Shown piece after piece: positions 1 to 64,000 of a stretch of 64,000 nucleotides of DNA. Position 1 is the first letter of the stretch; each line of letters begins with the position of its first letter. The stretch lies in IMG/VR virus record IMGVR_UViG_3300009130_001466, positions 1 to 64,000 of that record; one strand, 5' to 3'. Position numbers and translations under genes: made by a program. The stretch is from a virus. The notes under the pieces were generated by a model, which had not been told where the DNA came from, did not search any database, and was given only the letters and a program-made list of their open reading frames with translations.

Positions 1-648
1 GCAGAAATAAAATGAATAACTCCCAATCGAAGTCACGCTATCGCCAATAGTTACGCTTTCAAGACTAACGCAGTCCCTGAAAGCATTAGTCCCAATCGAA
101 GTCACACTATCAGGGATATTTATACTGGTAAGGCTGGTGTTCTCGAACGAACTATCCCCAATCGAAGTCACACTATCGCCAATAGTTGCGCTGGTAAGGC
201 TTGAGCAGGCGAAAAAAGTAAAAGACCCAATCGAAGTCACGCTATCAGGAATAGTTATGCTTTCAAGATCTTCGCAGGAGCCAAAAGCATAATCCCCAAT
301 AGAAGTCACGCTATCAGAAATAATTACGCTTGTAAGATTTTCACAGGTATAAAAAGCATATATCCCAATCGAAGTCACATTACTTCCAACGTAAATAGAA
401 GTAAGATTTTCATTTTCAAAATATCCTTCCGAGCTAGTAATACTCGTAAGATTCCGTGTCTGCTCTGTGCTAGACTGAAAGTCCGTTGTGTAGGGGTAAG
501 ATTGCGCAAGAGCAGCATCGCTCATTGGCAAATTAGCCAAGGTAATTTTCTTAGTTTCCCCAGCGCTAGTATCGACAACTGGCAAAATGTCAGTTGCTGC
601 GTTAGCCGAAGTAAGTTCCGTGAGTTGTGATATTTTCTTGTCTGCCAT
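1..648 (-). CDS. BspA-type leucine-rich-repeat tail fibre protein (partial)
   Basis: Likely a fibre or receptor-binding protein on the virion. The frame runs leftward from the ATG at 648 and stays open to the window edge, so 216 codons are seen and the C-terminus is missing. Residues 1-40 (KISQLTEL, DILPVVDTS, KKITLANL) look like the N-terminal attachment segment of many marine-phage fibres. From about residue 70 at least six units of about 23 residues follow the pattern DSVTSIGxxAFxxCxxLxS, the signature of BspA-like (LRR_5) repeats, which in bacteria serve in surface adhesion. A GTGTAA motif lies 8 nt before the start. A second LRR protein is encoded at 33988-35754. The family call is strong; the adhesin role is inferred. 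Confidence 0.85.
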   Translation of the reverse strand, partial: MADKKISQLTELTSANAATDILPVVDTSAGETKKITLANLPMSDAALAQSYPYTTDFQSSTEQTRNLTSITSSEGYFENENLTSIYVGSNVTSIGIYAFYTCENLTSVIISDSVTSIGDYAFGSCEDLESITIPDSVTSIGSFTFFACSSLTSATIGDSVTSIGDSSFENTSLTSINIPDSVTSIGTNAFRDCVSLESVTIGDSVTSIGSYSFYFC

Positions 649-656
649 AATTTATA

Positions 657-664
657 TTACACTT
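657..664 (-). promoter_or_regulatory. GTGTAA start-linked motif of the LRR fibre gene
   Basis: On the minus strand AAGTGTAA is followed by 8 nt (TATAAATT) and then the ATG at 648. It is one of about 16 such sites in the window with nearly the same spacing to the start codon. No Shine-Dalgarno sequence lies between the motif and the ATG. Confidence 0.55.
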
Positions 665-697
665 AAAGAATAGAATTTTAACAAAACATTGCCTAAT

Positions 698-1207
698 TTA
701 AATTGTTGTGTTCTCACGGAAATATGATTCATAATTTATTTCCAAAAGATAGCAATCAGTATATAAACTTTTTATATATTCATCTTTGGGGTCAAACTGT
801 TTATTGGATCTGAAAAATATTTTGTTGTGTTTTTTAAAAACTTCGAAATTTTTTCTATTTTTGTCTAAAGGCAAAATCGCGCAAGAAATATTTTTTTGGG
901 AAGTCCTTTTAAAAAATTCTTCAAAAAACCATCTAACAATTTCCATATTATATTCATAAGACATCTCATTCCAAAAGAAAATGTCTATAAAAACCTTGTC
1001 CTCATATATATATCCCAAAGCTCCGCACAATAAACGATTGTCTTTTTGTAAAAAAAGTTTGTATTCTTTTTGACCATTGAAAAGTTCATTAAAATTGTAA
1101 CTAAATTTTATCTCATTAAAATTATTAATAATTTTTGTAAATTGAAGTTTCGCAATTAAATAAGATTCTTTATAATTTGCTTCTTCTGTAAAATAATATT
1201 GGCTCAT
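698..1207 (-). CDS. hypothetical protein, weakly acetyltransferase-like
   Basis: About 169 residues. I chose the ATG at 1207 over an upstream TTG because the previous gene stops at 1209 and the ATG follows directly. The middle, with a strand (LLCGALGYIYEDKVFIDIFF), a helix around NMEIVRWFFEEFFKR and then a strand (ISCAILPLD), has the order of elements seen in GNAT N-acetyltransferases, but no clear acetyl-CoA-binding R/QxxGxG/A loop is visible. It is co-directional with the 198-residue gene upstream and probably co-transcribed. Function unknown; the GNAT resemblance is only a guess from predicted topology. Confidence 0.6.
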   Translation of the reverse strand: MSQYYFTEEANYKESYLIAKLQFTKIINNFNEIKFSYNFNELFNGQKEYKLFLQKDNRLLCGALGYIYEDKVFIDIFFWNEMSYEYNMEIVRWFFEEFFKRTSQKNISCAILPLDKNRKNFEVFKKHNKIFFRSNKQFDPKDEYIKSLYTDCYLLEINYESYFRENTTI

Positions 1208-1208
1208 A

Positions 1209-1805
1209 TTAATCAAAATAAAATGTTTTTTTGTTGCTGTATTCGCTGTATGTATCTAAATCAAACCCCAAACTGTTCATTTTGCCTACAATTTCATGTT
1301 CTAAAGAATTTATGTTTATCTGTTCTATGATTTTTTCATCCTTTCTCATTGTTGTGACGTATTTGCCAACTTGATAAATTTTGTCCCTTATTTTTGCTCC
1401 TGAACTTCTGCGAAATTCTTTGCAAAAAATTTGAGAAAAGTCTTTTTTTAAGAAATAAATTTTGATTTCATCATTTTCTATATCCCAGCCAATCCCATAC
1501 CATTGGAAGCCGTCTGGTTCCGACTCTTGAATATTAAGAGCTTTTAGCATTTTTTGAGCATTTTTTTGGAATAAATTCGGATTGGTTTTAGTCCCAAAGA
1601 TAAATCTAGAGCAATTTACAGATTTACCGCAAATGCTAATGGGATAAGAATAACTGGATAAATGTCTGTTTTCCCGAATGTCGTCCTCGCTTATTAAAGA
1701 TAGGGTTTTCACAATAAAGTCGTACTCTTGATGGCTAACTAAATCGATTATTAAGCAAACTTCTTTCTGAAAAATGTAAAATTTCTCTTTAACTTCTTCA
1801 AGCAT
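1209..1805 (-). CDS. hypothetical protein
   Basis: 198 residues, soluble, with no family recognised. The sequence is rich in aromatic and charged residues, with a segment FQWYGIGWDIENDEIKIYFL that looks like two beta strands, and no signal peptide or membrane helix. It is the first gene of a leftward pair and faces the tail-tip operon across a 40-bp gap. A sigma-70-like promoter (TTTACA, 16-nt spacer, TATAAT) ends 5 nt before its ATG. Base composition matches its neighbours. Confidence 0.65.
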   Translation of the reverse strand: MLEEVKEKFYIFQKEVCLIIDLVSHQEYDFIVKTLSLISEDDIRENRHLSSYSYPISICGKSVNCSRFIFGTKTNPNLFQKNAQKMLKALNIQESEPDGFQWYGIGWDIENDEIKIYFLKKDFSQIFCKEFRRSSGAKIRDKIYQVGKYVTTMRKDEKIIEQININSLEHEIVGKMNSLGFDLDTYSEYSNKKTFYFD

Positions 1806-1810
1806 AATTT

Positions 1811-1838
1811 ATTATAAATTTAATTTAAAAAGTGTAAA
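1811..1838. promoter_or_regulatory. overlapping divergent promoters between two operons
   Basis: Minus strand: TTTACA (1833-1838), 16-nt spacer, TATAAT (1811-1816), 5 nt, then the ATG at 1805. Plus strand: AAGTGTAA with GTGTAA at 1832-1837, 8 nt, then the ATG at 1846. The plus-strand motif and the minus-strand -35 are the same bases read on opposite strands, so the two start sites may exclude each other. Confidence 0.6.
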
Positions 1839-1845
1839 CTTAAAT

Positions 1846-2817
1846 ATGGCGGAAGGAATAAATCAAAAAGTAGCTTCAGAGGCAATGTCTCTTGATCCAA
1901 GTCAAATTTTGGAATTTTATTTGATATATTATGATTGGCCAGAAGATCAAAATAGTGTTTTAGCTCTAACCCCATATCAAAAATCAATTTCAGATAGGAT
2001 CATATGGCAAGGGCAGGAATTTATATCATACCCAATGGAAGCCGAAGGTTTCGAAGTCAAAGGGGATAATAGTTTACCAAGACCTAGGCTCAAAGTATCC
2101 AACATACAATATGTTATATCTAAATATTTAAAAGTCCATAATAATCTAATCGGGGCAAAAGTAGTTAGAAAGCGAACTTTTGCAAGGTTTTTGGATGACA
2201 TAAATTTTGAAGGAGGTAAAAACCCATATTTTGACATTTCTACACAAGCAAGCGAGGCTTCTGGCGAAATGTTTCTGCCTGATCAGACCTTTTACATAAA
2301 CAGAAGAACTACAGAAACAAAAGAATTAGTTGAATTTGAATTGTCTACCGTTTTTGAGTTAGATAATGTTTATATACCAAATAGAAACGTTTATTCTAGA
2401 TATTGTACATGGATATACAGAGGGCATGGCTGTAGGTACGCGGGGAAGCCAAAAACAACCTCAAATTCTCAACCATTTACGGATTCTAGCGGAGCTACTG
2501 TTACTCCATCGACAAATAAAGGATTATGGAAAAGCGGCTCAACTTACAGTAAAGGTGATTACGTTTTCGTCCAAATTGAAAATTTCGTCATAAGAAAAGA
2601 AGATGAAACAGATTTATCTGCACCAGCAGAAAGGCTAAAAACATTTTATGTTTGTGTCGCTAATAGTGTATCGGGGAATGAAAATTTTCCACCGATATCA
2701 AAAAATTGGCAAAAAGATGAATGCTCAAAAAAAGTCTCTGATTGTAAATTAAGATTTGGAGGTCAATTAAGGTTTGGAGGATACCCAGGAACTCATGCAT
2801 ACCCACCAAAAGGATAA
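1846..2817 (+). CDS. phage minor tail protein L-like tail-tip protein with Fe-S cysteines
   Basis: 323 residues, homologous in layout to lambda gpL, which joins the tail tip and carries an iron-sulphur cluster. The C-terminal part keeps the four-cysteine pattern: Cys187 and Cys196 in CTWIYRGHGC, then Cys293 and Cys300 before LRFGGYPG. Between the second and third cysteine is an insert of about 60 residues (228-288) starting GLWKSGSTYSKGDYVFV and ending near NWQKDE; its W, Y, GD and final W spacing resembles CBM5/12 carbohydrate-binding modules. It is the first gene of the plus-strand tip operon, and the next genes are gpK-, gpI- and gpJ-like as in lambda. The start is supported by a GTGTAA motif 8 nt upstream. 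Family call strong; the binding module is inference. Confidence 0.88.
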   Translation: MAEGINQKVASEAMSLDPSQILEFYLIYYDWPEDQNSVLALTPYQKSISDRIIWQGQEFISYPMEAEGFEVKGDNSLPRPRLKVSNIQYVISKYLKVHNNLIGAKVVRKRTFARFLDDINFEGGKNPYFDISTQASEASGEMFLPDQTFYINRRTTETKELVEFELSTVFELDNVYIPNRNVYSRYCTWIYRGHGCRYAGKPKTTSNSQPFTDSSGATVTPSTNKGLWKSGSTYSKGDYVFVQIENFVIRKEDETDLSAPAERLKTFYVCVANSVSGNENFPPISKNWQKDECSKKVSDCKLRFGGQLRFGGYPGTHAYPPKG

Positions 2818-3187
2818 ATTTATAAACGATCTTGTAAAATATGCAAATACAGACACGAGTAAAGAGGTTTGTGGTTTTGTATGTTATAGAGACGGAGAGC
2901 TTTTTTTAAAGCCAGCAAAGAATCATTCAAAAGATAATGATATTTTTATAATAAACCCCGCAGATTTTTTAGAAAGAAAATTAAGCGGCGAGCTTTTGGC
3001 AATATTCCACACTCACGTTAATGCTAAAGAAGATCCCTCTGAGTATGATATTGAAAATTCAAAAAATTGTCTTTACCCCTTTTTGATATATTCTTTAGCT
3101 ACTGAAAGATTTCACTTATTTGACATGCCTCATTTCGAAAGACCAGAAAAAGGTGTAATAAGATTAAAGGAGTTTTTGGATGACTAA
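2795..3187 (+). CDS. JAMM/JAB-domain metalloprotease, tail assembly protein K-like
   Basis: About 130 residues. It contains a full JAMM zinc site: Glu in KEVCGF, His-x-His in FHTHVNAKEDPSEYD, and the Ser and Asp of the same stretch (HxHx7Sx2D). In lambda gpK a JAB domain is joined to an NlpC/P60 peptidase; here only the JAB half exists. Position between L-like and I-like genes matches lambda tail order. I prefer the ATG at 2795, which has AGGA just upstream, over a TTG at 2774; both overlap the end of the L-like gene. It probably helps tail tip maturation. Confidence 0.85.
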   Translation: MHTHQKDKFINDLVKYANTDTSKEVCGFVCYRDGELFLKPAKNHSKDNDIFIINPADFLERKLSGELLAIFHTHVNAKEDPSEYDIENSKNCLYPFLIYSLATERFHLFDMPHFERPEKGVIRLKEFLDD

Positions 3188-3782
3188 TGTTATAATACAT
3201 GGAGAATTAGCTACAATCTGCGGCAAACAGCACGGATTTAAAGTAAACAAGCTTTTGGATATAACAAGAGCTTTGAATGCGAATAACCCCAGAGTTAGAA
3301 ATTTTTTAATTTCTAAATTTAAAGAAGGACTAAGTTATGCGTTTATAGATCCAAAGAATCCAAATAAAAAATGGGAAACTGTGGAGCAACTTTCTTCTGC
3401 CAAAGCTCCCGAAGAAGTGCATATAGTCCCCGTTGTAAATGGAGCTTTTGTGGTGTCAGCCGTTGTGGCAGCTGTAACGGCAGTAGCTGGTTTTGTAGGT
3501 GCAGCTTTTGCTGCACTGGGAACCGCATTAGCTAGTGGCGGATTTTTGGCAAATTTGGGCATAGGCCTATTAATACAAGGTGTTATGTCTTTATTGTTTC
3601 CTGTTGAAATGCCAAAGCTTGCCGATCAGAAGGTGGAAACCAAAATCGATCAATCTAGTTATATTTTTAGCAATTTAGAAAACAATGTAGTGCAAGGATT
3701 TCCTATTCCTTTAGTTTATGGAGAGTTGAGGATTGGATCAAATATTATCTCAACAAACGTTATTGCTGAAGATTTAGTATAA
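3180..3782 (+). CDS. tail assembly protein I-like
   Basis: 200 residues. The first 85 residues form a compact domain like the lambda gpI N-terminus (VIIHGELATICG, VRNFLISKFKEG, VHIVPVV). A hydrophobic stretch rich in Gly and Ala follows (about residues 85-140), as is usual in gpI proteins, and the end FPIPLVYGELRIGS is typical of this family. Start ATG has GGAG 7 nt upstream and overlaps the stop of the JAMM gene. The next gene begins in a TAATG overlap. In lambda, gpI acts in tail tip assembly with gpK and gpJ; that role is assumed here. Confidence 0.82.
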   Translation: MTNVIIHGELATICGKQHGFKVNKLLDITRALNANNPRVRNFLISKFKEGLSYAFIDPKNPNKKWETVEQLSSAKAPEEVHIVPVVNGAFVVSAVVAAVTAVAGFVGAAFAALGTALASGGFLANLGIGLLIQGVMSLLFPVEMPKLADQKVETKIDQSSYIFSNLENNVVQGFPIPLVYGELRIGSNIISTNVIAEDLV

Positions 3783-6700
3783 TGAGTTTTTATAAAAACA
3801 GATTTAGGAAAAAAATATCAATCGCTGGTAGAAGTAAGGGAGCTAAGCCCTCTTATCTTATGCCTCCGAATGGAGCTTTTTCAAAAATTGGTTTCCAGAT
3901 TTATGAAGCATTAGATTTGATATGCGAAGGCCCAGTAGCTGGCCTCACAGATAAAAGAGGATTACTTTTGCAGGGGGATTACGCCAAAAAAGAGTTTAAA
4001 CAAGACGATAATAAAATTGGCAGTTCAACAAATGGAATTGATAAAGGTATTTACTTTAACGATGTCTCATTAAGGGAAGAGACTAACCAGCCAACGCATT
4101 CAAAATATGATGTAGAATTTAGAGATGGATCTGAATTTCAAAAAGCTAGTTCTATAGTAAAAACGCCAAGTAAGCTACATAAAATATCAACTCCGATAAA
4201 GGGGCCATACGAAATGGGCGTTCCATTGTTTGAAGGTTCTGTTGCTAGTGTATCTTGGATTGATCCTAATGATTATATCGAAACAATAAACCAAACGTCA
4301 TCGGGATTTGCGCGTTTATTTTTGTTCTTTGCATTGCTGGGTAATAAAAATGAAAAATATCGAGTGATCACGTCCTCGCCTCATGGAATAACAAATGATG
4401 ATATGGGATATGCTTTTGTTGTTTCTGGCTCTAACAATCTAAATCTTAATGGCACCTACGCTGCAATAGAACGATCCGTAAGTCCTACAGAAATTGTAGT
4501 GTCTTTGCCTAAGAGTAATAATAACTATTATAACGCTACGGGCGGAACATATAAAGTTTTAGAGTTGGGTTCAGAAAACGGAGCGAGAAAAGGTACGGGA
4601 AGTAGAGATGTAAGAAGGGAGGGTACGAGCGCTAGAGACTTTGTAAATTGGCAAAATCTTGGAGTAAGAGAGGTTTTAGAAAAACCATATAACTATGTAA
4701 ATTACGATAAAAATGTAAACAAATTAACAATCGGTTTGCAAATAGACGGTCTTAGCGATACAAAAAGTTATGCAACCGCAAGTGAAAATGATGCAGGAAG
4801 AAGCAGAATGGGTACGCCGCTGCCATTAACCGTAACTCTCCAGGTGCTCGTAGGAAAGGTTGATAAGGATGGTATAGAAACAATCCAAACAGCATCATTC
4901 ACAACAAGAAGCGGCAAAGGGGTGACTCTCGGCGATGGTAACGGGATAATCTCAATAAGCGGAATCATATCTGCTCCATATTCAATTAGTTTGGAAAATA
5001 TAACTTTGCCAGCTTTATCTGATACTGATATATATAATTTTGTAAGAGTGAGAAAATCACAATACGAAACTTATTCCAATTTAATTAAAAGAGATATTGG
5101 GGTCGCCACTATAACAGAAATAAATGATCAGACTTATGTATATCCCAATTCCTGTTATGTAGCGACTTCTATAGATTCAAAATATTTCCCGCAAGTTCCG
5201 AGTAGAACTTTCAGACTTAAAGGTAAGAAAATTTTAATACCATCGAATTATAACCCAATTAATGCGAATGGGTCTGATAGAAGATTTTCTAGTGACGGAT
5301 CAACAAGAGGTAATCAAATTTACAGTGGCAACTGGGATGGAACATTCAAATTTGGATGGTCCGATAATCCTGCTTGGATTTATTATGATCTTTTAATCAA
5401 TACTAGATATGGAATAGGGTCCCACTTAAGGGATGTAGAAATTGTTGATAAGTGGACTTTATATGAAATAGGTATGTATTGTGATGCGGTCACAATGAAT
5501 GACGGAAGCAAAACAACAAATGATTATGGCGGTGCTGGCTATTTCATTGGTTTAGATGATGGATTTGGAGGCTTAGAACCAAGATTTAGCTGCAATATTA
5601 TTATAAAAGATCAATTAGGGGCTTTTGAAGCGCTTCAAGATTTGGCTCGGTCTTTCAGGGCGATGACTTACTTTAATAATTCTTGTGTGACTGTCAAAGT
5701 GGATAGGCCGTATTTTTTTGAAGACTTCAATAATACGGCCACCACAGCACCAAAAGAAAATAAGTTTCCCCCTCATCTAATTTTTAATAATTTAAATGTT
5801 AAAGACGGAATGTTTTCTTATGCAGATGTAGATAAATCAACTAAATTATCTGCTGTAGAAGTTTCTTTTTTAGATAAAAAAAATAATTACAGAAGCGCAA
5901 CAGAATACGTCGAAGATACTGAGGCTATTAAATATGTCGGATTAAACTTTAAACAAATAGATGGCATTGGTGTCACTTCCAGGTCTCAAGCTCATAGATT
6001 AGCTAAATACATTTTATTTGAATCTCAATACACGACCGAAACAGTTTCTTTTAGTGCTGGGTTTGAAGGTCTTCTAATAGAACCAGGAGATATAATCATG
6101 GTTGAAGACGAAATGAGAAATTTTACTAAAAATTTCGGAACAATATTGGGGGCAAGTGGAGAGACGACTTACTACGATCCAGATGGAGTTGGAAATCTTG
6201 CAACATTAACTACTGGGAAAGGCCCAGAAGCTATAATTGTGGAACCAGCTATTGGCAGCGATCAATTAGATTATATAACTGGAGGGAATATACACATATA
6301 TAATCCAGTAGGCAAATCTGGAATCGATGATTTTTACAAAAATCCATCTAGTAATAATGAACTTTATAAGGAAATACATAATCCACAAGTAATATCTTTG
6401 CAAATTAAACCAGGTGGTTCTGGATTAAGCTATGATATAGTAGATAGTGGAGTAGCTATATATATAAATGGCTTAAACAATTTTGCAAATGGGAATGCTC
6501 AAAGCCAATGGTTCTCGGAAAAAGATGTGAATATAAGACATGGATCTATCTACAATATTGATGCAAGCGGTAGATCTCCAAACTATTATAGAGTATTAAA
6601 TATACAAGAAGATAAAGAAAAAGGATTCAATATATCTGCGACAATTCACCATACTGGCAAATTTAAATTTGTTGAAGAAAATATAGCCTTTGATATAGAA

Positions 6701-9238
6701 GATGATACGTTCCAACCAGATTTAAGATTAACTGAAGTTATTAGACCAGTAAAGCCAGCTTCAGTAGTCACTGGAGCAAAAATTGAAAACGCTGATAATT
6801 CTTTAAGTTTGCCTATAACCATAACAGATCCAGCTTCGGGGATACCTGAAAAATATATTGTATTTCTAGAAGAGCCGAATACAAATGTTATAATTTCTGA
6901 AGTTTTTAAAAGTCCTAGTTCGCAAACAGTATTTACTTTAAGTGGGACAGCGAAAATAGATCAAGTTGGAGATTATGAAATCAATGTATTTTCGGAAAAT
7001 ATAACTCCAATTAAATCAAGAAGTACCGATGCGACATCGGTATCTTTTACTACACAAGTGTCCGATTTCGGATTAAGTCCTCAGGATAATTTTGTTGAAT
7101 ATCAAAATATTTTTATAAATACTGCATACCAGTCATCATATGACAATACAAACGAAACTGGAACTGCTCAAAATTCTTTTTTTGAAAATGATCCGAATAT
7201 AAATGCCGTTATTAATTTTGAATTTGAAGATATATTTGGTAATAGCGGCGCATCTGTAACGGACACAGTAAATGATCAAGTAATTAATTTAAAAGATTCT
7301 GAGGGCAATATTATACAAAATAATTTTAAAACACTTTCTAATCAAAGTTCTGTAACTATATTAAATTCAGAATTAAATAATGCATTTAATTACACTGGAG
7401 ACGGAAAATATATAATGCCTCCAAGTCTAGACTTTGAAGTTTCAAGTTTTGAATTAGCTGGCTCCGAACCAACAACTCAAATTTTTGATTTTGAGCAAAG
7501 CTTTGATGAGACTCCTACTGTTTTTATGTATGAAGTAGTTGATGGAGATTATAGTGATTTTTCTAAGCCTATCGGAAGAGTAAGTTCTACAAGTGAGAGT
7601 TTTTCTGTTACTGGTGTTTCAGATAGAGCTGCAAAATACGCTTATATAGCCTCAAAAACAGGGGTTTTTAAATTTAATGGAGCTTCAAAAACAATACAAA
7701 TAGGCAATGCAAATAACGATAATACTTCCAATTATCAATTTGTAGGTTTTCATGAAGATTTTAATGTCGCTCCTAAAGTATTCGTACAGCTTCAAAAACC
7801 CGACACCGCAACAGAAACTTATTTTTCAAATACTTGTATAACAGGGGTTTCTACAAGCGGCTTCTTCTTTAAATCTTTTCAATCAGATTTGACTGTTGCC
7901 GATGGAACTGGATTATATGCTTATATAGCTTTAGATCAGAATATTTTTAATGTTTCCTCTTCTAGTAATCTTCCAATATTATCATTGAATTATTGCGCTA
8001 CTGGGGAACAATCTTATCAATTTTCATCTGATAATATTTTAGAGCCAGCAAATGGATCCAATAATGTGGGATTAAGATTTGACCACGATCAATATGCTGT
8101 TATGTGTCAAAGATCTGGAGATAATTCATACTTCAATGATAAATTCTTTGTTGTTCATAGGACAGGAAATGAAAATAAAGTTTTCCAGCATATGTTAGAA
8201 ACGGGTTTGGAGCCAGGACTTAGATCTCAATTAACTGGAGGTGCTACAAACCATATACTTATTACTGGAGGCGGTTTGCAAATAGACACTGGTAATTTCA
8301 CATTAGCTGCTTGGGTGAAATTTAATAACAATTTAAATGGCAAACAATATCTATTAGAGTCTCACAAAAATGGAACTGGCGTGGCTTGGTTCCAATCTGG
8401 CGATGGAAAAAATTATTTAAATTTAAATGGAACGGATTATTTGGCAGCTACTGGCGCAACTACATTAAATGATGATAATTTACATTTCTTGCAAATAGTT
8501 GTTGATAGAGAAAATGGTTTAACGGGGTATTTGGACGACGCTACAAATTTCAATGTAAATACGTCTATAACTGGTCTTAGAGATGAATCTTTTATAACTG
8601 AATTTAATATTACTGGAGTTGGAACTGGTGTTTCTGGAAATGCAAATACATTTGATGGAGAATATACTGGATCTTCATCTTTGTTCCAAAATACAACCAC
8701 AAGTGGATTAAGATTTAAATTAGATGGAGTTAAATGGATATTGACTGACGAAGATGTTGGGAGTCCAAGTTTTGGGAAAATAGCTTGGGAAGGTGGTAAC
8801 AATATTAATTACCCTTGGAATGTAACTTCTTGGACTGGGGTGGACGCTTTGGGGACAAGTTCTGCTCCATCTTTCTCTGGACTTTCTCCTTTTGTTGGTG
8901 TGAGTTTAAATTCCCAAACAGGTTTTAAAGTTTTAGGAAATTCGGAACTAAACGGAGAAGCCTTAACTAGTGGACATATTAATAAATATTTCTCATTAAT
9001 AAGCGGAACAACCGTAGGAAATTATTTTAGCAATCCAAACAGTTTTTTCACTAGCTTTACAGGAAATACAAATACAGAATTTATATTCAATATAACAGGC
9101 TTCCCATCATTGATAGATGCCTCCGAAAATACAACAATAAGCTTATTAGGCGATATAGAAAGATCAGAAGAAATAATAAATAGATCATTTAGCTCTAATT
9201 TTAATTTTATGCAAATAGGGGTTACAGGTACATTATGA
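3782..9238 (+). CDS. gpJ-like tail tip attachment protein with lectin-like C-terminus
   Basis: 1818 residues, the largest protein of the tip operon. The N-terminus (AFSKIGFQIYEALDLICEGPVAGL) is the hallmark of gpJ-type tip proteins, and about the first 1000 residues hold the conserved hub region. The C-terminal 700 residues differ from lambda J. Two related repeats (around FDFEQSFDETPTVF and FVGFHEDFNVAPKVF, each ending AYIA) resemble H-type lectin repeats, and a later domain with FTLAAWVKFN and LHFLQIVVDRENG is a LamG/concanavalin-like fold. It likely contacts host surface sugars. Start overlaps the previous stop (TAATG), and the end overlaps the next gene by ATGA. The gpJ call is strong; lectin domains are by pattern only. 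Confidence 0.88.
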   Translation: MSFYKNRFRKKISIAGRSKGAKPSYLMPPNGAFSKIGFQIYEALDLICEGPVAGLTDKRGLLLQGDYAKKEFKQDDNKIGSSTNGIDKGIYFNDVSLREETNQPTHSKYDVEFRDGSEFQKASSIVKTPSKLHKISTPIKGPYEMGVPLFEGSVASVSWIDPNDYIETINQTSSGFARLFLFFALLGNKNEKYRVITSSPHGITNDDMGYAFVVSGSNNLNLNGTYAAIERSVSPTEIVVSLPKSNNNYYNATGGTYKVLELGSENGARKGTGSRDVRREGTSARDFVNWQNLGVREVLEKPYNYVNYDKNVNKLTIGLQIDGLSDTKSYATASENDAGRSRMGTPLPLTVTLQVLVGKVDKDGIETIQTASFTTRSGKGVTLGDGNGIISISGIISAPYSISLENITLPALSDTDIYNFVRVRKSQYETYSNLIKRDIGVATITEINDQTYVYPNSCYVATSIDSKYFPQVPSRTFRLKGKKILIPSNYNPINANGSDRRFSSDGSTRGNQIYSGNWDGTFKFGWSDNPAWIYYDLLINTRYGIGSHLRDVEIVDKWTLYEIGMYCDAVTMNDGSKTTNDYGGAGYFIGLDDGFGGLEPRFSCNIIIKDQLGAFEALQDLARSFRAMTYFNNSCVTVKVDRPYFFEDFNNTATTAPKENKFPPHLIFNNLNVKDGMFSYADVDKSTKLSAVEVSFLDKKNNYRSATEYVEDTEAIKYVGLNFKQIDGIGVTSRSQAHRLAKYILFESQYTTETVSFSAGFEGLLIEPGDIIMVEDEMRNFTKNFGTILGASGETTYYDPDGVGNLATLTTGKGPEAIIVEPAIGSDQLDYITGGNIHIYNPVGKSGIDDFYKNPSSNNELYKEIHNPQVISLQIKPGGSGLSYDIVDSGVAIYINGLNNFANGNAQSQWFSEKDVNIRHGSIYNIDASGRSPNYYRVLNIQEDKEKGFNISATIHHTGKFKFVEENIAFDIEDDTFQPDLRLTEVIRPVKPASVVTGAKIENADNSLSLPITITDPASGIPEKYIVFLEEPNTNVIISEVFKSPSSQTVFTLSGTAKIDQVGDYEINVFSENITPIKSRSTDATSVSFTTQVSDFGLSPQDNFVEYQNIFINTAYQSSYDNTNETGTAQNSFFENDPNINAVINFEFEDIFGNSGASVTDTVNDQVINLKDSEGNIIQNNFKTLSNQSSVTILNSELNNAFNYTGDGKYIMPPSLDFEVSSFELAGSEPTTQIFDFEQSFDETPTVFMYEVVDGDYSDFSKPIGRVSSTSESFSVTGVSDRAAKYAYIASKTGVFKFNGASKTIQIGNANNDNTSNYQFVGFHEDFNVAPKVFVQLQKPDTATETYFSNTCITGVSTSGFFFKSFQSDLTVADGTGLYAYIALDQNIFNVSSSSNLPILSLNYCATGEQSYQFSSDNILEPANGSNNVGLRFDHDQYAVMCQRSGDNSYFNDKFFVVHRTGNENKVFQHMLETGLEPGLRSQLTGGATNHILITGGGLQIDTGNFTLAAWVKFNNNLNGKQYLLESHKNGTGVAWFQSGDGKNYLNLNGTDYLAATGATTLNDDNLHFLQIVVDRENGLTGYLDDATNFNVNTSITGLRDESFITEFNITGVGTGVSGNANTFDGEYTGSSSLFQNTTTSGLRFKLDGVKWILTDEDVGSPSFGKIAWEGGNNINYPWNVTSWTGVDALGTSSAPSFSGLSPFVGVSLNSQTGFKVLGNSELNGEALTSGHINKYFSLISGTTVGNYFSNPNSFFTSFTGNTNTEFIFNITGFPSLIDASENTTISLLGDIERSEEIINRSFSSNFNFMQIGVTGTL

Positions 9239-10131
9239 GACTAAATCAACCAGTAGTAGGGCAGCATCCAGCAACATCTGGATATCAACTTGAATGCTTT
9301 GTCAGTTCAGATGGCGGAGCTGGCTTTTCTAGCGGGTCTGGAACTTTGAACGTCGAATTCCCAAGGTTCGCAATCACGGGAATGGAATTCAATGGCGAAA
9401 ATCTTCTTTTTGAGCCGACTGGTGAAGGATTATTGCTCATGGAAGATATAAACGTTTTAGAAGGTTTTATAACTTTAGAAACTTTTTTTTCTGGCGATTT
9501 AAATGGTAATACTGGCCTATCAATCCAAAACATAAAAAGTGTTGATATTTATACTGGATCCGACCCAACATTTAAACCAGATACTATTAATTTCGAAAAT
9601 AGAATTGATTCTGAACCCGTCTCATTGCAATCTGGAGATGAATCTATATTCATAACAATTAATTCTGGCGATATCGACAATAGAATCGAGGAGAATATAT
9701 TTTACAAAGCATTGCCAGTTGATTATTTAACTTTTGGTCAAGAGTCTAATGCGGTTAGCGGTACTATGTTCGGGGGATTTGAAGATTTTTCTAAAATCAC
9801 AAGTTCATCAGATGTTGTCATTTCTAGATCAAATGGAAATGATATAAGATATTATTCTGCCTCAATAACAGATATATATACAGGTGTTAAAATTATCATT
9901 TCAAACGAAGTCCCAAAAGATTTTGTAGCTAGTTTTAGGGTTAGAACAAACAGCGAAGATATTATAATTTCTGGAAGTGGCAGCGCAAATTTGCAGTCTT
10001 CTGACGATAACTTTGTCGTTTCAAATAATTCAATAACGCTGCCAGCTGGAAATGATCTTGCGGAATTTGAAATTAGTTCTTTATTAGACGAAAATGAAAC
10101 AAGAACGGCTTTTGTGGTGGGTGGTTTATAA
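9235..10131 (+). CDS. hypothetical virion protein downstream of gpJ
   Basis: 298 residues, start overlapping the gpJ-like stop (ATGA), so translationally coupled. The sequence is rich in Ser, Gly, Ile and acidic residues with many short predicted beta strands (for example ITGMEFNGENLLFEP and IIISGSGSANLQSSDDN) and no membrane segment or cysteine motif. That composition fits an all-beta structural or fibre protein. It is the last gene of the tip operon and converges with a minus-strand gene, sharing 6 bp. No family recognised; it may be a tip accessory protein. Confidence 0.72.
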   Translation: MRLNQPVVGQHPATSGYQLECFVSSDGGAGFSSGSGTLNVEFPRFAITGMEFNGENLLFEPTGEGLLLMEDINVLEGFITLETFFSGDLNGNTGLSIQNIKSVDIYTGSDPTFKPDTINFENRIDSEPVSLQSGDESIFITINSGDIDNRIEENIFYKALPVDYLTFGQESNAVSGTMFGGFEDFSKITSSSDVVISRSNGNDIRYYSASITDIYTGVKIIISNEVPKDFVASFRVRTNSEDIIISGSGSANLQSSDDNFVVSNNSITLPAGNDLAEFEISSLLDENETRTAFVVGGL

Positions 10132-10572
10132 TTCTTTTAAATACATACTCTCTATATGTTTGTATTTTTTTCTTGTATAGAGCTTTTTTAATTTATCTGG
10201 CATTGAATTTTCCAAATGGACCATTGCAATTCTTTTACAGCCTATAGATTTTGCATAATCTTCAAATTTATTAAAAATTTTAATCCCAGACCCTCTGTAA
10301 TTCTCATGGACATACCAAAAAGCTTCAGTACAACATAAAGCGCCATCTTCTACTGCGGGAGTTATAAAAAAACCCAGAGCGCCAATGATCTTTTTGTCTT
10401 TTTCCAGAGCGAAAATTTTACCACTTTTGGTTTCAATTAATTTTTTCCAGGTTGGAAGCCAGTTTTTTCTAAAACCATTTACATCTTCTTTATAGGGCAA
10501 GGTTTTATAAAAGATTTCAATAATATCTTGAAGCTCCCTTAACTGGTCAACTGTTTTTACTTCAAATATCAT
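10126..10572 (-). CDS. GNAT-family N-acetyltransferase
   Basis: 148 residues. GNAT features are clear: KIFALEKDKKIIGALGFFITP (beta 2-4), CCTEAFWYVHENYRGSGIKIF with the YRGSGI acetyl-CoA loop, and CKRIAMVHLENSM. The substrate is unknown. The ATG at 10572 is preferred because it overlaps the upstream stop as TAATG; an upstream in-frame start would overlap that gene further. It is the last gene of a leftward operon that begins at 14977 with glycosyltransferases. GNAT proteins are common in phages and may modify small molecules or host proteins; no specific role can be given. Confidence 0.82.
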   Translation of the reverse strand: MIFEVKTVDQLRELQDIIEIFYKTLPYKEDVNGFRKNWLPTWKKLIETKSGKIFALEKDKKIIGALGFFITPAVEDGALCCTEAFWYVHENYRGSGIKIFNKFEDYAKSIGCKRIAMVHLENSMPDKLKKLYTRKKYKHIESMYLKEL

Positions 10573-11330
10573 TACATTAGCTTGAGTAGCTTCCGACATT
10601 CTTTTGCTGGAATATCTTTGTAGTTTTTCCAGGTCTTAATGACCTCTGGGTCATTTTCATATTTATTATCCACGTAAAGCTTTCGTAGCTTAGTTAGAAA
10701 TGAATTGAAGTCTGTACCCGCCTTTTCTTTTAGAATCCCTTGTGGGCTAATATCCTTAGCTCCAGAGGACGATGGAGGAGCTACAATGGGAGACTTATTC
10801 TTGGACGAGTCAATCTCGTCAGCCCCCACAATATGAATACCCAGAAAGTTACGCACAGCGCGAACAAAAGCACGATTTTCTGCGATACATTCTAAGAACT
10901 TCGCAGCAAAACCATTTGTATTGTGAAGTGTTGCATTAGCAATGGAGGAGAACTTCGCACCATGATCACTGCAAAGGTGTGTTGGATTTTCATAATTGCA
11001 AATAAAAGTGATAACGCACTTGACGACAGATCTCTCTTCAGAAGACTCAACGATGTCGTAATTAACAGTGTCGATACCTCTAAGCTTCGCAAGCTCCTTA
11101 ATCCCAGCAAGCTTAATTAGAAGCTGGTTGTCTTCCAATCCTTCGATAGAATCTGGAACTGGCATCTTGCGCATTTCAAAGTGATCTTTGTTTGGGTATA
11201 GATGTTCTGGGCTAATCATAGCTCGCCAATTGACGGAGCCATCCTCGTTAAATACATATGCAACAGACTCAAGGAGTCCATGTTCGTCGCGCTTCCAGAT
11301 ATCTGGGCCAAATAATTTATTTTTCTTCAT
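10572..11330 (-). CDS. putative recombination/ssDNA-annealing-like protein
   Basis: 252 residues, no membrane segments. The middle reads as alternating strands (SVVKCVITFICNYENPTHLCSD) followed by a helix with AENRAFVRAVRNFLGI and then ADEID. The helix motif AEN/TxAxxRAxRxxLG recalls the Rad52/ERF/RecT-like single-strand annealing families, in which such a helix follows a beta sheet. A Pro/Ser-rich linker (PIVAPPSSSGAKD) separates it from a C-terminal helical domain of about 55 residues that may bind a partner. Overlaps GT9 and GNAT genes. The family call is tentative; it could be a conserved phage protein of unrelated function. Confidence 0.4.
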   Translation of the reverse strand: MKKNKLFGPDIWKRDEHGLLESVAYVFNEDGSVNWRAMISPEHLYPNKDHFEMRKMPVPDSIEGLEDNQLLIKLAGIKELAKLRGIDTVNYDIVESSEERSVVKCVITFICNYENPTHLCSDHGAKFSSIANATLHNTNGFAAKFLECIAENRAFVRAVRNFLGIHIVGADEIDSSKNKSPIVAPPSSSGAKDISPQGILKEKAGTDFNSFLTKLRKLYVDNKYENDPEVIKTWKNYKDIPAKECRKLLKLM

Positions 11331-12438
11331 ATAGGTATAAACTTTCTAATTCTTTAGATGAAGCTTCATCATAGACGAAGCTGTTTGATTTGTCAAGTCT
11401 TTTTGCAGAAGATTCTGATTTAAAAACTTGACCATCGGATACGAATATTTTTTTGGAAATAAATTTTGCGGCTTTTATTTCTTGATGAGGGTTTTTATCT
11501 TCCAATACATTAAAATCAAAATACTTTAAACGTACCGAGGAAATCTTACTCTTATCTTTGACTCTGATTATGACTTGAATTTTTTTATTTTTTAAAGTTT
11601 TAAAAAATTCTGAAAGATCGGTTTCTTTAGGCTCGTCATATTCGTAAATGACTTGCTTAAGGTTAGGCATATATTGCAAGGCTTCGGTATTAAAAATTTC
11701 AGACAAATGTAAGCTCACTATGCACATTTGACTCCATTTACAAACATTCTCTAAATTAAAGAATAAATCTCCTCTTATGTTTACTGACTTGTTAACTAAT
11801 TCTTTTGAGTATGCAAAAAAGTTAGGTACGATCTCGATGGTCTCATTATTGAAATTTGATCCCACTCTAATTGTTTTGAATTTGATTTTTTGTTTAACGC
11901 CTATTTGATCTAAAATAGCTTGAGCGATTTGTTCTGGTTTGATTTCGTTAATTCTATTGCAATTGGAAGAAAAGGATGGTTTTGTTTTTGAAAAATCTGG
12001 CTCAATACTTATGCAAGAATTGTCCTTATGCCATATTGGTTTTGAATTTTCTTTATAAAGATTAAAGTGCAAAATGATTGAAGGTATATCGTAAACGCTA
12101 GCAATATGTGCGGGAAGGCTGTCGCAGCCACAATGAGCTTTAGCATTTTTAATCACATAATTCATTTGTTTATAAGAATTACCTAGAGTAGTTAAATCTA
12201 TTCCACTTATTCGATTATCATTTGGACCTCCGACTTGAACTATCTTTATATCACCAAGATGAGGTTTTATCAAACCGATTACTAGGTCCCAATACAAATA
12301 ATTTGCTGCTGGCATCTTGTTTGATGCTTGAATAGTTATATATTCATTAGGTAATCCTGGAAAAAAATGATCTGTTATTACAGGCTGGCCAATCTTGACC
12401 CCTAGATCTTTTGCGTAAACTTCAGCTATATGACTCAT
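11317..12438 (-). CDS. glycosyltransferase family 9-like, C-terminal half, plus extra domain
   Basis: 373 residues. Residues 1-180 match the C-terminal half of GT9/heptosyltransferases: an opening like HIAEVYAKDLGVKIGQPVI, then EYITIQAS, IKIVQVGGPND, and NAKAHCGCDSLPAHIASVYDIPSIILH, the acceptor-side Rossmann fold with the conserved GxDSLPxHIA segment. The N-terminal Rossmann half is absent and instead ends the product of the 12822-14510 gene, with a DUF6165 gene between. Residues 190-373 form an unknown domain of short strands. Start overlaps the DUF6165 stop. It may work with the other half as a two-chain enzyme, or be a decayed remnant. Confidence 0.72.
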   Translation of the reverse strand: MSHIAEVYAKDLGVKIGQPVITDHFFPGLPNEYITIQASNKMPAANYLYWDLVIGLIKPHLGDIKIVQVGGPNDNRISGIDLTTLGNSYKQMNYVIKNAKAHCGCDSLPAHIASVYDIPSIILHFNLYKENSKPIWHKDNSCISIEPDFSKTKPSFSSNCNRINEIKPEQIAQAILDQIGVKQKIKFKTIRVGSNFNNETIEIVPNFFAYSKELVNKSVNIRGDLFFNLENVCKWSQMCIVSLHLSEIFNTEALQYMPNLKQVIYEYDEPKETDLSEFFKTLKNKKIQVIIRVKDKSKISSVRLKYFDFNVLEDKNPHQEIKAAKFISKKIFVSDGQVFKSESSAKRLDKSNSFVYDEASSKELESLYLYEEK

Positions 12439-12832
12439 ATGATTTTACTTCTTTTATGTCTGAATTTGTTATTTGATTAATTTTGTTTTTGATATTAAAA
12501 CGTTCGTCGTTTGTGTAATAAACATCTCTTGCAAGTCGAATAAATACTGCACCAAAATCTTTGTTTCGTTCACATTCTCTGATTTGATCTTCAATCTTCC
12601 ATAACCCTAGATTGATTTGATACAGATCCGCTTTTAAAGCGCAAAGATCTGCTCTGGAAAAGTTAAAACCAAGCGCTGGATTAATCAAATCTGCAAATTT
12701 TTTATTTAATTCAACTCTTTCATTTTTAACTTCTTGTAGCTTCTCTACATCTTTAATCATTGACGATTTGATTTCAAGGATTGTTAGTTTATCAAGAAGC
12801 TCACCTACTGATATAGGGATATTAATTTTCAT
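12422..12832 (-). CDS. DUF6165 family protein
   Basis: 136 residues, all-helical. It opens with ISVGELLDKLTILEIKSSMI and continues NLGLWKIEDQIRECERNKDF and RLARDVYYTNDERFNIKNKIN, the recognisable core of DUF6165, a family found beside glycosyltransferases in bacteria and phages; function is not known to me. The gene overlaps both neighbours, by 11 bp with the upstream glycosyltransferase and 17 bp with the GT9 C-terminal gene, and appears to sit exactly where a GT9 domain is interrupted. Length is normal for the family, so the gene looks complete. Confidence 0.85.
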   Translation of the reverse strand: MKINIPISVGELLDKLTILEIKSSMIKDVEKLQEVKNERVELNKKFADLINPALGFNFSRADLCALKADLYQINLGLWKIEDQIRECERNKDFGAVFIRLARDVYYTNDERFNIKNKINQITNSDIKEVKSYESYS

Positions 12833-14510
12833 ATAATTCGAACTGTGTTTTGTCTTGACCGTTATGGTGGTAATTATGGAAGCGCTGAGTCCCGTAGTGC
12901 GGCAAAAACGCTATATCAAAAAATCCTTTATGGCCTTGTTTGCCCTCTAGAAAATGCAAGTTATCAATTTCTTGGGAGTATGGCAGTATTTTGTAAACCG
13001 CTGGATGGTCTTCTATATAATCAAAGAATTGAGATTTGGTAAAAACATAAATGTCATGAGAGGGGTAAAGCTCTTTAAGGTTATGCATTAATGAATTAAC
13101 CCATAAAACATCTCCAGCGGATTCTGGCATAAGAACGGCAATTCGACTTCCTTCATCTAGTAGATCTTCTATATTTATTCCTTGTTTTTCTTCTTTCCCC
13201 CAATCAAAGTCATAATCAACGTCTGGCATTGCATCTAGAATCTTTTCGAGCTTCTTGCCTACGGCTTCTGTTGAGTAGTTATCTATAGTCCATTGTCGGC
13301 CTTTTTTACCCATCTGAATGCGTTTGTTTTCATCCATTTGCCAAACTTTTTTAAGCTGTTTTGCTATGCTTGATGGATAAGTAGAAGCTTTAATAAACTG
13401 GGTTCCTGGTTCTCTGTATTCCGACCAATCAAGGGCGAAACTCCCAGATTCGGTTGTGGAAGAATCCTCGCCGCATGAATAATTTGTTACAAGGGTAACA
13501 AGTTCAGTCATCTTCGCTTCAAAAATTGGAATTTCCATGCCGCCGCTTGTAAAAGGGTGGCAATAAACATCCATAAGATTATAAACCTCATTAAGCTGTT
13601 GTTCATTAACTCCTGCTTTTGTGTTTGTTGTATTGAGGGATTTTTCAGTCCCGCAAAAACGACATTTTTGTTCTTGGCCTGTAAACGGGCGAACTTCATA
13701 TTGGCCGCAAGCAGTGCAATAATAAGTGGTTAGAATGTCATCTTTATTTAATCCTTTTTCTTCAATAAGCCTTGGAATATCCCAACCCTCAGACCAATGG
13801 GTGTGTAAAAGCAGTTTTGCTTTAGGGCAATCTTTTTTAAATATTTTAAAACCTTCCATCAGATTTGGAACGCTTTTTCTTAATTGATTTCTAAATACAA
13901 AACCAATAATGAACTCATCTGAAAGGCCTAATTTTTTTCTAAGTCCTTCCCGTTCGGAATTTGAAAAACGGTAAAAATCACCTGTATCAACACTTCCATG
14001 GAGAGTGTCAACATGATCGTGGCCCATTTCTTTTAAATCTCTTTCTGCAAAAGACGCCCAGCTATAAAAGTTTTTTGTTTTAAGTGCAGCCTCTACGGCT
14101 TGTGGTAAAATTGGTTGACTATCTAATGTAGTCCAAATCATATGATTGATTTTATTCCACCACGGCTTTTCCCAATAGCCACCAAAGGCCCAAATATCTT
14201 CGCAGCCTATGTAGATATCTGGCTTATATTCTTTGATTGCTAAATCAATAGTTTCCGCTCCATATCCAGCAGCACGACCTCTTTGTGGGTCTTGGTTTAA
14301 TTGTCGAATAATTGATGGATCGTTTGGTAGGGAACCTTGAGCCCTCCAGGGTCTTAATTTTAATGACGCATCATTCCATTGCATTCCATTCGCGAATTCA
14401 ATAATTTCATACTTGCCAGTTTTATAAAGATGACGAAGAATGTTTTTTGCGTTTTTACCAAAGCCTGTAAAAGCTTTTGCAGAATTTGAATGAAAAAGAA
14501 TCCGCTTCAT
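12822..14510 (-). CDS. GT4-like glycosyltransferase with zinc ribbon, fused to GT9 N-terminal half
   Basis: 562 residues. Residues 1-440 are a GT-B glycosyltransferase: N-terminal FHSNSAKAFTGFGKNAKNIL, then FIIGFVFRNQLRKSVPNLMEGF, and the donor-side HPFTSGGMEIPIFEAK. A CxxC-x17-CxxC zinc ribbon (CTAC and CRFC) is inserted at about 277-300. Residues 455-562 start afresh as a GT9 N-terminal Rossmann half (RIAVLMPESAGDVLWVNSLM, then FDIAFLPH) and stop before the acceptor half, which lies two genes downstream. Start overlaps the previous stop (TAATG). Probable role: adding sugar to a phage or host surface glycan. Donor and acceptor are unknown. Confidence 0.8.
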   Translation of the reverse strand: MKRILFHSNSAKAFTGFGKNAKNILRHLYKTGKYEIIEFANGMQWNDASLKLRPWRAQGSLPNDPSIIRQLNQDPQRGRAAGYGAETIDLAIKEYKPDIYIGCEDIWAFGGYWEKPWWNKINHMIWTTLDSQPILPQAVEAALKTKNFYSWASFAERDLKEMGHDHVDTLHGSVDTGDFYRFSNSEREGLRKKLGLSDEFIIGFVFRNQLRKSVPNLMEGFKIFKKDCPKAKLLLHTHWSEGWDIPRLIEEKGLNKDDILTTYYCTACGQYEVRPFTGQEQKCRFCGTEKSLNTTNTKAGVNEQQLNEVYNLMDVYCHPFTSGGMEIPIFEAKMTELVTLVTNYSCGEDSSTTESGSFALDWSEYREPGTQFIKASTYPSSIAKQLKKVWQMDENKRIQMGKKGRQWTIDNYSTEAVGKKLEKILDAMPDVDYDFDWGKEEKQGINIEDLLDEGSRIAVLMPESAGDVLWVNSLMHNLKELYPSHDIYVFTKSQFFDYIEDHPAVYKILPYSQEIDNLHFLEGKQGHKGFFDIAFLPHYGTQRFHNYHHNGQDKTQFELYEN

Positions 14511-14977
14511 TAGTAATTAAAATACTTAAATAAGAAAAGGTCAAACAATCCTTTGAGCGTTCTAGCTTCCGCCAATTCGACACCCATTCCAAATTTTAAA
14601 GTAGAATTTTTTACCACGCTAAAGGAAAAAGCTTTTTGTCCGTTTTTCTTTGTATACGGCTTAAAAGAAATTTGAGTTTTATCATCATTATAACTATGAA
14701 ATGCAGAAAATTCTGTATAGTTTTCAATTGCATTTAACATGCCTCCAACTTCATTTTCACCAAGCTTGAAGTAAATGTTTTTTTCTGGATCCTTGGCGTT
14801 TGCGCTAAACGAGCCAGTTTTCTTTTTGCTATCCCAAGTCGCTTGTTTAATTGACTGGACGAGCAAAGTTGGTTTAATTTTGTTTCCTTCTTTATCTGTT
14901 TCAACGATCTTGAAGGAAAACGCACAACCAGTATTGAAAGAATTTGGCTTGTAAATATCGTGTTGTTTATGACTCAT
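14510..14977 (-). CDS. hypothetical protein, possibly ssDNA-binding
   Basis: 155 residues, basic and strand-rich. Features: FNTGCAFSFKIV at the start, TLLVQSIKQATWDSKKKTGSF, NEVGGMLNAIEN, then an aromatic/charged strand set (TQISFKPYTKKNGQKAFSFSVVK). The alternation of basic and aromatic residues on strands is like PC4/whirly-type ssDNA-binding proteins, and I recall similar small proteins in T4-like marine phages, but I cannot confirm the family. It heads a leftward operon of glycosyltransferases. A TATAAT hexamer ends 5 nt before its ATG. Confidence 0.55.
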   Translation of the reverse strand: MSHKQHDIYKPNSFNTGCAFSFKIVETDKEGNKIKPTLLVQSIKQATWDSKKKTGSFSANAKDPEKNIYFKLGENEVGGMLNAIENYTEFSAFHSYNDDKTQISFKPYTKKNGQKAFSFSVVKNSTLKFGMGVELAEARTLKGLFDLFLFKYFNY

Positions 14978-14982
14978 GCGAG

Positions 14983-14988
14983 ATTATA
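14983..14988 (-). promoter_or_regulatory. -10 element (TATAAT) before the 14977 operon
   Basis: On the minus strand TATAAT is followed by CTCGC and the ATG at 14977, so transcription would begin at or within a base or two of the start codon. No clear -35 hexamer is seen at 16-18 nt. The site lies in the 30-bp gap after the kinase-like gene. Confidence 0.5.
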
Positions 14989-15007
14989 AACTATAAAATG
15001 CAATATT

Positions 15008-16165
15008 CTATGTATCTTCTCCCATTTCGGTAATAATTTTTAATTCTTCCATGTCATAAGTTTTAACTGATGGAACTGGGGTATAAAATAATTTATCGAA
15101 ACTCTTGACGTGTTCTGGGAAATACTTTTCAACTGTTGGTCTGAGATTGTTATAAAGATTTAAATAGTGAACTAAATTTTTGCATCTATAAAAAGCTCCA
15201 TACGCATGAAAATGAAAAAGTATCTTATGTAAAAGATCTTGAAAGAGCAAAAGCCTGTTTGTTTCTTTTTTTTCTTCATATTTCGCTAAAAAATCAGGCA
15301 ACGAAACTTCTTTAAGAAGATTTGAGCATTCGTAATACTTTTTAAGAAAATTTTGTACATCTTTTCGAGAAAAATATAATCCCAAATTATTAACAACCTT
15401 TAATAAGCTATAATACAAGTCAGATTGATGCGCCTTCTCAAAATTGATAAATTTAATGAATCCTGACTGATACAAAATATTACTTTTTTTTAAATCGGAA
15501 TGACATAAAACACAAATATCTTCAGAGTAATTTTGTTGGTAAATTTCTTTTAATTTCGAGAAAATGCAAGAAAGTTTTTCAAGGTTTAAATCAACAAGTT
15601 TTTCAAAAATAACAAGTTCTTGTGGTTCTCCTTCTTGAACTACATCAAGGATTGATTCATTTTGCATAAATTTTTCTTCAAAAGAGGGTAATTTTGAATT
15701 GTCGGATTCATGGACAAAATCTAGATTGCAAGCAAACGTACCGATATTAAAAATGAGATCATTGATTCCATAATGATCGAAGTTTTCCCCATTTTCCCAT
15801 GTTGTTAATAGAAATTCCAAATCATGATCGATATTTTTTGTATAATTAATGATTTTTGGTGAAATTAAATCACTGACAGAGGTTAAGCAAAAATTTTCTA
15901 TTTTTAACTTTTGGTTTTCTGGGTCTAGGCTAATTTTTAATAAATATTTTTTATCTTCAATTAAAAGCGAGTAGCTTTCATAAAAAAAATTTGAACTTAT
16001 TAATGCTATATCCGCTTCTTTAATTTCGTAATTTGGGAAAAGGTCTTTTAGATACCTTCTTATCAAACTTGTTTCAAATTCAGATATTTCAGAATCTCTT
16101 TCTTCTGTTTTGTTATCCAGAACAACAAAATTATTTAACCGAAACTCTTTTTCCTTTTCAACCAT
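15008..16165 (-). CDS. aminoglycoside/choline kinase-like phosphotransferase
   Basis: 385 residues. The ATP-binding half has SYSLLIEDKKYLLKISL, with the Lys equivalent to that of kinases, and the C-lobe has the Brenner motif in LCHSDLKKSNILY (His222, Asp224, Asn229) of the APH/ChoK fold. The following metal-binding Asp of the family (usual pattern IDFE or IDWE) is Asn241 in FINFEKA, so catalysis may be weakened or altered. Members phosphorylate small hydroxyl compounds; the substrate cannot be told. The gene stands alone: a terminator precedes it and a GTGTAA motif lies 8 nt before its ATG. Confidence 0.78.
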   Translation of the reverse strand: MVEKEKEFRLNNFVVLDNKTEERDSEISEFETSLIRRYLKDLFPNYEIKEADIALISSNFFYESYSLLIEDKKYLLKISLDPENQKLKIENFCLTSVSDLISPKIINYTKNIDHDLEFLLTTWENGENFDHYGINDLIFNIGTFACNLDFVHESDNSKLPSFEEKFMQNESILDVVQEGEPQELVIFEKLVDLNLEKLSCIFSKLKEIYQQNYSEDICVLCHSDLKKSNILYQSGFIKFINFEKAHQSDLYYSLLKVVNNLGLYFSRKDVQNFLKKYYECSNLLKEVSLPDFLAKYEEKKETNRLLLFQDLLHKILFHFHAYGAFYRCKNLVHYLNLYNNLRPTVEKYFPEHVKSFDKLFYTPVPSVKTYDMEELKIITEMGEDT

Positions 16166-16173
16166 ATGTTATA

Positions 16174-16179
16174 TTACAC
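16174..16179 (-). promoter_or_regulatory. GTGTAA start-linked motif of the kinase-like gene
   Basis: Minus strand: TTGTGTAA, then TATAACAT (8 nt), then the ATG at 16165. It starts directly after the T-tract of the terminator, leaving no room for a separate -35 box other than the hairpin itself. Confidence 0.5.
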
Positions 16180-16203
16180 AAAAAAGGCGGTATTTCTACC
16201 GCC
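16180..16203 (-). terminator. rho-independent terminator of the replication operon
   Basis: Minus strand: GGCGGTA, loop GAAA, TACCGCC, then six T. A perfect 7-bp GC-rich stem with a tetraloop followed by a T run. It lies just after the 69-residue gene and ends the long leftward replication operon. Confidence 0.88.
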
Positions 16204-16210
16204 TTAGATG

Positions 16211-16420
16211 TTAGATCTGAGTCTTGCCCATTGAGAGCGTTTGAAGACTCGTTTTGGCAAATTTTCGCATTACGCTCGCGTTTCGATCTCGAACTACCAC
16301 GTATTTAGGGGTCTCTCGCACGAATTGAGCGTTAAGTGTTTCGCCTTGCCGAGTAGTGAGGCCAAAAAAACGGCCCTTACTTGCGCTGATTGCTTTTACA
16401 ATACGGTTTGTCTTATTCAT
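16211..16420 (-). CDS. small basic hypothetical protein
   Basis: 69 residues, strongly basic, with strands such as RFFGLTTRQGETLNAQFV and TPKYVVVRDRNASV; probably a small beta-barrel. GC content and codon use are noticeably higher than in the neighbouring Clp-like and kinase-like genes. It is the last gene of the replication operon, directly before the terminator. Such small basic proteins in phages often bind nucleic acid, but no family is recognised and that role is only a guess. Confidence 0.72.
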   Translation of the reverse strand: MNKTNRIVKAISASKGRFFGLTTRQGETLNAQFVRETPKYVVVRDRNASVMRKFAKTSLQTLSMGKTQI

Positions 16421-16441
16421 TTTATTTATTTTATTTATTTG

Positions 16442-17944
16442 TTAAAATCCTATTCTACCAGAAGATGGTATATTTTTGTTTTCTTTAATGTTTTCTTTCG
16501 AGGTATTTAATTTATTTGCAAATATATCATATATAGTATCCATGTCAACATTAAAAACTTTATTTTCCAAACTTTCTCCCCATTTTTGTATAATCTTTGA
16601 ATACTTCTTGTGGAATTTTTCGTATTCGGGAGTTTTTTGGAACTCTTTGTCAGTTAGTTTGTCCTCCATATCTTTGGCTTTTTGTGGTCGTACTATATTT
16701 GTCTTTTTTGTTTTTGCCCCCGATTCGTCCAAGATGTCAAAAGCTTTGTCTGGAAATTTTTTATCATTTAAATAAATATCGCACAAGTCTACAATTTTTT
16801 TAATCAGGTCTTCTTTGTACTCTACTTGGTGAAATTTTTCATAAGATTTTTTTGCACTCTTAATTAATTCAAAAGTTTCTTCTTTAGTTGGCTCTGAAAC
16901 GTCTATTTTTTCAAATCTACGATTTAGTGCCGAATCTTTCTTAAAAAAACGATCATATTCATCTTTAGTCGTAGCTCCAATGCAGGATATGTTGCCCCTT
17001 GATAATGCTGGCTTCAAAATGTTAGCAAAATCTAAGCTACCTTCTGAGCTTCCAGCTCCAACTATAGTGTGAATTTCATCAATAAACAAAATATAATGAT
17101 CTTCTTTTGATAAGTGTTCTAAAATGTTTTTAAGTTTTTCTTCCATCTGTCCTCTGTAGATAGTGCCAGCTAAGACGGAAGTTAAATCTAGCGAAAGTAT
17201 ATTCTTGTGAAGCAGTAAGTCTGGACATTCTCTCTTGATGATTTTTTCCGCCATGCCTTCTACAATAGCTGTTTTACCAACACCAGCTTCTCCGACTAAA
17301 ATAACATTACTTTTATTTCTACGCAACAAAATTTCAAAAATTCTTTCTATTTCTTTGTCTCTGCCAAAAATTTCAAACTCTTCTTTTTGGGAAATTTTAT
17401 CATTTAAGTTTTCACACCAATTTTCCATTTGGTTAAGAGCCTCTTCTGGTTTTTTGTTTGCAGAATTTGAGCCTACAGAACATGGAACGTTCTGCCTTGG
17501 AATGCCATCTTTAATAATTTTGCTTAAATCCTTGATTAGCTTAGTTAGATCTATATCCAAACTAATTAAAAAGTCTACGATCTCCTCTCTGGTGCTGAGT
17601 ATAGAAAGAAATATGTGGTCAATACCAATATAATCATCTTTGAATTTTCTTGATTTTAAAGCAGCAAAATCTAAAATTTCTTTGATTTCTGGCGCAAAGA
17701 TTGATTTTTTTCTTTTGGGTTCTTTGTAATTTAATAAAGCGTACTCTATACTTTTGTTAATACCTTCTTTAATTAGATCGTTTGATATTAAAACATAATC
17801 AATATTACTGTGATCTAATTGCAATATACAAGTCATTAAGTGTAAGTCTATGACTTTGAGGTGGCCAAAGTCTTTAGCAATAGAGACTGAGTCGCTAATC
17901 GCTTTTTTGGCAGAAGGAGTTAGGTTATAACTGGAAAGATCCAT
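16442..17944 (-). CDS. one-ring ClpA/ClpC-like AAA+ ATPase
   Basis: 500 residues. An N-terminal Clp_N double repeat (about 1-145; LTPSAKKAISDSV and EIKEILDFAALKS) is followed by a single D1-type AAA+ module: Walker A GEAGVGKT (218-225), the pore-loop segment AGTIYRGQMEEKL, Walker B ILFIDE (about 285-290) and arginine finger ALNRRFE. The second AAA+ ring (D2) and the ClpP-binding loop found in ClpA/ClpC/ClpX are missing; after the D1 lid there are about 90 residues of charged helix. It may be an adaptor-driven remodeller acting on replication or host proteins. Start overlaps the DnaE stop (TAATG). Confidence 0.85.
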   Translation of the reverse strand: MDLSSYNLTPSAKKAISDSVSIAKDFGHLKVIDLHLMTCILQLDHSNIDYVLISNDLIKEGINKSIEYALLNYKEPKRKKSIFAPEIKEILDFAALKSRKFKDDYIGIDHIFLSILSTREEIVDFLISLDIDLTKLIKDLSKIIKDGIPRQNVPCSVGSNSANKKPEEALNQMENWCENLNDKISQKEEFEIFGRDKEIERIFEILLRRNKSNVILVGEAGVGKTAIVEGMAEKIIKRECPDLLLHKNILSLDLTSVLAGTIYRGQMEEKLKNILEHLSKEDHYILFIDEIHTIVGAGSSEGSLDFANILKPALSRGNISCIGATTKDEYDRFFKKDSALNRRFEKIDVSEPTKEETFELIKSAKKSYEKFHQVEYKEDLIKKIVDLCDIYLNDKKFPDKAFDILDESGAKTKKTNIVRPQKAKDMEDKLTDKEFQKTPEYEKFHKKYSKIIQKWGESLENKVFNVDMDTIYDIFANKLNTSKENIKENKNIPSSGRIGF

Positions 17945-20514
17945 TATTTTATTTCTGATAGTTTTGTGTAAATTTTTTCGTCAAGAATGGTTATTTTATC
18001 TCCAAAGACAATATCTTCTCCTTTACTTCCGTAAATAAAGACGATTTGTTCTTCCTTTGGTTTTTTGCCTCCATTGTTTAAATAGTTATCCAAAGTAGCG
18101 GATCGCCTATTATTCATAAGCATAAAATTGATTTTACCAAAATCATCTTGAATCTCTACTCTCATATATTTATTTCCTGCCGCACTTGTTCGCGATACGC
18201 AGTCTGTGACAACTCCCACAAATTTAACTCTATCGTTATTTGTTAAAGACTTCAGGGTTATGCTATTATACATATCTCCGCAGTTTTCAAACACATCTTT
18301 GATTTCTGTAGAGTGACTATAACCAAGATACTTGCGTTCGAAGAACCAATTTGCAAATTTTAAATGGTCTTTGTTCTTGTCGTAAATTTTTCTATAAGAA
18401 GAGTATTTTTTCTTAAAGGTTTCAAATCGTGATGGTTTCATGATGGGTTTGCCGTCATCAGCTATTAGAGAATCTTTAATAACGGAATGAATAGTATTCA
18501 ATACGTCATAATCAAATTTCTCGCCTAAATGCACTACGTTACGCTTCTCTCTTTCTGTTAGTATGTTGAAGGCTTGAGATTCTAAAACTAATCGACAGCG
18601 GTTTGGTATCTTTGAACTTGACTCACAAAAAGAGTCCATCATGCCTCCTTGTATCAAGCCAGAAAGCACGCCAATGTTGAGGCTACATTGTTTTGCTGTA
18701 AGGAATATATCGTATTTATTTTGATTGCTTTCTTGAGCTTTTCTGAAGCCAACCAAACTCTCTAGTGTTTTTTCTGAAACTCCTTTAATGCTATTTACTC
18801 CAAATCTGATATTACGGCCTTCGATACCAAAGTTAATGTCGGACTTAGATAAGTCTGGTGGGAGGAGCTTCATATTAAATAAACAAAACTCTTGATTGAT
18901 CAGAGCAATCTCTGCATGTGAATCTGGCTCATGCTTTGTCATTTTCAACAAACTAAGAAAAAACTCTTTAGGATGCTTGAATTTAAGGTAGGTGGTAATT
19001 GCAGCTAGAATAGCGTAACTGATTGAGTGGGATTTATTAAACGAATAGTTTGCTGAATCTTCAGCCACTTTCCACAAAACTTCCCCTACCTCTTTATCCA
19101 GATTATTTTGAGCAATTTTTTGCTCAATCTTAACTTTCCAAGCTGACATTTGATCCACTTTTTTCTTACCAACAATACGCCTGAGTTGTTCTGATTCGTC
19201 GAGGGTAAACCCAACCTTTACTGCCATCTTCATTAACTGCTCTTGGTAAAGTGGAATGCCACCAGTGTAAGAGAGGATATCGTCAAAATGTTTATTAACA
19301 GACTGGAATTCACCAGTGCGGGTATAATCGCTATAGACATCAAGATAGTCAAGTGCGCCAGGGCGAGCAATAGCAACAACGGCCGAAAGCTCTTCAAGAT
19401 TTCTGGGAGATACTTTTTTACATACTTTAAAATTTGTGTCTGCTTCGATTTGAAATAGCCCTTTAGGCGCTTCGATGTTTTTAAAGTTTTCATAAATTTC
19501 TGGTAATTGTACATCAATATCTTCTATATTGATTCCTAATTGTTTGCAAGTGTCGTTGACAACTGACAGGGTGCGTAAGCCAAGGATATCAAACTTAACC
19601 ATTAAAGCTGCGACATCGTTCATGTCGTATGCGGAGATTAAATCCCCGTCGCTAGTTTTCTGCATTGGCATAATCTCTTCAACATCATAGAAGCTAATAG
19701 CGATTCCTGATGGGTGAACCCCAGTATTTTTATTTAAACCCTCTAGCTTTTTTGCTATTCTAAAAACTTTGGGATTTTTATCTGCAAACTCTTTGAATTT
19801 TTCGCTTTCTTCGTAAGCTTTATCTAGTTTTGCTACCTTTCCGAATTGCTTTGGAATTTGAGAACTGACTGAATTTACATCATCTTCCGATAGCTCTCCA
19901 ACTATTTTACCGCACTCTTTAACGCACAGCTTACTACTTAAAGTATTTAATGTCAGTATTTTGCAAGTTCTACCTTTGTGTTTTCTTTCGATGTACTTAA
20001 TTACTTCTTTTCGTCTGTCGTAAGAGATATCATTATCAACATCCGCTAGTAGCGATCCATCGAGATAGGTAATTCCATCAACTATTGTTTTTTTAGCTCG
20101 ACTCTTGGAAACGAATCTCTCGAAGAAAAGATCGTATTTAATTGGATCTACGTTCGTAACTCGTAACAGGTACAAAACCAAAGAACCAGCGGCAGATCCT
20201 CGACCTGGCCCAGTGGGTATCTTGTTTTCATGGCAAAAATTTAAAACATCCCAATTGAGCAGTATATAATCTATAAAGCCTAAATCTTTTAAAACATCAA
20301 GCTCCATTTTAACTCTATCAAAATACTTCTGCTTGTTGCTTAGAGCATTTATACCTCTATCCTTTACCCCTTTTAAACATAATTGCCTAAGGAGATTAAA
20401 ATTAGAAGTGTCGCTGGGTATGTTTAGTTCTTCATAGAACTTTGCATCTACCTTAATTTCGGGTAGTCTTACCCCAGGTGGCATGGGCTGTTTGTATGGC
20501 TTTAACTCTAACAT
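17944..20514 (-). CDS. dnaE: DNA polymerase III alpha subunit (DnaE) core without PHP domain
   Basis: 856 residues versus about 1160 in bacterial DnaE. Polymerase motifs are intact: PGRGSAAGS (103-111), the two catalytic aspartates in ADVDND (158-162) and the third in KFDILGL (309). HPSGIAIS, PLYQEQLM and ANYSFNKSHSISYA follow, then helix-hairpin-helix and a C-terminal OB domain (VKFVGVVTDCVSRT). The N-terminal PHP domain is absent and is encoded at 21825-22505; a DnaQ-like proofreader is at 21190-21822. It replicates phage DNA. It has its own sigma-70 promoter with an overlapping palindrome, and the ATG sits at the predicted transcript start. Confidence 0.93.
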   Translation of the reverse strand: MLELKPYKQPMPPGVRLPEIKVDAKFYEELNIPSDTSNFNLLRQLCLKGVKDRGINALSNKQKYFDRVKMELDVLKDLGFIDYILLNWDVLNFCHENKIPTGPGRGSAAGSLVLYLLRVTNVDPIKYDLFFERFVSKSRAKKTIVDGITYLDGSLLADVDNDISYDRRKEVIKYIERKHKGRTCKILTLNTLSSKLCVKECGKIVGELSEDDVNSVSSQIPKQFGKVAKLDKAYEESEKFKEFADKNPKVFRIAKKLEGLNKNTGVHPSGIAISFYDVEEIMPMQKTSDGDLISAYDMNDVAALMVKFDILGLRTLSVVNDTCKQLGINIEDIDVQLPEIYENFKNIEAPKGLFQIEADTNFKVCKKVSPRNLEELSAVVAIARPGALDYLDVYSDYTRTGEFQSVNKHFDDILSYTGGIPLYQEQLMKMAVKVGFTLDESEQLRRIVGKKKVDQMSAWKVKIEQKIAQNNLDKEVGEVLWKVAEDSANYSFNKSHSISYAILAAITTYLKFKHPKEFFLSLLKMTKHEPDSHAEIALINQEFCLFNMKLLPPDLSKSDINFGIEGRNIRFGVNSIKGVSEKTLESLVGFRKAQESNQNKYDIFLTAKQCSLNIGVLSGLIQGGMMDSFCESSSKIPNRCRLVLESQAFNILTEREKRNVVHLGEKFDYDVLNTIHSVIKDSLIADDGKPIMKPSRFETFKKKYSSYRKIYDKNKDHLKFANWFFERKYLGYSHSTEIKDVFENCGDMYNSITLKSLTNNDRVKFVGVVTDCVSRTSAAGNKYMRVEIQDDFGKINFMLMNNRRSATLDNYLNNGGKKPKEEQIVFIYGSKGEDIVFGDKITILDEKIYTKLSEIK

Positions 20515-20550
20515 ATACCTATATTATAGGTATACTATTTAGAATTGCAA
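20514..20550 (-). promoter_or_regulatory. sigma-70 promoter with overlapping palindromic operator before dnaE
   Basis: Minus strand: TTGCAA (20545-20550), 16-nt spacer, TATAAT (20523-20528), 8 nt, ATG. The -10 lies inside a perfect 10-1-10 inverted repeat (TATACCTATA/TATAGGTATA, 20514-20534), a good candidate binding site for a dimeric repressor. The predicted start point coincides with the dnaE start codon. Confidence 0.7.
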
Positions 20551-20551
20551 G

Positions 20552-21175
20552 CTAAAAATGATTATAAAAGGGAATAATGATATACCTAACCACTTTTAAG
20601 AATGAAGCCCAAGAGGGATATTTGTATGCAATTTTGTTTAAATATAGATCAATAGGTTTCAGCCAAAATTTTAAATAAACTTTTATTAATTTGGTTTTGA
20701 AAGAAGCTTCTTTGATTATTTTGCCAACTAATTCTCTCTGATCTTTTTTTCTTTCAACGTTGTCCACGCTTTGGCAATTAATGCAAGTAGTACTGACCAA
20801 AAAACCAGACTCAAAAATAAGTTTAAAGTCTAAGCTCCAATCTTGGTCTAAAAAATCTATAGGCTGGTCTGGGGAAATTATAATTTCTCCATTAAAGTTT
20901 TCATCCATCCAGTATTCTCCCCTTCTCTTTATTGCCATTTTGATGGGTACGTCGTTTGAATTCAAATATTCATACTCTTCAAAGTGCTGGGACTTTAAAT
21001 TACCTTCTAGTGAAATTAAATATGTCATCATATCGCTTTCAAAGCTATTTGTAAGAAAGCTGTTCTTGTCTTTTAATGATCTGATAACCTCAGAAGGGAC
21101 AACTATTTTAGTCCAATCGACTGATTGGGCGAATTTCTCTGAGCATTCAAACGACACTTTATCGAACAATTTCAT
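20552..21175 (-). CDS. hypothetical protein in replication operon
   Basis: 207 residues, no recognised family. The N-terminal part (VDWTKIVVPSEVIRSLKDKN) is followed by a strand-rich core with STTCINCQSVDNVERKKDQ, which has a CxxC pair, and a basic, aromatic C-terminus ending YIIIPFYNHF that could be amphipathic rather than transmembrane. It sits between dnaQ and dnaE, so a replisome-associated role is possible. The start is supported by a GTGTAA motif 8 nt upstream; the motif follows the dnaQ stop directly. Confidence 0.65.
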   Translation of the reverse strand: MKLFDKVSFECSEKFAQSVDWTKIVVPSEVIRSLKDKNSFLTNSFESDMMTYLISLEGNLKSQHFEEYEYLNSNDVPIKMAIKRRGEYWMDENFNGEIIISPDQPIDFLDQDWSLDFKLIFESGFLVSTTCINCQSVDNVERKKDQRELVGKIIKEASFKTKLIKVYLKFWLKPIDLYLNKIAYKYPSWASFLKVVRYIIIPFYNHF

Positions 21176-21183
21176 ACTCTATG

Positions 21184-21189
21184 TTACAC
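21184..21189 (-). promoter_or_regulatory. GTGTAA start-linked motif inside replication operon
   Basis: Minus strand: the dnaQ stop TGA is followed by GTGTAA, CATAGAGT (8 nt) and the ATG at 21175. No TTGACA-like -35 is visible because that region is the dnaQ coding end. Confidence 0.5.
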
Positions 21190-21822
21190 TCACACCTCTA
21201 ATTCCCACAGTTGTTTTTGGAAAATCTCAAAATTCTTTTCAATGTCATATAGAGCATCATGTAGTTTAGCTTCATCAAACTGTATTTCATAATGTTGTAA
21301 CAAGAACTTCTGATTCGTTTTTAATCCTCTTTCTCTGTAATTTAGATACCTTAGCTGCCAAGAGATAAAATCATCCTTGTCGGGAGTTTTATTGCCCTTA
21401 GCGATGGCTGTAGCTATCGCCTTAGTATCAAAACACCTCTTTGCAAAAGAGAAGTCTGCTTTTAAGTTTAAATTTCTAGCAATTACCCCAAGCATGTATA
21501 GATCATACCCAAGAATGTTCTGCCCAACAACAATGACGTCGTCTTGGCTGATTAGGTCCATAAACTCTTTGAATACTGTGATAGGATCTTCAGCTTTAGA
21601 TAAGTAGTCTTTCTTATTGAATCCAGTGATCTTGGCTGCTCCCTCTGAGACATTAATCTCATCCCATTTTAAGAATCTGTTTTGCTTTTTTGTAATCTTC
21701 TTGCCAGTAGCTTCAATCCAAGCTAGTTGCCAAGGTTTTGATGACACAAGGTTGAGGCCTTCGGTTTCAGTGTCGAAAATAATGTATTTTTGATCAAATT
21801 TAAATCTAAGTAGGTCTTCCAT
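21190..21822 (-). CDS. DnaQ-like 3'-5' exonuclease
   Basis: About 210 residues. The DEDDh exonuclease motifs are present: IIFDTETEG (Exo I, Asp and Glu), NILGYDLYML (Exo II) and LHDALYDIEK (Exo III with His and Asp). The ATG at 21822 is preferred because the upstream gene stops at 21825 and GGAGG precedes it; an in-frame start 33 nt upstream would overlap. Proofreading for the neighbouring DnaE core is the most likely job, since that protein lacks its own exonuclease. Length suits epsilon-type catalytic domains without a long C-terminal tail. Confidence 0.87.
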   Translation of the reverse strand: MEDLLRFKFDQKYIIFDTETEGLNLVSSKPWQLAWIEATGKKITKKQNRFLKWDEINVSEGAAKITGFNKKDYLSKAEDPITVFKEFMDLISQDDVIVVGQNILGYDLYMLGVIARNLNLKADFSFAKRCFDTKAIATAIAKGNKTPDKDDFISWQLRYLNYRERGLKTNQKFLLQHYEIQFDEAKLHDALYDIEKNFEIFQKQLWELEV

Positions 21823-21824
21823 AA

Positions 21825-22505
21825 TTATTTGTCCTCCTTCCAGGCTTCTATGCAAAAACGATCACTGCCAAAATGGTCAAGTCGTGGATTAGATAGGCTG
21901 GCTTGTTGGCCAGGCTGACGATTGCAAATACACTTGTATGTTTGAAATGCTTCGACATCTTCTCTATTTTCATAATAAATTGATTTGGCTTTTTTTATTG
22001 CTTTTTTAGGGCTAGTAGCAACATACTGTTCAACTTTTTCTTTAAGAAGAAAGTCAAAGGGAAGATTATTGTCTTCTATAATAAAATCTATCTCGTCTGG
22101 CAACCACGGCATACAGTTGGCAAAACCAGTAAGGTTCTTATGTAAGAACGAGTCGTAGAACGGGATGCAAAATTTTATATTCTTATAGTCAAGCCAAGGA
22201 GTCTTAATTTTTTTCTCAAAACTTTCTGTGTGAAGTTTGTACAACTCCCTGCACCCTTCGTCTCCGTCAGGATAAGCTAAGATTTTACTTTCTGAATCTG
22301 GGCTCTCGTCATCATTAAAGATTGATAGGCGTAGGCCAAAGCGTAACCTCTCCCCGAATAGGCGAAAAGCTTCTGGGAAGCCAGTCATGCTATCTTCAAC
22401 TAGATATATCTCGTTGATTTGATTTTCATTAGCAATTCGTTCTACGTCGTCTAAACGCAATATGCTTTTACCTATAGAAAAGTGAGTCTTAAATAATGGT
22501 GTCAT
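21825..22505 (-). CDS. stand-alone PHP-like domain of DNA polymerase III alpha
   Basis: About 226 residues. The start PLFKTHFSIGKSILRLDDV, then NEIYLVEDSMTGFPEAFRLF, RLRFGLRLSI and GCRELYKLHTESF follow the order of the DnaE PHP domain (HLHTHxS, ITDHGxMxG, xIGxE, GYxNLxxL). The metal-binding His-x-His is changed to Lys-x-His and the later Asp-His to Asp-Ser, so a phosphoesterase activity is unlikely. Four cysteines near the C-terminus (CICN and FC) are extra. I chose the ATG at 22505; a TTG at 22526 overlaps the upstream stop. It probably joins the DnaE core non-covalently. Confidence 0.75.
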   Translation of the reverse strand: MTPLFKTHFSIGKSILRLDDVERIANENQINEIYLVEDSMTGFPEAFRLFGERLRFGLRLSIFNDDESPDSESKILAYPDGDEGCRELYKLHTESFEKKIKTPWLDYKNIKFCIPFYDSFLHKNLTGFANCMPWLPDEIDFIIEDNNLPFDFLLKEKVEQYVATSPKKAIKKAKSIYYENREDVEAFQTYKCICNRQPGQQASLSNPRLDHFGSDRFCIEAWKEDK

Positions 22506-22522
22506 GCGGGAATGATACGCTA

Positions 22523-23524
22523 TCAATATCTATTTGTCAAGTGTTTTGGGCAACCAGGATAGTGTTTTATTTCGTGGCTGCCTCCCTCTGGAACCATTTC
22601 GCTTTTAAAGTCTTCTTGAAAGCACGAGGAGACAAATTCACCATCTTTATTTTTAATTTCCGCATAAAAGAAATCAAACTTATATGGGCAGTGCCACATT
22701 ACTGTCCCATCCTTTTTAAGCTGACCTTTTTCTTTGGCGAACCCACATTGAAGTTTTCCCCCAAAAGAACCGTCATCTGGAAACCCTTTATCTAGAGCAA
22801 AATTAGATACAGCATCTTGTTCATTAAAATTTTCTAAATAATCTTGGATGGATGCCAACTGCAACTCAAAGCCCTCCAAGTCATCCTCGTCGATTGGGTT
22901 CATTTTCATTAAGCCGTCTTTATTTAAATCGAACTTAAGGAATAAAAATTCTGAGGTTCGGTTGACATATTCTGGGAAGAGATGCTTAACAGCTAGGCAA
23001 TACATGTAATCCTGTAGGTTGTCTTCTTTTTCTTTCCCTTCAAATTTCTTCTTGCTCGTCTTATAGTCTCGAATGATTGCTATTTTCTTATCTTTATAAA
23101 GGAACAATTGGTCAATAAAGCCACGGATATGATAGCCGTTTTGTTCGATATCAAAATCTAATTCAGCATGAGCCTCGTCTGGAATCCCTAACTCTTCCCC
23201 ATAAAAGTTACAACTAAGGCCATTGAGGATCATCTCCTTGATCATATTCATGTTTTCGTCATCTGTTACCCCCAATTCAGAAGCATCAGACATAATCAAA
23301 TCCTTGACCGCTTTTGCTGCGAACGGATCTTTGGCTTTTGTGATTTTATTAAAATGAGTTTTTGTTTTTTGTTTAGACAGAAATTCAAAAACATTGTGGC
23401 AAACAGTACCACGTCTTGCTCCGTCATTATTTGTGTCGGGGAGCTTCTGTTTATATTTGCTCCAGTATATCCAACTGCATGATTGCGCCGTTTTGATGCG
23501 ACTTGCTGATAGTTTAACTTCCAT
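22523..23524 (-). CDS. PD-(D/E)XK nuclease, Cas4/RecB-like
   Basis: 333 residues. N-terminal SASRIKTAQSCSWIYWSKY and GTVCHNVFE (the conserved His) are followed by HIRGFIDQLFL and IIRDYKTSKK, giving the D...D-x-K active site of RecB/Cas4-type nucleases, then LQDYMYCLAV. Cys at position 16 plus several C-terminal cysteines (LQCGF, WHCPY, SSCF, PGCPK) are arranged as in nucleases with an Fe-S cluster (AddB, Cas4), though the pattern is not exact. Embedded between primase and the PHP gene, it most likely processes replication or recombination intermediates. Confidence 0.85.
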   Translation of the reverse strand: MEVKLSASRIKTAQSCSWIYWSKYKQKLPDTNNDGARRGTVCHNVFEFLSKQKTKTHFNKITKAKDPFAAKAVKDLIMSDASELGVTDDENMNMIKEMILNGLSCNFYGEELGIPDEAHAELDFDIEQNGYHIRGFIDQLFLYKDKKIAIIRDYKTSKKKFEGKEKEDNLQDYMYCLAVKHLFPEYVNRTSEFLFLKFDLNKDGLMKMNPIDEDDLEGFELQLASIQDYLENFNEQDAVSNFALDKGFPDDGSFGGKLQCGFAKEKGQLKKDGTVMWHCPYKFDFFYAEIKNKDGEFVSSCFQEDFKSEMVPEGGSHEIKHYPGCPKHLTNRY

Positions 23525-24557
23525 TTAATATTTTAATTAATTTTTTGCAGTGTGTATTTTTTGACAATTTGTCGTTTGATTTGATTTTCTTTAATACATA
23601 CTCTTGAAATTTATTGTCGCCAAGGCTCCACTTGTCGCATCGACTATGCCACTCTTTAAAACCGTCAAGAGACCCCGTATCAGATTCAAGCATGTCTCCA
23701 AAGTCATTGCATAGGGGTGGGTTTATTTTAATAATTGAAAGATCAAATATAGAGGACAGCTTAGAAGCTATCTTGATTGAAGCCAATGCGCCAGAATTGT
23801 TTTCTTTAGTATTGTCGTTATTTGTCGCTATGATAATTCTATCAAGGTCAAAAGAGTTTAAATAGGACACAAGCTTTGTTGAAGCGTCTAACCCAAATGT
23901 TACTAGTACGTTATTAAAACCAGCTTCATAAAGGGCTAGGCAGTCTCCTATACTTTCTACCAAGATTACCTCGTTAGAGTCTTCTATGTACTTGCGAGAA
24001 AGATTATGGGGATATACCCAACCACTCTTTCTCCCTAAGTGTTTCCATTTTGGAACATTATCCAAGTCAATTACAGAACGACCAGAAAAGCCGTGAATTT
24101 GGCCATCTAAATTATATATAGGAAAAACCATACGGCGATACATCTTACCCCCGCCAGCGTAACCACATTTAAATTTTTCTTGCGTTTTAGATGAAACGCC
24201 ACGCTTTTCGTAGAAAGTCTTCATGGGTAAAAGTTTTTCTAGGTCAGAGTCTGGGTATATTTTTTCCATTTCTATTTTTTCTGCTTTAGGCTCGTTCGTT
24301 TTGTAGGATTCTGGATTATCAATTAAGTATTCTTTGAGTAATTTGGGGTCTTCTGTATTTAGGGTTTGTTTAATTAAAGCGGAAAAAGGTTTTGCTTGTT
24401 CGTCCCCACCAAAGTCTCGCCAAACGCCAGAGTCTTTATATATAATAAGAGACGTATTGGTTTTTCCATTTCTAAAGACTGCGCGAGTTCTCCAATGAGA
24501 ACCGCAATCTTGCAGCGGATATCCTAATTTTTCTAAAGAGTTTCTGTAGTGGTTCAT
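23514..24557 (-). CDS. DnaG-type primase with Toprim domain
   Basis: 347 residues. Order: a short N-terminal domain (SHWRTRAVFRNGKTNTSLII, SGVWRDFGG) where cellular DnaG has a CHC2 zinc finger, but the zinc cysteines are missing; a middle primase domain (KTFYEKRGVSSKTQEKFKCG, MVFPIYNLDGQIHGFSGRS); and a Toprim fold with VILVESIGDCLALYEAG (catalytic Glu) and RIIIATNNDN in place of the usual DxD, where Asn replaces the first Asp. It makes primers for lagging-strand synthesis next to the DnaB-like helicase. Start overlaps the helicase stop by ATGA. Confidence 0.87.
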   Translation of the reverse strand: MNHYRNSLEKLGYPLQDCGSHWRTRAVFRNGKTNTSLIIYKDSGVWRDFGGDEQAKPFSALIKQTLNTEDPKLLKEYLIDNPESYKTNEPKAEKIEMEKIYPDSDLEKLLPMKTFYEKRGVSSKTQEKFKCGYAGGGKMYRRMVFPIYNLDGQIHGFSGRSVIDLDNVPKWKHLGRKSGWVYPHNLSRKYIEDSNEVILVESIGDCLALYEAGFNNVLVTFGLDASTKLVSYLNSFDLDRIIIATNNDNTKENNSGALASIKIASKLSSIFDLSIIKINPPLCNDFGDMLESDTGSLDGFKEWHSRCDKWSLGDNKFQEYVLKKIKSNDKLSKNTHCKKLIKILNGS

Positions 24558-26071
24558 AGATCATCAAATGAAGGGATGTTGTTTGATTCGCTGCCAACTA
24601 GATCGCCACCAGTATTTCTAAAATTTACAATATCTCGCAAATCTCCACATTCTGTAATATTAAAGTTTTTAAACGCTAGATTAACAAAATTCTTTCTGAG
24701 GTTATCATCAACTTGGACTGGTTCAATTGCGCCAGCTATATCCTTGCCCAAGTGTCGAGATTTGACATTGATTAATTTATGGGTTCCAAACTGCGGACCT
24801 TCTTCGGCTATCTCATCGCTAGTCTTTTGGCGAAGAATAAACATATGGGAACAGAATTGAGTAATTCGGTCAGAAAGAGAAACGATGGATTCGTCGTCAA
24901 TGATGTTTGCGCTTTGTCTATTTGTTGTGATGCCACTACGATTCGACTGAACGGACGTAATCATTGGAATGACTGGAGCGCCTTCTTCCAGTATTTCTTT
25001 TTGGATGCATTTTTTGAATTTATCAACCATTTCTCCAACAAGCTGCCATTCGTTTTTGTTCCCACCGCCAGAGTCTGAAGAAGTTTTAATATAATCAAAG
25101 GAGAAAACCATTTTATTCCCGCGACCAACTTTTGAATAATAAAACCTTTTTAAAGTATTGATCATAGAATCAACATCCATACCACCAACGTTATAGTAGT
25201 AAAATTTTAGATTTTTGATTTTATTCCAGACAGAGCGAACCTTTTGAACTGTCTCATCGCCCGCCTGCCTCCACTTACCGCTTTCTAGTAAATACGAAGG
25301 TACGCCAGAAACTGCAGCACATTGACGAATGATAAGCTCTTCTTTACTCATTTCTCCATTATCAAAATGAAGAACAGGTACATCGTACTTTGCGGAAACT
25401 TTTGTAGCGTAATCCATGCAGTATTGGGTTTTACCAACACCAGAACGGGCAACAATAACAGTAATATTCCCTGGGCGCAAAAGAGATCCATACATGTCGT
25501 TTATTTTCTCGTGTGGCCCCATCATGCCAAATTCTTCTAGGGGATTATTCCCGCGATCTTCAATAAAATCCTCCATCTCTTCGTAGATGTTTTCTGGGGT
25601 ATCTGAACCAACTTCAAATAAATTAATCTTCTCGTTATAAATCTGGTCAGCAGATTCGATAATTTTAAGATACGACATTTCTGGAGAGATGCTTTTCATG
25701 GAATCTGCAATCTTTTTTGCAGTTTTACCAATCTCTCTTCGAACGCTATATTTCTTTAACTCTTTAATTGAGGATTCGATCTTTTCCTCTGAGTGAATTT
25801 TGCGCATCGACAACGATCTAACATAATCAATCAAAGAAAGGTCTTCCTCAAACTTGATCCCAAGATCTTTAATCCGCTGAACTAATACGATATCATCAAT
25901 AGATTCATCCTGCTGGCAAGCTCTCTTGATGACAGCAAAAAGAGTTCTGTGAAGAAGAGAGCCGTCGTGAAAATCAGACTCACTAATAAGGTGGATAAAG
26001 TTTACTAAAACTTTTGGTTTTTGAATAAATGCGGCTAAAACCTGCTTTTCTATTTCGAGACTATATATCAT
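24554..26071 (-). CDS. dnaB: replicative DNA helicase, DnaB-like
   Basis: 505 residues, the normal DnaB length. The N-terminal helical domain (VLAAFIQKPKVLVNFI, HRTLFAVIKRACQQ) is followed by the RecA-fold motor: Walker A ARSGVGKTQ, PVLHFDNGEMSKEEL (H1a), MVFSFDYIKT (Walker B), MITSVQSNRSG (H3) and an SLSDRITQFCSHMFILR segment near the arginine finger. It unwinds DNA at the fork and is coupled with the adjacent primase. It has a sigma-70-like promoter of its own. Confidence 0.93.
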   Translation of the reverse strand: MIYSLEIEKQVLAAFIQKPKVLVNFIHLISESDFHDGSLLHRTLFAVIKRACQQDESIDDIVLVQRIKDLGIKFEEDLSLIDYVRSLSMRKIHSEEKIESSIKELKKYSVRREIGKTAKKIADSMKSISPEMSYLKIIESADQIYNEKINLFEVGSDTPENIYEEMEDFIEDRGNNPLEEFGMMGPHEKINDMYGSLLRPGNITVIVARSGVGKTQYCMDYATKVSAKYDVPVLHFDNGEMSKEELIIRQCAAVSGVPSYLLESGKWRQAGDETVQKVRSVWNKIKNLKFYYYNVGGMDVDSMINTLKRFYYSKVGRGNKMVFSFDYIKTSSDSGGGNKNEWQLVGEMVDKFKKCIQKEILEEGAPVIPMITSVQSNRSGITTNRQSANIIDDESIVSLSDRITQFCSHMFILRQKTSDEIAEEGPQFGTHKLINVKSRHLGKDIAGAIEPVQVDDNLRKNFVNLAFKNFNITECGDLRDIVNFRNTGGDLVGSESNNIPSFDDL

Positions 26072-26080
26072 ATATTAAGC

Positions 26081-26108
26081 ATAATACATATCATCGTGGC
26101 ATTGTCAA
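26081..26108 (-). promoter_or_regulatory. sigma-70-type promoter of dnaB
   Basis: Minus strand: TTGACA (26103-26108), 16-nt spacer, TATTAT (26081-26086), 9 nt, then the dnaB ATG at 26071. This near-consensus promoter again places the start codon within about 3 nt of the expected transcript start. Confidence 0.75.
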
Positions 26109-26111
26109 GGT

Positions 26112-26357
26112 TTAATCTAATTCTTCTTCTGTCTCTAAATTGTTTTGAGCGTATTCTTCCAGGTATGTTTCAATTGATTTTATTAATCCAGACTCTGTGA
26201 TCTGGGACTCGCAGCTTGTATATATAACAGGCGTCCCATTCTCGTCACAATAAGCGATTATAAAGCCCTTATAACATTCTGCCGCACCAGTGAGTTCATA
26301 AAGCTGTCTCAAAATATTTTCTGGAAGCTCGAATTGCTTAAATTTAGGTTTTTCCAT
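26112..26357 (-). CDS. small acidic hypothetical protein
   Basis: 81 residues, acidic, with ELPENILRQLYELTGAAEC (helix), FIIAYCDENGTPVIYTSCES (two strands) and an acidic helix ending EEYAQNNLETEEELD. No family recognised. It lies in the replication block between the small nuclease and dnaB. A promoter-like element with GTGTAA precedes it, so it can be made independently. It may be a regulator or a helicase partner; there is no direct evidence. Confidence 0.68.
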   Translation of the reverse strand: MEKPKFKQFELPENILRQLYELTGAAECYKGFIIAYCDENGTPVIYTSCESQITESGLIKSIETYLEEYAQNNLETEEELD

Positions 26358-26363
26358 TTAAGT

Positions 26364-26392
26364 ATTTTACACTTACCCCAAAAGGTTTGCAA
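26364..26392 (-). promoter_or_regulatory. promoter with GTGTAA motif before the 81-residue gene
   Basis: Minus strand: TTGCAA (26387-26392), 17-nt spacer, TAAAAT (26364-26369) within GTGTAAAAT, 6 nt, ATG. Both a -35-like hexamer and the start-linked motif are present at one site, which supports reading the motif as a -10 element. Confidence 0.6.
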
Positions 26393-26774
26393 AAAATTCT
26401 TCTGACAATTTGTCGTCTGGATAGATTTCTAACAATTTTATTTGATTTAACTCACAAAACTCTATTTTTTTGTCATCTCTACGTATTTGTCGCAAAAAAT
26501 TAGCGCGAGTTTTGTGAAAATGCTTAACAAACTGTAAGTGTTGCGCTCCTTGAACTTCGATTGCTATTTTTTCTGTGTGATTGTAAAAATCTAATGAAAG
26601 TTGGGTTCCGACTACCCTAAACTCCTCATAAACAGAGTCATATTTCCAATATTTGTATAAATATTTCCTTACTTCTGCTTGAAATTTACTGCGACATTTA
26701 CCGTTCCACTTAATTTTATACTTATGTGGGCTCCTGAGAGGCTTCTCTTTTCCGTATAGAGTTATAAATTTCAA
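26373..26774 (-). CDS. small PD-(D/E)XK endonuclease, Vsr/DUF559-like
   Basis: 133 residues. The core reads SKFQAEVRKYLYKYW, QLSLDFYN, IAIEVQGAQHLQF, RDDKKIEFCELNQIKLLEIYPDD: an Asp, then E-x-Q, then the QH...RDxxKxxxC segment typical of DUF559/Vsr-related endonucleases. The fold also fits small Holliday-junction resolvases. The start codon is TTG, directly after the stop of a small ORF at 26778. Next to recA, a recombination or repair role is plausible. Confidence 0.78.
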   Translation of the reverse strand: MKFITLYGKEKPLRSPHKYKIKWNGKCRSKFQAEVRKYLYKYWKYDSVYEEFRVVGTQLSLDFYNHTEKIAIEVQGAQHLQFVKHFHKTRANFLRQIRRDDKKIEFCELNQIKLLEIYPDDKLSEEFFANLLG

Positions 26775-26777
26775 AAT

Positions 26778-26942
26778 TTAATCGTTTTTGTCTTTTCTTT
26801 TGTTATGAAAATCGAATGAAACTTCCACTTTTTCGTTAATGCTTTCGATGTTATAGTGCGTTCCAGCAAGGACTACGGCAAGAGTCGTAAAGCCAATAAA
26901 AATTGGTCACAAGAAGGATAGAACCGTGTATATGTCAGACAT
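26778..26942 (-). pseudogene. small membrane protein ORF interrupted by an in-frame TGA
   Basis: From the ATG at 26942 the frame reads MSDIYTVLSFL, then TGA (26907-26909), then PIFIGFTTLAVVLAGTHYN and a charged tail to TAA at 26778. Reading the TGA as one residue gives a 54-residue protein with a single membrane helix across the stop and a charged C-terminus. The ORF has a promoter upstream and ends just before the next gene's TTG start, as real genes here do. TGA is an ordinary stop elsewhere in this window, so this is a decayed gene, a sequencing error or a readthrough site. The context TGA-C is a leaky one. Confidence 0.5.
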
Positions 26943-26951
26943 GGGTATGGT

Positions 26952-26980
26952 TATTTACACCCGACTGACTCTATTTTCAA
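26952..26980 (-). promoter_or_regulatory. promoter in the recA downstream gap
   Basis: Minus strand: TTGAAA (26975-26980), 17-nt spacer, TAAATA (26952-26957) overlapping GTGTAA (26955-26960), 9 nt, then the ATG at 26942. It would drive the small membrane ORF and the nuclease gene. Confidence 0.6.
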
Positions 26981-26984
26981 TAAC

Positions 26985-28097
26985 TTAAACTAATTCGCCA
27001 ATATTAGATTTAAAATAATTAATTAAAAATTTACAAAGCTGGTCATTTTCTTCAATGATTTTAAATAAATTAGTTTCACCTTGAATTTTTTCTGGTAAAT
27101 CTGGAGCAACTTCTTGGACAAGTTCTTTGAATTCTTCTCCAATTGTAATCCAAGAGGCTTTTTTGCTGACGAACTCCCACATATACAATAAGTCGACGAG
27201 CTCCTTCTCTACCCAAATAGACTTGCCTCCAGTTCTGCCATACCTAATTGGATATAGGATGGTATTGTTTGTTTTCTCATTTGGAGATTTTTTGATTGTA
27301 GCTTTAGCCCAGTGACCAATAATTGGATTTGTTTTGGGGCATGGCTGTTTTTTAGATGGGTCTTGAAGAATCATATCAGACTTATACCGAGGTTCGAATT
27401 CAATGATATAGTTAGAAAAGTGAAGGAGTGCATTGCCTCCCGTTGCTGAGGTCTGACGCACTGGAGCTTTTGAGTATGGGTCTAGTTTAATGTCTGCCCT
27501 CACTTGGCTTATAAAGATAGCCATATGACCTCTTTTTGCGAGCTTAATTGACATTCTCTTCATGAAATTCGCTGCGATCACAGCTCCACCAGCTACTTTA
27601 TTAGAGTCGTAGAAAGATTTATCAATGTCTTGCTTGGAAATTAACCCATCGACAGAATCCAAGAGAAAGCAGTATTTGAATTTTTCTTCATTCTGTTCTA
27701 CTAAGGTGTGCATAGCGTCAACAACAACTTCGTAAATATTGCTTTCAAAAACGAAGCACGTTCCTTCTACCCATTCTTTTGGATCAAAAACAAATTTAAC
27801 TCCAGATCGAGCTTGCATTTCTTTTGACAGCCTACCTTCCGCTTTGATATAAAACCCCTTAGAGCCAGGAACGTCGTTAAGCATATTTTTCATTACCTCT
27901 AAAGAAGCGGAAGTTTTACCTCCTTCATTCATTCCAACAAATCTATGCAAGCCTGGACCTAGGCCACCGCCCATTGTCAGATCAAGTTGCAATGACCCGC
28001 TTGATGCCTTGTAATCTATAGCTTCTTCAAAGTTATAGTGATCGCCTTTTTTCTCTTTGAGAAATTTTTCCAGTAGTTCTGAATCTTTGTCGCTCAT
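26985..28097 (-). CDS. recA: RecA-like recombinase
   Basis: 370 residues. It keeps the RecA ATPase core: Walker A GMNEGGKTS, KGFYIKAEGRLSKEM (where cellular RecA has AE), CFLLDSVDGL (Walker B), IFISQVRADI, and the SATGGNALLHFSNYIIEF stretch corresponding to RecA loop L2 (usually TTGGxALKFYAS). The short N-terminal and variable C-terminal regions are more like phage RecA/UvsX than host RecA. It pairs and exchanges strands in phage recombination and replication. Start overlaps the upstream stop by ATGA. Confidence 0.9.
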   Translation of the reverse strand: MSDKDSELLEKFLKEKKGDHYNFEEAIDYKASSGSLQLDLTMGGGLGPGLHRFVGMNEGGKTSASLEVMKNMLNDVPGSKGFYIKAEGRLSKEMQARSGVKFVFDPKEWVEGTCFVFESNIYEVVVDAMHTLVEQNEEKFKYCFLLDSVDGLISKQDIDKSFYDSNKVAGGAVIAANFMKRMSIKLAKRGHMAIFISQVRADIKLDPYSKAPVRQTSATGGNALLHFSNYIIEFEPRYKSDMILQDPSKKQPCPKTNPIIGHWAKATIKKSPNEKTNNTILYPIRYGRTGGKSIWVEKELVDLLYMWEFVSKKASWITIGEEFKELVQEVAPDLPEKIQGETNLFKIIEENDQLCKFLINYFKSNIGELV

Positions 28098-28450
28098 TTT
28101 AATAAATCTTTTGTATTCTTTGGTTTATTATCACTAGAAACGTAATCTTTTCCAGTCTTTTCTCCTAAAATAATAGTGTCATACTTAGACAGGTCAACCT
28201 TAAAGTTAAAGTTTCTCCATTTTTTGTCCATAGTTTCCTTCAGTTCTTTAGACACAAGGTAAGCGAGACTGTCATACTTCTTGGGGAAGGTAACAATTTC
28301 TAAAAATTCCAAAGAATATCTAGACTCAAGATCCTTCAGGAGTTTCATTTCCCTAGCCCAAAAGAATCGCTTTTGGGCTTTGGGAACATCAATAAGCCTT
28401 CCTATGGTAAGTTGTCGCCTTTTATGTGGCGTTAATTTCTTTGAAGTCAT
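28094..28450 (-). CDS. hypothetical protein upstream of recA
   Basis: 118 residues, basic, predicted alpha/beta: KLTPHKRRQLTIGRLIDV, FFWAREMKLLKDLESRYS, EIVTFPKKYDSLAYLVS, then a lysine-rich tail. No family recognised. It overlaps the end of the GMD gene by 29 bp and recA by 4 bp, so it is translated in coupling with recA; a recombination-accessory role, such as a mediator, is a guess from position only. Confidence 0.65.
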   Translation of the reverse strand: MTSKKLTPHKRRQLTIGRLIDVPKAQKRFFWAREMKLLKDLESRYSLEFLEIVTFPKKYDSLAYLVSKELKETMDKKWRNFNFKVDLSKYDTIILGEKTGKDYVSSDNKPKNTKDLLK

Positions 28451-29471
28451 GTTCGCACATTCTGCACACTAATGATTCAAAGTCAACCTTTTTCTTCCAG
28501 CCTAATTCTTCTTCTGCCTCAGAGGGGTCCCCAAGGAGCAAATCGACCTCTGCGCGGCGATAAAAACCAGGATTCACTTTCATTAGAGTGATATCTACGG
28601 GGACTTCCCCTATTAATTTATAAACTTCATCAACACCCTCGCCAGACCAATAACCTTGGATGCCAGCATTATCAAAAGCAAGTTCGACAAACTCTCTTAC
28701 AGCGTGAGCTTCTCCAGAGGCTAGTAGATAATCTTTGGGACTGTCTTGATTCAACATTAGCCAAACAGCTTCTACAAAATCTTCTGCGTGGCTCCAGTCT
28801 CTCTTGGCGTCAACATTGCCAAGTTCAAGTGGCTTAAAATGTCTATCGCCGACCTGCAAGGCTTTTGCGATTCGTGCTACATTTTTTGTTATTTTTCGTG
28901 TTACAAATTCTTCGCCACGACGTTCTGATTCATGATTAAATAAGTAGCCTTGAAGAGCGTACAAATCATAAGAGTCGCGCCACACCTTTACAATCTGTCT
29001 CGCGGCAACCTTAGACGCTCCATAAGGGCTTCTTGGTCTTGCTGGGTGCTTGAGGTCTTGTGGGGTGTAAGCTACATCACCAAACTCTTCAGATGATCCT
29101 GCATTATAGTAGCGGCAGCTTGGGCAAATCTTACGAATCGCTTCAAGTTGGCGCATGACGCCAAGAGCATTTGTGTCGAAATGATTTACGGGCATGTGCC
29201 AACTATTGCCTACAAAAGAGTTTGCGGCAAAATTAATAAAATAATCTGGCTTAATATTTTGAACTGTAGTGAAAATACTGTGTTCATCGGTTAAGTCCAT
29301 TTCAATAAGCTCAAAACGATCTGAATCAATGTGTTCGATGTTTTTGTGATTTGGCACGCTGAGTCTACGAATAGCTCCGTAAATCTTGTGATCTGTATTC
29401 GCCAAAAGGTAATCGACCATATATGAGCCGACTTGACCCGTTACTCCTGTTACTATTACTTTTTTAATCAT
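28422..29471 (-). CDS. gmd: GDP-mannose 4,6-dehydratase
   Basis: 349 residues, a full-length short-chain dehydrogenase/reductase. Landmarks: VTGVTGQVGSYMVDYLL (NAD(P) loop), NFAANSFVGNSWHMP, GSSEEFG (Ser and Glu of the active site), RSPYGASKVAARQ (Tyr-x3-Lys), LFNHESERRGEEFVTRKIT, LGNVDAKRDWSHAEDFVEA and FYRRAEVDLLLGDPSEAEEELGW. This set is specific to GMD. It makes GDP-4-keto-6-deoxymannose, precursor of fucose, rhamnose or perosamine for surface polysaccharide. GC content and codon use are higher than in the adjacent cassette genes, suggesting a recent bacterial origin. Confidence 0.93.
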   Translation of the reverse strand: MIKKVIVTGVTGQVGSYMVDYLLANTDHKIYGAIRRLSVPNHKNIEHIDSDRFELIEMDLTDEHSIFTTVQNIKPDYFINFAANSFVGNSWHMPVNHFDTNALGVMRQLEAIRKICPSCRYYNAGSSEEFGDVAYTPQDLKHPARPRSPYGASKVAARQIVKVWRDSYDLYALQGYLFNHESERRGEEFVTRKITKNVARIAKALQVGDRHFKPLELGNVDAKRDWSHAEDFVEAVWLMLNQDSPKDYLLASGEAHAVREFVELAFDNAGIQGYWSGEGVDEVYKLIGEVPVDITLMKVNPGFYRRAEVDLLLGDPSEAEEELGWKKKVDFESLVCRMCEHDFKEINAT

Positions 29472-29832
29472 TGTTTTCTAAAAATTTTAAAGTGTTTTCC
29501 CAATCTTTGAACCTGTACCCCCTGTCATCTATATAAATAAATGATCTTGGTTTTTCTGCGGTAACATCTGAAATGTATGGACTGTATCCATGCTTATCCA
29601 ACCAATCACACACTAACTCTTTGCCTGTTTTGTTGTTTATTAGTGGTCTTTCTGTTTTTGCTTTGGCTGTAAATATGACTATTGTGTATTTTTTATTTAA
29701 TTTTTTAATAGCTTCTAGCGAGCCCTCTACTGGATCGTCATACACGGTCCCGTCGTAAAACCCTTTGGAGCATTTGTGTATTACACCATCAAAGTCTATA
29801 GATACTGTTTTATTTTCTTGATCCTCGAACAT
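29464..29832 (-). CDS. HAD-like phosphatase
   Basis: 122 residues. HAD motifs: VSIDFDGVIHK (DxD nucleophile), VIFTAK (Thr motif II), a Lys near TAEKPRSF and FIYIDDRGYRF (acidic motif IV). The compact size without a cap domain is as in the phage and bacterial proteins found in sugar-nucleotide clusters that dephosphorylate sugar phosphates. It overlaps GMD and the dehydrogenase gene, so it is part of the sugar cassette. Substrate not known. Confidence 0.82.
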   Translation of the reverse strand: MFEDQENKTVSIDFDGVIHKCSKGFYDGTVYDDPVEGSLEAIKKLNKKYTIVIFTAKAKTERPLINNKTGKELVCDWLDKHGYSPYISDVTAEKPRSFIYIDDRGYRFKDWENTLKFLENND

Positions 29833-30679
29833 AAGAGATTATATTTTCTATGGATTCTTTTTCCATCTTTTTTCTAGATTCTTCTGAAAAGCTTGCTACG
29901 TGAGGCGTGGCAAAAATATTGGGAAGTTGTAATAATTTTTTATTTGTAGTCGGCTCTTCTTCGAAGACATCCAGGGCGGCGCTAGCCAAAGGCGTTTCTT
30001 GTAAAAATTTAAAAAGATCTTCTTCGTTAAAGATAGAGCCTCTTGATGTATTAATTAATACAACATTTTTTTTCATTTTTTTAAAATCCTTGTGAGTTAT
30101 TTTATCTTGAATTTCTGGTATGTGAAAAGTTATAATATCAGATTTTTTGAAAACGGTTTCTAGTTCAAGATAATTATTTTCATAGAACGGGTCATGGATT
30201 ATCACATTTTTAGGATTAAATGACTGTATTTTGGACTTGACCAATCTGCCGATGCGACCGTAGCCGACGATTCCAATACTTAATTCGGTTAGATCTTTGC
30301 ATAGATGCTTTTCCCAGTTATATACATCTTGTTTATATAACTTTTTAATCATACATAAGATTAAAGAAACTGTAAATTCAGCAACGGAGCTGCTTGGCGC
30401 AGATGGAGTATTTAATATTTTTATTCCTCTTTTTTTGCAGGCTTTGTTATCTATAGAAGAGGTTCCCACACCAACTCTAGATATAACCTTCAGGTTTGGG
30501 CAAAGATCCAATTCTTCTTCCCCGTATTTTTCAGTGCCAGCAATTATGCATTCTGGATTATATTTAGAGAGTATATTTTTTATTTCTTCTTGTGTGTGCT
30601 TTTTTGTGTCGTTTTTATAAACGACATTTAAATTCGAAAAATCTGCATAAAAGGGGAATGTTGTTATAATTGTTTTCAT
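29810..30679 (-). CDS. D-isomer-specific 2-hydroxyacid dehydrogenase
   Basis: 289 residues. The fold is SerA/GyaR-like: PNLKVISRVGVGTSSID, SVAEFTVSLIL, IGIVGYGRIGRLVKSKI (NAD loop), INTSRGSIFNEEDL (catalytic Arg), ALDVFEEEPT (Glu) and ATPHVASFS (catalytic His). I chose the ATG at 30679, which overlaps the CMP-sugar synthetase stop as ATGA; an in-frame start 33 nt upstream is less likely. In sugar cassettes such enzymes can supply or recycle acid intermediates, but the substrate is unknown. Confidence 0.87.
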   Translation of the reverse strand: MKTIITTFPFYADFSNLNVVYKNDTKKHTQEEIKNILSKYNPECIIAGTEKYGEEELDLCPNLKVISRVGVGTSSIDNKACKKRGIKILNTPSAPSSSVAEFTVSLILCMIKKLYKQDVYNWEKHLCKDLTELSIGIVGYGRIGRLVKSKIQSFNPKNVIIHDPFYENNYLELETVFKKSDIITFHIPEIQDKITHKDFKKMKKNVVLINTSRGSIFNEEDLFKFLQETPLASAALDVFEEEPTTNKKLLQLPNIFATPHVASFSEESRKKMEKESIENIISYVRGSRK

Positions 30680-31296
30680 TTTAAATCTTTCTGCCAGTCT
30701 ATATCGACGCATTCTTCACCAGTAAGTTCATAAAAAAATGGCTTATGTCCAATTCTACACCTGCACTTTAGTAGAGCTTCTTTCGTTATTCCGTATAAGC
30801 CCGTTGTCTCTTCGAGTATTGGTTTGGAGTCTTGGCTTCTAGGTAAAACGGACGGTCTATAAGTTACGGGAATATTGTTGTACCAAAACCATCCAAAATG
30901 TTTTTTAACTGTTAGGATGGAATCATATTTTTTTTGATTTTTAACCAAAGACTCTACGCAATTTTTTATTGAATCTGGTTTTAAGTTTGGAGCAGTAGCG
31001 AATAACTGAAAATAATAGTCACAGTCTACTAAGGATTGGTGATGATTTAGTAAATCATTTCCGTTTGCAGTATCCAAAGATAATTCTGGTTTTCTTGTTA
31101 TTAATTTACAATTTTTAGAAAGAGCAAATTCTTCTATTTCCTTTGAGTCTGTATCTATGTAAATATGATCGAATGAATTTGATTCAATGCTAGCATTAAT
31201 TATATGAGTATATAGCTTCTTTCCGTTGAAAATTAAAAAATTTTTATCTTTAATTCTTTCGCTGTAAGATTTTATTGGTATAAAGCAATTTATCAT
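30676..31296 (-). CDS. CMP-N-acylneuraminate cytidylyltransferase-like protein
   Basis: 206 residues. The N-terminus CFIPIKSYSERIKDKNFLIF matches the CTP-binding start of CMP-sialic/CMP-KDO synthetases (IPARxxSxRxxxKN). It continues HIYIDTDSKEIEEFA, NGNDLLNHH, YYFQLFATAPNLKPDSI (the TSP-like xATxPxL motif) and CVDIDWQKDL, the conserved metal-binding end. It activates a nonulosonic acid with CTP. In the cassette it stands between WavE-like and dehydrogenase genes. The exact sugar (sialic, legionaminic, pseudaminic) cannot be told. Confidence 0.85.
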   Translation of the reverse strand: MINCFIPIKSYSERIKDKNFLIFNGKKLYTHIINASIESNSFDHIYIDTDSKEIEEFALSKNCKLITRKPELSLDTANGNDLLNHHQSLVDCDYYFQLFATAPNLKPDSIKNCVESLVKNQKKYDSILTVKKHFGWFWYNNIPVTYRPSVLPRSQDSKPILEETTGLYGITKEALLKCRCRIGHKPFFYELTGEECVDIDWQKDLK

Positions 31297-32078
31297 ATTT
31301 CGTCAATAGAGTTAGGGTGCATTGGGTTTTTTGTAAACCAATCTTGATCAACTCCTCTATAATAAGGTTGATCTTTATTGTGTCTAGAGGAATTTGCACT
31401 AAATTTAAAATCGCCAAGCTCGGAAATAGGTACAATGTCGAAGCATTTTTTCATATTTTCTTTGGATTCTTGTAGGGTTGCTTCTTTTTTTAGAATAATT
31501 TCACAAGAAGTTTTACCAAATATTGATTCGGGGCGAGGCTTAAAAAAATCTTTATTCGAATCAAAATAAACCAATTCGGTATTTTCTTTTTTGAAGCCAA
31601 AGTTGTGAGAACTTTCGCATATACGTGCACATTTTTTATAAATATCTATGAGCGTTTTTGTTTTTGAAAGAATTAAATGATCTGACGGGTGGTACTTATT
31701 ATCAATATCTCTTTGTGACATTATATTGGTTGTCACTATTTTATCATCTTGTAGTTTGTTTATGAGTGAATCTAGGGTTGAAAAGCTTTCATCTGATCTT
31801 GTTTTGATAGAATATTTTTTAGTAGACAGGCTTAAACCATTTAAAGTAGATAAGCATTGAAAATAAAAATTACCATAATTATATTCTTCTTTTATTGATG
31901 GAAGTGGGGAAACTAAAGTTTTAATATTTTTGTATTGAGAAAGGTCACAGCTAAAGGGTTTGTCGCTCCATGTTGACACAATCACCTCTGAAAATTGACA
32001 ATAATAATCAAGATTATTTAAAGAAATTTCACTTATGGGGCCTTGAATTATTATTGAAATATCTTCTTTGCTTATCAT
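31293..32078 (-). CDS. WavE-family LPS synthesis glycosyltransferase
   Basis: 261 residues. DISIIIQGPISE at the start, EVIVSTWSD, then TLNGLSLSTKKYSIKTRSDES follow the WavE signature (xxVxQGP..., xxSTW, ...YxLKxRxD). WavE proteins are involved in lipopolysaccharide core synthesis in Vibrio and others. Here it overlaps the SemiSWEET-like gene and the CMP-sugar synthetase by 4 bp each, so the four proteins are coupled. Likely to add or modify a surface sugar. Confidence 0.83.
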   Translation of the reverse strand: MISKEDISIIIQGPISEISLNNLDYYCQFSEVIVSTWSDKPFSCDLSQYKNIKTLVSPLPSIKEEYNYGNFYFQCLSTLNGLSLSTKKYSIKTRSDESFSTLDSLINKLQDDKIVTTNIMSQRDIDNKYHPSDHLILSKTKTLIDIYKKCARICESSHNFGFKKENTELVYFDSNKDFFKPRPESIFGKTSCEIILKKEATLQESKENMKKCFDIVPISELGDFKFSANSSRHNKDQPYYRGVDQDWFTKNPMHPNSIDEI

Positions 32079-32332
32079 TTTTTATACTTAAACCACACAC
32101 CAAGCATGACTATGGCAGATAATAAACTTAAACCATAATTAATCAACCACCAAAAATCAAACCCGACTCTTAATATTGTATAGGAGATCGCTGATATGTA
32201 ACCTACAATAGAAAGCACAAAGAGAGAAATGCTTACATCTTCTACTTTTTTTGTTCTTATACTTTTAATTATCTGTGGCCAGATGCACGTACTAAAACAA
32301 ACTGTATAAACTAATCCTAAGAATTGTTCCAT
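32075..32332 (-). CDS. SemiSWEET/PQ-loop membrane protein
   Basis: 85 residues with three membrane helices: about 3-22, 38-58 and 63-80. The PQ motif is clear in CIWPQIIKSIRTKKVEDVS. That is one triple-helix bundle, the size of bacterial SemiSWEET sugar transporters, which dimerise in the inner membrane. Encoded in the same operon as sugar-nucleotide genes, it might move a sugar or precursor across the membrane. PQ-loop proteins also have other cargoes. Confidence 0.85.
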   Translation of the reverse strand: MEQFLGLVYTVCFSTCIWPQIIKSIRTKKVEDVSISLFVLSIVGYISAISYTILRVGFDFWWLINYGLSLLSAIVMLGVWFKYKK

Positions 32333-32338
32333 AAAGAT

Positions 32339-32530
32339 CTATCTTAATAAATCTCTATGTGTTTTCCAGTCTGATCGGTGTTTTCTAACCCAAATCATTA
32401 GCGCTCTGTCAAAACCTATATCTTGACCAGCTTTTTCTGACTCAATCCATTTGAGTTTGAGTATTTCTTCTCTCTCTGCCAAAAACTCTTGGTATAGTGT
32501 AGAACCAGTGGCAAAGTGATCGTTCATCAA
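32339..32530 (-). CDS. small protein with SEKAGxDIGFxxAL motif
   Basis: 63 residues, helical. The stretch LKWIESEKAGQDIGFDRALMIWVRKHRSDW is a conserved motif I recall from small phage proteins and from the C-terminal part of DUF4032-type proteins; its role is unknown. It overlaps the next upstream gene (start in its stop) and precedes the sugar cassette. Length is near the usual for the stand-alone phage version. Confidence 0.68.
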   Translation of the reverse strand: MMNDHFATGSTLYQEFLAEREEILKLKWIESEKAGQDIGFDRALMIWVRKHRSDWKTHRDLLR

Positions 32531-33417
32531 TAATCTCCCTGAATTGTTTCTGCTTTAGAAAGTTCTGGATTAATTTCAAGAAGGGCGGCGTCTGACTCAA
32601 GCTCTTCTGAGCCTTCTACTTTTTTGCCCGCTCTCCACTGTTTGCAGGACCAGTATCGCGCTTTATATTTTGGGCCTGGGTTTGTATCACATTGGTGGCG
32701 AGCTCTGAATGATTTGCGACGCTCTGGATCATCTCTTTTTATCTCCATATTTGGATCGCCAAAAGTAACTTTTACTACATTGCCTTTATCGTTTTTTACA
32801 TAAACGCCAAATTTCTTTTTAGATCCCTTGGGAAGTCTAAATGGTTTATTTAGAGTTTTCTTTTCTGCTTCTGTTTCACATTCCCAATCTTCCGATTCTG
32901 AATATTCTAATATTTCTGTATCTGAGATTTTAGAAGCCAATAAATCTATTTTAGCTAGAGCTAGTTCTACTTTTGAATAATCATCAAATCCCGATTCGAT
33001 TGTAAGGTTTGAGATATCTTCTTCTGAAGCTTTAGCAACATCTTGATCGGCTTTGCGGTAGGAATCCTTAACTTTGCCCCCGCGCATCATTTTTAAAAAC
33101 ATATTTACACGAGCCATTGCCCAGCTACCTCTAGTTTGGCCAGGTCTGTGTGATGTAGAAAATGCTCCAGCTCCTCTACGGTAAATCTTCTTAAGCATAC
33201 CAAGGGTTACTTTCTTATTAGATTTTTCATTGTGCTCTTTGACTTTGTTCTTTAGTGAGGTTGTGACCTTTTCACTGAAAGTTATTGCCCCAGCAGCAGA
33301 GCCTGGTTCGTTTACAGAGGAACCCTTTTTATTTTCTTCTGGTTTTGCTGGTGTTTGTGCGGCGCTTTTGGGGCCTGGCCTGCCAGCTTTAAGCTTTTCT
33401 GAAAAATCTAATTCCAT
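32527..33417 (-). CDS. phage protein with DUF5824-like and prohead-core-like segments
   Basis: 296 residues. An N-terminal disordered Lys/Pro/Ser-rich part (1-65) is followed by TLGMLKKIYRRGAGAFSTSHRPG and SWAMARVNMFLKMMRGG, a segment like DUF5824, and by a C-terminal domain with KFGVYVKNDKGNVVKVTFGD, DDPERRKSFRARHQC and KYKARYWSCKQW, a motif I recall from prohead-core and maturation-related proteins of T4-like marine phages. Packaging or head-assembly function is inferred only. A promoter with the start-linked motif precedes it. Confidence 0.65.
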   Translation of the reverse strand: MELDFSEKLKAGRPGPKSAAQTPAKPEENKKGSSVNEPGSAAGAITFSEKVTTSLKNKVKEHNEKSNKKVTLGMLKKIYRRGAGAFSTSHRPGQTRGSWAMARVNMFLKMMRGGKVKDSYRKADQDVAKASEEDISNLTIESGFDDYSKVELALAKIDLLASKISDTEILEYSESEDWECETEAEKKTLNKPFRLPKGSKKKFGVYVKNDKGNVVKVTFGDPNMEIKRDDPERRKSFRARHQCDTNPGPKYKARYWSCKQWRAGKKVEGSEELESDAALLEINPELSKAETIQGDY

Positions 33418-33423
33418 ATATAT

Positions 33424-33451
33424 ATGTTACACTTTTTTTAAAAAAAATCAA
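33424..33451 (-). promoter_or_regulatory. promoter with GTGTAA motif before the 296-residue gene
   Basis: Minus strand: TTGATT (33446-33451), 16-nt spacer, TAACAT (33424-33429) within GTGTAACAT, 6 nt, then the ATG at 33417. It would drive the operon leading into the sugar cassette and recA. Confidence 0.62.
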
Positions 33452-33732
33452 CCCCAAAAATTATATGCCAAAATACCAGCGGCGGCTGTTAGTAATCCGC
33501 TGACAAAAACCCACGTCAATTTATTAAAGCCGTTTACAAAAGCTCTTGTTTCTGCTGTGATTTTTTCCATTTCAATCATTCTGTTGTTCATGTCTTCTAT
33601 TTTCTTGAACAGAACGTCGGTTAAAGTCCCAAGTTGAATTAATTTTTCTTCAGCTCTGGCAATAGAAATAACCGCATCTGAAAGTTTGTCAACTTTTTGC
33701 TCTATTCTTAGTAGTCTATCCTCTTCTGGCAT
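33448..33732 (-). CDS. XhlA-like coiled-coil protein with C-terminal membrane helix
   Basis: 94 residues. Residues 5-68 are heptad-like (LLRIEQKVDKLSDAV, LFKKIEDMNNRMIEM) and the C-terminus is one membrane helix (LTWVFVSGLLTAAAGILAYN) with a very short tail. This resembles XhlA-type holin-associated proteins, which help release phage from the cell. No endolysin is seen nearby, so it may instead be a membrane-anchored structural or superinfection protein. It has a start-linked GTGTAA motif 8 nt upstream. Confidence 0.62.
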   Translation of the reverse strand: MPEEDRLLRIEQKVDKLSDAVISIARAEEKLIQLGTLTDVLFKKIEDMNNRMIEMEKITAETRAFVNGFNKLTWVFVSGLLTAAAGILAYNFWG

Positions 33733-33740
33733 GGTTTTGT

Positions 33741-33746
33741 TTACAC
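33741..33746 (-). promoter_or_regulatory. GTGTAA start-linked motif of the XhlA-like gene
   Basis: Minus strand: the last codon and stop of the upstream gene are GTG TAA themselves; 8 nt later comes the ATG at 33732. The motif thus doubles as a coding end. Confidence 0.45.
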
Positions 33747-33986
33747 TAAATCTCCAAATCTTTCTTGAGGAAATAAAATTTCTCTTTGTTCTTTTTTGTC
33801 TATATTATAGAACTCACACGCTTCAGATAAGGTATCAAAATATCTCCACCCATCAACTGGATAAGTGTATGTTTCCTTTAGGCTGATATCTAAAGTATAA
33901 TCTTTATGTTCTAAATGAGTGGCAAAAATCGTTACTGATCTTTTCGCTCCTACTTCCAGTTTATAAAATCCGTTTTCTTCTTCCAT
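33741..33986 (-). CDS. small hypothetical protein in the fibre cluster
   Basis: 81 residues, predicted beta then helix: FYKLEVGAKRSVTIFATHL, YTYPVDGWRYFDTLSEACEFYN, then a KKEQREILFPQERFG helix. No family recognised. It overlaps the motif of the XhlA-like gene and follows directly the LRR fibre gene stop. The absence of a promoter and its position suggest co-expression with the fibre genes. Confidence 0.62.
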   Translation of the reverse strand: MEEENGFYKLEVGAKRSVTIFATHLEHKDYTLDISLKETYTYPVDGWRYFDTLSEACEFYNIDKKEQREILFPQERFGDLV

Positions 33987-33987
33987 A

Positions 33988-35754
33988 TTACAAGTTTAGT
34001 GTCCAACCTTTATTTGTTGCTATAAGTTTATCAGCAGCTGTTAAATCCGCTGTAAAAGAATTATTTCTCAAATCTAGTGTTGCTGAATGAGTAATTGTAA
34101 CTAAGTGGTTAAAAATTTCAAGTATAGCATCTCTATTTAAGGGACAATATCGTAATGACACACTATACTTAAATCCAGTTTCATCAGTTGCTGCTCCAGG
34201 AAATTTAATATAGTTTATGTTTCTAGCGAGGCCGAACGTGTTGCTGTAATCCCCAGAATCATTTGCATACGAGAAATCAATGCCCTCAATGTATTGTAAG
34301 GAGGCAGCGTTATAAAAACATTGATAATATTCTCCATCACTTGGTCCAGCGTTCATTCCTACAAGTTTTACTGATGTTAAAGATTCGGACCCGAAAAATG
34401 TTCTATATAGTGAGCCAGTGTTGGTCAAATTATTGACATGTATCGGTGGAAGCTCTTTTAACGCTGCCATACCATTAAAAGAATCCCGCATATCAGTACA
34501 GTTCGTAAAATCCAAATGTGTATATTGCGAATCAAACCTTTCAATCTGGGTTGCCCCTTGAAACATATTTGACGCATTACTAGCCCGTGTAAATTGCCCT
34601 AAATAAGGAAATACTTTCAATGAATCGAAATTATAAAACACCTGACTCATATCAAAATTGCTGGTTCGTTCAATAGCGTCAAGCCCTCCTTGCTCTGTTA
34701 AAACTGAAAAATCATAACATTCTCTTAGATTACCAAACGTTCTATCAATTCCTTGACCATCCATTTTGCTAAGATCTACACCTTGCGGTATTGCTCTTAA
34801 ATCTAAGGCATTATAAAACATGTAATCAAGGCGAACACTGCCTGTATTCCGTACTCCAACGTATGGTATATATTTTATATTTCGACAATCAGCAAAAGTA
34901 AGATAGAAGGAGCTACAAGATGTAAGCATTCCGCTTCCAAACAAACCTTCTGGCATGTACCTAAGCGCATAGCAATAACGAAAAGTCTCTTGCATATTAC
35001 TTGGATTTTTAAACCAGTATCTATCATTGCTAGCAAAATCATCTGGTAAATATGTTAAGGAGTTGCAATCATAAAACGTCCTTACGTAAGATTCAGATCC
35101 AGCATTTCGAATATAAGGCACAAAAGGTATTGATCTTAAAGAACGACAGCCACAATAAAGTCTTTCTGGTTGCGTTAACCTATTACTTGAAGTGTTTCTG
35201 ATTTCAATTTGCTCGACCATTCTCATTGGACGACTATAATTAATCGTATGAGTCGTAGCATTCGAACTACTTACAAATAAATCTAAAATATTTGGACCAG
35301 CCCTATACGCCAAAGTAGCATTGGTGATGTACGGACCGTCTATATCAAAATTAATCTGTCCAAGACTACCTCCAAAAACCACTCCATCACCTAAAGTAAC
35401 TTCGAACACTGCTTGTCTGTATCCTCTGAATTCTGTACTAGCTGGCAAATCGTCATAATCATATATGTGAGTAACAGTAACATTAGAACCAACAGTTTCA
35501 ACATTACCATCACCCCAATCTACGGTGTATGGAGAACTATCATCAGTATCTAAATTGAAAGTTACATAATTTTGTGCAGCTCTTTCATTAGGAAATACCG
35601 CGACCAAGCCAATAATCTTTTCTGGCACGCCGTCTGGCACATTTAAATCAAGCCATTCGGTAGGTCGAGACCATTGATCATTTACATCGTATTTTGCATC
35701 GGCTGGCAAAAGATTTGGAACGTTGCCTGGAGATAAACTAGGTAAAAAACTCAT
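33988..35754 (-). CDS. BspA/DUF285-like repeat tail fibre protein
   Basis: 588 residues. The N-terminus has a PKD-like beta domain (YVTFNLDTDDSSPYTVDWGD then VTVTHIYDY). Residues from about 180 to 560 are many short repeats around MFYNALDLRAIP, TFRYCYALRYMPEG and MFQGATQIERFD, typical of DUF285/BspA-like LRR surface proteins found in Mycoplasma and Bacteroides. Such repeats bind proteins or glycans. It overlaps the upstream fibre gene by ATGA, and may be a distal receptor-binding tip. A truncated second LRR fibre gene is at the left edge. Confidence 0.83.
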   Translation of the reverse strand: MSFLPSLSPGNVPNLLPADAKYDVNDQWSRPTEWLDLNVPDGVPEKIIGLVAVFPNERAAQNYVTFNLDTDDSSPYTVDWGDGNVETVGSNVTVTHIYDYDDLPASTEFRGYRQAVFEVTLGDGVVFGGSLGQINFDIDGPYITNATLAYRAGPNILDLFVSSSNATTHTINYSRPMRMVEQIEIRNTSSNRLTQPERLYCGCRSLRSIPFVPYIRNAGSESYVRTFYDCNSLTYLPDDFASNDRYWFKNPSNMQETFRYCYALRYMPEGLFGSGMLTSCSSFYLTFADCRNIKYIPYVGVRNTGSVRLDYMFYNALDLRAIPQGVDLSKMDGQGIDRTFGNLRECYDFSVLTEQGGLDAIERTSNFDMSQVFYNFDSLKVFPYLGQFTRASNASNMFQGATQIERFDSQYTHLDFTNCTDMRDSFNGMAALKELPPIHVNNLTNTGSLYRTFFGSESLTSVKLVGMNAGPSDGEYYQCFYNAASLQYIEGIDFSYANDSGDYSNTFGLARNINYIKFPGAATDETGFKYSVSLRYCPLNRDAILEIFNHLVTITHSATLDLRNNSFTADLTAADKLIATNKGWTLNL

Positions 35755-37679
35755 ACTACGTTACCTCCTAAAAATGCGTATTCTGGTGATTTGAAAATGA
35801 CTTGGGCTTGGCCATAAATACCAGCTATTTGATTTGCGGAATTAAAAGAGTTGAAGCCAGATATCCCAGCCCCAGTTGCAAAAACAACACTGTTGGATGT
35901 TTCAGCAATAAATGTTGTTGTATGTCCAGAAACTTGAGCTGGTATAGTTACTGTCATTGGGGCTGAATTTTGAAGAAGTACTGTGGCTCCTCTATGTGTA
36001 GACCCCATGGTAAAACTACCAGTCTCTGTAACAAATGAATTTTCTGATAGAGATATTTTGCCGAAGGATTTAGTGCCACTTATTGTTTGGTCTCCAGTTG
36101 TGTAGACGACATTTTCAACTGTTCCGCCGCCTCCGCCTCCGCCTTCGCCTATTAAAAGAACACCAGTTCCATTTACTGTTGGGCGACTACTAAATGATGA
36201 ATCACCAGATACCGAAAGATCTTGATTTATTGTAAAGTTGTAATTAGCATCAACGTTTCCGTTATTTCTAATACTGACTGCTTCTATTGATGCGCAATAC
36301 AGTCCAAGGTCAGAGTTTCGTGTTGAACCTTGTTCCATTCCCTTTGTACTGCCTCGCTGTCCTCTGATACCAACACTATAACCAGCTCTTAAGTGACCTG
36401 AATCTAAATATAAGTCATTTGCCCCAAATCTAAATTGTGTGTTATTATTTTTGTTTTTAATAACACCGTTTTCTTGGAGCATTAAATCACCGCTAACTTC
36501 TAACTTTTCAGTAGGTGATGATGTACCTATACCAACATTGCCATTTCCATCAAATCTAACTTTTTCAGAAACTGTACCATTATTAGTGGTAAAAAAAGAT
36601 AAGCCATAATCATTAGAGCCTTCGCCTTCATGTCTAATTATAGTTCTTTTGGATAAACTTCCATCTGTAACCATTTCAAGACCTGGGCCTGCATTATCAT
36701 TTGTCCCTATCAAAGAAACTCTTGCACCAAATTGAACACCGTTGTCATGAAGTTTTATAGATCGATCGTAAGAATATGCAGGTGTTGATCCAATTTGAAG
36801 ATTACCTCCAGACAAGATTGCACCGCCAGAAACATGAAGTGGGGCTTGTGGTGATGATGTACCTATGCCAATATTGCCAGAAGTTGTAAGATTATTAACT
36901 ACCGCATCTTCTCCAGAAACCAAAAATAATCCAGTCTCAGAGTTTTGAACATAAGAAGATAGATCGACGCCAGTGATGAAGCCGCTTGGGTTAGAAGAAA
37001 CGTAAAACGCTCCCGTTTCGGAGTCTTGAACGTAGCTAGATAGATCGACGCCAGTAATATAACCACTTGGGTTAGAGGCGGCATAAAATTGTCCAGTTTG
37101 AGACTCAGATATAAAAGAACCCGTTTCTGATTTTAACGCAAAAGATCCAGTACTATTTACTATTTCTGTTATCTCTGAATCGTTTGATGAAATTTGGCCC
37201 TGCAAATATCCGCTTACGCCAGTTACAAATTCTTCGGTTGTGTAGGCGGATAAATCTACTCCAGTTATGTAGCCGCTTGGATTTGAAGACGCATAAAATG
37301 CGCCAGTTTCAGATTTTTCTACGTAATCTGACAGGTCTACTCCAGTTATGTAGCCACTGGGGTTTGATTTTGGATAAAATGAATTAGTGGCTAATGTATT
37401 GTAATCGCCAGTTGCAGTGATTATTTTTGAATTTATCTGATTTTCAGTTAAGAAGTCAGATATTTCAGGGGGTCTAACAACGTCTCCCGTGGCATAATTA
37501 CTATAATTGCCCGTTATTGTTATTGGGTCGCCAGAGCTTACTATAACTGTAGCTGAATCGCCGCTAAAAGCTGTAACATCAATAAATTGATCACCAGATA
37601 TAGAAATTAACCCAGTTTGAGGTTGGGTTAAAATAATTGACGTAGAATCTTCTCCAGAAACTGTTGCAGATATGCTCAT
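35751..37679 (-). CDS. long repetitive tail fibre protein
   Basis: 642 residues. Residues 120-260 contain near-identical units with GFITGVDLSSYVQNSETG and a variant ending FYASSNPSGYITGVDLS, then NIGIGTSSPQAPLHVSG, with a second NVGIGTSSPTEKLEVSG, the repeat known from many phage and bacterial trimeric fibres (GIGTSSPxxxLxVxG). A C-terminal domain ends GAGISGFNSFNSANQIAG and EYAFLGGNVV. Gly-rich GEGGGGGGGTV is a flexible link. It most likely forms the shaft of a side fibre, with 33988-35754 as its tip. Confidence 0.87.
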   Translation of the reverse strand: MSISATVSGEDSTSIILTQPQTGLISISGDQFIDVTAFSGDSATVIVSSGDPITITGNYSNYATGDVVRPPEISDFLTENQINSKIITATGDYNTLATNSFYPKSNPSGYITGVDLSDYVEKSETGAFYASSNPSGYITGVDLSAYTTEEFVTGVSGYLQGQISSNDSEITEIVNSTGSFALKSETGSFISESQTGQFYAASNPSGYITGVDLSSYVQDSETGAFYVSSNPSGFITGVDLSSYVQNSETGLFLVSGEDAVVNNLTTSGNIGIGTSSPQAPLHVSGGAILSGGNLQIGSTPAYSYDRSIKLHDNGVQFGARVSLIGTNDNAGPGLEMVTDGSLSKRTIIRHEGEGSNDYGLSFFTTNNGTVSEKVRFDGNGNVGIGTSSPTEKLEVSGDLMLQENGVIKNKNNNTQFRFGANDLYLDSGHLRAGYSVGIRGQRGSTKGMEQGSTRNSDLGLYCASIEAVSIRNNGNVDANYNFTINQDLSVSGDSSFSSRPTVNGTGVLLIGEGGGGGGGTVENVVYTTGDQTISGTKSFGKISLSENSFVTETGSFTMGSTHRGATVLLQNSAPMTVTIPAQVSGHTTTFIAETSNSVVFATGAGISGFNSFNSANQIAGIYGQAQVIFKSPEYAFLGGNVV

Positions 37680-38014
37680 GCTGTTTCATTTTCGACGATA
37701 GTGACGGAGCCTTTTAACAATTTTTCTGAAGTGCCATCGTTTTTATCAATAAATAAATCGTAAGAACTTGGGGCTGTAGAAAGATTAGATGTTTGTGTTT
37801 TAGATAAAGATAATGTAGCTATACCATCTGTAGCTATACCAACAACCGTTGTCGTAAAATCTTCCTGCAAGGAATTTGAAGAATCAATTCTAATTTGAGA
37901 GTGAAGAGAAGCGTTTGAAAGATCATACGCACTTCCATCTGCATTTTTAATAGTTAGGGTAATTGAAAATGTCGCTCTTTTTTCGATTGTGATGTTATAT
38001 GTACCTGCAGCCAT
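37676..38014 (-). CDS. fibre/baseplate-associated beta protein, BppU-like N-terminus
   Basis: 112 residues, all beta. The opening YNITIEKRATFSITLTIKNA, then SAYDLSNASLHSQIRI and a closing LLKGSVTIVEN resemble the N-terminal domain of baseplate upper proteins (BppU) and similar tail-fibre connectors in marine phages. It probably attaches the fibre at 35751-37679 to the tail; start and stop overlap neighbours by ATGA. A GTGTAA motif lies 8 nt before the start. Confidence 0.72.
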   Translation of the reverse strand: MAAGTYNITIEKRATFSITLTIKNADGSAYDLSNASLHSQIRIDSSNSLQEDFTTTVVGIATDGIATLSLSKTQTSNLSTAPSSYDLFIDKNDGTSEKLLKGSVTIVENETA

Positions 38015-38022
38015 ATAGCAAT

Positions 38023-38028
38023 TTACAC
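38023..38028 (-). promoter_or_regulatory. GTGTAA start-linked motif of the fibre cluster
   Basis: Minus strand: AAAAGTGTAA, then ATTGCTAT (8 nt), ATG at 38014. It follows the stop of the upstream virion gene by only 4 nt. Confidence 0.5.
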
Positions 38029-38032
38029 TTTT

Positions 38033-38770
38033 TTATAGCAGCATTCCTTCAAAAACACAGTGGACATGCATATTATTAGATGTAGAAGATACCACTTGAA
38101 ACATTACATCGCTGCCTCCAGGGATTGGAAGCGGCATATCTAATCCAATTACGCTTGGGGAAAAATTTGATAGGGCTACAATTTCTTGTGTTCTAAAAAC
38201 TGAATCTTTTAGCCTAACGATTAACTTTATTGTTAGATTGGCGTTTGTGTTTGCTGTTTTTGCGTCGCAAGAAAGATGGTAGGAAGATAAGTTGAATTGC
38301 TTATCAATGGGGACGGTGTAAATGGCTTGCATTGTTTGGTTGTGGCCATTTTCAATAATTCCCTTTACATTGCTTGCTACATCTGGAGTCCCGTCTGTAT
38401 TCGCTCCGCCTGTATATACAAAAATATTCCCAGCTATATCATTAGTATCGTCGTTAAAGACCCTGTTAATTCTTGACCATTTTCCGTCTAAAGTTATGCG
38501 GGTTTGACCCTGCATAACCACGGTCTCCTCCTTTTCTTTAAAATCTTCATCTAGTCCTTGAATTTTGATTGGGATAGTATCTAGTGCATTATTGCTAGAA
38601 ATATACATTGTTTCTCCAAGATTATTGGGAAAAACATAATCCCCAGAAACATCTGCATAACTCCAGATAGCTTCGTTTGAAGTGTTAGAATCTACATCAT
38701 CATGCGTACCAAATTTTCTAACAAATTTGCCAGTTTTTCTTTGTATATCTGCTAGGTGAAATGAAGACAT
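38033..38770 (-). CDS. virion-associated protein of the marine-phage type
   Basis: 245 residues, beta-rich. The pattern GKFVRKFGTHDDVDSNTSNE, AIWSYADVSGDYVFP and IPIKIQGLDEDFKEKEETV is one I recall in virion structural proteins of marine podoviruses and siphoviruses, where it lies in the fibre or head gene group. The C-terminal part reads as a lectin-like beta sandwich. Role not known; it is adjacent to fibre genes and has a start-linked GTGTAA motif. Confidence 0.7.
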   Translation of the reverse strand: MSSFHLADIQRKTGKFVRKFGTHDDVDSNTSNEAIWSYADVSGDYVFPNNLGETMYISSNNALDTIPIKIQGLDEDFKEKEETVVMQGQTRITLDGKWSRINRVFNDDTNDIAGNIFVYTGGANTDGTPDVASNVKGIIENGHNQTMQAIYTVPIDKQFNLSSYHLSCDAKTANTNANLTIKLIVRLKDSVFRTQEIVALSNFSPSVIGLDMPLPIPGGSDVMFQVVSSTSNNMHVHCVFEGMLL

Positions 38771-38778
38771 GTATTACT

Positions 38779-38784
38779 TTACAC
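38779..38784 (-). promoter_or_regulatory. GTGTAA start-linked motif after nrdA
   Basis: Minus strand: nrdA ends GGT TAA, immediately followed by GTGTAA, AGTAATAC (8 nt) and the ATG at 38770. There is no separate -35 box outside the nrdA coding end. Confidence 0.5.
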
Positions 38785-40428
38785 TTAACCAGAGCAGGAT
38801 TGGCATTCTAATATATTTCTGCTTAATTCTTGGGCTGGATTTGCGCTTCTTTGATAATAAAGTGTTTTAACTCCAAGTTCCCAGGCTTCGATTAGTAATT
38901 CACTAACCTGTTTAGGTTTTACTTCTGGTGGAATCATTACATTTAATGATTGAGCTTGGTCAATGTATTTTTGGCGACTGGCTGCTTGAATAATAATATC
39001 TTTTTGAGATATTTCTCCGAATGTTTTAAATACAGCTTTTTCTTCGTTAGTTAAAAATTCTAAATGTTGTACTGATCCACCTTTAATCAAGATTGATTTC
39101 CAAATGGCGCTTGTATTTTTTTTATGTTTTTCTAATAACTGAGTTAAGTAAGGATTTTTGTAAGTAAAATTCCCTTTTGCGAGTTTTTTTACAAAATAAT
39201 TACTATTAAGAGGCTCAATAGAAGGAGAAACTTGACCTAAAATAAATGAAGATGAAGTTGTTGGAGCGACCGCAAGTGTTGTAACATTACGGCGGCCATA
39301 ACCTTTTAAGAGTTCTGGTTCACCCAGTAGCTCGGCCAATTGTTGTGTAGCTGAGTCTGCTCTTTCTCGAATAATTGACCAAATCTTATTGTTTTCTATT
39401 TGGGCCTGCAAACCCTCAAAGCCGATGTTTTTAGATTGTAGGTATGAGTGCCAGCCAAGCGCGCCCATTCCAAGGGCTCTTTGGTTTTTTGCAAACTTAT
39501 GAGGAGCTTCCATAAATTTGATGTTTTTTGTTTTTTGAACAAATTCTTCATTAACTGCATCAAGAAAATAAACTAATGTTTGAACTGCGTCAGTTTTTTC
39601 TATTTTGTCCCATTCTACTAAATTCAAAGACGACAAGACACAAACAAAAGATTCTTCCTCATTTGATTGTAGAGTAATTTCACTGCAAAGATTTGAAGAA
39701 TTTATTTTGTAATTTTTATCCTTATAAACTTGTGGTGCTTCGTTGTTTACGGTATCGCTGTACATAATATATGGATACCCAGTTTCAAAACGTTTTTTAA
39801 TTATTTTGCCCCAAATTTTACGTTTTTCTTTGTCTCCTTCAATTAACGATTTCATCCATTCATCGGTAATTGTTATACCAATACTCATATTTTGAATAGG
39901 GTGACCGTCCTCGCGAATCTGAAGAAATTCTTCAATGTCTGAATGCTCAACTGGTAAGTAGGCCGCAAAGCTCCCGCGACGAGCAGATCCTTGAGAAACT
40001 ACGTCAGCGACCTTGTCATAAAGTTCCATAAAGTGAACGGGGCCAGAAGACTGGCCACCAACACTAATATCAGCTCCTCTCGATCGAAGATCTCCAAAAA
40101 ACCCAGATGTTCCTCCTCCCATTTTAGACATGATTCCAACCTCTGCATTTTTTTCAAGGATTGACTCCATTGTGTCAGATACATGGGAATTAAAACAGCT
40201 AACTGGTAGGCCACGACTGTTTCCAAAATTAGTCCACACTGGAGTAGAAAGCGAATAAAAACCTTCGCTCATATATTTTTGGAATTTTTCAGAAAAGCCC
40301 TTAATGCCTAATATTTTTTCTGCATTATTGGCGATTTCAGCGATTCTATCTTCCGCATTTTGACCTTCTTTTAAGTAGCCTCTTGACAAAAAGAGGCGAG
40401 AATCTTCGTTTAACCATTTATAACTCAT
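38785..40428 (-). CDS. nrdA: class I ribonucleoside-diphosphate reductase large subunit
   Basis: 547 residues, shorter than host NrdA because the ATP-cone regulatory domain is missing. Catalytic residues are present: Cys in GLPVSCFNSH, NLCSEI (Asn, Cys, Glu), VCVLSSLNL (Cys), the tyrosine pair in TLYYQRS, and the C-terminal CQSCSG thiols that are re-reduced by a thioredoxin or glutaredoxin. MGGGTSGFFG and GMGALGWHSYLQ are further landmarks. Lacking the cone, it should escape dATP inhibition, usual in phages. It makes dNDPs for genome synthesis, with NrdB upstream 80 bp away. No redoxin gene is seen in the window. Confidence 0.93.
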   Translation of the reverse strand: MSYKWLNEDSRLFLSRGYLKEGQNAEDRIAEIANNAEKILGIKGFSEKFQKYMSEGFYSLSTPVWTNFGNSRGLPVSCFNSHVSDTMESILEKNAEVGIMSKMGGGTSGFFGDLRSRGADISVGGQSSGPVHFMELYDKVADVVSQGSARRGSFAAYLPVEHSDIEEFLQIREDGHPIQNMSIGITITDEWMKSLIEGDKEKRKIWGKIIKKRFETGYPYIMYSDTVNNEAPQVYKDKNYKINSSNLCSEITLQSNEEESFVCVLSSLNLVEWDKIEKTDAVQTLVYFLDAVNEEFVQKTKNIKFMEAPHKFAKNQRALGMGALGWHSYLQSKNIGFEGLQAQIENNKIWSIIRERADSATQQLAELLGEPELLKGYGRRNVTTLAVAPTTSSSFILGQVSPSIEPLNSNYFVKKLAKGNFTYKNPYLTQLLEKHKKNTSAIWKSILIKGGSVQHLEFLTNEEKAVFKTFGEISQKDIIIQAASRQKYIDQAQSLNVMIPPEVKPKQVSELLIEAWELGVKTLYYQRSANPAQELSRNILECQSCSG

Positions 40429-40507
40429 TTTTATTTATAATCTTTGTGGATTTACCATACTAACAGGCACGGTTTAAATTGCAATCTTTTTTACAAAATG
40501 TTTGTAA

Positions 40508-41476
40508 TTAAAACAGATCGTCTTCATCGAAAGACTTGTTTGCTTTACTGTACTCTGTTGGGCGGGAATGAAAAAAGTCAGTAGACGAATTTCCTAATAC
40601 CTCCTCATCAAACCAAAGGGTTTTTTCCACCATTGCTTCTTCTACTTCAAAGATTTTCTTATACCCTATTTGTTGTAGGGATTCATTTATTCGGTTTTTT
40701 ACAAATTCTTTTAAAAGGGGAGCGTTAAGGTTTTCGTCTTCGATTCCATTGATCATCCAATCAATAATTTGGGATTCTGATTTAAAAGCCTCTTCAGCTT
40801 CATGTAATATTTTTTCCTCTAAATCTTTATCGAAAAGATCTGGGTATTCCTGACGTAAAACGTTAACGAGTTTAATGCCTACTTTTGCATGAATATCTTC
40901 TTCTTTTGCGGTGTAAGCGGTTTGTTGATTTGTGTCTTTCAATAAGTTCTTCTTGCCAAACCAGTTAACTACATAAAATTGAGAAAATAGAGATACGTTT
41001 TCTACAAAAAGAGTAAACAAAATCAAAGCGTAGATGAATTGTTTTTTGCTGTCTTTATAGTATCTATGTGTGTATTTTCTTAGATAGTTTACCCGACCTT
41101 CAATCCAATCAAGTTTTAAATTGTCTTCAAATACGTGCTGTAAACCAAGCACATCAATTAGTCGTTCGTAGGCTTTATTGTGAATAACTTCGATATTGGC
41201 CATAACATACCCCATGTCTCGAATAGATGGGTGCGGAAGGTTGTCTCCTAGTTTTGCCCAAAAAGTTTTAACAGCAATTTCAATCTGACCAATAGCAGAA
41301 AGTGTTCTAATAATGATCTCTCTTTCTTGCTCTGATAAGTTTACCTTATAGTCTTGGATGTCAGAGGAAAAATTGAACTCTTTATCTGTCCAATGCCCCT
41401 CCCACATAGCTCTAGCAAAAGTATCCGCCCACGGATACAGATCAGGTTTTCTTGAAATTTGTTCTTCGAATAACAT
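40508..41476 (-). CDS. nrdB: class I ribonucleoside-diphosphate reductase small subunit
   Basis: 322 residues. Metal ligands and radical site: Glu in IGQIEIAVKTFW, NIEVIHNKAYERL (Glu, His and the radical-position Tyr), LFVENVSLFS (Glu) and AKEEDIHAKVG (Glu, His). The C-terminal tail SFDEDDLF binds the large subunit. I chose the ATG at 41476; an in-frame TTG 24 nt upstream lies on the promoter motif and is unlikely. It generates the tyrosyl radical for NrdA. A sigma-70-like promoter with the GTGTAA motif precedes it. Confidence 0.92.
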   Translation of the reverse strand: MLFEEQISRKPDLYPWADTFARAMWEGHWTDKEFNFSSDIQDYKVNLSEQEREIIIRTLSAIGQIEIAVKTFWAKLGDNLPHPSIRDMGYVMANIEVIHNKAYERLIDVLGLQHVFEDNLKLDWIEGRVNYLRKYTHRYYKDSKKQFIYALILFTLFVENVSLFSQFYVVNWFGKKNLLKDTNQQTAYTAKEEDIHAKVGIKLVNVLRQEYPDLFDKDLEEKILHEAEEAFKSESQIIDWMINGIEDENLNAPLLKEFVKNRINESLQQIGYKKIFEVEEAMVEKTLWFDEEVLGNSSTDFFHSRPTEYSKANKSFDEDDLF

Positions 41477-41483
41477 ACTCACC

Positions 41484-41511
41484 AATTTACACCAACCCAA
41501 ACTAAAGTCAA
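41484..41511 (-). promoter_or_regulatory. promoter of the nrdBA operon
   Basis: Minus strand: TTGACT (41506-41511), 16-nt spacer, TAAATT (41484-41489) within GTGTAAATT, 7 nt, then the nrdB ATG at 41476. Confidence 0.68.
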
Positions 41512-41548
41512 CTATTTTTAACTAAATCGAAAAAAAAGATTTTTGCAC

Positions 41549-41620
41549 TTGACTTTTTGTGTATTCGATGTAAAATAGAGTATGATTACGAATGAGCGGA
41601 CGAAGGACGCGAATGAGTAA
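41549..41620 (+). promoter_or_regulatory. sigma-70 promoter and 12-codon leader ORF
   Basis: Plus strand: TTGACT (41549-41554), 16-nt spacer, TAAAAT (41571-41576), 5 nt, then an ATG at 41582 opening MITNERTKDANE and TAA (41618-41620). This short ORF is GC-rich inside an otherwise very AT-rich gap and contains a CGAATGAG repeat. It may be a leader peptide or the 5' end of a small RNA; the region 41621-41733 is non-coding AT-rich sequence. Confidence 0.5.
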
Positions 41621-41677
41621 TTATATAATAAATATATTAAATATTTATAAGATACTTAATAAATATATATAAGAAAT

Positions 41678-41725
41678 AAGACAAAATTTTTTTGTCTTGA
41701 CTTTTATTCATTTTTGAACAATAAT
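41678..41725 (+). promoter_or_regulatory. hairpin and second sigma-70 promoter before the early plus operon
   Basis: An inverted repeat AAGACAAAA/TTTTGTCTT (41678-41686, 41690-41698) overlaps a TTGACT (41697-41702). It is followed by a 17-nt spacer and AATAAT (41720-41725). The next ATG is 8 nt later at 41734. The hairpin is AT-rich, so it is more likely a protein site than a strong terminator. Confidence 0.5.
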
Positions 41726-41733
41726 GTTTGTAA

Positions 41734-42021
41734 ATGATTAAATTAGACACTTCCAAAGAGAGTTTTTATTTTTGCACAACAGCTGGTTGGTCAACTATTG
41801 TTCAGGCTGAAGACGAAAATAAAGCGGCAGGTAAAGCCATTTCCGAAGGAATTAACTTGCTTAAAGAAGAAGCAGAAGTTTCTCCATGTATTAGGGTTAA
41901 AAAAATTAAAGAAAAATTTGAAGATTCAGATGTTCTGATTAGAATAGATGGTGTATTCGCGGACATTGGGATGCATAAAGAATCTCGGTCAATGGTAGAA
42001 ATAATTAAAAATTTAAGATAA
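41734..42021 (+). CDS. small hypothetical phage protein
   Basis: 95 residues: FYFCTTAGWSTIVQAEDENK, then AISEGINLLKEEAEVSPCIRV and a C-terminal helix SRSMVEIIKNL. The opening FCTTAGWSTIVQA is a motif I recall from T4-like marine phage proteins of unknown function. It heads the plus-strand operon and is coupled to the dNMP kinase gene by a TAATG overlap. Confidence 0.72.
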   Translation: MIKLDTSKESFYFCTTAGWSTIVQAEDENKAAGKAISEGINLLKEEAEVSPCIRVKKIKEKFEDSDVLIRIDGVFADIGMHKESRSMVEIIKNLR

Positions 42022-42608
42022 TGATAGGAATAGCAGGATTAGCCAGATCAGGTAAAGATACATTAGCGAAAAATCTATCCGAGATTATAAAAGAAGATCT
42101 TGGTATTGAGGTTAAGTTATATTCTTTTGCTTTGCCTATAAGATGTCAGGTGGGTAATTTGCTAGAAGATTATTACCATATATCACCATTCACAGAAGAT
42201 AGTGACGAAAAGCTTATAATTAGGCCACTATTAGTTGCTCACGGAGAGCAAATGAAGAAACAATGGGGTGAAGATTTTTGGCTAAAAGAACTGATGACTC
42301 AGATCGAAGAGGATAGATGTGGGGATAAAAAAATATTTCCCATCATTTCTGATGTTAGATTTGTTCCTGAAGCGGAAACAGTGAAAGCTAAAAATGGTCA
42401 AGTCGTCCATATATCCAAAATAGGAAACGCGCCTCCAAATGAAATTGAAGCAGAAAATGACCCATTGGTTCGCCAATGCTCTGACTTACAACACTCTTGG
42501 CCAGCTTACGACTTAGAAGAAATTCATCAATGCAAATATCACGCACAAATCTTGTGGCAAATGCTAAAACAAACCCAAGGAGATGAATGGAAGAAGATTT
42601 ACTGTTAA
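42021..42608 (+). CDS. deoxynucleoside monophosphate kinase
   Basis: 195 residues. P-loop IAGLARSGKDTLAKNLSEII at the N-terminus, then KLYSFALPIRCQVGNL and FPIISDVRFVPEAETV, the pattern of T4 gp1-like dNMP kinases (GxxxSGKDT, then SDVRFxxE). It turns dNMPs into dNDPs for DNA synthesis, matching the nrdAB genes on the other strand. Start and stop overlap its neighbours. Confidence 0.83.
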   Translation: MIGIAGLARSGKDTLAKNLSEIIKEDLGIEVKLYSFALPIRCQVGNLLEDYYHISPFTEDSDEKLIIRPLLVAHGEQMKKQWGEDFWLKELMTQIEEDRCGDKKIFPIISDVRFVPEAETVKAKNGQVVHISKIGNAPPNEIEAENDPLVRQCSDLQHSWPAYDLEEIHQCKYHAQILWQMLKQTQGDEWKKIYC

Positions 42609-43144
42609 TTAATAAAGTAAAAGAAAGCCAAGATGTAGAGAGCCTAAAAGAATTAATTAATAGGCATTCTGGAATTTACGTCGAAATGGTCAACAAGTAT
42701 TTACCAAATTCCTTTGAGGGGATAAATAAAGATGATGTTATGGATGATAAAGATTTTTCCATTTATGATGCCGCAATAAAATTTGACAAGAATAAAAATA
42801 CAAAGTTTAGTACGTATGTAGGAAATCTAACACGTTGGAAATGTTTGAATATTTATAACAAAAATATAAAATACCCCAAAATCTGCATAAACGATAATTT
42901 AGAAAAAAATGTATCCTGTGGGTCGGGCGTTAAATCAATTGAGGAGCAAGAAGATATAAAAAGAATTTTTTCGATTATACAAAATCATTCAGACAAAAGA
43001 GTTCGTACTATTTTTAAAATGCGCTACAAAAACGGGAAAAAGTTAACTCCTTGGAAAAAGATTGCGAAAAAGCTGAATCTATCAATTCAAGGATGCATTA
43101 ATATTCACAATAAATATTTAACAGAAATCAAGAGGTATGTCTAG
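42587..43144 (+). CDS. sigma-70-like phage sigma factor
   Basis: 185 residues. Region 2: IKFDKNKNTKFSTYVGNLTRW followed by KCLNIYNKN, matching the FDPxRGxKFSTYAxxxIR segment of sigma factors, including the melting aromatic residues. Region 4: DKRVRTIFKMRYKNG, TPWKKIAKKLNLSIQGCINI (helix-turn-helix). Region 3 is short, as in small phage sigma factors. It could direct RNA polymerase to the GTGTAA sites of this window; this is inference. Start has AAGGAG and overlaps the kinase gene. Its 3' end is repeated 98 bp downstream before ssb. Confidence 0.85.
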   Translation: MEEDLLLINKVKESQDVESLKELINRHSGIYVEMVNKYLPNSFEGINKDDVMDDKDFSIYDAAIKFDKNKNTKFSTYVGNLTRWKCLNIYNKNIKYPKICINDNLEKNVSCGSGVKSIEEQEDIKRIFSIIQNHSDKRVRTIFKMRYKNGKKLTPWKKIAKKLNLSIQGCINIHNKYLTEIKRYV

Positions 43145-43237
43145 GTAATCTAAAAAAAATCGAATAAAACACTTGACAAATAAATACAAGGATGTATAAA
43201 TATTCACAATAAACATTTAACAGAAATAAAAAATATG
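43088..43237 (+). repeat. tandem duplication of the sigma gene 3' end
   Basis: About 50 bp starting CAAGGATG and ending TATG recur at 43088-43139 and 43187-43237, 98-99 bp apart with a few substitutions and one 1-nt deletion. The first copy is the end of the sigma gene; the second lies in the gap and ends on the ssb start codon. Weaker similarity continues upstream, as expected of an ageing 98-bp tandem copy. Confidence 0.78.
43173..43200 (+). promoter_or_regulatory. sigma-70 promoter of ssb
   Basis: TTGACA (43173-43178), 16-nt spacer, TATAAA (43195-43200). In the first copy of the duplication these positions are coding and read differently (GCATTAAT in place of GTATAAAT). The transcript leader is about 28 nt, longer than elsewhere in this window. 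Confidence 0.72.
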
Positions 43238-43624
43238 TATAGCAAAACAGTACTAGTAGGAAATCTCGCAAGAGATCCAGAGTCACGCCAAGCAGGGGAA
43301 ACAAACGTTACCCGTCTTGTTGTAGCAGTTAACGATGCCTATTCTAAGGATAAGGTATCTTATGTAGACGTAGAAGCTTGGGGTAAGCTTGGCGAAATTT
43401 GCCAAAAGTATCTAAGCAAGGGCCGCCAGGCATTGGTTGATGGCCGTTTGGTTCAAGACACCTGGGAAAAGGATGGAAAGAAGAACTCTAAGCTTTACGT
43501 AAAAGCTGACAATGTCCAATTTCTTGGCAGCAAAGACAAAAATAGTTCACCTGATTCAGCATCCGCTCCAGCTGGCAATACAGCCCCCTCATCAACTGGA
43601 TCAGACGAAGACATTCCCTTCTAA
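43235..43624 (+). CDS. ssb: single-stranded DNA-binding protein
   Basis: 129 residues, bacterial-type SSB. The OB fold is KTVLVGNLARDPESRQAGET, VAVNDAYSKDKVSYVDVEAW, QKYLSKGRQALVDGRLVQD and SKLYVKADNVQFL. A Ser/Pro/Ala linker follows, then the acidic tip DEDIPF, the host-type tail for partner binding. It coats ssDNA for the phage replisome. Codons are GC-richer than the neighbouring sigma gene, suggesting recent bacterial ancestry. Start codon lies at the end of the repeated segment, and the stop overlaps the next start (TAATG). Confidence 0.92.
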   Translation: MYSKTVLVGNLARDPESRQAGETNVTRLVVAVNDAYSKDKVSYVDVEAWGKLGEICQKYLSKGRQALVDGRLVQDTWEKDGKKNSKLYVKADNVQFLGSKDKNSSPDSASAPAGNTAPSSTGSDEDIPF

Positions 43625-44715
43625 TGCAATTAATCGTAGAAGCTCCTATTAATTCACTGAGTTTCGGAAACGTAACTTACAACCTCTTGCGTCAATTTTG
43701 GCGCAAGGGCGTTGATGTTATTTGGTATCCACTATCAGGTAACGCAAGCTTTGAATCTTTTGGCGATAAATTAGATAAAGATTTTGGCAAGTGGTTGCAA
43801 GATTCAGCCGCTAACGCAAATAAGAAAATTAATCAAGACATCCCTTCTTTTAAACTTTGGCACCTAAACGGTTCTCAATCTAGGATTGGTAGCAAGCAGT
43901 TTTTGTATTCATTTTACGAACTCGACAAACCTACAGAAGAGGAGATTAATTTGGCAAAGTTCCAAAACAAGGTTTGGTTTTCAAGTAATCATGCCGCAAA
44001 CCTTTTTAAGCAAGAGGGTGTGGACGCTGGCGTTATTCCTGTTGGTTTTGATGAAGATTTTCACAAAACAAATAAGCAGTATTTAAACCCAGATGTGGTT
44101 CATTTTGGACTAATGGGTAAATTTGAAAAACGAAAGCACACAGAAAAGATTATTAAGCTTTGGCTTTCTAAATATGGAAACAATAATAAATATCAACTAA
44201 GCGTTCTTGTTACAAACCCATTCTTTAAAGAAGAAGAAAACAAAAATCTTCTTGCAAACTGTCTGGAAGGTAAACGGTATACAAATATTAACTTTTTACC
44301 CTATTTAAAAACAAATACAGAAGTTAATGATTTCCTAAATGCAATTGACATCGACCTCACTGGTCTAAGCGGTGCAGAAGGTTGGAATTTGCCAGCCTTT
44401 AATGCGAGTTGTCTTGGAAAGTGGTCTATTGTTCTGAATGCTACATCCCATAAAGATTGGGCAACAAGTGCCAACTCTATTTTAGTTGAACCAAATGGGA
44501 TCGAACCCTGCTATGATGACAAATTTTTTCAAGAAGGGTCTGCCTTCAATCAGGGCAACATCTTTACTTGGGATAGTGACGTAGTGTCGCAGGCGATGGA
44601 TAATGCTGTCTCTAAAAAGGGACAAATTAACACAGAAGGAGAGAAGCTAAAACAAGAATTTTCTTATAGTCGTTCTGCAGACCGCTTACTTAAAGGGATT
44701 AAGGAATCTGTATAA
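43624..44715 (+). CDS. glycosyltransferase (GT-B, GT4-like)
   Basis: 363 residues. N-terminal APINSLSFGNVTYNLLRQFW, then VVHFGLMGKFEKRKHTEKII at the start of the C-terminal Rossmann domain and DIDLTGLSGAEGWNLPAFNASCLG, the GT4-type donor loop (E-G-x-x-L/P-x-E is replaced by GAEGWNLPAFNA). Likely adds a sugar to a phage or host component; donor and acceptor unknown. It is coupled to ssb by a TAATG overlap. Codon use is similar to ssb rather than to the sigma gene. Confidence 0.8.
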   Translation: MQLIVEAPINSLSFGNVTYNLLRQFWRKGVDVIWYPLSGNASFESFGDKLDKDFGKWLQDSAANANKKINQDIPSFKLWHLNGSQSRIGSKQFLYSFYELDKPTEEEINLAKFQNKVWFSSNHAANLFKQEGVDAGVIPVGFDEDFHKTNKQYLNPDVVHFGLMGKFEKRKHTEKIIKLWLSKYGNNNKYQLSVLVTNPFFKEEENKNLLANCLEGKRYTNINFLPYLKTNTEVNDFLNAIDIDLTGLSGAEGWNLPAFNASCLGKWSIVLNATSHKDWATSANSILVEPNGIEPCYDDKFFQEGSAFNQGNIFTWDSDVVSQAMDNAVSKKGQINTEGEKLKQEFSYSRSADRLLKGIKESV

Positions 44716-44718
44716 AAT

Positions 44719-44734
44719 TGGCACAGGCATTGCA
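44719..44734 (+). promoter_or_regulatory. sigma-54-type -24/-12 promoter of the HSP20 gene
   Basis: TGGCAC-AGGCA-TTGCA matches the sigma-54 consensus (GG at 44720-44721, GC at 44732-44733, 12 bp apart, as required). The predicted +1 is near 44745 and the HSP20 ATG is at 44748, so the leader would be only about 3 nt. No enhancer-binding site was sought. Confidence 0.65.
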
Positions 44735-44747
44735 AAGATAAAAGCCT

Positions 44748-45113
44748 ATGTATACAAAATTAATAGATCAAATTGAAAACGCCTTCTATGAAGGCTTTAC
44801 TGACAAGTCTTTTCGTAAACACGGCAAGGGTTATGTTGGGCCATTAGAAATTAAAGACGAAGAGGATTTTTATATCGTTAAAAAGGTTATTGTTGGATTT
44901 AGTTCTGACGAAATTACTGCGAATGTCCGTAAAAGTATCTTAAAGGTTTTCGTTAATGATGAAAAACAAAAACCAATTGATATTGTCAATTTAAGAATTG
45001 ATACCGACTATATTGACGCTTCCAAAATTTCATCTAAATTAAAAAACGGAATTATGGAAATCAAACTCCCAAAATCTGAAAATTCTAAAACAGTTCAAAT
45101 CTCTGTAGATTAA
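44748..45113 (+). CDS. small heat shock protein (HSP20)
   Basis: 121 residues with an alpha-crystallin-type core: EDFYIVKKVIVGFSSDEITA, KVFVNDEKQKPIDI and the final MEIKLPKSENSKTVQISVD, the strand pair before the C-terminus. The usual I-x-I/V tail is seen as VQISV. HSP20s keep unfolding proteins soluble and are found in T4-like marine phages, where they may aid virion assembly. It has its own sigma-54-like promoter and a strong terminator, so it is an independent unit. Confidence 0.85.
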   Translation: MYTKLIDQIENAFYEGFTDKSFRKHGKGYVGPLEIKDEEDFYIVKKVIVGFSSDEITANVRKSILKVFVNDEKQKPIDIVNLRIDTDYIDASKISSKLKNGIMEIKLPKSENSKTVQISVD

Positions 45114-45119
45114 ACAAGA

Positions 45120-45150
45120 GCCCCCGATTGAAAAAGTCGGGGGCTTTTTT
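45120..45150 (+). terminator. rho-independent terminator after HSP20
   Basis: GCCCCCGA (45120-45127), 9-nt loop, TCGGGGGC (45137-45144), then six T. A perfect 8-bp GC-rich stem and T-tract, the strongest terminator in the window. Confidence 0.92.
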
Positions 45151-45160
45151 ATAATCAGTT

Positions 45161-45574
45161 ATGCCGTTATATTTATACGAAAATGTAGAAACTGGAGAGA
45201 TCTCAGAGATCCTTCAGAGTATGAACGATGTCCACGAGTACCACGGTAAGGATGGATTAGAGCAAGGGCTTTGGAGGCGCGTTTACGTCAATCCTACGCT
45301 ATCTTTTGACACCAAGATGGATGCGTTTGACTCAAAATCTTTCGTTGCATCCACAGTCAACAAAAATGACACATATGGAGACCTTCAAAATAGAGCGGCA
45401 GAAGCATCAGAAATTAGAGCTGGAAAGAATGGGGGCATAGATCCAGTAAAGGAGAAATACTACAAAGACTATAATAAAAAAACGAATGGCAAGCTCCACC
45501 CTCAAGAACAAAAAGAAAAATTCAAAAAGGCTATAGAAAAAGCAGAAAAAAAAGGCTTAAACGTAGAGCTTTAA
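45161..45574 (+). CDS. FmdB-like small protein without zinc cysteines
   Basis: 137 residues. The opening MPLYLYENVETGEISEILQS is like FmdB/CxxC_CxxC_SSSS putative regulators, which begin MPxYxYxCxxCG, but the zinc-binding cysteines are replaced. The rest is charged and helical (HPQEQKEKFKKAIEKAEKKG). Similar proteins occur in phage genomes near small structural genes; function unknown. It begins only 10 bp after the terminator, so it needs its own start, though no promoter was identified. Confidence 0.7.
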   Translation: MPLYLYENVETGEISEILQSMNDVHEYHGKDGLEQGLWRRVYVNPTLSFDTKMDAFDSKSFVASTVNKNDTYGDLQNRAAEASEIRAGKNGGIDPVKEKYYKDYNKKTNGKLHPQEQKEKFKKAIEKAEKKGLNVEL

Positions 45575-45590
45575 TATTAATATAAAAAAT

Positions 45591-45740
45591 ATGAAAATAA
45601 TATTAGAAGAAAAAGACTTTAATTATATTTACAGCATTTTAATGTCCCTGCCAATAAGAGAACTTGAAAAAGTTCAAGAAATTTTGAAAGCACTGGAATC
45701 AAAAAAAGATTCTAAAGATCAACCTGTAGAAGAATCTTAA
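45591..45740 (+). CDS. small hypothetical protein
   Basis: 49 residues: MKIILEEKDFNYIYSILMS, then IRELEKVQEILKALESKKD and an acidic end. Probably a helical hairpin. It starts 17 bp after the FmdB-like gene and ends 4 bp before the stop of the opposite-strand giant fibre gene. No Shine-Dalgarno sequence is seen, but the spacing and codon use are like real small genes here. No function can be given. Confidence 0.55.
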   Translation: MKIILEEKDFNYIYSILMSLPIRELEKVQEILKALESKKDSKDQPVEES

Positions 45741-45743
45741 AAT

Positions 45744-48700
45744 TTATACAGCGGAGGTATTTATTTCTCTCCAATTTGATCCATTGTGAATATACATATT
45801 GTCGCCACTATACATAATCTGGCCACCTACGCCTGGGGTACTTGCGCCAGTCCATAAAGGCACATTCATATAAGTTCCTTGGTCAAAATCTAAGAAAAGG
45901 GTGTCTTCTCCCTTGGATTGTGTTTGGGTTATTTTACTGTCTTTTATTACGGACCCAGCTATATGCTGAGAATCTATATTATCTCCAAAAACAAAAGTGT
46001 TTTGCCCGCTTGATTCTATATCTTCTCCAAAGAAAGTAGATTTGTTTGAATTTTGTACATTTATTCGATCTCCGTATATAAAAACATTACTAGAACTCTT
46101 AACATTATTATTAAAGCCCTTAATTGATAAATTTGAAACAAAACCGCCAACGCCCGACAGTGTATTTCCGTACCCTAAAATATCACAATGCCTAAAGTCA
46201 ACAAAAGTACTAGTGTCACCAAATTTAACAAAAGTAATATCTTCCCCAAGAATCCTTGAATGCTCTACTCGCACCCTTCCAGTTAAATTAATATTGGAGC
46301 CCAAAATATCTGAGTAATCTAAATCATGATCTATGTTAATATTATTCCCTTGAATTTTGGAATCGGCTGCATTGCTTATATCGCTTTGGATTAAATTAAA
46401 AACAGAACAGCGATTAATGCCACTCAACTCTGAATCGTTAACATAGTTTAAATTAGACGACAATATGGATCTTGCATTAGAATTTATTAAATTATTTGCG
46501 GAAGAACTCGATAATCCAAGAACATTACAGTTACCAAGATTCGATATTGATGAATCGGTTACGCTAGATAAGTTTGAAGCGTAAATATTTTTGATTTCTG
46601 AGTAGAATGCACCAGAAACCGTAGATTCGTCGTGGTTGAAACAAAAAACGTCTAGAGAAGCCCTGAAAATATTATCGGATGAATTCTGACTACTTCGAGT
46701 AAAATTATGACCACCAATAACGAACAAATTAGAACAAAAATCAAGTTTATTCTTTTTCCCAAATATATAATTTGAATCTTCTCGTGTATTCTGAGTGTTG
46801 AATGCCGCCCCAGTAATACTATTTTGCTCGCCTATAATAAGTGAGTAGACTGAAGGTTCTTCACCTACAATTTCGTTTTCGTCTCCAAAAATTAAATTAT
46901 TACGACCAGACAAAGTATTTTCAGCACCATTTATAATCGTACTTTTCCGACCATAAATAGTATTATTTAGCCCATTTAAAATTGTAGAGTAGGTGTTGTT
47001 AAGGACGTCTGTTGCATCTAACTCCGATACTTCAGTTAATATTTTATTTCTGTTTCCATTTAAAATGGTTGAATTGGCGCTTTTGATTCTTTCCCCGCTT
47101 TGTGATATTTCGTTTCCGATACCATTGAAGATTGAAGAATAATGCGCCGCTTTAACTAAAGATCCAAGACTGTTGGAAATATTACAAAATATTGGATAAT
47201 TATCCGAATCTTGAAAGCTGCTAACATTAGGGCCCCTATAGCCGCTTTCTATGCTTGAATTCATAGAATTGCTTATTGATAGAAGTTGTCCATGTGTGCT
47301 GCACCTAACTGAAGAAAAAATGGAAGAGAGACTTTCCCAAGTCTGCCTTCTGTCATTAAAATCACGAAGTAAATCGCTTTCTTCCATACCGCTTAATTCT
47401 GGTATTACAAAATCGTGTCCAAAATTAAAAGTATTTCTAAAACCGAATTCGCCATACAGGGAATGGGTCACTGCATGTATATCATTTCTTTTCCCATTTA
47501 ATATAAAACCGCCTATTCCGTCTACACTATTCTCTTCTCCTCCGAATATATGAGAATGTTTGTTTTGCACAGCTTCCAAATTTGAGCCGTTAGCGAAGAC
47601 GCCCTCTATAACGAATCTCTCACCAGCCTTGTTTGAACCTATTACATTGTTTTCTCCATTAATTATCGTGTTGTAATTTTTATAGTCTCTGTTGAAATAG
47701 TAGAATCCTTTATCTAAATTTTCTGAAGACGACCCAGTTAAAAAACTCAAATTAATTGTATTACCTGTGCCGCCAAATATGTAAGAATTGTGCCCAGAAG
47801 CTTTATTGTTTATGCCCGCTACTATTGAGTTCGCTCCAGCTAACTCATTTCCAGATCCATTTAAAATAGTAGAAAAATCAGACTGAACTTTATTTTCGAT
47901 TCCATTCAGAATAGACGCATAAACAGGGGCATCAAAAACCTTTTGTTCAAACCAATAACCTGAAATTCTCTCAAAACCATCTGTGGCCGACCAAGTATAC
48001 CAAGGTTGAGGATGAATATCGCTTTCATAAATTTCGCTATACAGCAGGTCTTGAAATGGAAACTTAGTAAACTGAGCGGCAAAACCCACTTCTCTGATAA
48101 TTCCAGTGTCTGCGGTTGTAAAACTAATTGTCACGTCGGTATTTGTATCGATCGTAGAACCATCTGGAGTTAAAATAACTCCATTATCTGACTCAATAAT
48201 AGAATTTCCAGTTCCACCAGCAATAAATGAATCACTAGAGTCAATAATATTATTACCTCGGCCAGCCGTTATAGAACATCTTTCAGAATCTTCCACAACG
48301 TTTATTCTGCCAGCAGAAATGCAAGAATCTAAAGAATCTTTGACATCATTGTTTCTTCCCGCAAGAATTGCTACACCAGTTCCAGTTAAATTATTATCCT
48401 GTCCACCAAAAAGGGTAGCATAAAGACCTGATGCGGTGTTATTTTGCCCGCCAACTAAAATAGTCTCGTCACCAAATACATCATTATTTGAACCCCCAAC
48501 TAATACGCTTCTGTCTCCACTTATTGAATTATTATTGCCACCTACAAGGGAAGACTCAGTTCCAATAATATAATTAGATCTACCTCCCACTAAAGAGGAA
48601 TGAGTTGAGTTTTGTATTTTGTTTGTTTTCCCTCCGAGTAAAACAGAAGAAGTGGAACCAGTTATAGTATTATCATCTCCTACTCCAACTAAAGATCCAG

Positions 48701-51011
48701 TTGATGACGCTATTACATTCGTCGAGCCAGCGGCAATGGAAGATTGGTTAGAGTTTTGTAGTAAATTTCCAGTTCCCGCTCCAACCGAGGAGTCTTGAGA
48801 ATTTATTAAAGTATTACTTGATCCCGCTGTAACCGAGGAGTCTTGAGAATTTGTAAACGTATTATCTTTGCCCGCACCAACGTGGGACCTTTGAGAATTT
48901 TGCATAAAATTCCCAGTTCCCGCTCCGATTGAAGAATCGTCCGAAAGTTTTATGGAGTTTTCTCTACCAGCGACGACCGTGGAAGCCACGCCGCTCACCT
49001 TATTATTTTCGCCAGCGAAAAGCGTGACAAATTTTCCAGAAGCGGTATTGGACTCGCCGCCCATCAAAACGATTCCGTCGCCCACTAACTGATTTCCGCT
49101 ACCCCCGACAAGAACGCTCTTATCTCCGTGAAGGGTATTATTGCTACCTCCGAGCAGAGAAGAGGAAGAGCCAGATACTACATTTTCTATCCCGCCGAGC
49201 AAGGAAGAGTAGCTTCCAGTTCTCAATTCATTATCTCTGCCGCCTAAGATAGAAGCGGAAGAAGTGTTTTCTCCGACCAGATTGTTTCTGCCGCCGAGTA
49301 TCGAAGAGTTGTTTCCGATAGCTTGATTTAAGAAACCCCCTCCAAGAATGGAGTCCTCTCCGCTCACAATATTTTGAAGCCCCGCCAATATCGCTGCGTT
49401 TTCGACATAAACCTTGTTGCGGTTTCCTCCACCGATGAAAGAAGAATTTCCGCTTATGTAATTTTCGTCGCCAGCGGCAATGGAAGATCGGTTAGAGTTT
49501 TGAATGTAGTTTCCAGTTCCAGCGGCAATCGAAGAATCGCTTGAGCCGCTAATTTTATTAAAACCGCCCCCTACAATTGCAGAATTAGCAGAACCACTCA
49601 GTTTATTTTGATTGCCAGCCCCCAGGAAAGATTCATTTGAACTTATAATTCTATTTCCAGTTCCAGCAGAACTTGAAGAATTATTAGACCCTGATAAAAC
49701 ATTTTCTTCGCCAGCTAAAATAGAAGACCCAGTTGAATCAGTCAAAGAATGGCTATCACCAGCACCTATCCACGAACTACTAGAATTTAAAACATTATTT
49801 CCAGAGCCAGCTCCTATGAAAGAACTGGGAGAGTTAGAGAATATATTTTCAGACCCAGCACCTATGAAAGAATTATCCGACGTATTTAAATGATTTTGGG
49901 TTCCAGCCCCCAGTAAACTATCACTTGAACCAGAAATTATATTAGATAGCCCCGCACCTAAAGTTGATCTTGGTGAATTTTTTACTAAATTCAAATTACC
50001 ACCGACAAGAATAGCATTATCCGAAACTAAATTGTTTCCACTTCCTCCAACTATAACACTTTTTTGCCCAGAAATGTTGTTGTTTGATCCACCTACAAGA
50101 GAACTTAAAGATCCACTTATTTCGTTGTTTTCTCCGCCAAGAAGAGAAGAGTGGGTTGAATTTTTTACAATATTTTCCTTGCCTCCAACTATTGTAGAAT
50201 AATTTCCCGTTTTTATTTCATTATTATCTCCGCCTAAAATAGCAGATTTCTGACCGTCTATAGAATTTATATGACCACCAGCAATTACAGAACCTTCGCC
50301 AGTAATTGTGTTATTTGTACCCGCTATTATCCCACCTAAATTAGAATTTACTTGATTCCCATTGCCTCCAGCAATTGCAGATCGATCAGAATTTACTATA
50401 TTATTTTGTCCAGCACCTATGAAAGATTTATTGCCAGAAATTTGGTTTTGGCTGCCAGCCGATATAGAGGATTGATTACCTATCAAATCATTTCCAAGTC
50501 CACCATTTACAGTAGATGAATTTCCAGTAATATGATTTCCAGCACCAGCGCCGATAAAAGAAAAGTTCCCACTTAGAGAGTTATGAGTGCCAGCGGAGAT
50601 AAACGAGTCATCCCCTATTAAAGAATTATATGTGCCAACACCAATGGCGGAATAATCCCCACTTAGAAAATTATTATTGCCAGCTAATATAACAGAATAA
50701 TTCCCACTTAAAGTATTTACGTTTCCAGCAAATATAACAGATCCTTGCGAATTTTGAGCCATTTGAAGCTGACCCTCCCCCAAACCAGAAAGCGAATTAT
50801 TTTTATAAACAAGCTCTAAACCTTGATAAGTTGGTATAGAATTGAAATTCTTAACTCCAGATATGTTCTGATCGCCAGTTTTTAATACTATTTTGTTTCC
50901 ATCCCAATCTATATCAGATCCATCTCCATTTGTGACTATCGCAGTGTTTGGATCTGAATTCAGTATATAGATATAACTAGAATCTATTCTTTTTCCGTAA
51001 AGGTCTGCCAT
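45744..51011 (-). CDS. giant beta-roll tail fibre protein
   Basis: About 1755 residues. The N-terminus (MADLYGKRIDSSYIYILNS) is an attachment segment. Residues 95-970 are about 40 short units such as GNHITGNSSTVNGG and NSSFIGGGNRNKV, the pattern of YadA-like left-handed beta-rolls, built into trimers. The units fall into three longer super-repeats of 200-300 residues (starting near residues 255, 590 and 790). Less regular roll units fill the rest, to a C-terminal domain with YMNVPLWTGASTPGVGG. The ATG at 51011 is chosen by the upstream motif; an in-frame start 27 nt earlier overlaps the neighbour. Likely a long side fibre. Confidence 0.85.
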   Translation of the reverse strand: MADLYGKRIDSSYIYILNSDPNTAIVTNGDGSDIDWDGNKIVLKTGDQNISGVKNFNSIPTYQGLELVYKNNSLSGLGEGQLQMAQNSQGSVIFAGNVNTLSGNYSVILAGNNNFLSGDYSAIGVGTYNSLIGDDSFISAGTHNSLSGNFSFIGAGAGNHITGNSSTVNGGLGNDLIGNQSSISAGSQNQISGNKSFIGAGQNNIVNSDRSAIAGGNGNQVNSNLGGIIAGTNNTITGEGSVIAGGHINSIDGQKSAILGGDNNEIKTGNYSTIVGGKENIVKNSTHSSLLGGENNEISGSLSSLVGGSNNNISGQKSVIVGGSGNNLVSDNAILVGGNLNLVKNSPRSTLGAGLSNIISGSSDSLLGAGTQNHLNTSDNSFIGAGSENIFSNSPSSFIGAGSGNNVLNSSSSWIGAGDSHSLTDSTGSSILAGEENVLSGSNNSSSSAGTGNRIISSNESFLGAGNQNKLSGSANSAIVGGGFNKISGSSDSSIAAGTGNYIQNSNRSSIAAGDENYISGNSSFIGGGNRNKVYVENAAILAGLQNIVSGEDSILGGGFLNQAIGNNSSILGGRNNLVGENTSSASILGGRDNELRTGSYSSLLGGIENVVSGSSSSLLGGSNNTLHGDKSVLVGGSGNQLVGDGIVLMGGESNTASGKFVTLFAGENNKVSGVASTVVAGRENSIKLSDDSSIGAGTGNFMQNSQRSHVGAGKDNTFTNSQDSSVTAGSSNTLINSQDSSVGAGTGNLLQNSNQSSIAAGSTNVIASSTGSLVGVGDDNTITGSTSSVLLGGKTNKIQNSTHSSLVGGRSNYIIGTESSLVGGNNNSISGDRSVLVGGSNNDVFGDETILVGGQNNTASGLYATLFGGQDNNLTGTGVAILAGRNNDVKDSLDSCISAGRINVVEDSERCSITAGRGNNIIDSSDSFIAGGTGNSIIESDNGVILTPDGSTIDTNTDVTISFTTADTGIIREVGFAAQFTKFPFQDLLYSEIYESDIHPQPWYTWSATDGFERISGYWFEQKVFDAPVYASILNGIENKVQSDFSTILNGSGNELAGANSIVAGINNKASGHNSYIFGGTGNTINLSFLTGSSSENLDKGFYYFNRDYKNYNTIINGENNVIGSNKAGERFVIEGVFANGSNLEAVQNKHSHIFGGEENSVDGIGGFILNGKRNDIHAVTHSLYGEFGFRNTFNFGHDFVIPELSGMEESDLLRDFNDRRQTWESLSSIFSSVRCSTHGQLLSISNSMNSSIESGYRGPNVSSFQDSDNYPIFCNISNSLGSLVKAAHYSSIFNGIGNEISQSGERIKSANSTILNGNRNKILTEVSELDATDVLNNTYSTILNGLNNTIYGRKSTIINGAENTLSGRNNLIFGDENEIVGEEPSVYSLIIGEQNSITGAAFNTQNTREDSNYIFGKKNKLDFCSNLFVIGGHNFTRSSQNSSDNIFRASLDVFCFNHDESTVSGAFYSEIKNIYASNLSSVTDSSISNLGNCNVLGLSSSSANNLINSNARSILSSNLNYVNDSELSGINRCSVFNLIQSDISNAADSKIQGNNINIDHDLDYSDILGSNINLTGRVRVEHSRILGEDITFVKFGDTSTFVDFRHCDILGYGNTLSGVGGFVSNLSIKGFNNNVKSSSNVFIYGDRINVQNSNKSTFFGEDIESSGQNTFVFGDNIDSQHIAGSVIKDSKITQTQSKGEDTLFLDFDQGTYMNVPLWTGASTPGVGGQIMYSGDNMYIHNGSNWREINTSAV

Positions 51012-51019
51012 AATCTTAT

Positions 51020-51025
51020 TTACAC
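51020..51025 (-). promoter_or_regulatory. GTGTAA start-linked motif of the giant fibre gene
   Basis: Minus strand: GTG TAA is the last codon and stop of the upstream gene; ATAAGATT (8 nt) follows, then the ATG at 51011. Confidence 0.48.
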
Positions 51026-52144
51026 AAAACTGTTCCAAATAAAGTCATTATGACTGAAAATAGTTCCGTTGTTCTTATTCCAAAGGTAAACAGAGGCGCC
51101 AGTTAATATATTTATATTATTTGCGCCAAAAATTAAATTTGCATCTTCTGATAATTCTGATGAAATAGAGTTACTGAAGTTTTTGGACTGTAAACTTGCT
51201 CCAGAAATATTGACCATGAAGTTTTTGCCATTTATCTTGCCACCACTTATGCTTATATAATAAGTTTCTGAATTTTTTAAAAAATTTAATAAAGAATGAT
51301 CGGTTTCTATGTCTGAAACTTTATTTTTTAAAGAAATTTTTCCTAAAAACGGAGGAGTCGCCACCCTTCCCATTGGAAAATATTTATCTATAGAATTTAT
51401 TCTTTTTCTGTTAAAATCGAGATTTATGTCGAAAGATTGAATATTATCTGGCTTAATCAAGAAAGAATCTTCTGTTCCTATCCCGCTTATTTTTACATAA
51501 GTATTGTATCCAGCAGTCCACTCTCCCATAAAGTTGGACTCAATTAATTCATCGTATATGCCAGTAAACACAAAATTACCAACTGGTTGTTGATCTCCAG
51601 TTAAATTAACAGATGGAGACTTGCCACTGCTTAATAAATACTGCCCATCGCTACCACTATATTCTTGCGCAATTATATTACTTCCGATGTATGAATAGTC
51701 ACTGGTTAAAATACCACCAACTTTTTGATTTATTTTTACAGAGTCAAGAAAACAATTTCCTATTGAAAGCGAACTCTCATATTGACTAAGAACAGTTCTT
51801 TCTTCGTCTCTACCAACAATAGAATAAAAGTTTTTCCCCCGATTTAAATCTTCACGAAGTTGCCCTCCAGTAAAAACATCTTCAAACAATGTTTCAAAAT
51901 TTTCAAGTATAGATAAGTTTACATTGACATCTGGGGCTTGATTTGAATAAATAAAATTTTTCTTTTTTGATCCCACTGAACCCTTACTACTAACTAAATT
52001 AGATCCAAAATCAAAATCAAAACTTTGCACCCCTGGCAAGAAGAACATACCGCTTCCGTTATTCATTTCTTGCTGATGAAACTCATCCTCGCTATAAAAC
52101 AAGCAAACATCCGCGTATCTATTTACAAATCTAGACGCACTCAT
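51020..52144 (-). CDS. tail-tube-like paralogue B
   Basis: 374 residues. It aligns with the neighbouring gene at 52144-53181 through NRYADVCLFYS, GVQSFDFDFGSNL, PDVNVNLSILENFETLFEDVF, VNLTGDQ, SFLIKPDNIQSFDINLDFNRK and SIDKYFPMGR. The first 110 residues also resemble the partial gene at 63669. Such repeats of a tail-tube fold can form collars or end caps at the tail tip. Start overlaps the upstream stop (TAATG) with GGGAGGG just before it. Molecular role inferred from location between gpM-like and fibre genes. Confidence 0.72.
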   Translation of the reverse strand: MSASRFVNRYADVCLFYSEDEFHQQEMNNGSGMFFLPGVQSFDFDFGSNLVSSKGSVGSKKKNFIYSNQAPDVNVNLSILENFETLFEDVFTGGQLREDLNRGKNFYSIVGRDEERTVLSQYESSLSIGNCFLDSVKINQKVGGILTSDYSYIGSNIIAQEYSGSDGQYLLSSGKSPSVNLTGDQQPVGNFVFTGIYDELIESNFMGEWTAGYNTYVKISGIGTEDSFLIKPDNIQSFDINLDFNRKRINSIDKYFPMGRVATPPFLGKISLKNKVSDIETDHSLLNFLKNSETYYISISGGKINGKNFMVNISGASLQSKNFSNSISSELSEDANLIFGANNINILTGASVYLWNKNNGTIFSHNDFIWNSFV

Positions 52145-53181
52145 TAAACCCTCCCAAAATCAAAAATATTAAAATTAAAAGAAAAAGAAGAGTTTAGATT
52201 TTGACCCAAAGAAATTGACTGGGAGTTAGAAGATAATCTTGCTCCAGATATCTGAAACTCTTGAGTCTCTGAATTTCCATTTTCAAAACTTAAATTCACT
52301 ACATAAGAATCGTTTGTCTCTAGAAAATCTTTTAGATTAGACTGGGACCCGCTTAAGTTAAATTCTGAAGATATAAAAGATGCAGAAAGTGACCCCTCCG
52401 TAGTATGTATGAACTTTCTTTTTATTGGGTATTTCTTTCCGATTGAAAATATTTTTTTTCTATTAAATGGCATAGATAAGGAAAAATCTTGAATCATGTC
52501 AGCTTTAATTAAAAATATATTTTCTGAGTTAACTCCAGATATCGACAAATTGGTTTTATAAGCTGGGAAAATATCATCTTGAAGATTTGTCTGAGCATTA
52601 AGTAGGCCTTGAACATTCGGAAGGGTTGTTGTAATGATTTGTGATTGATCTCCAGTTAAATTAACAGCTGGGTTATTTATCTCATTTGAGACTATGGTTT
52701 GAGCATTGATATTACTACAAGAATAAGTGTATTTTGATGTTAAAAACTGATTAATAGATTGCGTTAAAGTGAAATTTTCAAGGAAAGCATTGCCAAAATT
52801 TATGGTTTCATCTGCATCAGAAAAGTCTGAGTAATATTTTTTTTTACCTATCAGAAAATAAAAACTAGCATCTTGATCTAAGTCTTCTAAAACGGCATTG
52901 CCGCTAAAAAATCCAGAGAACATATCTTCAAATGTCTCAAAAATGTTAACATCTAAATTTACATCAACGTCATATCTATTTACGCTTTTTGAATAGAATT
53001 TATCACCAAGCGTTAGTATATCTTCGGTTTTTGTATTAAAATCAAATGAAAAATCCTGCACCAACGGGACTAGTTTTATAGATGATGCGTCATTAGACCC
53101 GCTTAAAAATGATCCAGCGCCACCCTTCAACAAACAAACATTTTCATATGTTATTGTTGGTCTATTTATATTAGTTGTCAT
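52144..53181 (-). CDS. tail-tube-like paralogue A
   Basis: 345 residues. Signature segments: TNINRPTITYENVCLLKGG, LVQDFSFDFNTKTEDIL, YDVDVNLDVNIFETFEDMF, VNLTGDQ, IFLIKADMIQDFSLSMPFNRK and SIGKKYPIKR. It is a clear paralogue of the next downstream gene and shares the N-terminal pattern with the tail-tube-like gene at 63669. The ATG at 53181 is chosen over a TTG at 53196. Probably a virion protein at the tail tip or around the fibre attachment. Confidence 0.72.
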   Translation of the reverse strand: MTTNINRPTITYENVCLLKGGAGSFLSGSNDASSIKLVPLVQDFSFDFNTKTEDILTLGDKFYSKSVNRYDVDVNLDVNIFETFEDMFSGFFSGNAVLEDLDQDASFYFLIGKKKYYSDFSDADETINFGNAFLENFTLTQSINQFLTSKYTYSCSNINAQTIVSNEINNPAVNLTGDQSQIITTTLPNVQGLLNAQTNLQDDIFPAYKTNLSISGVNSENIFLIKADMIQDFSLSMPFNRKKIFSIGKKYPIKRKFIHTTEGSLSASFISSEFNLSGSQSNLKDFLETNDSYVVNLSFENGNSETQEFQISGARLSSNSQSISLGQNLNSSFSFNFNIFDFGRV

Positions 53182-54214
53182 AATAATAATTATCAAACAT
53201 TGCGTCGGATTTAAATTTAATTACTTCATCTAAATTTAATGTAATGTCGTTACAATCTTTATAAACAAATTTATGTTGCAGAGAATTACAAACAAAAAAC
53301 TTTCTTTGGTTGTATAATTGAGGCAAGTTTAATTCAAAAGGTTTGTAATCTTCGTGTTTTTCTATAAAATGAATTATTGATCTAGTTTCTTTATTGCTCC
53401 TGTTTTTTAGTGTTAGGGTTAGCCCTTTTATTAATCCAGCATTTGCATCTGTTTTCGCAAAAGAAGAAAAAGAATCTTTTAATTTTACAATTTCAGATTT
53501 TTTGTCTGTAGAAATGGAAACGTTATCGTCCAAATCATAAAAAAATGATCTAGTCCATTTTGAGGCGGTTCCAGTTGGACTATTTGAAGTATTTGATGTA
53601 TGATCGCCGCTACAATAATAAAATCTTTCAATCCTATTGGCCGCTGTATCGAAATTGCTATGCCCTCCAGTATTGTATTGTGGAAAATAAATAACATCAA
53701 ATTTTTCATAATCACTTGAAGACGACCATCCAGTTTGAAAATTTCCAGTATTTAAATACGAAGATGTTGCCCAGTTCAAAAAAGAAGAATATCCATTTTT
53801 TGAAACAACCAAATCTATATCAAAAAGTCCGTCATGAAACCTAAAGTCGTAATTTTCTACATAAAGTTCATTTATTCTTTGATACACATCTCCAGTCGGG
53901 AAAGCTAATTCAACATTATTTATATCAAGTTGATTAAAATCAAAAAACCCCAAACTATTTCTACTAACGCCCTCCAAAAAACTCAAAAAAGATTTAGCCT
54001 CCTCTTCTGTTTTGTTAGAGAATTTTAAATTAAATTTTATTTCTGTCCCGTTTAAACCTTTAGAGAATTTTTTATAATGGTTGTCTGCTGTATAAAAATG
54101 CACATTTTTATTTTCAAAAGACACGGTGGAGCCATATTCTGGGACAAACGAGTTAGCCTCGATAGTGCCCGTTACGTTATTGTCTCTATCGTAAGTTGCT
54201 AATACTTCGCTCAT
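53171..54214 (-). CDS. gpM-like minor tail protein, internally duplicated
   Basis: 347 residues, directly after the tape measure gene as gpM is in lambda. Two halves are alike: NKTEEEAKSFLSFLEGVSRN, then FDFNQLDINN, and NRSNKETRSIIHFIEKHED, then FELNLPQLYNQ, each followed by strand-rich CxxxxHKFVYKD-like ends. Between them (about 165-225) lies an insert with GWSSSSDYEKFDVIYF and RIERFYYCSGDHTSN that has the W, Y, Y-C and W spacing of a CBM5/12-like module, as also found in the gpL-like protein. Role in tail tip assembly is inferred. Confidence 0.72.
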   Translation of the reverse strand: MSEVLATYDRDNNVTGTIEANSFVPEYGSTVSFENKNVHFYTADNHYKKFSKGLNGTEIKFNLKFSNKTEEEAKSFLSFLEGVSRNSLGFFDFNQLDINNVELAFPTGDVYQRINELYVENYDFRFHDGLFDIDLVVSKNGYSSFLNWATSSYLNTGNFQTGWSSSSDYEKFDVIYFPQYNTGGHSNFDTAANRIERFYYCSGDHTSNTSNSPTGTASKWTRSFFYDLDDNVSISTDKKSEIVKLKDSFSSFAKTDANAGLIKGLTLTLKNRSNKETRSIIHFIEKHEDYKPFELNLPQLYNQRKFFVCNSLQHKFVYKDCNDITLNLDEVIKFKSDAMFDNYYYDN

Positions 54215-54216
54215 TT

Positions 54217-57200
54217 TTATGACTTATATAAATAGTTTAGAGTTCCCCCACTTCTAGACTCTTCTTGTATCACTGTCGTGACTGCCGATCTGATTCTAGA
54301 AGCAAACTCTCTTTGGTTCTCTGAAGAGCCCTGGCCGCCTTCTTGACTAACTTTGCCATCTTGTATATTGAAAGTAAAATCTGAGTTATTTGTTATTTCG
54401 CCTCCGCCAAGTGCATTACTTCCAGCCTCTGAAGCAACAGGAGAAACTGCTCCTCCATTTTGAAATCCTTGCATTGGGAGCATACCTTTATTTAGGCTAG
54501 ACAGAAAGTCGGTTCCATATTTATCTACCGCAGATTTCTTAACTACAAATTCTCCAGGGGTTAGCATAGCTGGTACTGTATCTGTTCCTCTACCAACTGA
54601 TCCGCCAGCATTAAAGAAACTGAATAAACTACCCAAGCCACCACTCAAACCACCGAGAAGGCTGCTAAATATTCCACCAATTCCGCTCCCTATTCCACCT
54701 AGTCCGCCGAGAAGGCTACTAAATATTCCGCCGCCACCTGCGCCACCACCAAATAAACCTACGAGACTGTCTTTTAGTCCACCAAATATTCCACCAAGTT
54801 TATCTTTTAAACCTCCGAATAAATCGCCAAATCCGCTTTTTATTTTACTGAAAAAGCCCTCCTGCCCTTCTCCTTCTTTTCCAGTTATACCCTCTAAAGC
54901 TTTTTCTGCTCCGCTAGTGGCTCCTCCACTTATGGCATTAGCTACATCTTGAACAAATAGTGGATTTGTTGGGCTGCTTCCTAGAGCGCCGCCACCTTTT
55001 TTACCTCCACCAAATAAGTCACCAAAAAACCCGCCAACTTTTGAGAAGAGTCCTCCGCCGCTAGCAGCTGCACCGCTAGCAGCTGCACCGCTAGCAGCTG
55101 CGCCGCCAGAAGCTGCGCCGCCAGCAGCGCCAGAAGCTCCCCCTCCGCCGAAAAGACCACCAATAGATGAAAATATATTTTTTTGACCACCGCCCCCAGC
55201 GCCGCCAAAAACTCCAGTTGGGCCTCCACTAAATAAAGTGTTTGTAAATTGATCTGCGGCTTGTTGTAGAAACGCATCCCTAATGAACCCTAAGAAATTT
55301 CTTCCAGCATCGGATAAAGCCTCATCTAAATCTTTGGCCCCGCTTACAGCATCTTTCATAGCGGAACCCAAATTATCACTAAATTGAAGTGGTATATTTT
55401 CACCAAGCTCATCTTTAAAAAAATCTATATCGTCTTTAACTTGTCCCAATCCTTTGCTAAATCCATCGGCAAATCCTTGCGGTTTATTAAGGTTATTTAT
55501 TTCTTGTTGTAATTTTATTTCTTCTAGCTTGTCGTCCAATACTCTTTGCTGAATTTCTGCCTTAGCTACAGCAAGGTCAAAATCGGTTTTGGCTTTTTTA
55601 GATAGCTCTATACCAGCCTCGGCAAGCCCCTCTTCAATTGAAAGTAAGCTAGCCCCTGCCTTAACCTGGCCCTCTATAAACTCTTTCTGCTTTTCAGAAA
55701 AAACACTGGCATCTGTGATTGATTTTACGTATTCTTCTGTGATTTTGAATTCTTCTTTAGCTCTTTCTATGAGAAATTCCCCCATAGCTATCTCATTTTC
55801 TAGACCCACTTTCCTTACTGTTGTTACAGCTTTAGCTAAATCAAGTTCTTTGCCTCTTATCGCGGATAAAGCTCCTTCTTGAAATATAGTCGCTCCTATT
55901 TCTCCAGGCTTCGTAGGCTCTAACTGCTTTGTTGTGTCAAATCCACCAGCCGCAAATCTTCCTTCGCCTATGCTTTCTTTAAAGCTTTTTTTTGCTGCAG
56001 ATCCAATTACCCCTTTCTCTCCAAAACCAGATGCAGCTATTAATGCTGCATCGGCGGCTTTTTTGGCGGCGGCATCAATCTGCTCAATAGCTTTGATCAT
56101 GTTTTCCGCAAACAAAACTGCATTAAACTCCTTCTCGACTGTAGTTCTTGTTGTCCCACGCCGTGGATTGAAAAATTCCTTCTCAACATCTGTGCTGCTC
56201 GCATCAATGATCTTTTGCAACTCGGTTGTGCTCCCAACTTTTGCCAAAGACGCACTCAATGTTTCTTTATCTTTTACTCCTCCAAAAAATCCTTTATTAA
56301 TTCCTTTTAATCCTTTTACTTGTTTTTCAAGTATATCACCTATATCTGCATCCGCTTCAACATTTAATTTTTTTGCAAGTTCAGCCTTTTCACTTGCTCT
56401 TTTTATCTCCGCAACGAAAGAAGACTTCAAAGCGGCGGAAGCTTCTATTGATCCAGCTGATAACTCTCCCAGATCAATATTTTTAAGTGATTCGTTTAGT
56501 TTTTCGAACCCTGTTTTTGTTTTTGTTAATTCTAGAACAAGCGGAGCCACCACTGCTCCCACAGCTACAGCAGTACCAATTCCAGGCAAAGCTCTACCAA
56601 CTCCAGCTATGCCTCTACCCAGGCCACCCCTAGCTCCCCTCAGTTTGCCCTCTGAACCCCTCATTATTCCACCTGTTCTCGGACTCCGAAAGGTAGCTAA
56701 CTCTGTTCCAAAACTAGACAACTTAGCCCCAACATTTTCAAGCGGCCCTTTCAATAAGCTTAATCCACTTAATAATGATGCGGCTAAACTCACCTCACTG
56801 ATAAACTTCCCAAGACCACTTTCGGCTCCACTAAAAGCAGAGCTTAAGAAAAATAAAGCAGTAGACGCTCCTAGTGCAGCATTCGAAAATTTATCTACAG
56901 ACTCTGTAGCTCCTGCCGTTCCTCTTTTTGCAAAATTAGGTATCCTGCCAGTTGGCTCATCTCTTGTATTAGTGACGGCAAGACCTTGTGGATTTTGAGA
57001 ATTGCGAAGCTTCCCGCTTTGATTTATTCTTATTTGATTGATTGGAAGGCCAGCAGCTTGCTCTCTTGCAACTGCTTCATCCAAAGCTCCACGAGCAAAA
57101 TTTGGGATATAACCTCCAGCACTTCTTCTGTTAAATTCTGCTGTAACGGCTTTTCTACTAGGTCCAGCAACTCTGCTTTTTTGTAGTTCCCCTAAACCAG

Positions 57201-59637
57201 TCTTGGAAACACCCTTGCCTCCAGCGCCAAATTTTTCCATCTTATTGGCCATACTGTTGTATATACGAGTATTACCAGAGATTTTAGCCTCTATAAATCT
57301 AGCCTGGTCAGAGATTCCAGGATATAATTTTGCTATATCGTTTCTGGCCGCACTACCAACAAAATCAAATGTAGCTGTTTGAGATAAATCATATTGCGGG
57401 CTTTTTAATATGGAGCTAATAGCGGCTTCATAAATTACACCAGCCAAAGACGATACAGATCCTCGGTTTCCCAGTTCGTTTATTTTCGTTGCGGCTGGTC
57501 TTCCTCCACTTATTTTTTTAGCTTCTAGATTAGCTAATCCTACACCAAATTTTCCGACAGATTTTACATAATCCTTCGTTTCTCTGCCTTTTATTTGCGC
57601 ATCATTATAGCCCAAAATTGGAAATTGATAACTTTTGCCAGTTTTTGATTTTCCTACAGCGAATTTGCCCAAATTTTTATCTGGAGTAATTAAAGCGAAT
57701 CTACGGTCTTGTATTGGAGCTGCTTGCCTCTTTGCAAAATTAGGAATAAATCCACTAGCCGCATTTATCTTTTTCGCCCCACTTGGAAGGCCCATCGACC
57801 TAACCATGTCTTGGTTAAATATAGCATCTCCGCCTCCAGCATAATTAGGAACAAAATATTCACTAGTGTTTGCGACCATTGTGCCACGTTTGCCGCCACC
57901 AAAAGCAAAATTAGGAATTGAAACAACTTTGGAGCTAGACGGGGCGCCACCAACACCACGAGAAACGTCACGAGCTTCGGCAGCAACATAACCATCAGAT
58001 GCTCTTCCTTTAGGGGTAACCCCTTTTGTCCCGCCACGCAGTCCAGCACCAAAAAGTCCAGGCGTTACAGTTGCAGCGGCTTTTTGAACCCTAGCGAGCG
58101 CGGCGGCTTGTTGGTTATAAATTTTTAGAAGTAATTGTTCTTGAGCTACCTTATTTCCTTCTAGGGCTAAAATCTCTCTTTGGATACTTTCATTTTGCAG
58201 CAGTGTCTGAAGGACGGACTGTTGAAGCGATTTTTGAGCCTCCGCAGCCTTGTTAATACCAAGCAGGCTTTTTAAGGAACTAGCTCCAAACTTTGCCAAG
58301 TCTACAAATAATTTTACAAATATAGCACTAATTAAAGCTAACCCTGGGCCAGTTAAAACGCCACCTATCCCCTTAACTATGCTTTGTGCGAATTTTGAAC
58401 CTATTGAATCTCCCTGCAATAAATCAGTAATCCCACTAACTACAGAAGAAAACACCTTTAAAATATCTTTCGCTGCATCAGTAAAACCCAATTCTCCAAC
58501 AACAGAAGAGAGTTTTTGCGCCCCAACTGTCAAATTATTTATCAATGCTTCTAGCGTATCATTTAATTGGGCGTTTTTTCTATCTAAGGCGCCAGCAGCT
58601 CCAGCGGAAACTTGAAGAGATTTTGCAAACTGACTTTGGCTAGAATTTAAATCTTCGACCAAACTAATTAAAATATCACGCTGGCGAACGCCAGCAACTT
58701 TTTGGATAATCTCTCCAGCCTCAACACTTTTTAAACCAAGCTTGTTGAGCTCTACTGCGAGTTCCTGAAAAAGAGGTATAGCGCTTCTTACATTACCTTC
58801 CACGTCTACAACATTTATTCCCAAGTCTTCAAGCGCGGCTAATGTATCAGTTCTGCCCAATCTAGCAAAAATGGTTTTAAAAGCATTACCAATAACAGCG
58901 CCGCCACGCTGAGTTCTTTCTTGCACGGTTGTAATGACACCTAAAAGCTCATCAAAAGATACGCCAGCTACACGAGCCGATGCGGAAGCTCGTTCAAGAC
59001 CGTTAATCAAATCCTCCGTAGACACAGCGAACTTTGTATCAACTTCGGCTAATTTATCCGCTATTTGAGCTACATTTAAACCAGCGCCTTCAAAACCCTT
59101 TATCGCTGCAGTCAAACCAGCTACAGCTTGTTGAGAATCAATACCAGCGACGCGAACTAATTTCAAAGAAGTTTCAACACGAGAAAGCGACTCTTCTACG
59201 CTTAAACCCTGACGAGCTAACTCTAAAGCGCCATCGGCCACCTGATCAAAAGATGTCGCTGTTTTTTGAGCTACAGCGAAAATACCATTACCAAATTGTT
59301 CTAATTCTTTTTGGGTCCCCCCTAAAATAGTATTAATTTTTGCAAAAGTAGCTTCTACTCTAATAGTGTTTTCTACTAGCGCCCCAAATGCTTGAGAAAG
59401 TTTATTAATAACAGCAACCGAAGCACCAAAAGCTAAAACACGAGCATTAGAAGCTTCTAATGATTTTTGGAATTCAGTGGCTTGCCCTGTTATTTTTCCA
59501 AGCGGGCGAGATAGCTTTTCAATGGATCGTGCCCCGCTTCCAAAATCAACTCCCTTAGCTTGAGTCTGTATTCTAGCTAAAGCCGCCTCAACCTTTCTTG
59601 TATTTGGTTCTAAATTTACTCCTACATTTACCGCCAT
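54217..59637 (-). CDS. tape measure protein with embedded nuclease-like domain
   Basis: 1806 residues. The N-terminal 350 residues are the TP901/PhageMin core (AQIADKLAEVDTKFAVSTED, RGGAVIGNAFKTIFARLGRT). A hydrophobic stretch (near 425-460) and later ones cross membranes during DNA entry. The C-terminus has GTDTVPAMLTPGEFVVKKSA. Residues 570-905 contain five IPNFA-type repeats (SIPNFAFGG, FVPNYAGG, FIPNFAKR, YIPNFARG, RIPNFAKR). Between the third and fourth lies a PD-(D/E)XK-like region: VIYEAA, TFDFVGSA and RFIEAKIS (near 732, 748 and 782). The tape measure sets tail length. Length predicts a tail longer than lambda's. Confidence 0.93.
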   Translation of the reverse strand: MAVNVGVNLEPNTRKVEAALARIQTQAKGVDFGSGARSIEKLSRPLGKITGQATEFQKSLEASNARVLAFGASVAVINKLSQAFGALVENTIRVEATFAKINTILGGTQKELEQFGNGIFAVAQKTATSFDQVADGALELARQGLSVEESLSRVETSLKLVRVAGIDSQQAVAGLTAAIKGFEGAGLNVAQIADKLAEVDTKFAVSTEDLINGLERASASARVAGVSFDELLGVITTVQERTQRGGAVIGNAFKTIFARLGRTDTLAALEDLGINVVDVEGNVRSAIPLFQELAVELNKLGLKSVEAGEIIQKVAGVRQRDILISLVEDLNSSQSQFAKSLQVSAGAAGALDRKNAQLNDTLEALINNLTVGAQKLSSVVGELGFTDAAKDILKVFSSVVSGITDLLQGDSIGSKFAQSIVKGIGGVLTGPGLALISAIFVKLFVDLAKFGASSLKSLLGINKAAEAQKSLQQSVLQTLLQNESIQREILALEGNKVAQEQLLLKIYNQQAAALARVQKAAATVTPGLFGAGLRGGTKGVTPKGRASDGYVAAEARDVSRGVGGAPSSSKVVSIPNFAFGGGKRGTMVANTSEYFVPNYAGGGDAIFNQDMVRSMGLPSGAKKINAASGFIPNFAKRQAAPIQDRRFALITPDKNLGKFAVGKSKTGKSYQFPILGYNDAQIKGRETKDYVKSVGKFGVGLANLEAKKISGGRPAATKINELGNRGSVSSLAGVIYEAAISSILKSPQYDLSQTATFDFVGSAARNDIAKLYPGISDQARFIEAKISGNTRIYNSMANKMEKFGAGGKGVSKTGLGELQKSRVAGPSRKAVTAEFNRRSAGGYIPNFARGALDEAVAREQAAGLPINQIRINQSGKLRNSQNPQGLAVTNTRDEPTGRIPNFAKRGTAGATESVDKFSNAALGASTALFFLSSAFSGAESGLGKFISEVSLAASLLSGLSLLKGPLENVGAKLSSFGTELATFRSPRTGGIMRGSEGKLRGARGGLGRGIAGVGRALPGIGTAVAVGAVVAPLVLELTKTKTGFEKLNESLKNIDLGELSAGSIEASAALKSSFVAEIKRASEKAELAKKLNVEADADIGDILEKQVKGLKGINKGFFGGVKDKETLSASLAKVGSTTELQKIIDASSTDVEKEFFNPRRGTTRTTVEKEFNAVLFAENMIKAIEQIDAAAKKAADAALIAASGFGEKGVIGSAAKKSFKESIGEGRFAAGGFDTTKQLEPTKPGEIGATIFQEGALSAIRGKELDLAKAVTTVRKVGLENEIAMGEFLIERAKEEFKITEEYVKSITDASVFSEKQKEFIEGQVKAGASLLSIEEGLAEAGIELSKKAKTDFDLAVAKAEIQQRVLDDKLEEIKLQQEINNLNKPQGFADGFSKGLGQVKDDIDFFKDELGENIPLQFSDNLGSAMKDAVSGAKDLDEALSDAGRNFLGFIRDAFLQQAADQFTNTLFSGGPTGVFGGAGGGGQKNIFSSIGGLFGGGGASGAAGGAASGGAAASGAAASGAAASGGGLFSKVGGFFGDLFGGGKKGGGALGSSPTNPLFVQDVANAISGGATSGAEKALEGITGKEGEGQEGFFSKIKSGFGDLFGGLKDKLGGIFGGLKDSLVGLFGGGAGGGGIFSSLLGGLGGIGSGIGGIFSSLLGGLSGGLGSLFSFFNAGGSVGRGTDTVPAMLTPGEFVVKKSAVDKYGTDFLSSLNKGMLPMQGFQNGGAVSPVASEAGSNALGGGEITNNSDFTFNIQDGKVSQEGGQGSSENQREFASRIRSAVTTVIQEESRSGGTLNYLYKS

Positions 59638-59645
59638 ACAGAATA

Positions 59646-59651
59646 TTACAC
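59646..59651 (-). promoter_or_regulatory. GTGTAA start-linked motif of the tape measure gene
   Basis: Minus strand: upstream stop TAA, directly GTGTAA, TATTCTGT (8 nt), ATG at 59637. Confidence 0.52.
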
Positions 59652-60626
59652 TTAAACTCCGTGCAACTTCATCATTTCTTGCATATTCAAAGATCCCCCT
59701 CTTTTCTTAACTTCTTCGCTTAAATTCACAGCCCGCTCATTGTCTGATTTTAAGCTTTCGAGATCCTCCTCATTGGCTCCAAAATAAGCTGAACCACCCT
59801 CCCCGTGCTGGGATTTTGTTTGAGTTCTTTCTGTTTTTTGGTTTTGGTGGAAATTTACCAATAATTCAGGGTCTTTAGCTACGTTTTCAGGTATTTCCTT
59901 GCTTGAGTTTTTAAAAATGTTTAAAAAATACCTCCCATAAGAAATCATCTTTAATTGGTATGCCGTTAAATTGACCAAGGGTTTTCCAAATAACCCCAAA
60001 ACATCTTCAGAAAATGGCAAATACATAGAAAAATAATCGCTCAATACTGCAACCGATATATTTTTATCATCAAATTTTTGAAAAAAATCTTTTTGCAGAC
60101 TGTATATTTCCATTTCTTTGTCTTTTTCATTTATATACAAGCTGTCAAATATTGGATCTTTAAAAGCCTTATCAAAAAATACAATTTTTTCTATGGTAGT
60201 TTTTTGAATTTGATTATTTACAAATTTTTCGCAAGTTAAACCCATTAAAGATTCCTTGTCTGAATTTATTTTGAACAACTTTTTATTCAACCTCTCAATT
60301 GTTTTTTGTAGATTTTTTATCTTTGAAGGCAATATTTGAGCTTTCATTGAATTTGAGTTCAATTCAATTTCATTTTTGTATCGCTTTATTTCTTCTTCTT
60401 CTTCGTGCCCCCACATCCCCTGAGAGTACAGTTCATCCATTGCCTCTTTTTCGGTCATAAGGCCTTTAGATTTTGCTTCCTTTAGAAAAATGGAAGATTT
60501 AGAAAGTATTTCTCTCTGCTCTTCCTGAAGCAGGTGTTTGAAGTACAGAATCCCTAAATCGCTATCTACAATAGAGACACCCTGCAGTACTTCAGATACT
60601 ATTTGTAAATTTTGATCATTGTTCAT
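59652..60626 (-). CDS. hypothetical protein, possible tail assembly chaperone
   Basis: 324 residues, largely helical with charged coiled-coil segments (KIKNLQKTIERLNKKLFKIN) and a Gln/Ser-rich, low-complexity C-terminal part (KTERTQTKSQHGEGGSAYFG). In lambda and many siphoviruses, the two genes before the tape measure encode assembly chaperones (gpG/gpGT); this gene and the next upstream occupy that place. Overlap with the upstream gene is 11 bp; no slippery heptamer was found, so a programmed frameshift is not supported. Role inferred from position. Confidence 0.6.
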   Translation of the reverse strand: MNNDQNLQIVSEVLQGVSIVDSDLGILYFKHLLQEEQREILSKSSIFLKEAKSKGLMTEKEAMDELYSQGMWGHEEEEEIKRYKNEIELNSNSMKAQILPSKIKNLQKTIERLNKKLFKINSDKESLMGLTCEKFVNNQIQKTTIEKIVFFDKAFKDPIFDSLYINEKDKEMEIYSLQKDFFQKFDDKNISVAVLSDYFSMYLPFSEDVLGLFGKPLVNLTAYQLKMISYGRYFLNIFKNSSKEIPENVAKDPELLVNFHQNQKTERTQTKSQHGEGGSAYFGANEEDLESLKSDNERAVNLSEEVKKRGGSLNMQEMMKLHGV

Positions 60627-61353
60627 CTCCGTCGACGAACTTATCTATATTTTCTTTACTAGAATCTTGGGCATAAAACCAATAGCCAATTATTTTAGAT
60701 AATTTTGCGACAACCTCAAAATCAAACCCTTCTTCAAGTTCGTATTTTGTATAAAAATCTTCTAACTTTTCTTCGTAATCAAAACCATTAAACCAGTCTT
60801 TTAATTCCCCATCTTCGCCTTCAACCTTTGACAAATTAATCACATACCACAACAAAGTCTCTCTTTCAGCTTTTGCGTCGGCAGTATGTTGATAGACGGA
60901 TTGTATAGAACTTTCTAGATTTATCATATCTCTTCTAAGGGTAGAGATTTCAAGCTCTAATTCTTTTTGTCTTTCTTCTTTCTTTTTGTCTTTTGTGGCA
61001 ACTACTAGCTTATATTCGTTTTCTAAGTCGTTTAATTTTTTCAAAGACTTTAAAAGATCTTTTGACTCTTCTTCAGATAAAGCTCCGCCATTGTCTGCAT
61101 ACTTTTTAATAAGCATTGCCTTTGTAACAATACCCATTTTAATTGCTTTACTTAATTCAACGGAATAAAATACTTCGGCTTCATCAGCTAATCGGCGTGT
61201 CGGCTTTTTAACAACAAATTTGACTGGCGTCTTGACAGTTTTATTTTGAATAACTGTTTCTACCTCTCCAGTCTTCTTATTTTTTCTTTCTACCTCGATC
61301 TTTTTCTTCTCAGATTTATTAATCGTGAACTCGTAAATATTTTTCATAGCCAT
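60616..61353 (-). CDS. hypothetical protein, possible tail assembly chaperone
   Basis: 245 residues, acidic, helical, with a long coiled coil (RQKELELEISTLRRDMINLE) and a hydrophobic aromatic end DWFNGFDYEEKLEDFYTKYE. The N-terminal beta part (EFTINKSEKKKIEV, KFVVKKPTRRLADEAEVFYS) precedes the helices. Its location two genes before the tape measure, and the size, suit a gpG-like chaperone. Start overlaps the previous stop (TAATG). No family is recognised. Confidence 0.6.
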   Translation of the reverse strand: MAMKNIYEFTINKSEKKKIEVERKNKKTGEVETVIQNKTVKTPVKFVVKKPTRRLADEAEVFYSVELSKAIKMGIVTKAMLIKKYADNGGALSEEESKDLLKSLKKLNDLENEYKLVVATKDKKKEERQKELELEISTLRRDMINLESSIQSVYQHTADAKAERETLLWYVINLSKVEGEDGELKDWFNGFDYEEKLEDFYTKYELEEGFDFEVVAKLSKIIGYWFYAQDSSKENIDKFVDGDEQ

Positions 61354-61643
61354 TATTTTTTAAAAGTAAATTCTACTGTTAAGTTTTCCAACTCACTATT
61401 ATAATCTCTTAAAACACAATTTCCAATATCTAGAATTTTTTTTCTATATATTTCGTAATGATCTTCATCAAAATAATCAGCCATCTCAATTAAGTCGTGA
61501 TGTTCTTCTGGTAAGTTGTCGTAAAGTTTGCCGAAATTTATTTCATGCACCCTCTGCATCTCTTCTAACGTTTGTAAAAAAGATTTAAATAAATAACGAA
61601 TGTGATGATCAGATCGATCATACAGAAATTCTTTTGCAATCAT
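61353..61643 (-). CDS. hypothetical protein heading the tape measure operon
   Basis: 96 residues, helical and acidic (YLFKSFLQTLEEMQRVHEI, LIEMADYFDEDHYEIYRKK) with a strand end NLTVEFTFKK. I chose the ATG at 61643, which has AAGGA before it; a TTG at 61661 lies 6 nt after the GTGTAA motif. It faces the plus-strand neck genes across 70 bp. Function unknown; it may belong to the chaperone group. Confidence 0.58.
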   Translation of the reverse strand: MIAKEFLYDRSDHHIRYLFKSFLQTLEEMQRVHEINFGKLYDNLPEEHHDLIEMADYFDEDHYEIYRKKILDIGNCVLRDYNSELENLTVEFTFKK

Positions 61644-61667
61644 AATAATCCTTATCCCCAATATACG

Positions 61668-61673
61668 TTACAC
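61668..61673 (-). promoter_or_regulatory. GTGTAA motif of the chaperone/tape measure operon
   Basis: Minus strand: AAAAGTGTAA followed by CGTATA and TTG at 61661 (6 nt) or the ATG at 61643 (24 nt). It is one of the two sites where motif-to-start spacing departs from the rest. Confidence 0.42.
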
Positions 61674-61701
61674 TTTTTTAAGAGGCTGGTTCTATTTTCT
61701 A

Positions 61702-61707
61702 GTGTAA
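61702..61707 (+). promoter_or_regulatory. GTGTAA start-linked motif of the neck gene operon
   Basis: Plus strand: CTAGTGTAA, TTATACAT (8 nt), ATG at 61716. Divergent from the 61668 motif, 34 bp away. Confidence 0.5.
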
Positions 61708-61715
61708 TTATACAT

Positions 61716-62174
61716 ATGCCAAGCTCTTTAATTTCGGAATCTCAAAAAAACACAATCAAAACTATCATTGACGATATTCATGAAACCTTCGCTAGAAATA
61801 TTACTGTCTACGAAGAAGGAAGAAAAATATTAATTGCTGCTAGTTCTGAATACAATGGCATTTACGGCAAAACAAGTGGGGGAGAAACCTCTACCACTAA
61901 AACGGTTGTTAGCCATATAATAAAAGCAAGAATCAAATATATAAATTCAAGAGAGGAAAATTTAGCTGGCGCAGGCATAGGCTCCCAATTGGATATAAAT
62001 TTAATTGATGGCTCTGTAAGAATAACCGTAGATGAGGGCGGTTTTGAAATTTTAAAAGAAGCAAAGAGATGCGAATTTGAAGGTCGAAAATATACTATTG
62101 ACAGCAAAGGAAATCCAACTGGTATTTTTGGACCACAATATTATCATTTTTATCTATCGCCAATTGAAGAATAA
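61716..62174 (+). CDS. neck or head-tail connector-like protein
   Basis: 152 residues. MPSSLISESQKNTIKTIIDD, then ITVYEEGRKILIAASS (strand), an ARIKYINSREENLAGAGIGSQLDIN core and EILKEAKRCEFEGRKYTID end with IFGPQYYHFYLSP. A central beta core with a short N-terminal helix suits head-closure or tail-connector proteins of siphoviruses. I chose the ATG at 61716, which has the start-linked motif at 8 nt; in-frame upstream codons would run through it. It is followed by a tail-completion-like gene and the tube gene. Confidence 0.6.
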   Translation: MPSSLISESQKNTIKTIIDDIHETFARNITVYEEGRKILIAASSEYNGIYGKTSGGETSTTKTVVSHIIKARIKYINSREENLAGAGIGSQLDINLIDGSVRITVDEGGFEILKEAKRCEFEGRKYTIDSKGNPTGIFGPQYYHFYLSPIEE

Positions 62175-62755
62175 TGGCTACTTTAAATTTGCAGTCAGAA
62201 ATAAATAAAAAACTGGCTCCTCAAGTTAGGCCAGAAATCAGAAAATTATTTCAAAGGTCTTTTCAGAAAAAAAAGAATGAAATGATAGCTGAATTTTTAA
62301 ATCACCCAGTGACTATAGAAATAAAAGGAGGTGTTAATTCTACAAACATCAGTGGAACATTAGGCGGAGGAAGCGGGAATTTGTTTTCTTTTATAGGTTT
62401 CGATTCCAACGACGATCCGATAGAGCCTATTTTAAGAATACTTGAACAAATATCATTTGACTACCTAAACACGTCAACAAAAAGGATAAATTACAGAATT
62501 AATCTACCATCGTCAAAAGAAATTTTCGCCGCGACCCCAATGCCGTGGGCTACTGGCCGTAGTTGGGCAAAAGGAATTGAGACTGGAATATCTGGACTTG
62601 GATTTTATTTAAGAAAAGAAACCTCTAACAGTAGATCTGGATTAGGTATTCAGTCCCCAAGAAAAGTTAGAAAAAAATCAAAATTTAAAAATATAAAATA
62701 TATATCTGATTTAATTAAAAGGTATGAAAAAGAATTTTCAAACCTGCAGATATAA
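62174..62755 (+). CDS. tail completion/minor tail protein-like
   Basis: 193 residues. The helix INKKLAPQVRPEIRKLFQRS, a core of strands with VTIEIKGGVNSTNISGTLGG, then a basic C-terminus (SPRKVRKKSKFKNIKYIS). Size, order and mixed alpha/beta pattern are close to HK97 gp10-type or lambda gpZ-like proteins that finish the tail and bind the head. It starts in the stop of the previous gene (TAATG). The family call is tentative. Confidence 0.55.
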   Translation: MATLNLQSEINKKLAPQVRPEIRKLFQRSFQKKKNEMIAEFLNHPVTIEIKGGVNSTNISGTLGGGSGNLFSFIGFDSNDDPIEPILRILEQISFDYLNTSTKRINYRINLPSSKEIFAATPMPWATGRSWAKGIETGISGLGFYLRKETSNSRSGLGIQSPRKVRKKSKFKNIKYISDLIKRYEKEFSNLQI

Positions 62756-62761
62756 GTGTAA
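62756..62761 (+). promoter_or_regulatory. GTGTAA start-linked motif of the 282-residue gene
   Basis: Plus strand: previous stop TAA, then GTGTAA, AATATCCTT (9 nt), ATG at 62771. Confidence 0.5.
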
Positions 62762-62770
62762 AATATCCTT

Positions 62771-63619
62771 ATGAAACCACAGTATCAACACGAACTCATG
62801 ACAAGTTTCATGCTTTGGTTCGATCACGAACTCCTTCAGAAAGGAGAGGCTTACTCTAACCAAACAGGCGCTTTTTATTATTCTAACGATACCAGACTGC
62901 CGAATGAGTACAAAGCTTATTCAAGCCCATATAAGCAATGGGTAAGCGATTCTTCAATAAACGGAGACACAAATCCAATAATACCATCATCTCTTATGGG
63001 TAGCGGCAGAAACGATGGAATTATATTTGATTTTGAAAACGGGAGAATCATTGAAACAGGCGGTAATTTTGGAATAAACAGCACTATTACTGGAAGCTTC
63101 GCCGTAAAAGATTTTAATGTTTATTTAACAAACGAAACTGAAGAAGATTTGATTCTAGAAAACAAATTTCAATTAAATAGCAGATACTCAAAAACAGAAA
63201 CTGGAGTTGAGCCATATGATCAAATGGCTCCAGCTATATTTTTAAATTGCGAATATATGAGGAATGAAGGTTTTGCCTTTGGCGGAGAAGAAAAAACAAC
63301 AAATATCGTTAAAGCGGTCGTTTTGGCCGAAAATTCTTATCAACTTGATGGAGCTTTATCTATATTTGCAGATTCCTCTAGGAAGATTATCTCCAAAATA
63401 CCATTTTCCAAACACCCCTCGACCGAGTATGGTGATATTAAAAACGGTTTGTATAATTATGCAAATTTGGCAAATACTTACCTAAACGCAAATCCTTACT
63501 ATATAGAAGATGTGACGGTTTCTAAATTTTCAGAAAAAAACCAAAGTATAATACCTGGAAATTTAAAAATTGGATTTATAGATTTTGAGGTTTCTACAAA
63601 TAGGTTTCCTCGTTCTTGA
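62771..63619 (+). CDS. hypothetical structural protein before the tail-tube gene
   Basis: 282 residues. The start (HELMTSFMLWFDHELLQKGE) is followed by a beta-rich region with Gly and Asn turns (DGIIFDFENGRIIETGGNFG, STITGSFAVKDFNVYLTNE) and an end GNLKIGFIDFEVSTNRF. That pattern is typical of virion proteins, and the position just before the tube-like gene suggests a tail terminator or neck role. Its closing line is similar in style to tail terminator proteins but no specific motif identifies it. TGA stop. Confidence 0.58.
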   Translation: MKPQYQHELMTSFMLWFDHELLQKGEAYSNQTGAFYYSNDTRLPNEYKAYSSPYKQWVSDSSINGDTNPIIPSSLMGSGRNDGIIFDFENGRIIETGGNFGINSTITGSFAVKDFNVYLTNETEEDLILENKFQLNSRYSKTETGVEPYDQMAPAIFLNCEYMRNEGFAFGGEEKTTNIVKAVVLAENSYQLDGALSIFADSSRKIISKIPFSKHPSTEYGDIKNGLYNYANLANTYLNANPYYIEDVTVSKFSEKNQSIIPGNLKIGFIDFEVSTNRFPRS

Positions 63620-63647
63620 TTTCACATTTCACATTTTAAATTTTTAA

Positions 63648-63653
63648 CTGTAA
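63648..63653 (+). promoter_or_regulatory. weaker CTGTAA version of the start-linked motif
   Basis: Plus strand: AACTGTAAATA, with 15 nt between it and the ATG at 63669. It lacks the G of GTGTAA and has longer spacing, so support is weak. Confidence 0.3.
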
Positions 63654-63668
63654 ATATAGACACAAATT

Positions 63669-64000
63669 ATGAGCAGAAATAGAGTCATTTATCAATCAGA
63701 AGCCCTCTTCGCGAGTAAAGAGATCAACTCTACAAGCAAGCAGGACCACATGCAACTTCGCAGAGTTCAATCAGCGAATTATTCCTTTAACGTTTCTCGC
63801 ACTGACATCAATCAGTTCGGACAATTATCCAGAATCGATTCGTTGATCCTTGAAGCACCAACAGTATCTGCTGATGTTTCTTACTATCTCACGGATGGAT
63901 ACAACGAAGAAGCTTTGAATTTCTCGAACTCCAACCTTAATGTTGGTTTTGTTTCTGGACAAATCACTTCTTCCAGCGGTCAAAACCTTTATATTATGAC
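63669..64000 (+). CDS. major tail tube-like protein (partial)
   Basis: 110 codons seen from the ATG at 63669; the 3' end is outside the window. It starts SRNRVIYQSEALFASKE, continues QLRRVQSANYSFNVSRTDIN and LEAPTVSADVSYYLTDGYNE. The order matches the N-termini of the two paralogues at 51020-53181 (NR-x-Y, VQ-x-F-x-F-x-F, D/S-V-x-V-x-L/Y). Located after neck-like genes and before other structural genes, this is the best candidate for the tail tube subunit. GC content is higher than in neighbours (for example the first 100 codons), as often seen in abundant proteins. Confidence 0.65.
   Translation, partial: MSRNRVIYQSEALFASKEINSTSKQDHMQLRRVQSANYSFNVSRTDINQFGQLSRIDSLILEAPTVSADVSYYLTDGYNEEALNFSNSNLNVGFVSGQITSSSGQNLYIM

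What the first reader, a model, noticed from the sequence alone, without database searches (positions are those of the whole stretch)
54217..59637. Nuclease-like domain inside the tape measure protein, framed by IPNFA repeats
Five IPNFA-type repeats occur in the middle of the protein, and between the third and fourth is a region with YE, FDFVG and FIEAKIS in the order of a PD-(D/E)XK active site. The tape measure is injected into the cell with DNA. A nuclease carried in it could cut host or rival DNA on entry, and the repeats could mark where cargo domains are swapped.
Basis: partly seen in the sequence, partly recalled or inferred. Interest (0 to 1): 0.75.

Follow-up and report, generated by a model that had tools for sequence, protein, structure and literature searches.

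The report
Swappable nuclease cassette in phage tape measure
The ruler protein inside this phage's tail carries a nuclease-like enzyme domain between short repeated peptides, and related phages swap in different enzyme domains exactly at those repeats, so the tail ruler looks like an interchangeable carrier of proteins that go into the infected cell.

Summary
ORF 54217-59637(-) is a 1,806-aa tape measure protein (TMP) of a lambda-type siphovirus. It has five [IV]PN[FY]A motifs at aa 574, 596, 631, 844 and 899; 0.0015 are expected by chance. Between the third and fourth lies an insert with E737, D758, E783-x-K785 and K799. In 105 diverged relatives of this domain (13-49% identity) the equivalent positions are acidic in 104/105, D 105/105, D/E 105/105, K 105/105 and K/Q 104/104. 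That is a PD-(D/E)XK-type signature. The fold is not confirmed: two AlphaFold models (pLDDT 84-85) found no Foldseek match, and no profile hit was found.

In 116 pairs of TMPs with at least 80% identical N-termini, identity falls from 83% to 9% at motif 3 and returns from 9% to 82% at motif 4. Two contigs sharing 97-99% DNA identity differ in their 8.3-kb overlap only in this cassette. Related TMPs stack further cassettes between the same motifs: P-loop, GNAT acetyltransferase, ADP-ribosyltransferase and ParB-like domains. None was found in cultured phages or in the papers searched.

Best reading: an injected TMP used as a modular effector carrier. Delivery, nuclease activity and target are inferred.

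The parts
54217..59637 (-). Tape measure protein, 1806 aa
   Evidence: (PF10145 E 1.5e-28)
58735..59274 (-). PhageMin_Tail domain, aa 122-301, part of the conserved N-terminal scaffold
57733..57930 (-). Conserved adapter block, aa 570-635, ending in PNFA3 and containing PNFA1 and PNFA2; 71-88% identical in diverged TMPs
57904..57918 (-). PNFA1, IPNFA, aa 574-578
57838..57852 (-). PNFA2, VPNYA, aa 596-600
57733..57747 (-). PNFA3, IPNFA, aa 631-635; 5' boundary of the exchanged cassette
57109..57732 (-). Exchanged cassette, aa 636-843
57220..57663 (-). Nuclease-like domain (PD-(D/E)XK-type signature), aa 659-806
57427..57429 (-). Putative catalytic E737 (GxxFE helix)
   Evidence: E or D in 104/105
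57364..57366 (-). Putative catalytic D758
   Evidence: D in 105/105
57283..57291 (-). Putative catalytic E783-A-K785 ((D/E)xK)
   Evidence: D/E in 105/105 and K in 105/105
57241..57243 (-). K799, conserved K/Q in the following helix
   Evidence: K 87 and Q 17 of 104
57094..57108 (-). PNFA4, IPNFA, aa 844-848; 3' boundary of the exchanged cassette
56944..57093 (-). Conserved 50-aa module (NPxGLAVTNTRDEP), aa 849-898; function unknown
56929..56943 (-). PNFA5, IPNFA, aa 899-903; identity to close relatives falls again after it

Best explanation
The tape measure of this lambda-type siphovirus doubles as a modular carrier of effector domains. A conserved scaffold (N-terminus, adapter block and 50-aa module) builds and measures the tail. 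Between the G[FY][IV]PNFA linkers sits an exchangeable cassette, here a domain with an E...D...(D/E)xK...K/Q signature that most likely makes it a metal-dependent PD-(D/E)XK-type DNase. When the tail ejects, the TMP leaves the tube ahead of or with the DNA and carries the domain into the cell, where it would act on host, plasmid or rival-phage DNA, or on a defence. Phages change cassettes by recombination at the PNFA-coding DNA, which serves both as a permissive linker and as a short stretch of homology. Shown: the cassette structure, exact boundaries, exchange and invariant putative active site. Inferred: fold, activity, delivery into the cytoplasm and target.
For: TMP identity and lambda-type tail genes J, L and I. 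Active-site positions invariant in 105 relatives at 13-49% identity. Purifying selection on the domain, with dN/dS mostly 0.03-0.3. Cassette boundaries at PNFA3 and PNFA4: 83%->9% and 9%->82% over 116 pairs. L194 and L214 are 99% identical in DNA except for a 0.8-kb cassette bounded by the two PNFA codings, and each cassette is also present in other contigs (L192 and L208), so it is not an assembly chimera. Scaffold and cassette identities are nearly uncorrelated (rho 0.10, 64 TMPs). L222, L187 and L216 combine the same blocks in different numbers. Other cassettes include ART-PolyVal (E 1.5e-5), GNAT (best E 2.3e-7), P-loop and ParB_N (E 0.006), the same kinds of enzyme as in the injected polyvalent proteins (PMC5512222). 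The lambda TMP reaches the inner membrane during genome injection (PMC13190303).
Against: No structural match in PDB or BFVD for either model. No profile similarity to known nucleases. The canonical beta1 strand is not evident in the predicted secondary structure. No adjacent immunity gene changes with the cassette, so how the producing cell and the phage genome are spared is unexplained. A folded 17-kDa domain would have to fit or unfold in the tail tube. Nothing was tested at the bench.
Confidence: 0.6

Rival explanations
1. Selfish homing-type cassette: the nuclease cuts the TMP gene of a co-infecting phage that carries another cassette, and repair through the PNFA-coding homologies replaces it. 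The domain serves its own spread and does nothing on entry.
For: Nuclease-like alleles are exchanged precisely while the flanks stay intact. HEGs are known to interrupt phage TMP genes and sit at exchange boundaries (PMC10448857).
Against: In 77 TMPs with the downstream module the slot is never empty (minimum 198 aa). No degraded active sites were seen among 105. Non-nuclease cassettes use the same boundaries. The cassette is not an intein or intron by sequence: the frame is open and no splice-junction residues flank it.
Confidence: 0.15
2. DNA-handling part of the tail: the domain binds or trims the phage genome end, or grips DNA during ejection, and varies because genome ends or hosts vary.
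For: The TMP tip contacts DNA and the domain keeps acidic and lysine residues.
Against: The genome end would be the same in L194 and L214 (99% identical DNA), yet their domains are 22% identical. ART, GNAT and P-loop cassettes do not fit.
Confidence: 0.1
3. Immune-evasion decoy: the segment is a variable surface or spacer in the TMP, diversified because host defences that sense TMPs (such as SNIPE) select for change; enzymatic activity is unimportant.
For: SNIPE binds TMPs and escapers map in the TMP (PMC13190303).
Against: Invariant catalytic-type residues in an otherwise freely varying domain; the scaffold, not the cassette, is what SNIPE-type escapers alter.
Confidence: 0.08

Closest known systems
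Polyvalent proteins of phages and conjugative elements (Iyer et al. 2017, PMC5512222)
   Same: Giant multidomain phage proteins thought to be injected with DNA; they share ART, GNAT, kinase and ParB-type domains. One related TMP here matches Pfam ART-PolyVal.
   Different: Those phage examples are predicted to be packaged in the head and the paper does not mention tape measures. Here the carrier is the TMP, with cassettes bounded by a fixed peptide motif, and most hold a nuclease-like domain with no Pfam match.
TMP-related effectors of contractile injection systems (Sle1, PMC13277306)
   Same: Tape-measure-related protein carrying a replaceable functional domain delivered by a tail-like machine.
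   Different: Bacterial CIS of Actinobacteria, with a C-terminal functional domain. Here it is an infectious phage TMP with internal cassettes.
MuF polymorphic toxins of temperate phages (PMC5576092; abstract only)
   Same: Variable toxin domains attached to a phage protein.
   Different: From general knowledge, MuF toxins are C-terminal domains of a head-associated protein with immunity genes. Here cassettes are internal in the TMP and no co-swapped neighbour was seen.
Homing endonucleases interrupting phage TMP genes (PMC10448857)
   Same: Nuclease sequence inside a TMP gene with allelic replacement in otherwise unchanged phages.
   Different: Those are intronic HNH genes spliced out at the RNA level. 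Here the domain is translated in frame, always present, and other cargo uses the same boundaries.
PD-(D/E)XK nucleases (Mrr, Hjc, UPF0102)
   Same: Order G-x-x-[FY]-E ... D ... (D/E)xK ... K/Q.
   Different: No significant profile or structural similarity; beta1 not evident; a helix predicted between D and (D/E)xK.

Membership tests
Phage tape measure protein (PF10145) | PhageMin_Tail domain, length, tail-gene context | tested here: met
   E 1.5e-28, PHROG TMPs, lambda-type J, L and I genes in the window
PD-(D/E)XK nuclease | Conserved E/D, D, (D/E)xK active-site residues | tested here: met
   104/105, 105/105, 105/105 and 105/105
PD-(D/E)XK nuclease | Alpha-beta-beta-beta-alpha-beta core fold | tested here: inconclusive
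   Models with pLDDT 84-85 but no Foldseek match; beta1 not evident
PD-(D/E)XK nuclease | Sequence or profile homology to a known family | tested here: not met
   Pfam, PADLOC, PDB sequences, HHalign to Mrr and UPF0102
PD-(D/E)XK nuclease | Metal-dependent nucleic acid cleavage | not testable with these tools
   Needs biochemistry
Polyvalent protein | Several enzyme domains of different activity in one injected polypeptide | tested here: inconclusive
   True by sequence for relatives (L142 ART-PolyVal, L216 P-loop plus nuclease-like); the window TMP carries one enzyme-like domain; injection untested
Polymorphic toxin system | C-terminal variable toxin domain | tested here: not met
   Cassette is internal, aa 636-843 of 1806
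Polymorphic toxin system | Adjacent immunity gene changing with the toxin | tested here: not met
   Flanks colinear for 5 kb upstream in L131/L133 and 6.4 kb downstream in G001/G002
Homing endonuclease or intein | Empty sites exist | tested here: not met
   Slot at least 198 aa in all 77 TMPs measured
Homing endonuclease or intein | Cleaves cassette-less or rival alleles and converts them | not testable with these tools
   Needs mixed infection

The most novel reading that the evidence does not exclude
Tape measure proteins of a widespread uncultured siphovirus group are a polymorphic effector delivery platform. Enzyme cassettes (nuclease-like, ADP-ribosyltransferase, acetyltransferase, P-loop kinase-like and others) are added, stacked and exchanged at G[FY][IV]PNFA linkers, without immunity genes, and injected with the genome.
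Probability: 0.6. Interest if true: 0.9.

Novelty: new variant of a known kind. Interest (0 to 1): 0.8.

Why it matters
Tape measures are usually seen as rulers and DNA-passage proteins, at most with a cell-wall enzyme. A TMP with a defined cassette site and a large natural library of exchangeable enzymes would make the tail a third virion route, besides head-packaged proteins and the MuF class, for effectors that act at the very start of infection. It makes the question of what enters with phage DNA, and why it diversifies so fast, directly testable. It also offers a peptide signature for mining further early-acting phage effectors and possible anti-defence proteins.

Tried and rejected
Literature search for IPNFA/PNFA motifs in phages: nothing relevant. 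Pfam and PHROGs on the insert: no family. PADLOC: nothing consistent. PDB sequence search with the profile: only chance lectin matches. Foldseek on two models: nothing. HHalign against Mrr_cat and UPF0102 alignments built from genomes: motif columns partly superpose in UPF0102 but without significance. tblastn of insert, adapter, module and P-loop cassette in 50,697 cultured phage records: no credible match. Kinase-like and HAD-like readings of some other cassettes, and several ART-like ones, rest on motifs seen by eye and were not confirmed. Intein and empty-site ideas were rejected. The first collection scan selected for the motif, so prevalence was taken from the scan with the adapter block; that block itself contains PNFA1-3.

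Full report
What is there. The window is the first 64 kb of a 112.8-kb uncultured virus record. The ORF at 54217-59637(-) encodes 1,806 aa and is a tape measure protein by Pfam (PhageMin_Tail, aa 122-301, E 1.5e-28) and PHROGs. The window also holds lambda-type tail genes: J (E 2.5e-118), a minor tail protein of the L type and an I-type assembly protein. It is therefore a siphovirus-type tail.

Repeats. The five repeats are real: IPNFA at aa 574, 631, 844 and 899, and VPNYA at aa 596. The motif is absent from the rest of the phage record. In other viral contigs the motif recurs as a fixed signature, consensus A-[AS]-x-G-[FY]-[IV]-P-N-F-A (464 motif instances, tabulated). Most of these ORFs carry recognisable TMP sequence: 111 of 134 match the window's TMP N- or C-terminal part.

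The domain between repeats 3 and 4. An iterative profile search found a related domain of about 150 aa in most of these TMPs: 74 of 88 unique TMPs that carry the conserved adapter block and 165 of 271 inter-motif segments of at least 95 aa. Most of the apparent negatives still show a G-x-x-F-E...D...(D/E)xK pattern by eye. In a 105-row alignment with 13-49% identity to the first row, the equivalents of G733, E737, D758, E783, K785 and K799 are G 105/105, E/D 104/105, D 105/105, D/E 105/105, K 105/105 and K/Q 104/104. Close pairs evolve mostly with dN/dS 0.03-0.3.

Fold. AlphaFold2 on the window domain (68 sequences, pLDDT 84, pTM 0.73) and on a relative (105 sequences, pLDDT 85, pTM 0.74) gives the same order of elements: N-terminal strands, a long helix, a helix with the conserved E, a short strand with D, a helix, a short strand with (D/E)xK, and a helix with K/Q. 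Foldseek found no match in PDB or BFVD, and HHalign to Mrr_cat and UPF0102 was not significant. The residue pattern is that of PD-(D/E)XK enzymes, but membership is not proved. I give a nuclease of that superfamily about 0.8.

Exchange. Among close relatives, identity per 15 residues is 67-94% up to PNFA3, mostly below 50% in the insert, and back to 73-100% in the module after PNFA4; it drops again after PNFA5. Over 116 TMP pairs with N-termini at least 80% identical and inserts below 45%, mean identity is 83% in the 30 aa before PNFA3, 9% in the 30 aa after it, 9% in the 27 aa before PNFA4 and 82% in the 50 aa from PNFA4. N-terminal and insert identity are nearly uncorrelated over 64 TMPs (Spearman 0.10). 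The window's insert is 39-40% identical to those of L055 and L111, whose N-termini are only 46-47% identical to it, but 29% identical to that of L130, whose N-terminus is 91% identical. L194 and L214 have identical N-termini, with 99.3% DNA identity over 1.8 kb upstream of the cassette; the downstream 5.2 kb of the fetched loci is 99.1% identical, or 96.7% over 6.4 kb when the whole contigs are compared. Their only replacement is a 0.8-kb segment that begins at the PNFA3 codons and ends at the PNFA4 codons. Near-identical copies of both cassettes exist in other contigs (L192 for L194, L208 for L214), so this is not a chimera.

Stacking. L222 has [PNFA]-nuclease A-[PNFA]. L187 has [PNFA]-P-loop-[PNFA]-nuclease B-[PNFA]. 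L216 has [PNFA]-131-aa domain-[PNFA]-P-loop (87% identical to that of L187)-[PNFA]-nuclease A (92% identical to that of L222)-[PNFA]. The N-termini of these three TMPs are 79-85% identical.

Other cargo. Pfam supports GNAT acetyltransferases (best E 2.3e-7), an ADP-ribosyltransferase of the polyvalent-protein class (PF18760, E 1.5e-5, below the curated cut-off), P-loop domains (E 0.0006), and weakly SNase (E 0.014) and ParB_N (E 0.006). Kinase-like, HAD-like and further ART-like cassettes are readings by eye. Polyvalent proteins, which are predicted to be injected, hold ARTs, kinases, GNATs and ParB-type domains (PMC5512222).

Mechanism. Inference: the cassettes enter the cell with the TMP. 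Lambda TMP is close to the inner-membrane injection site during entry (PMC13190303), and TMP-related proteins of contractile systems are ejected effectors (PMC13277306). The strong diversification without adjacent co-changing genes (colinear flanks) argues against a classical toxin-immunity pair. It suggests either that the enzyme is held inactive until ejection or that its target is absent from the producing phage. The main rival is a homing-type role; against it, no empty slot was found in 77 TMPs (minimum 198 aa) and non-nuclease cassettes share the boundaries.

Novelty. No cultured phage among 50,697 records carries the insert, adapter, module or P-loop cassette at a credible score, and the paper searches found no description. 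That library lacks most subscription papers, so prior description cannot be excluded.

Noticed in passing
window 45744-51038 (-): 1,764-aa protein made largely of short GAGxxN/GGxxN-type repeats, like the head of a trimeric adhesin; a likely tail-fibre or adhesion protein near the tail genes.
   Followed up: no
window 28422-32078 (-) and 11317-14510 (-): By eye, sugar-nucleotide and glycosyltransferase-like genes (GDP-mannose dehydratase-like, CMP-sugar synthetase-like, glycosyltransferase-like); possibly surface or DNA glycosylation.
   Followed up: no
window 56944-57093 (-): 50-aa module NPxGLAVTNTRDEP between PNFA4 and PNFA5, highly conserved among the TMPs while both neighbours are exchanged; no known function.
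   Followed up: partly
window 54220-56925 (-): After PNFA5 the C-terminal half of the TMP also differs sharply between close relatives (L130 51%, L127 31%), so a second exchange region is likely.
   Followed up: partly
L168:6190-6663, L187, L216, L223: Family of about 19 unique P-loop cassettes (GPAGSGKST ... EIDILSGAARTKDGG), possibly a small-molecule or nucleotide kinase, repeatedly stacked before the nuclease cassette.
   Followed up: partly
L142:1668-3098: Lake MAG contig whose TMP-like ORF carries a DUF7178 domain (E 4.3e-17) next to an ART-PolyVal cassette.
   Followed up: no
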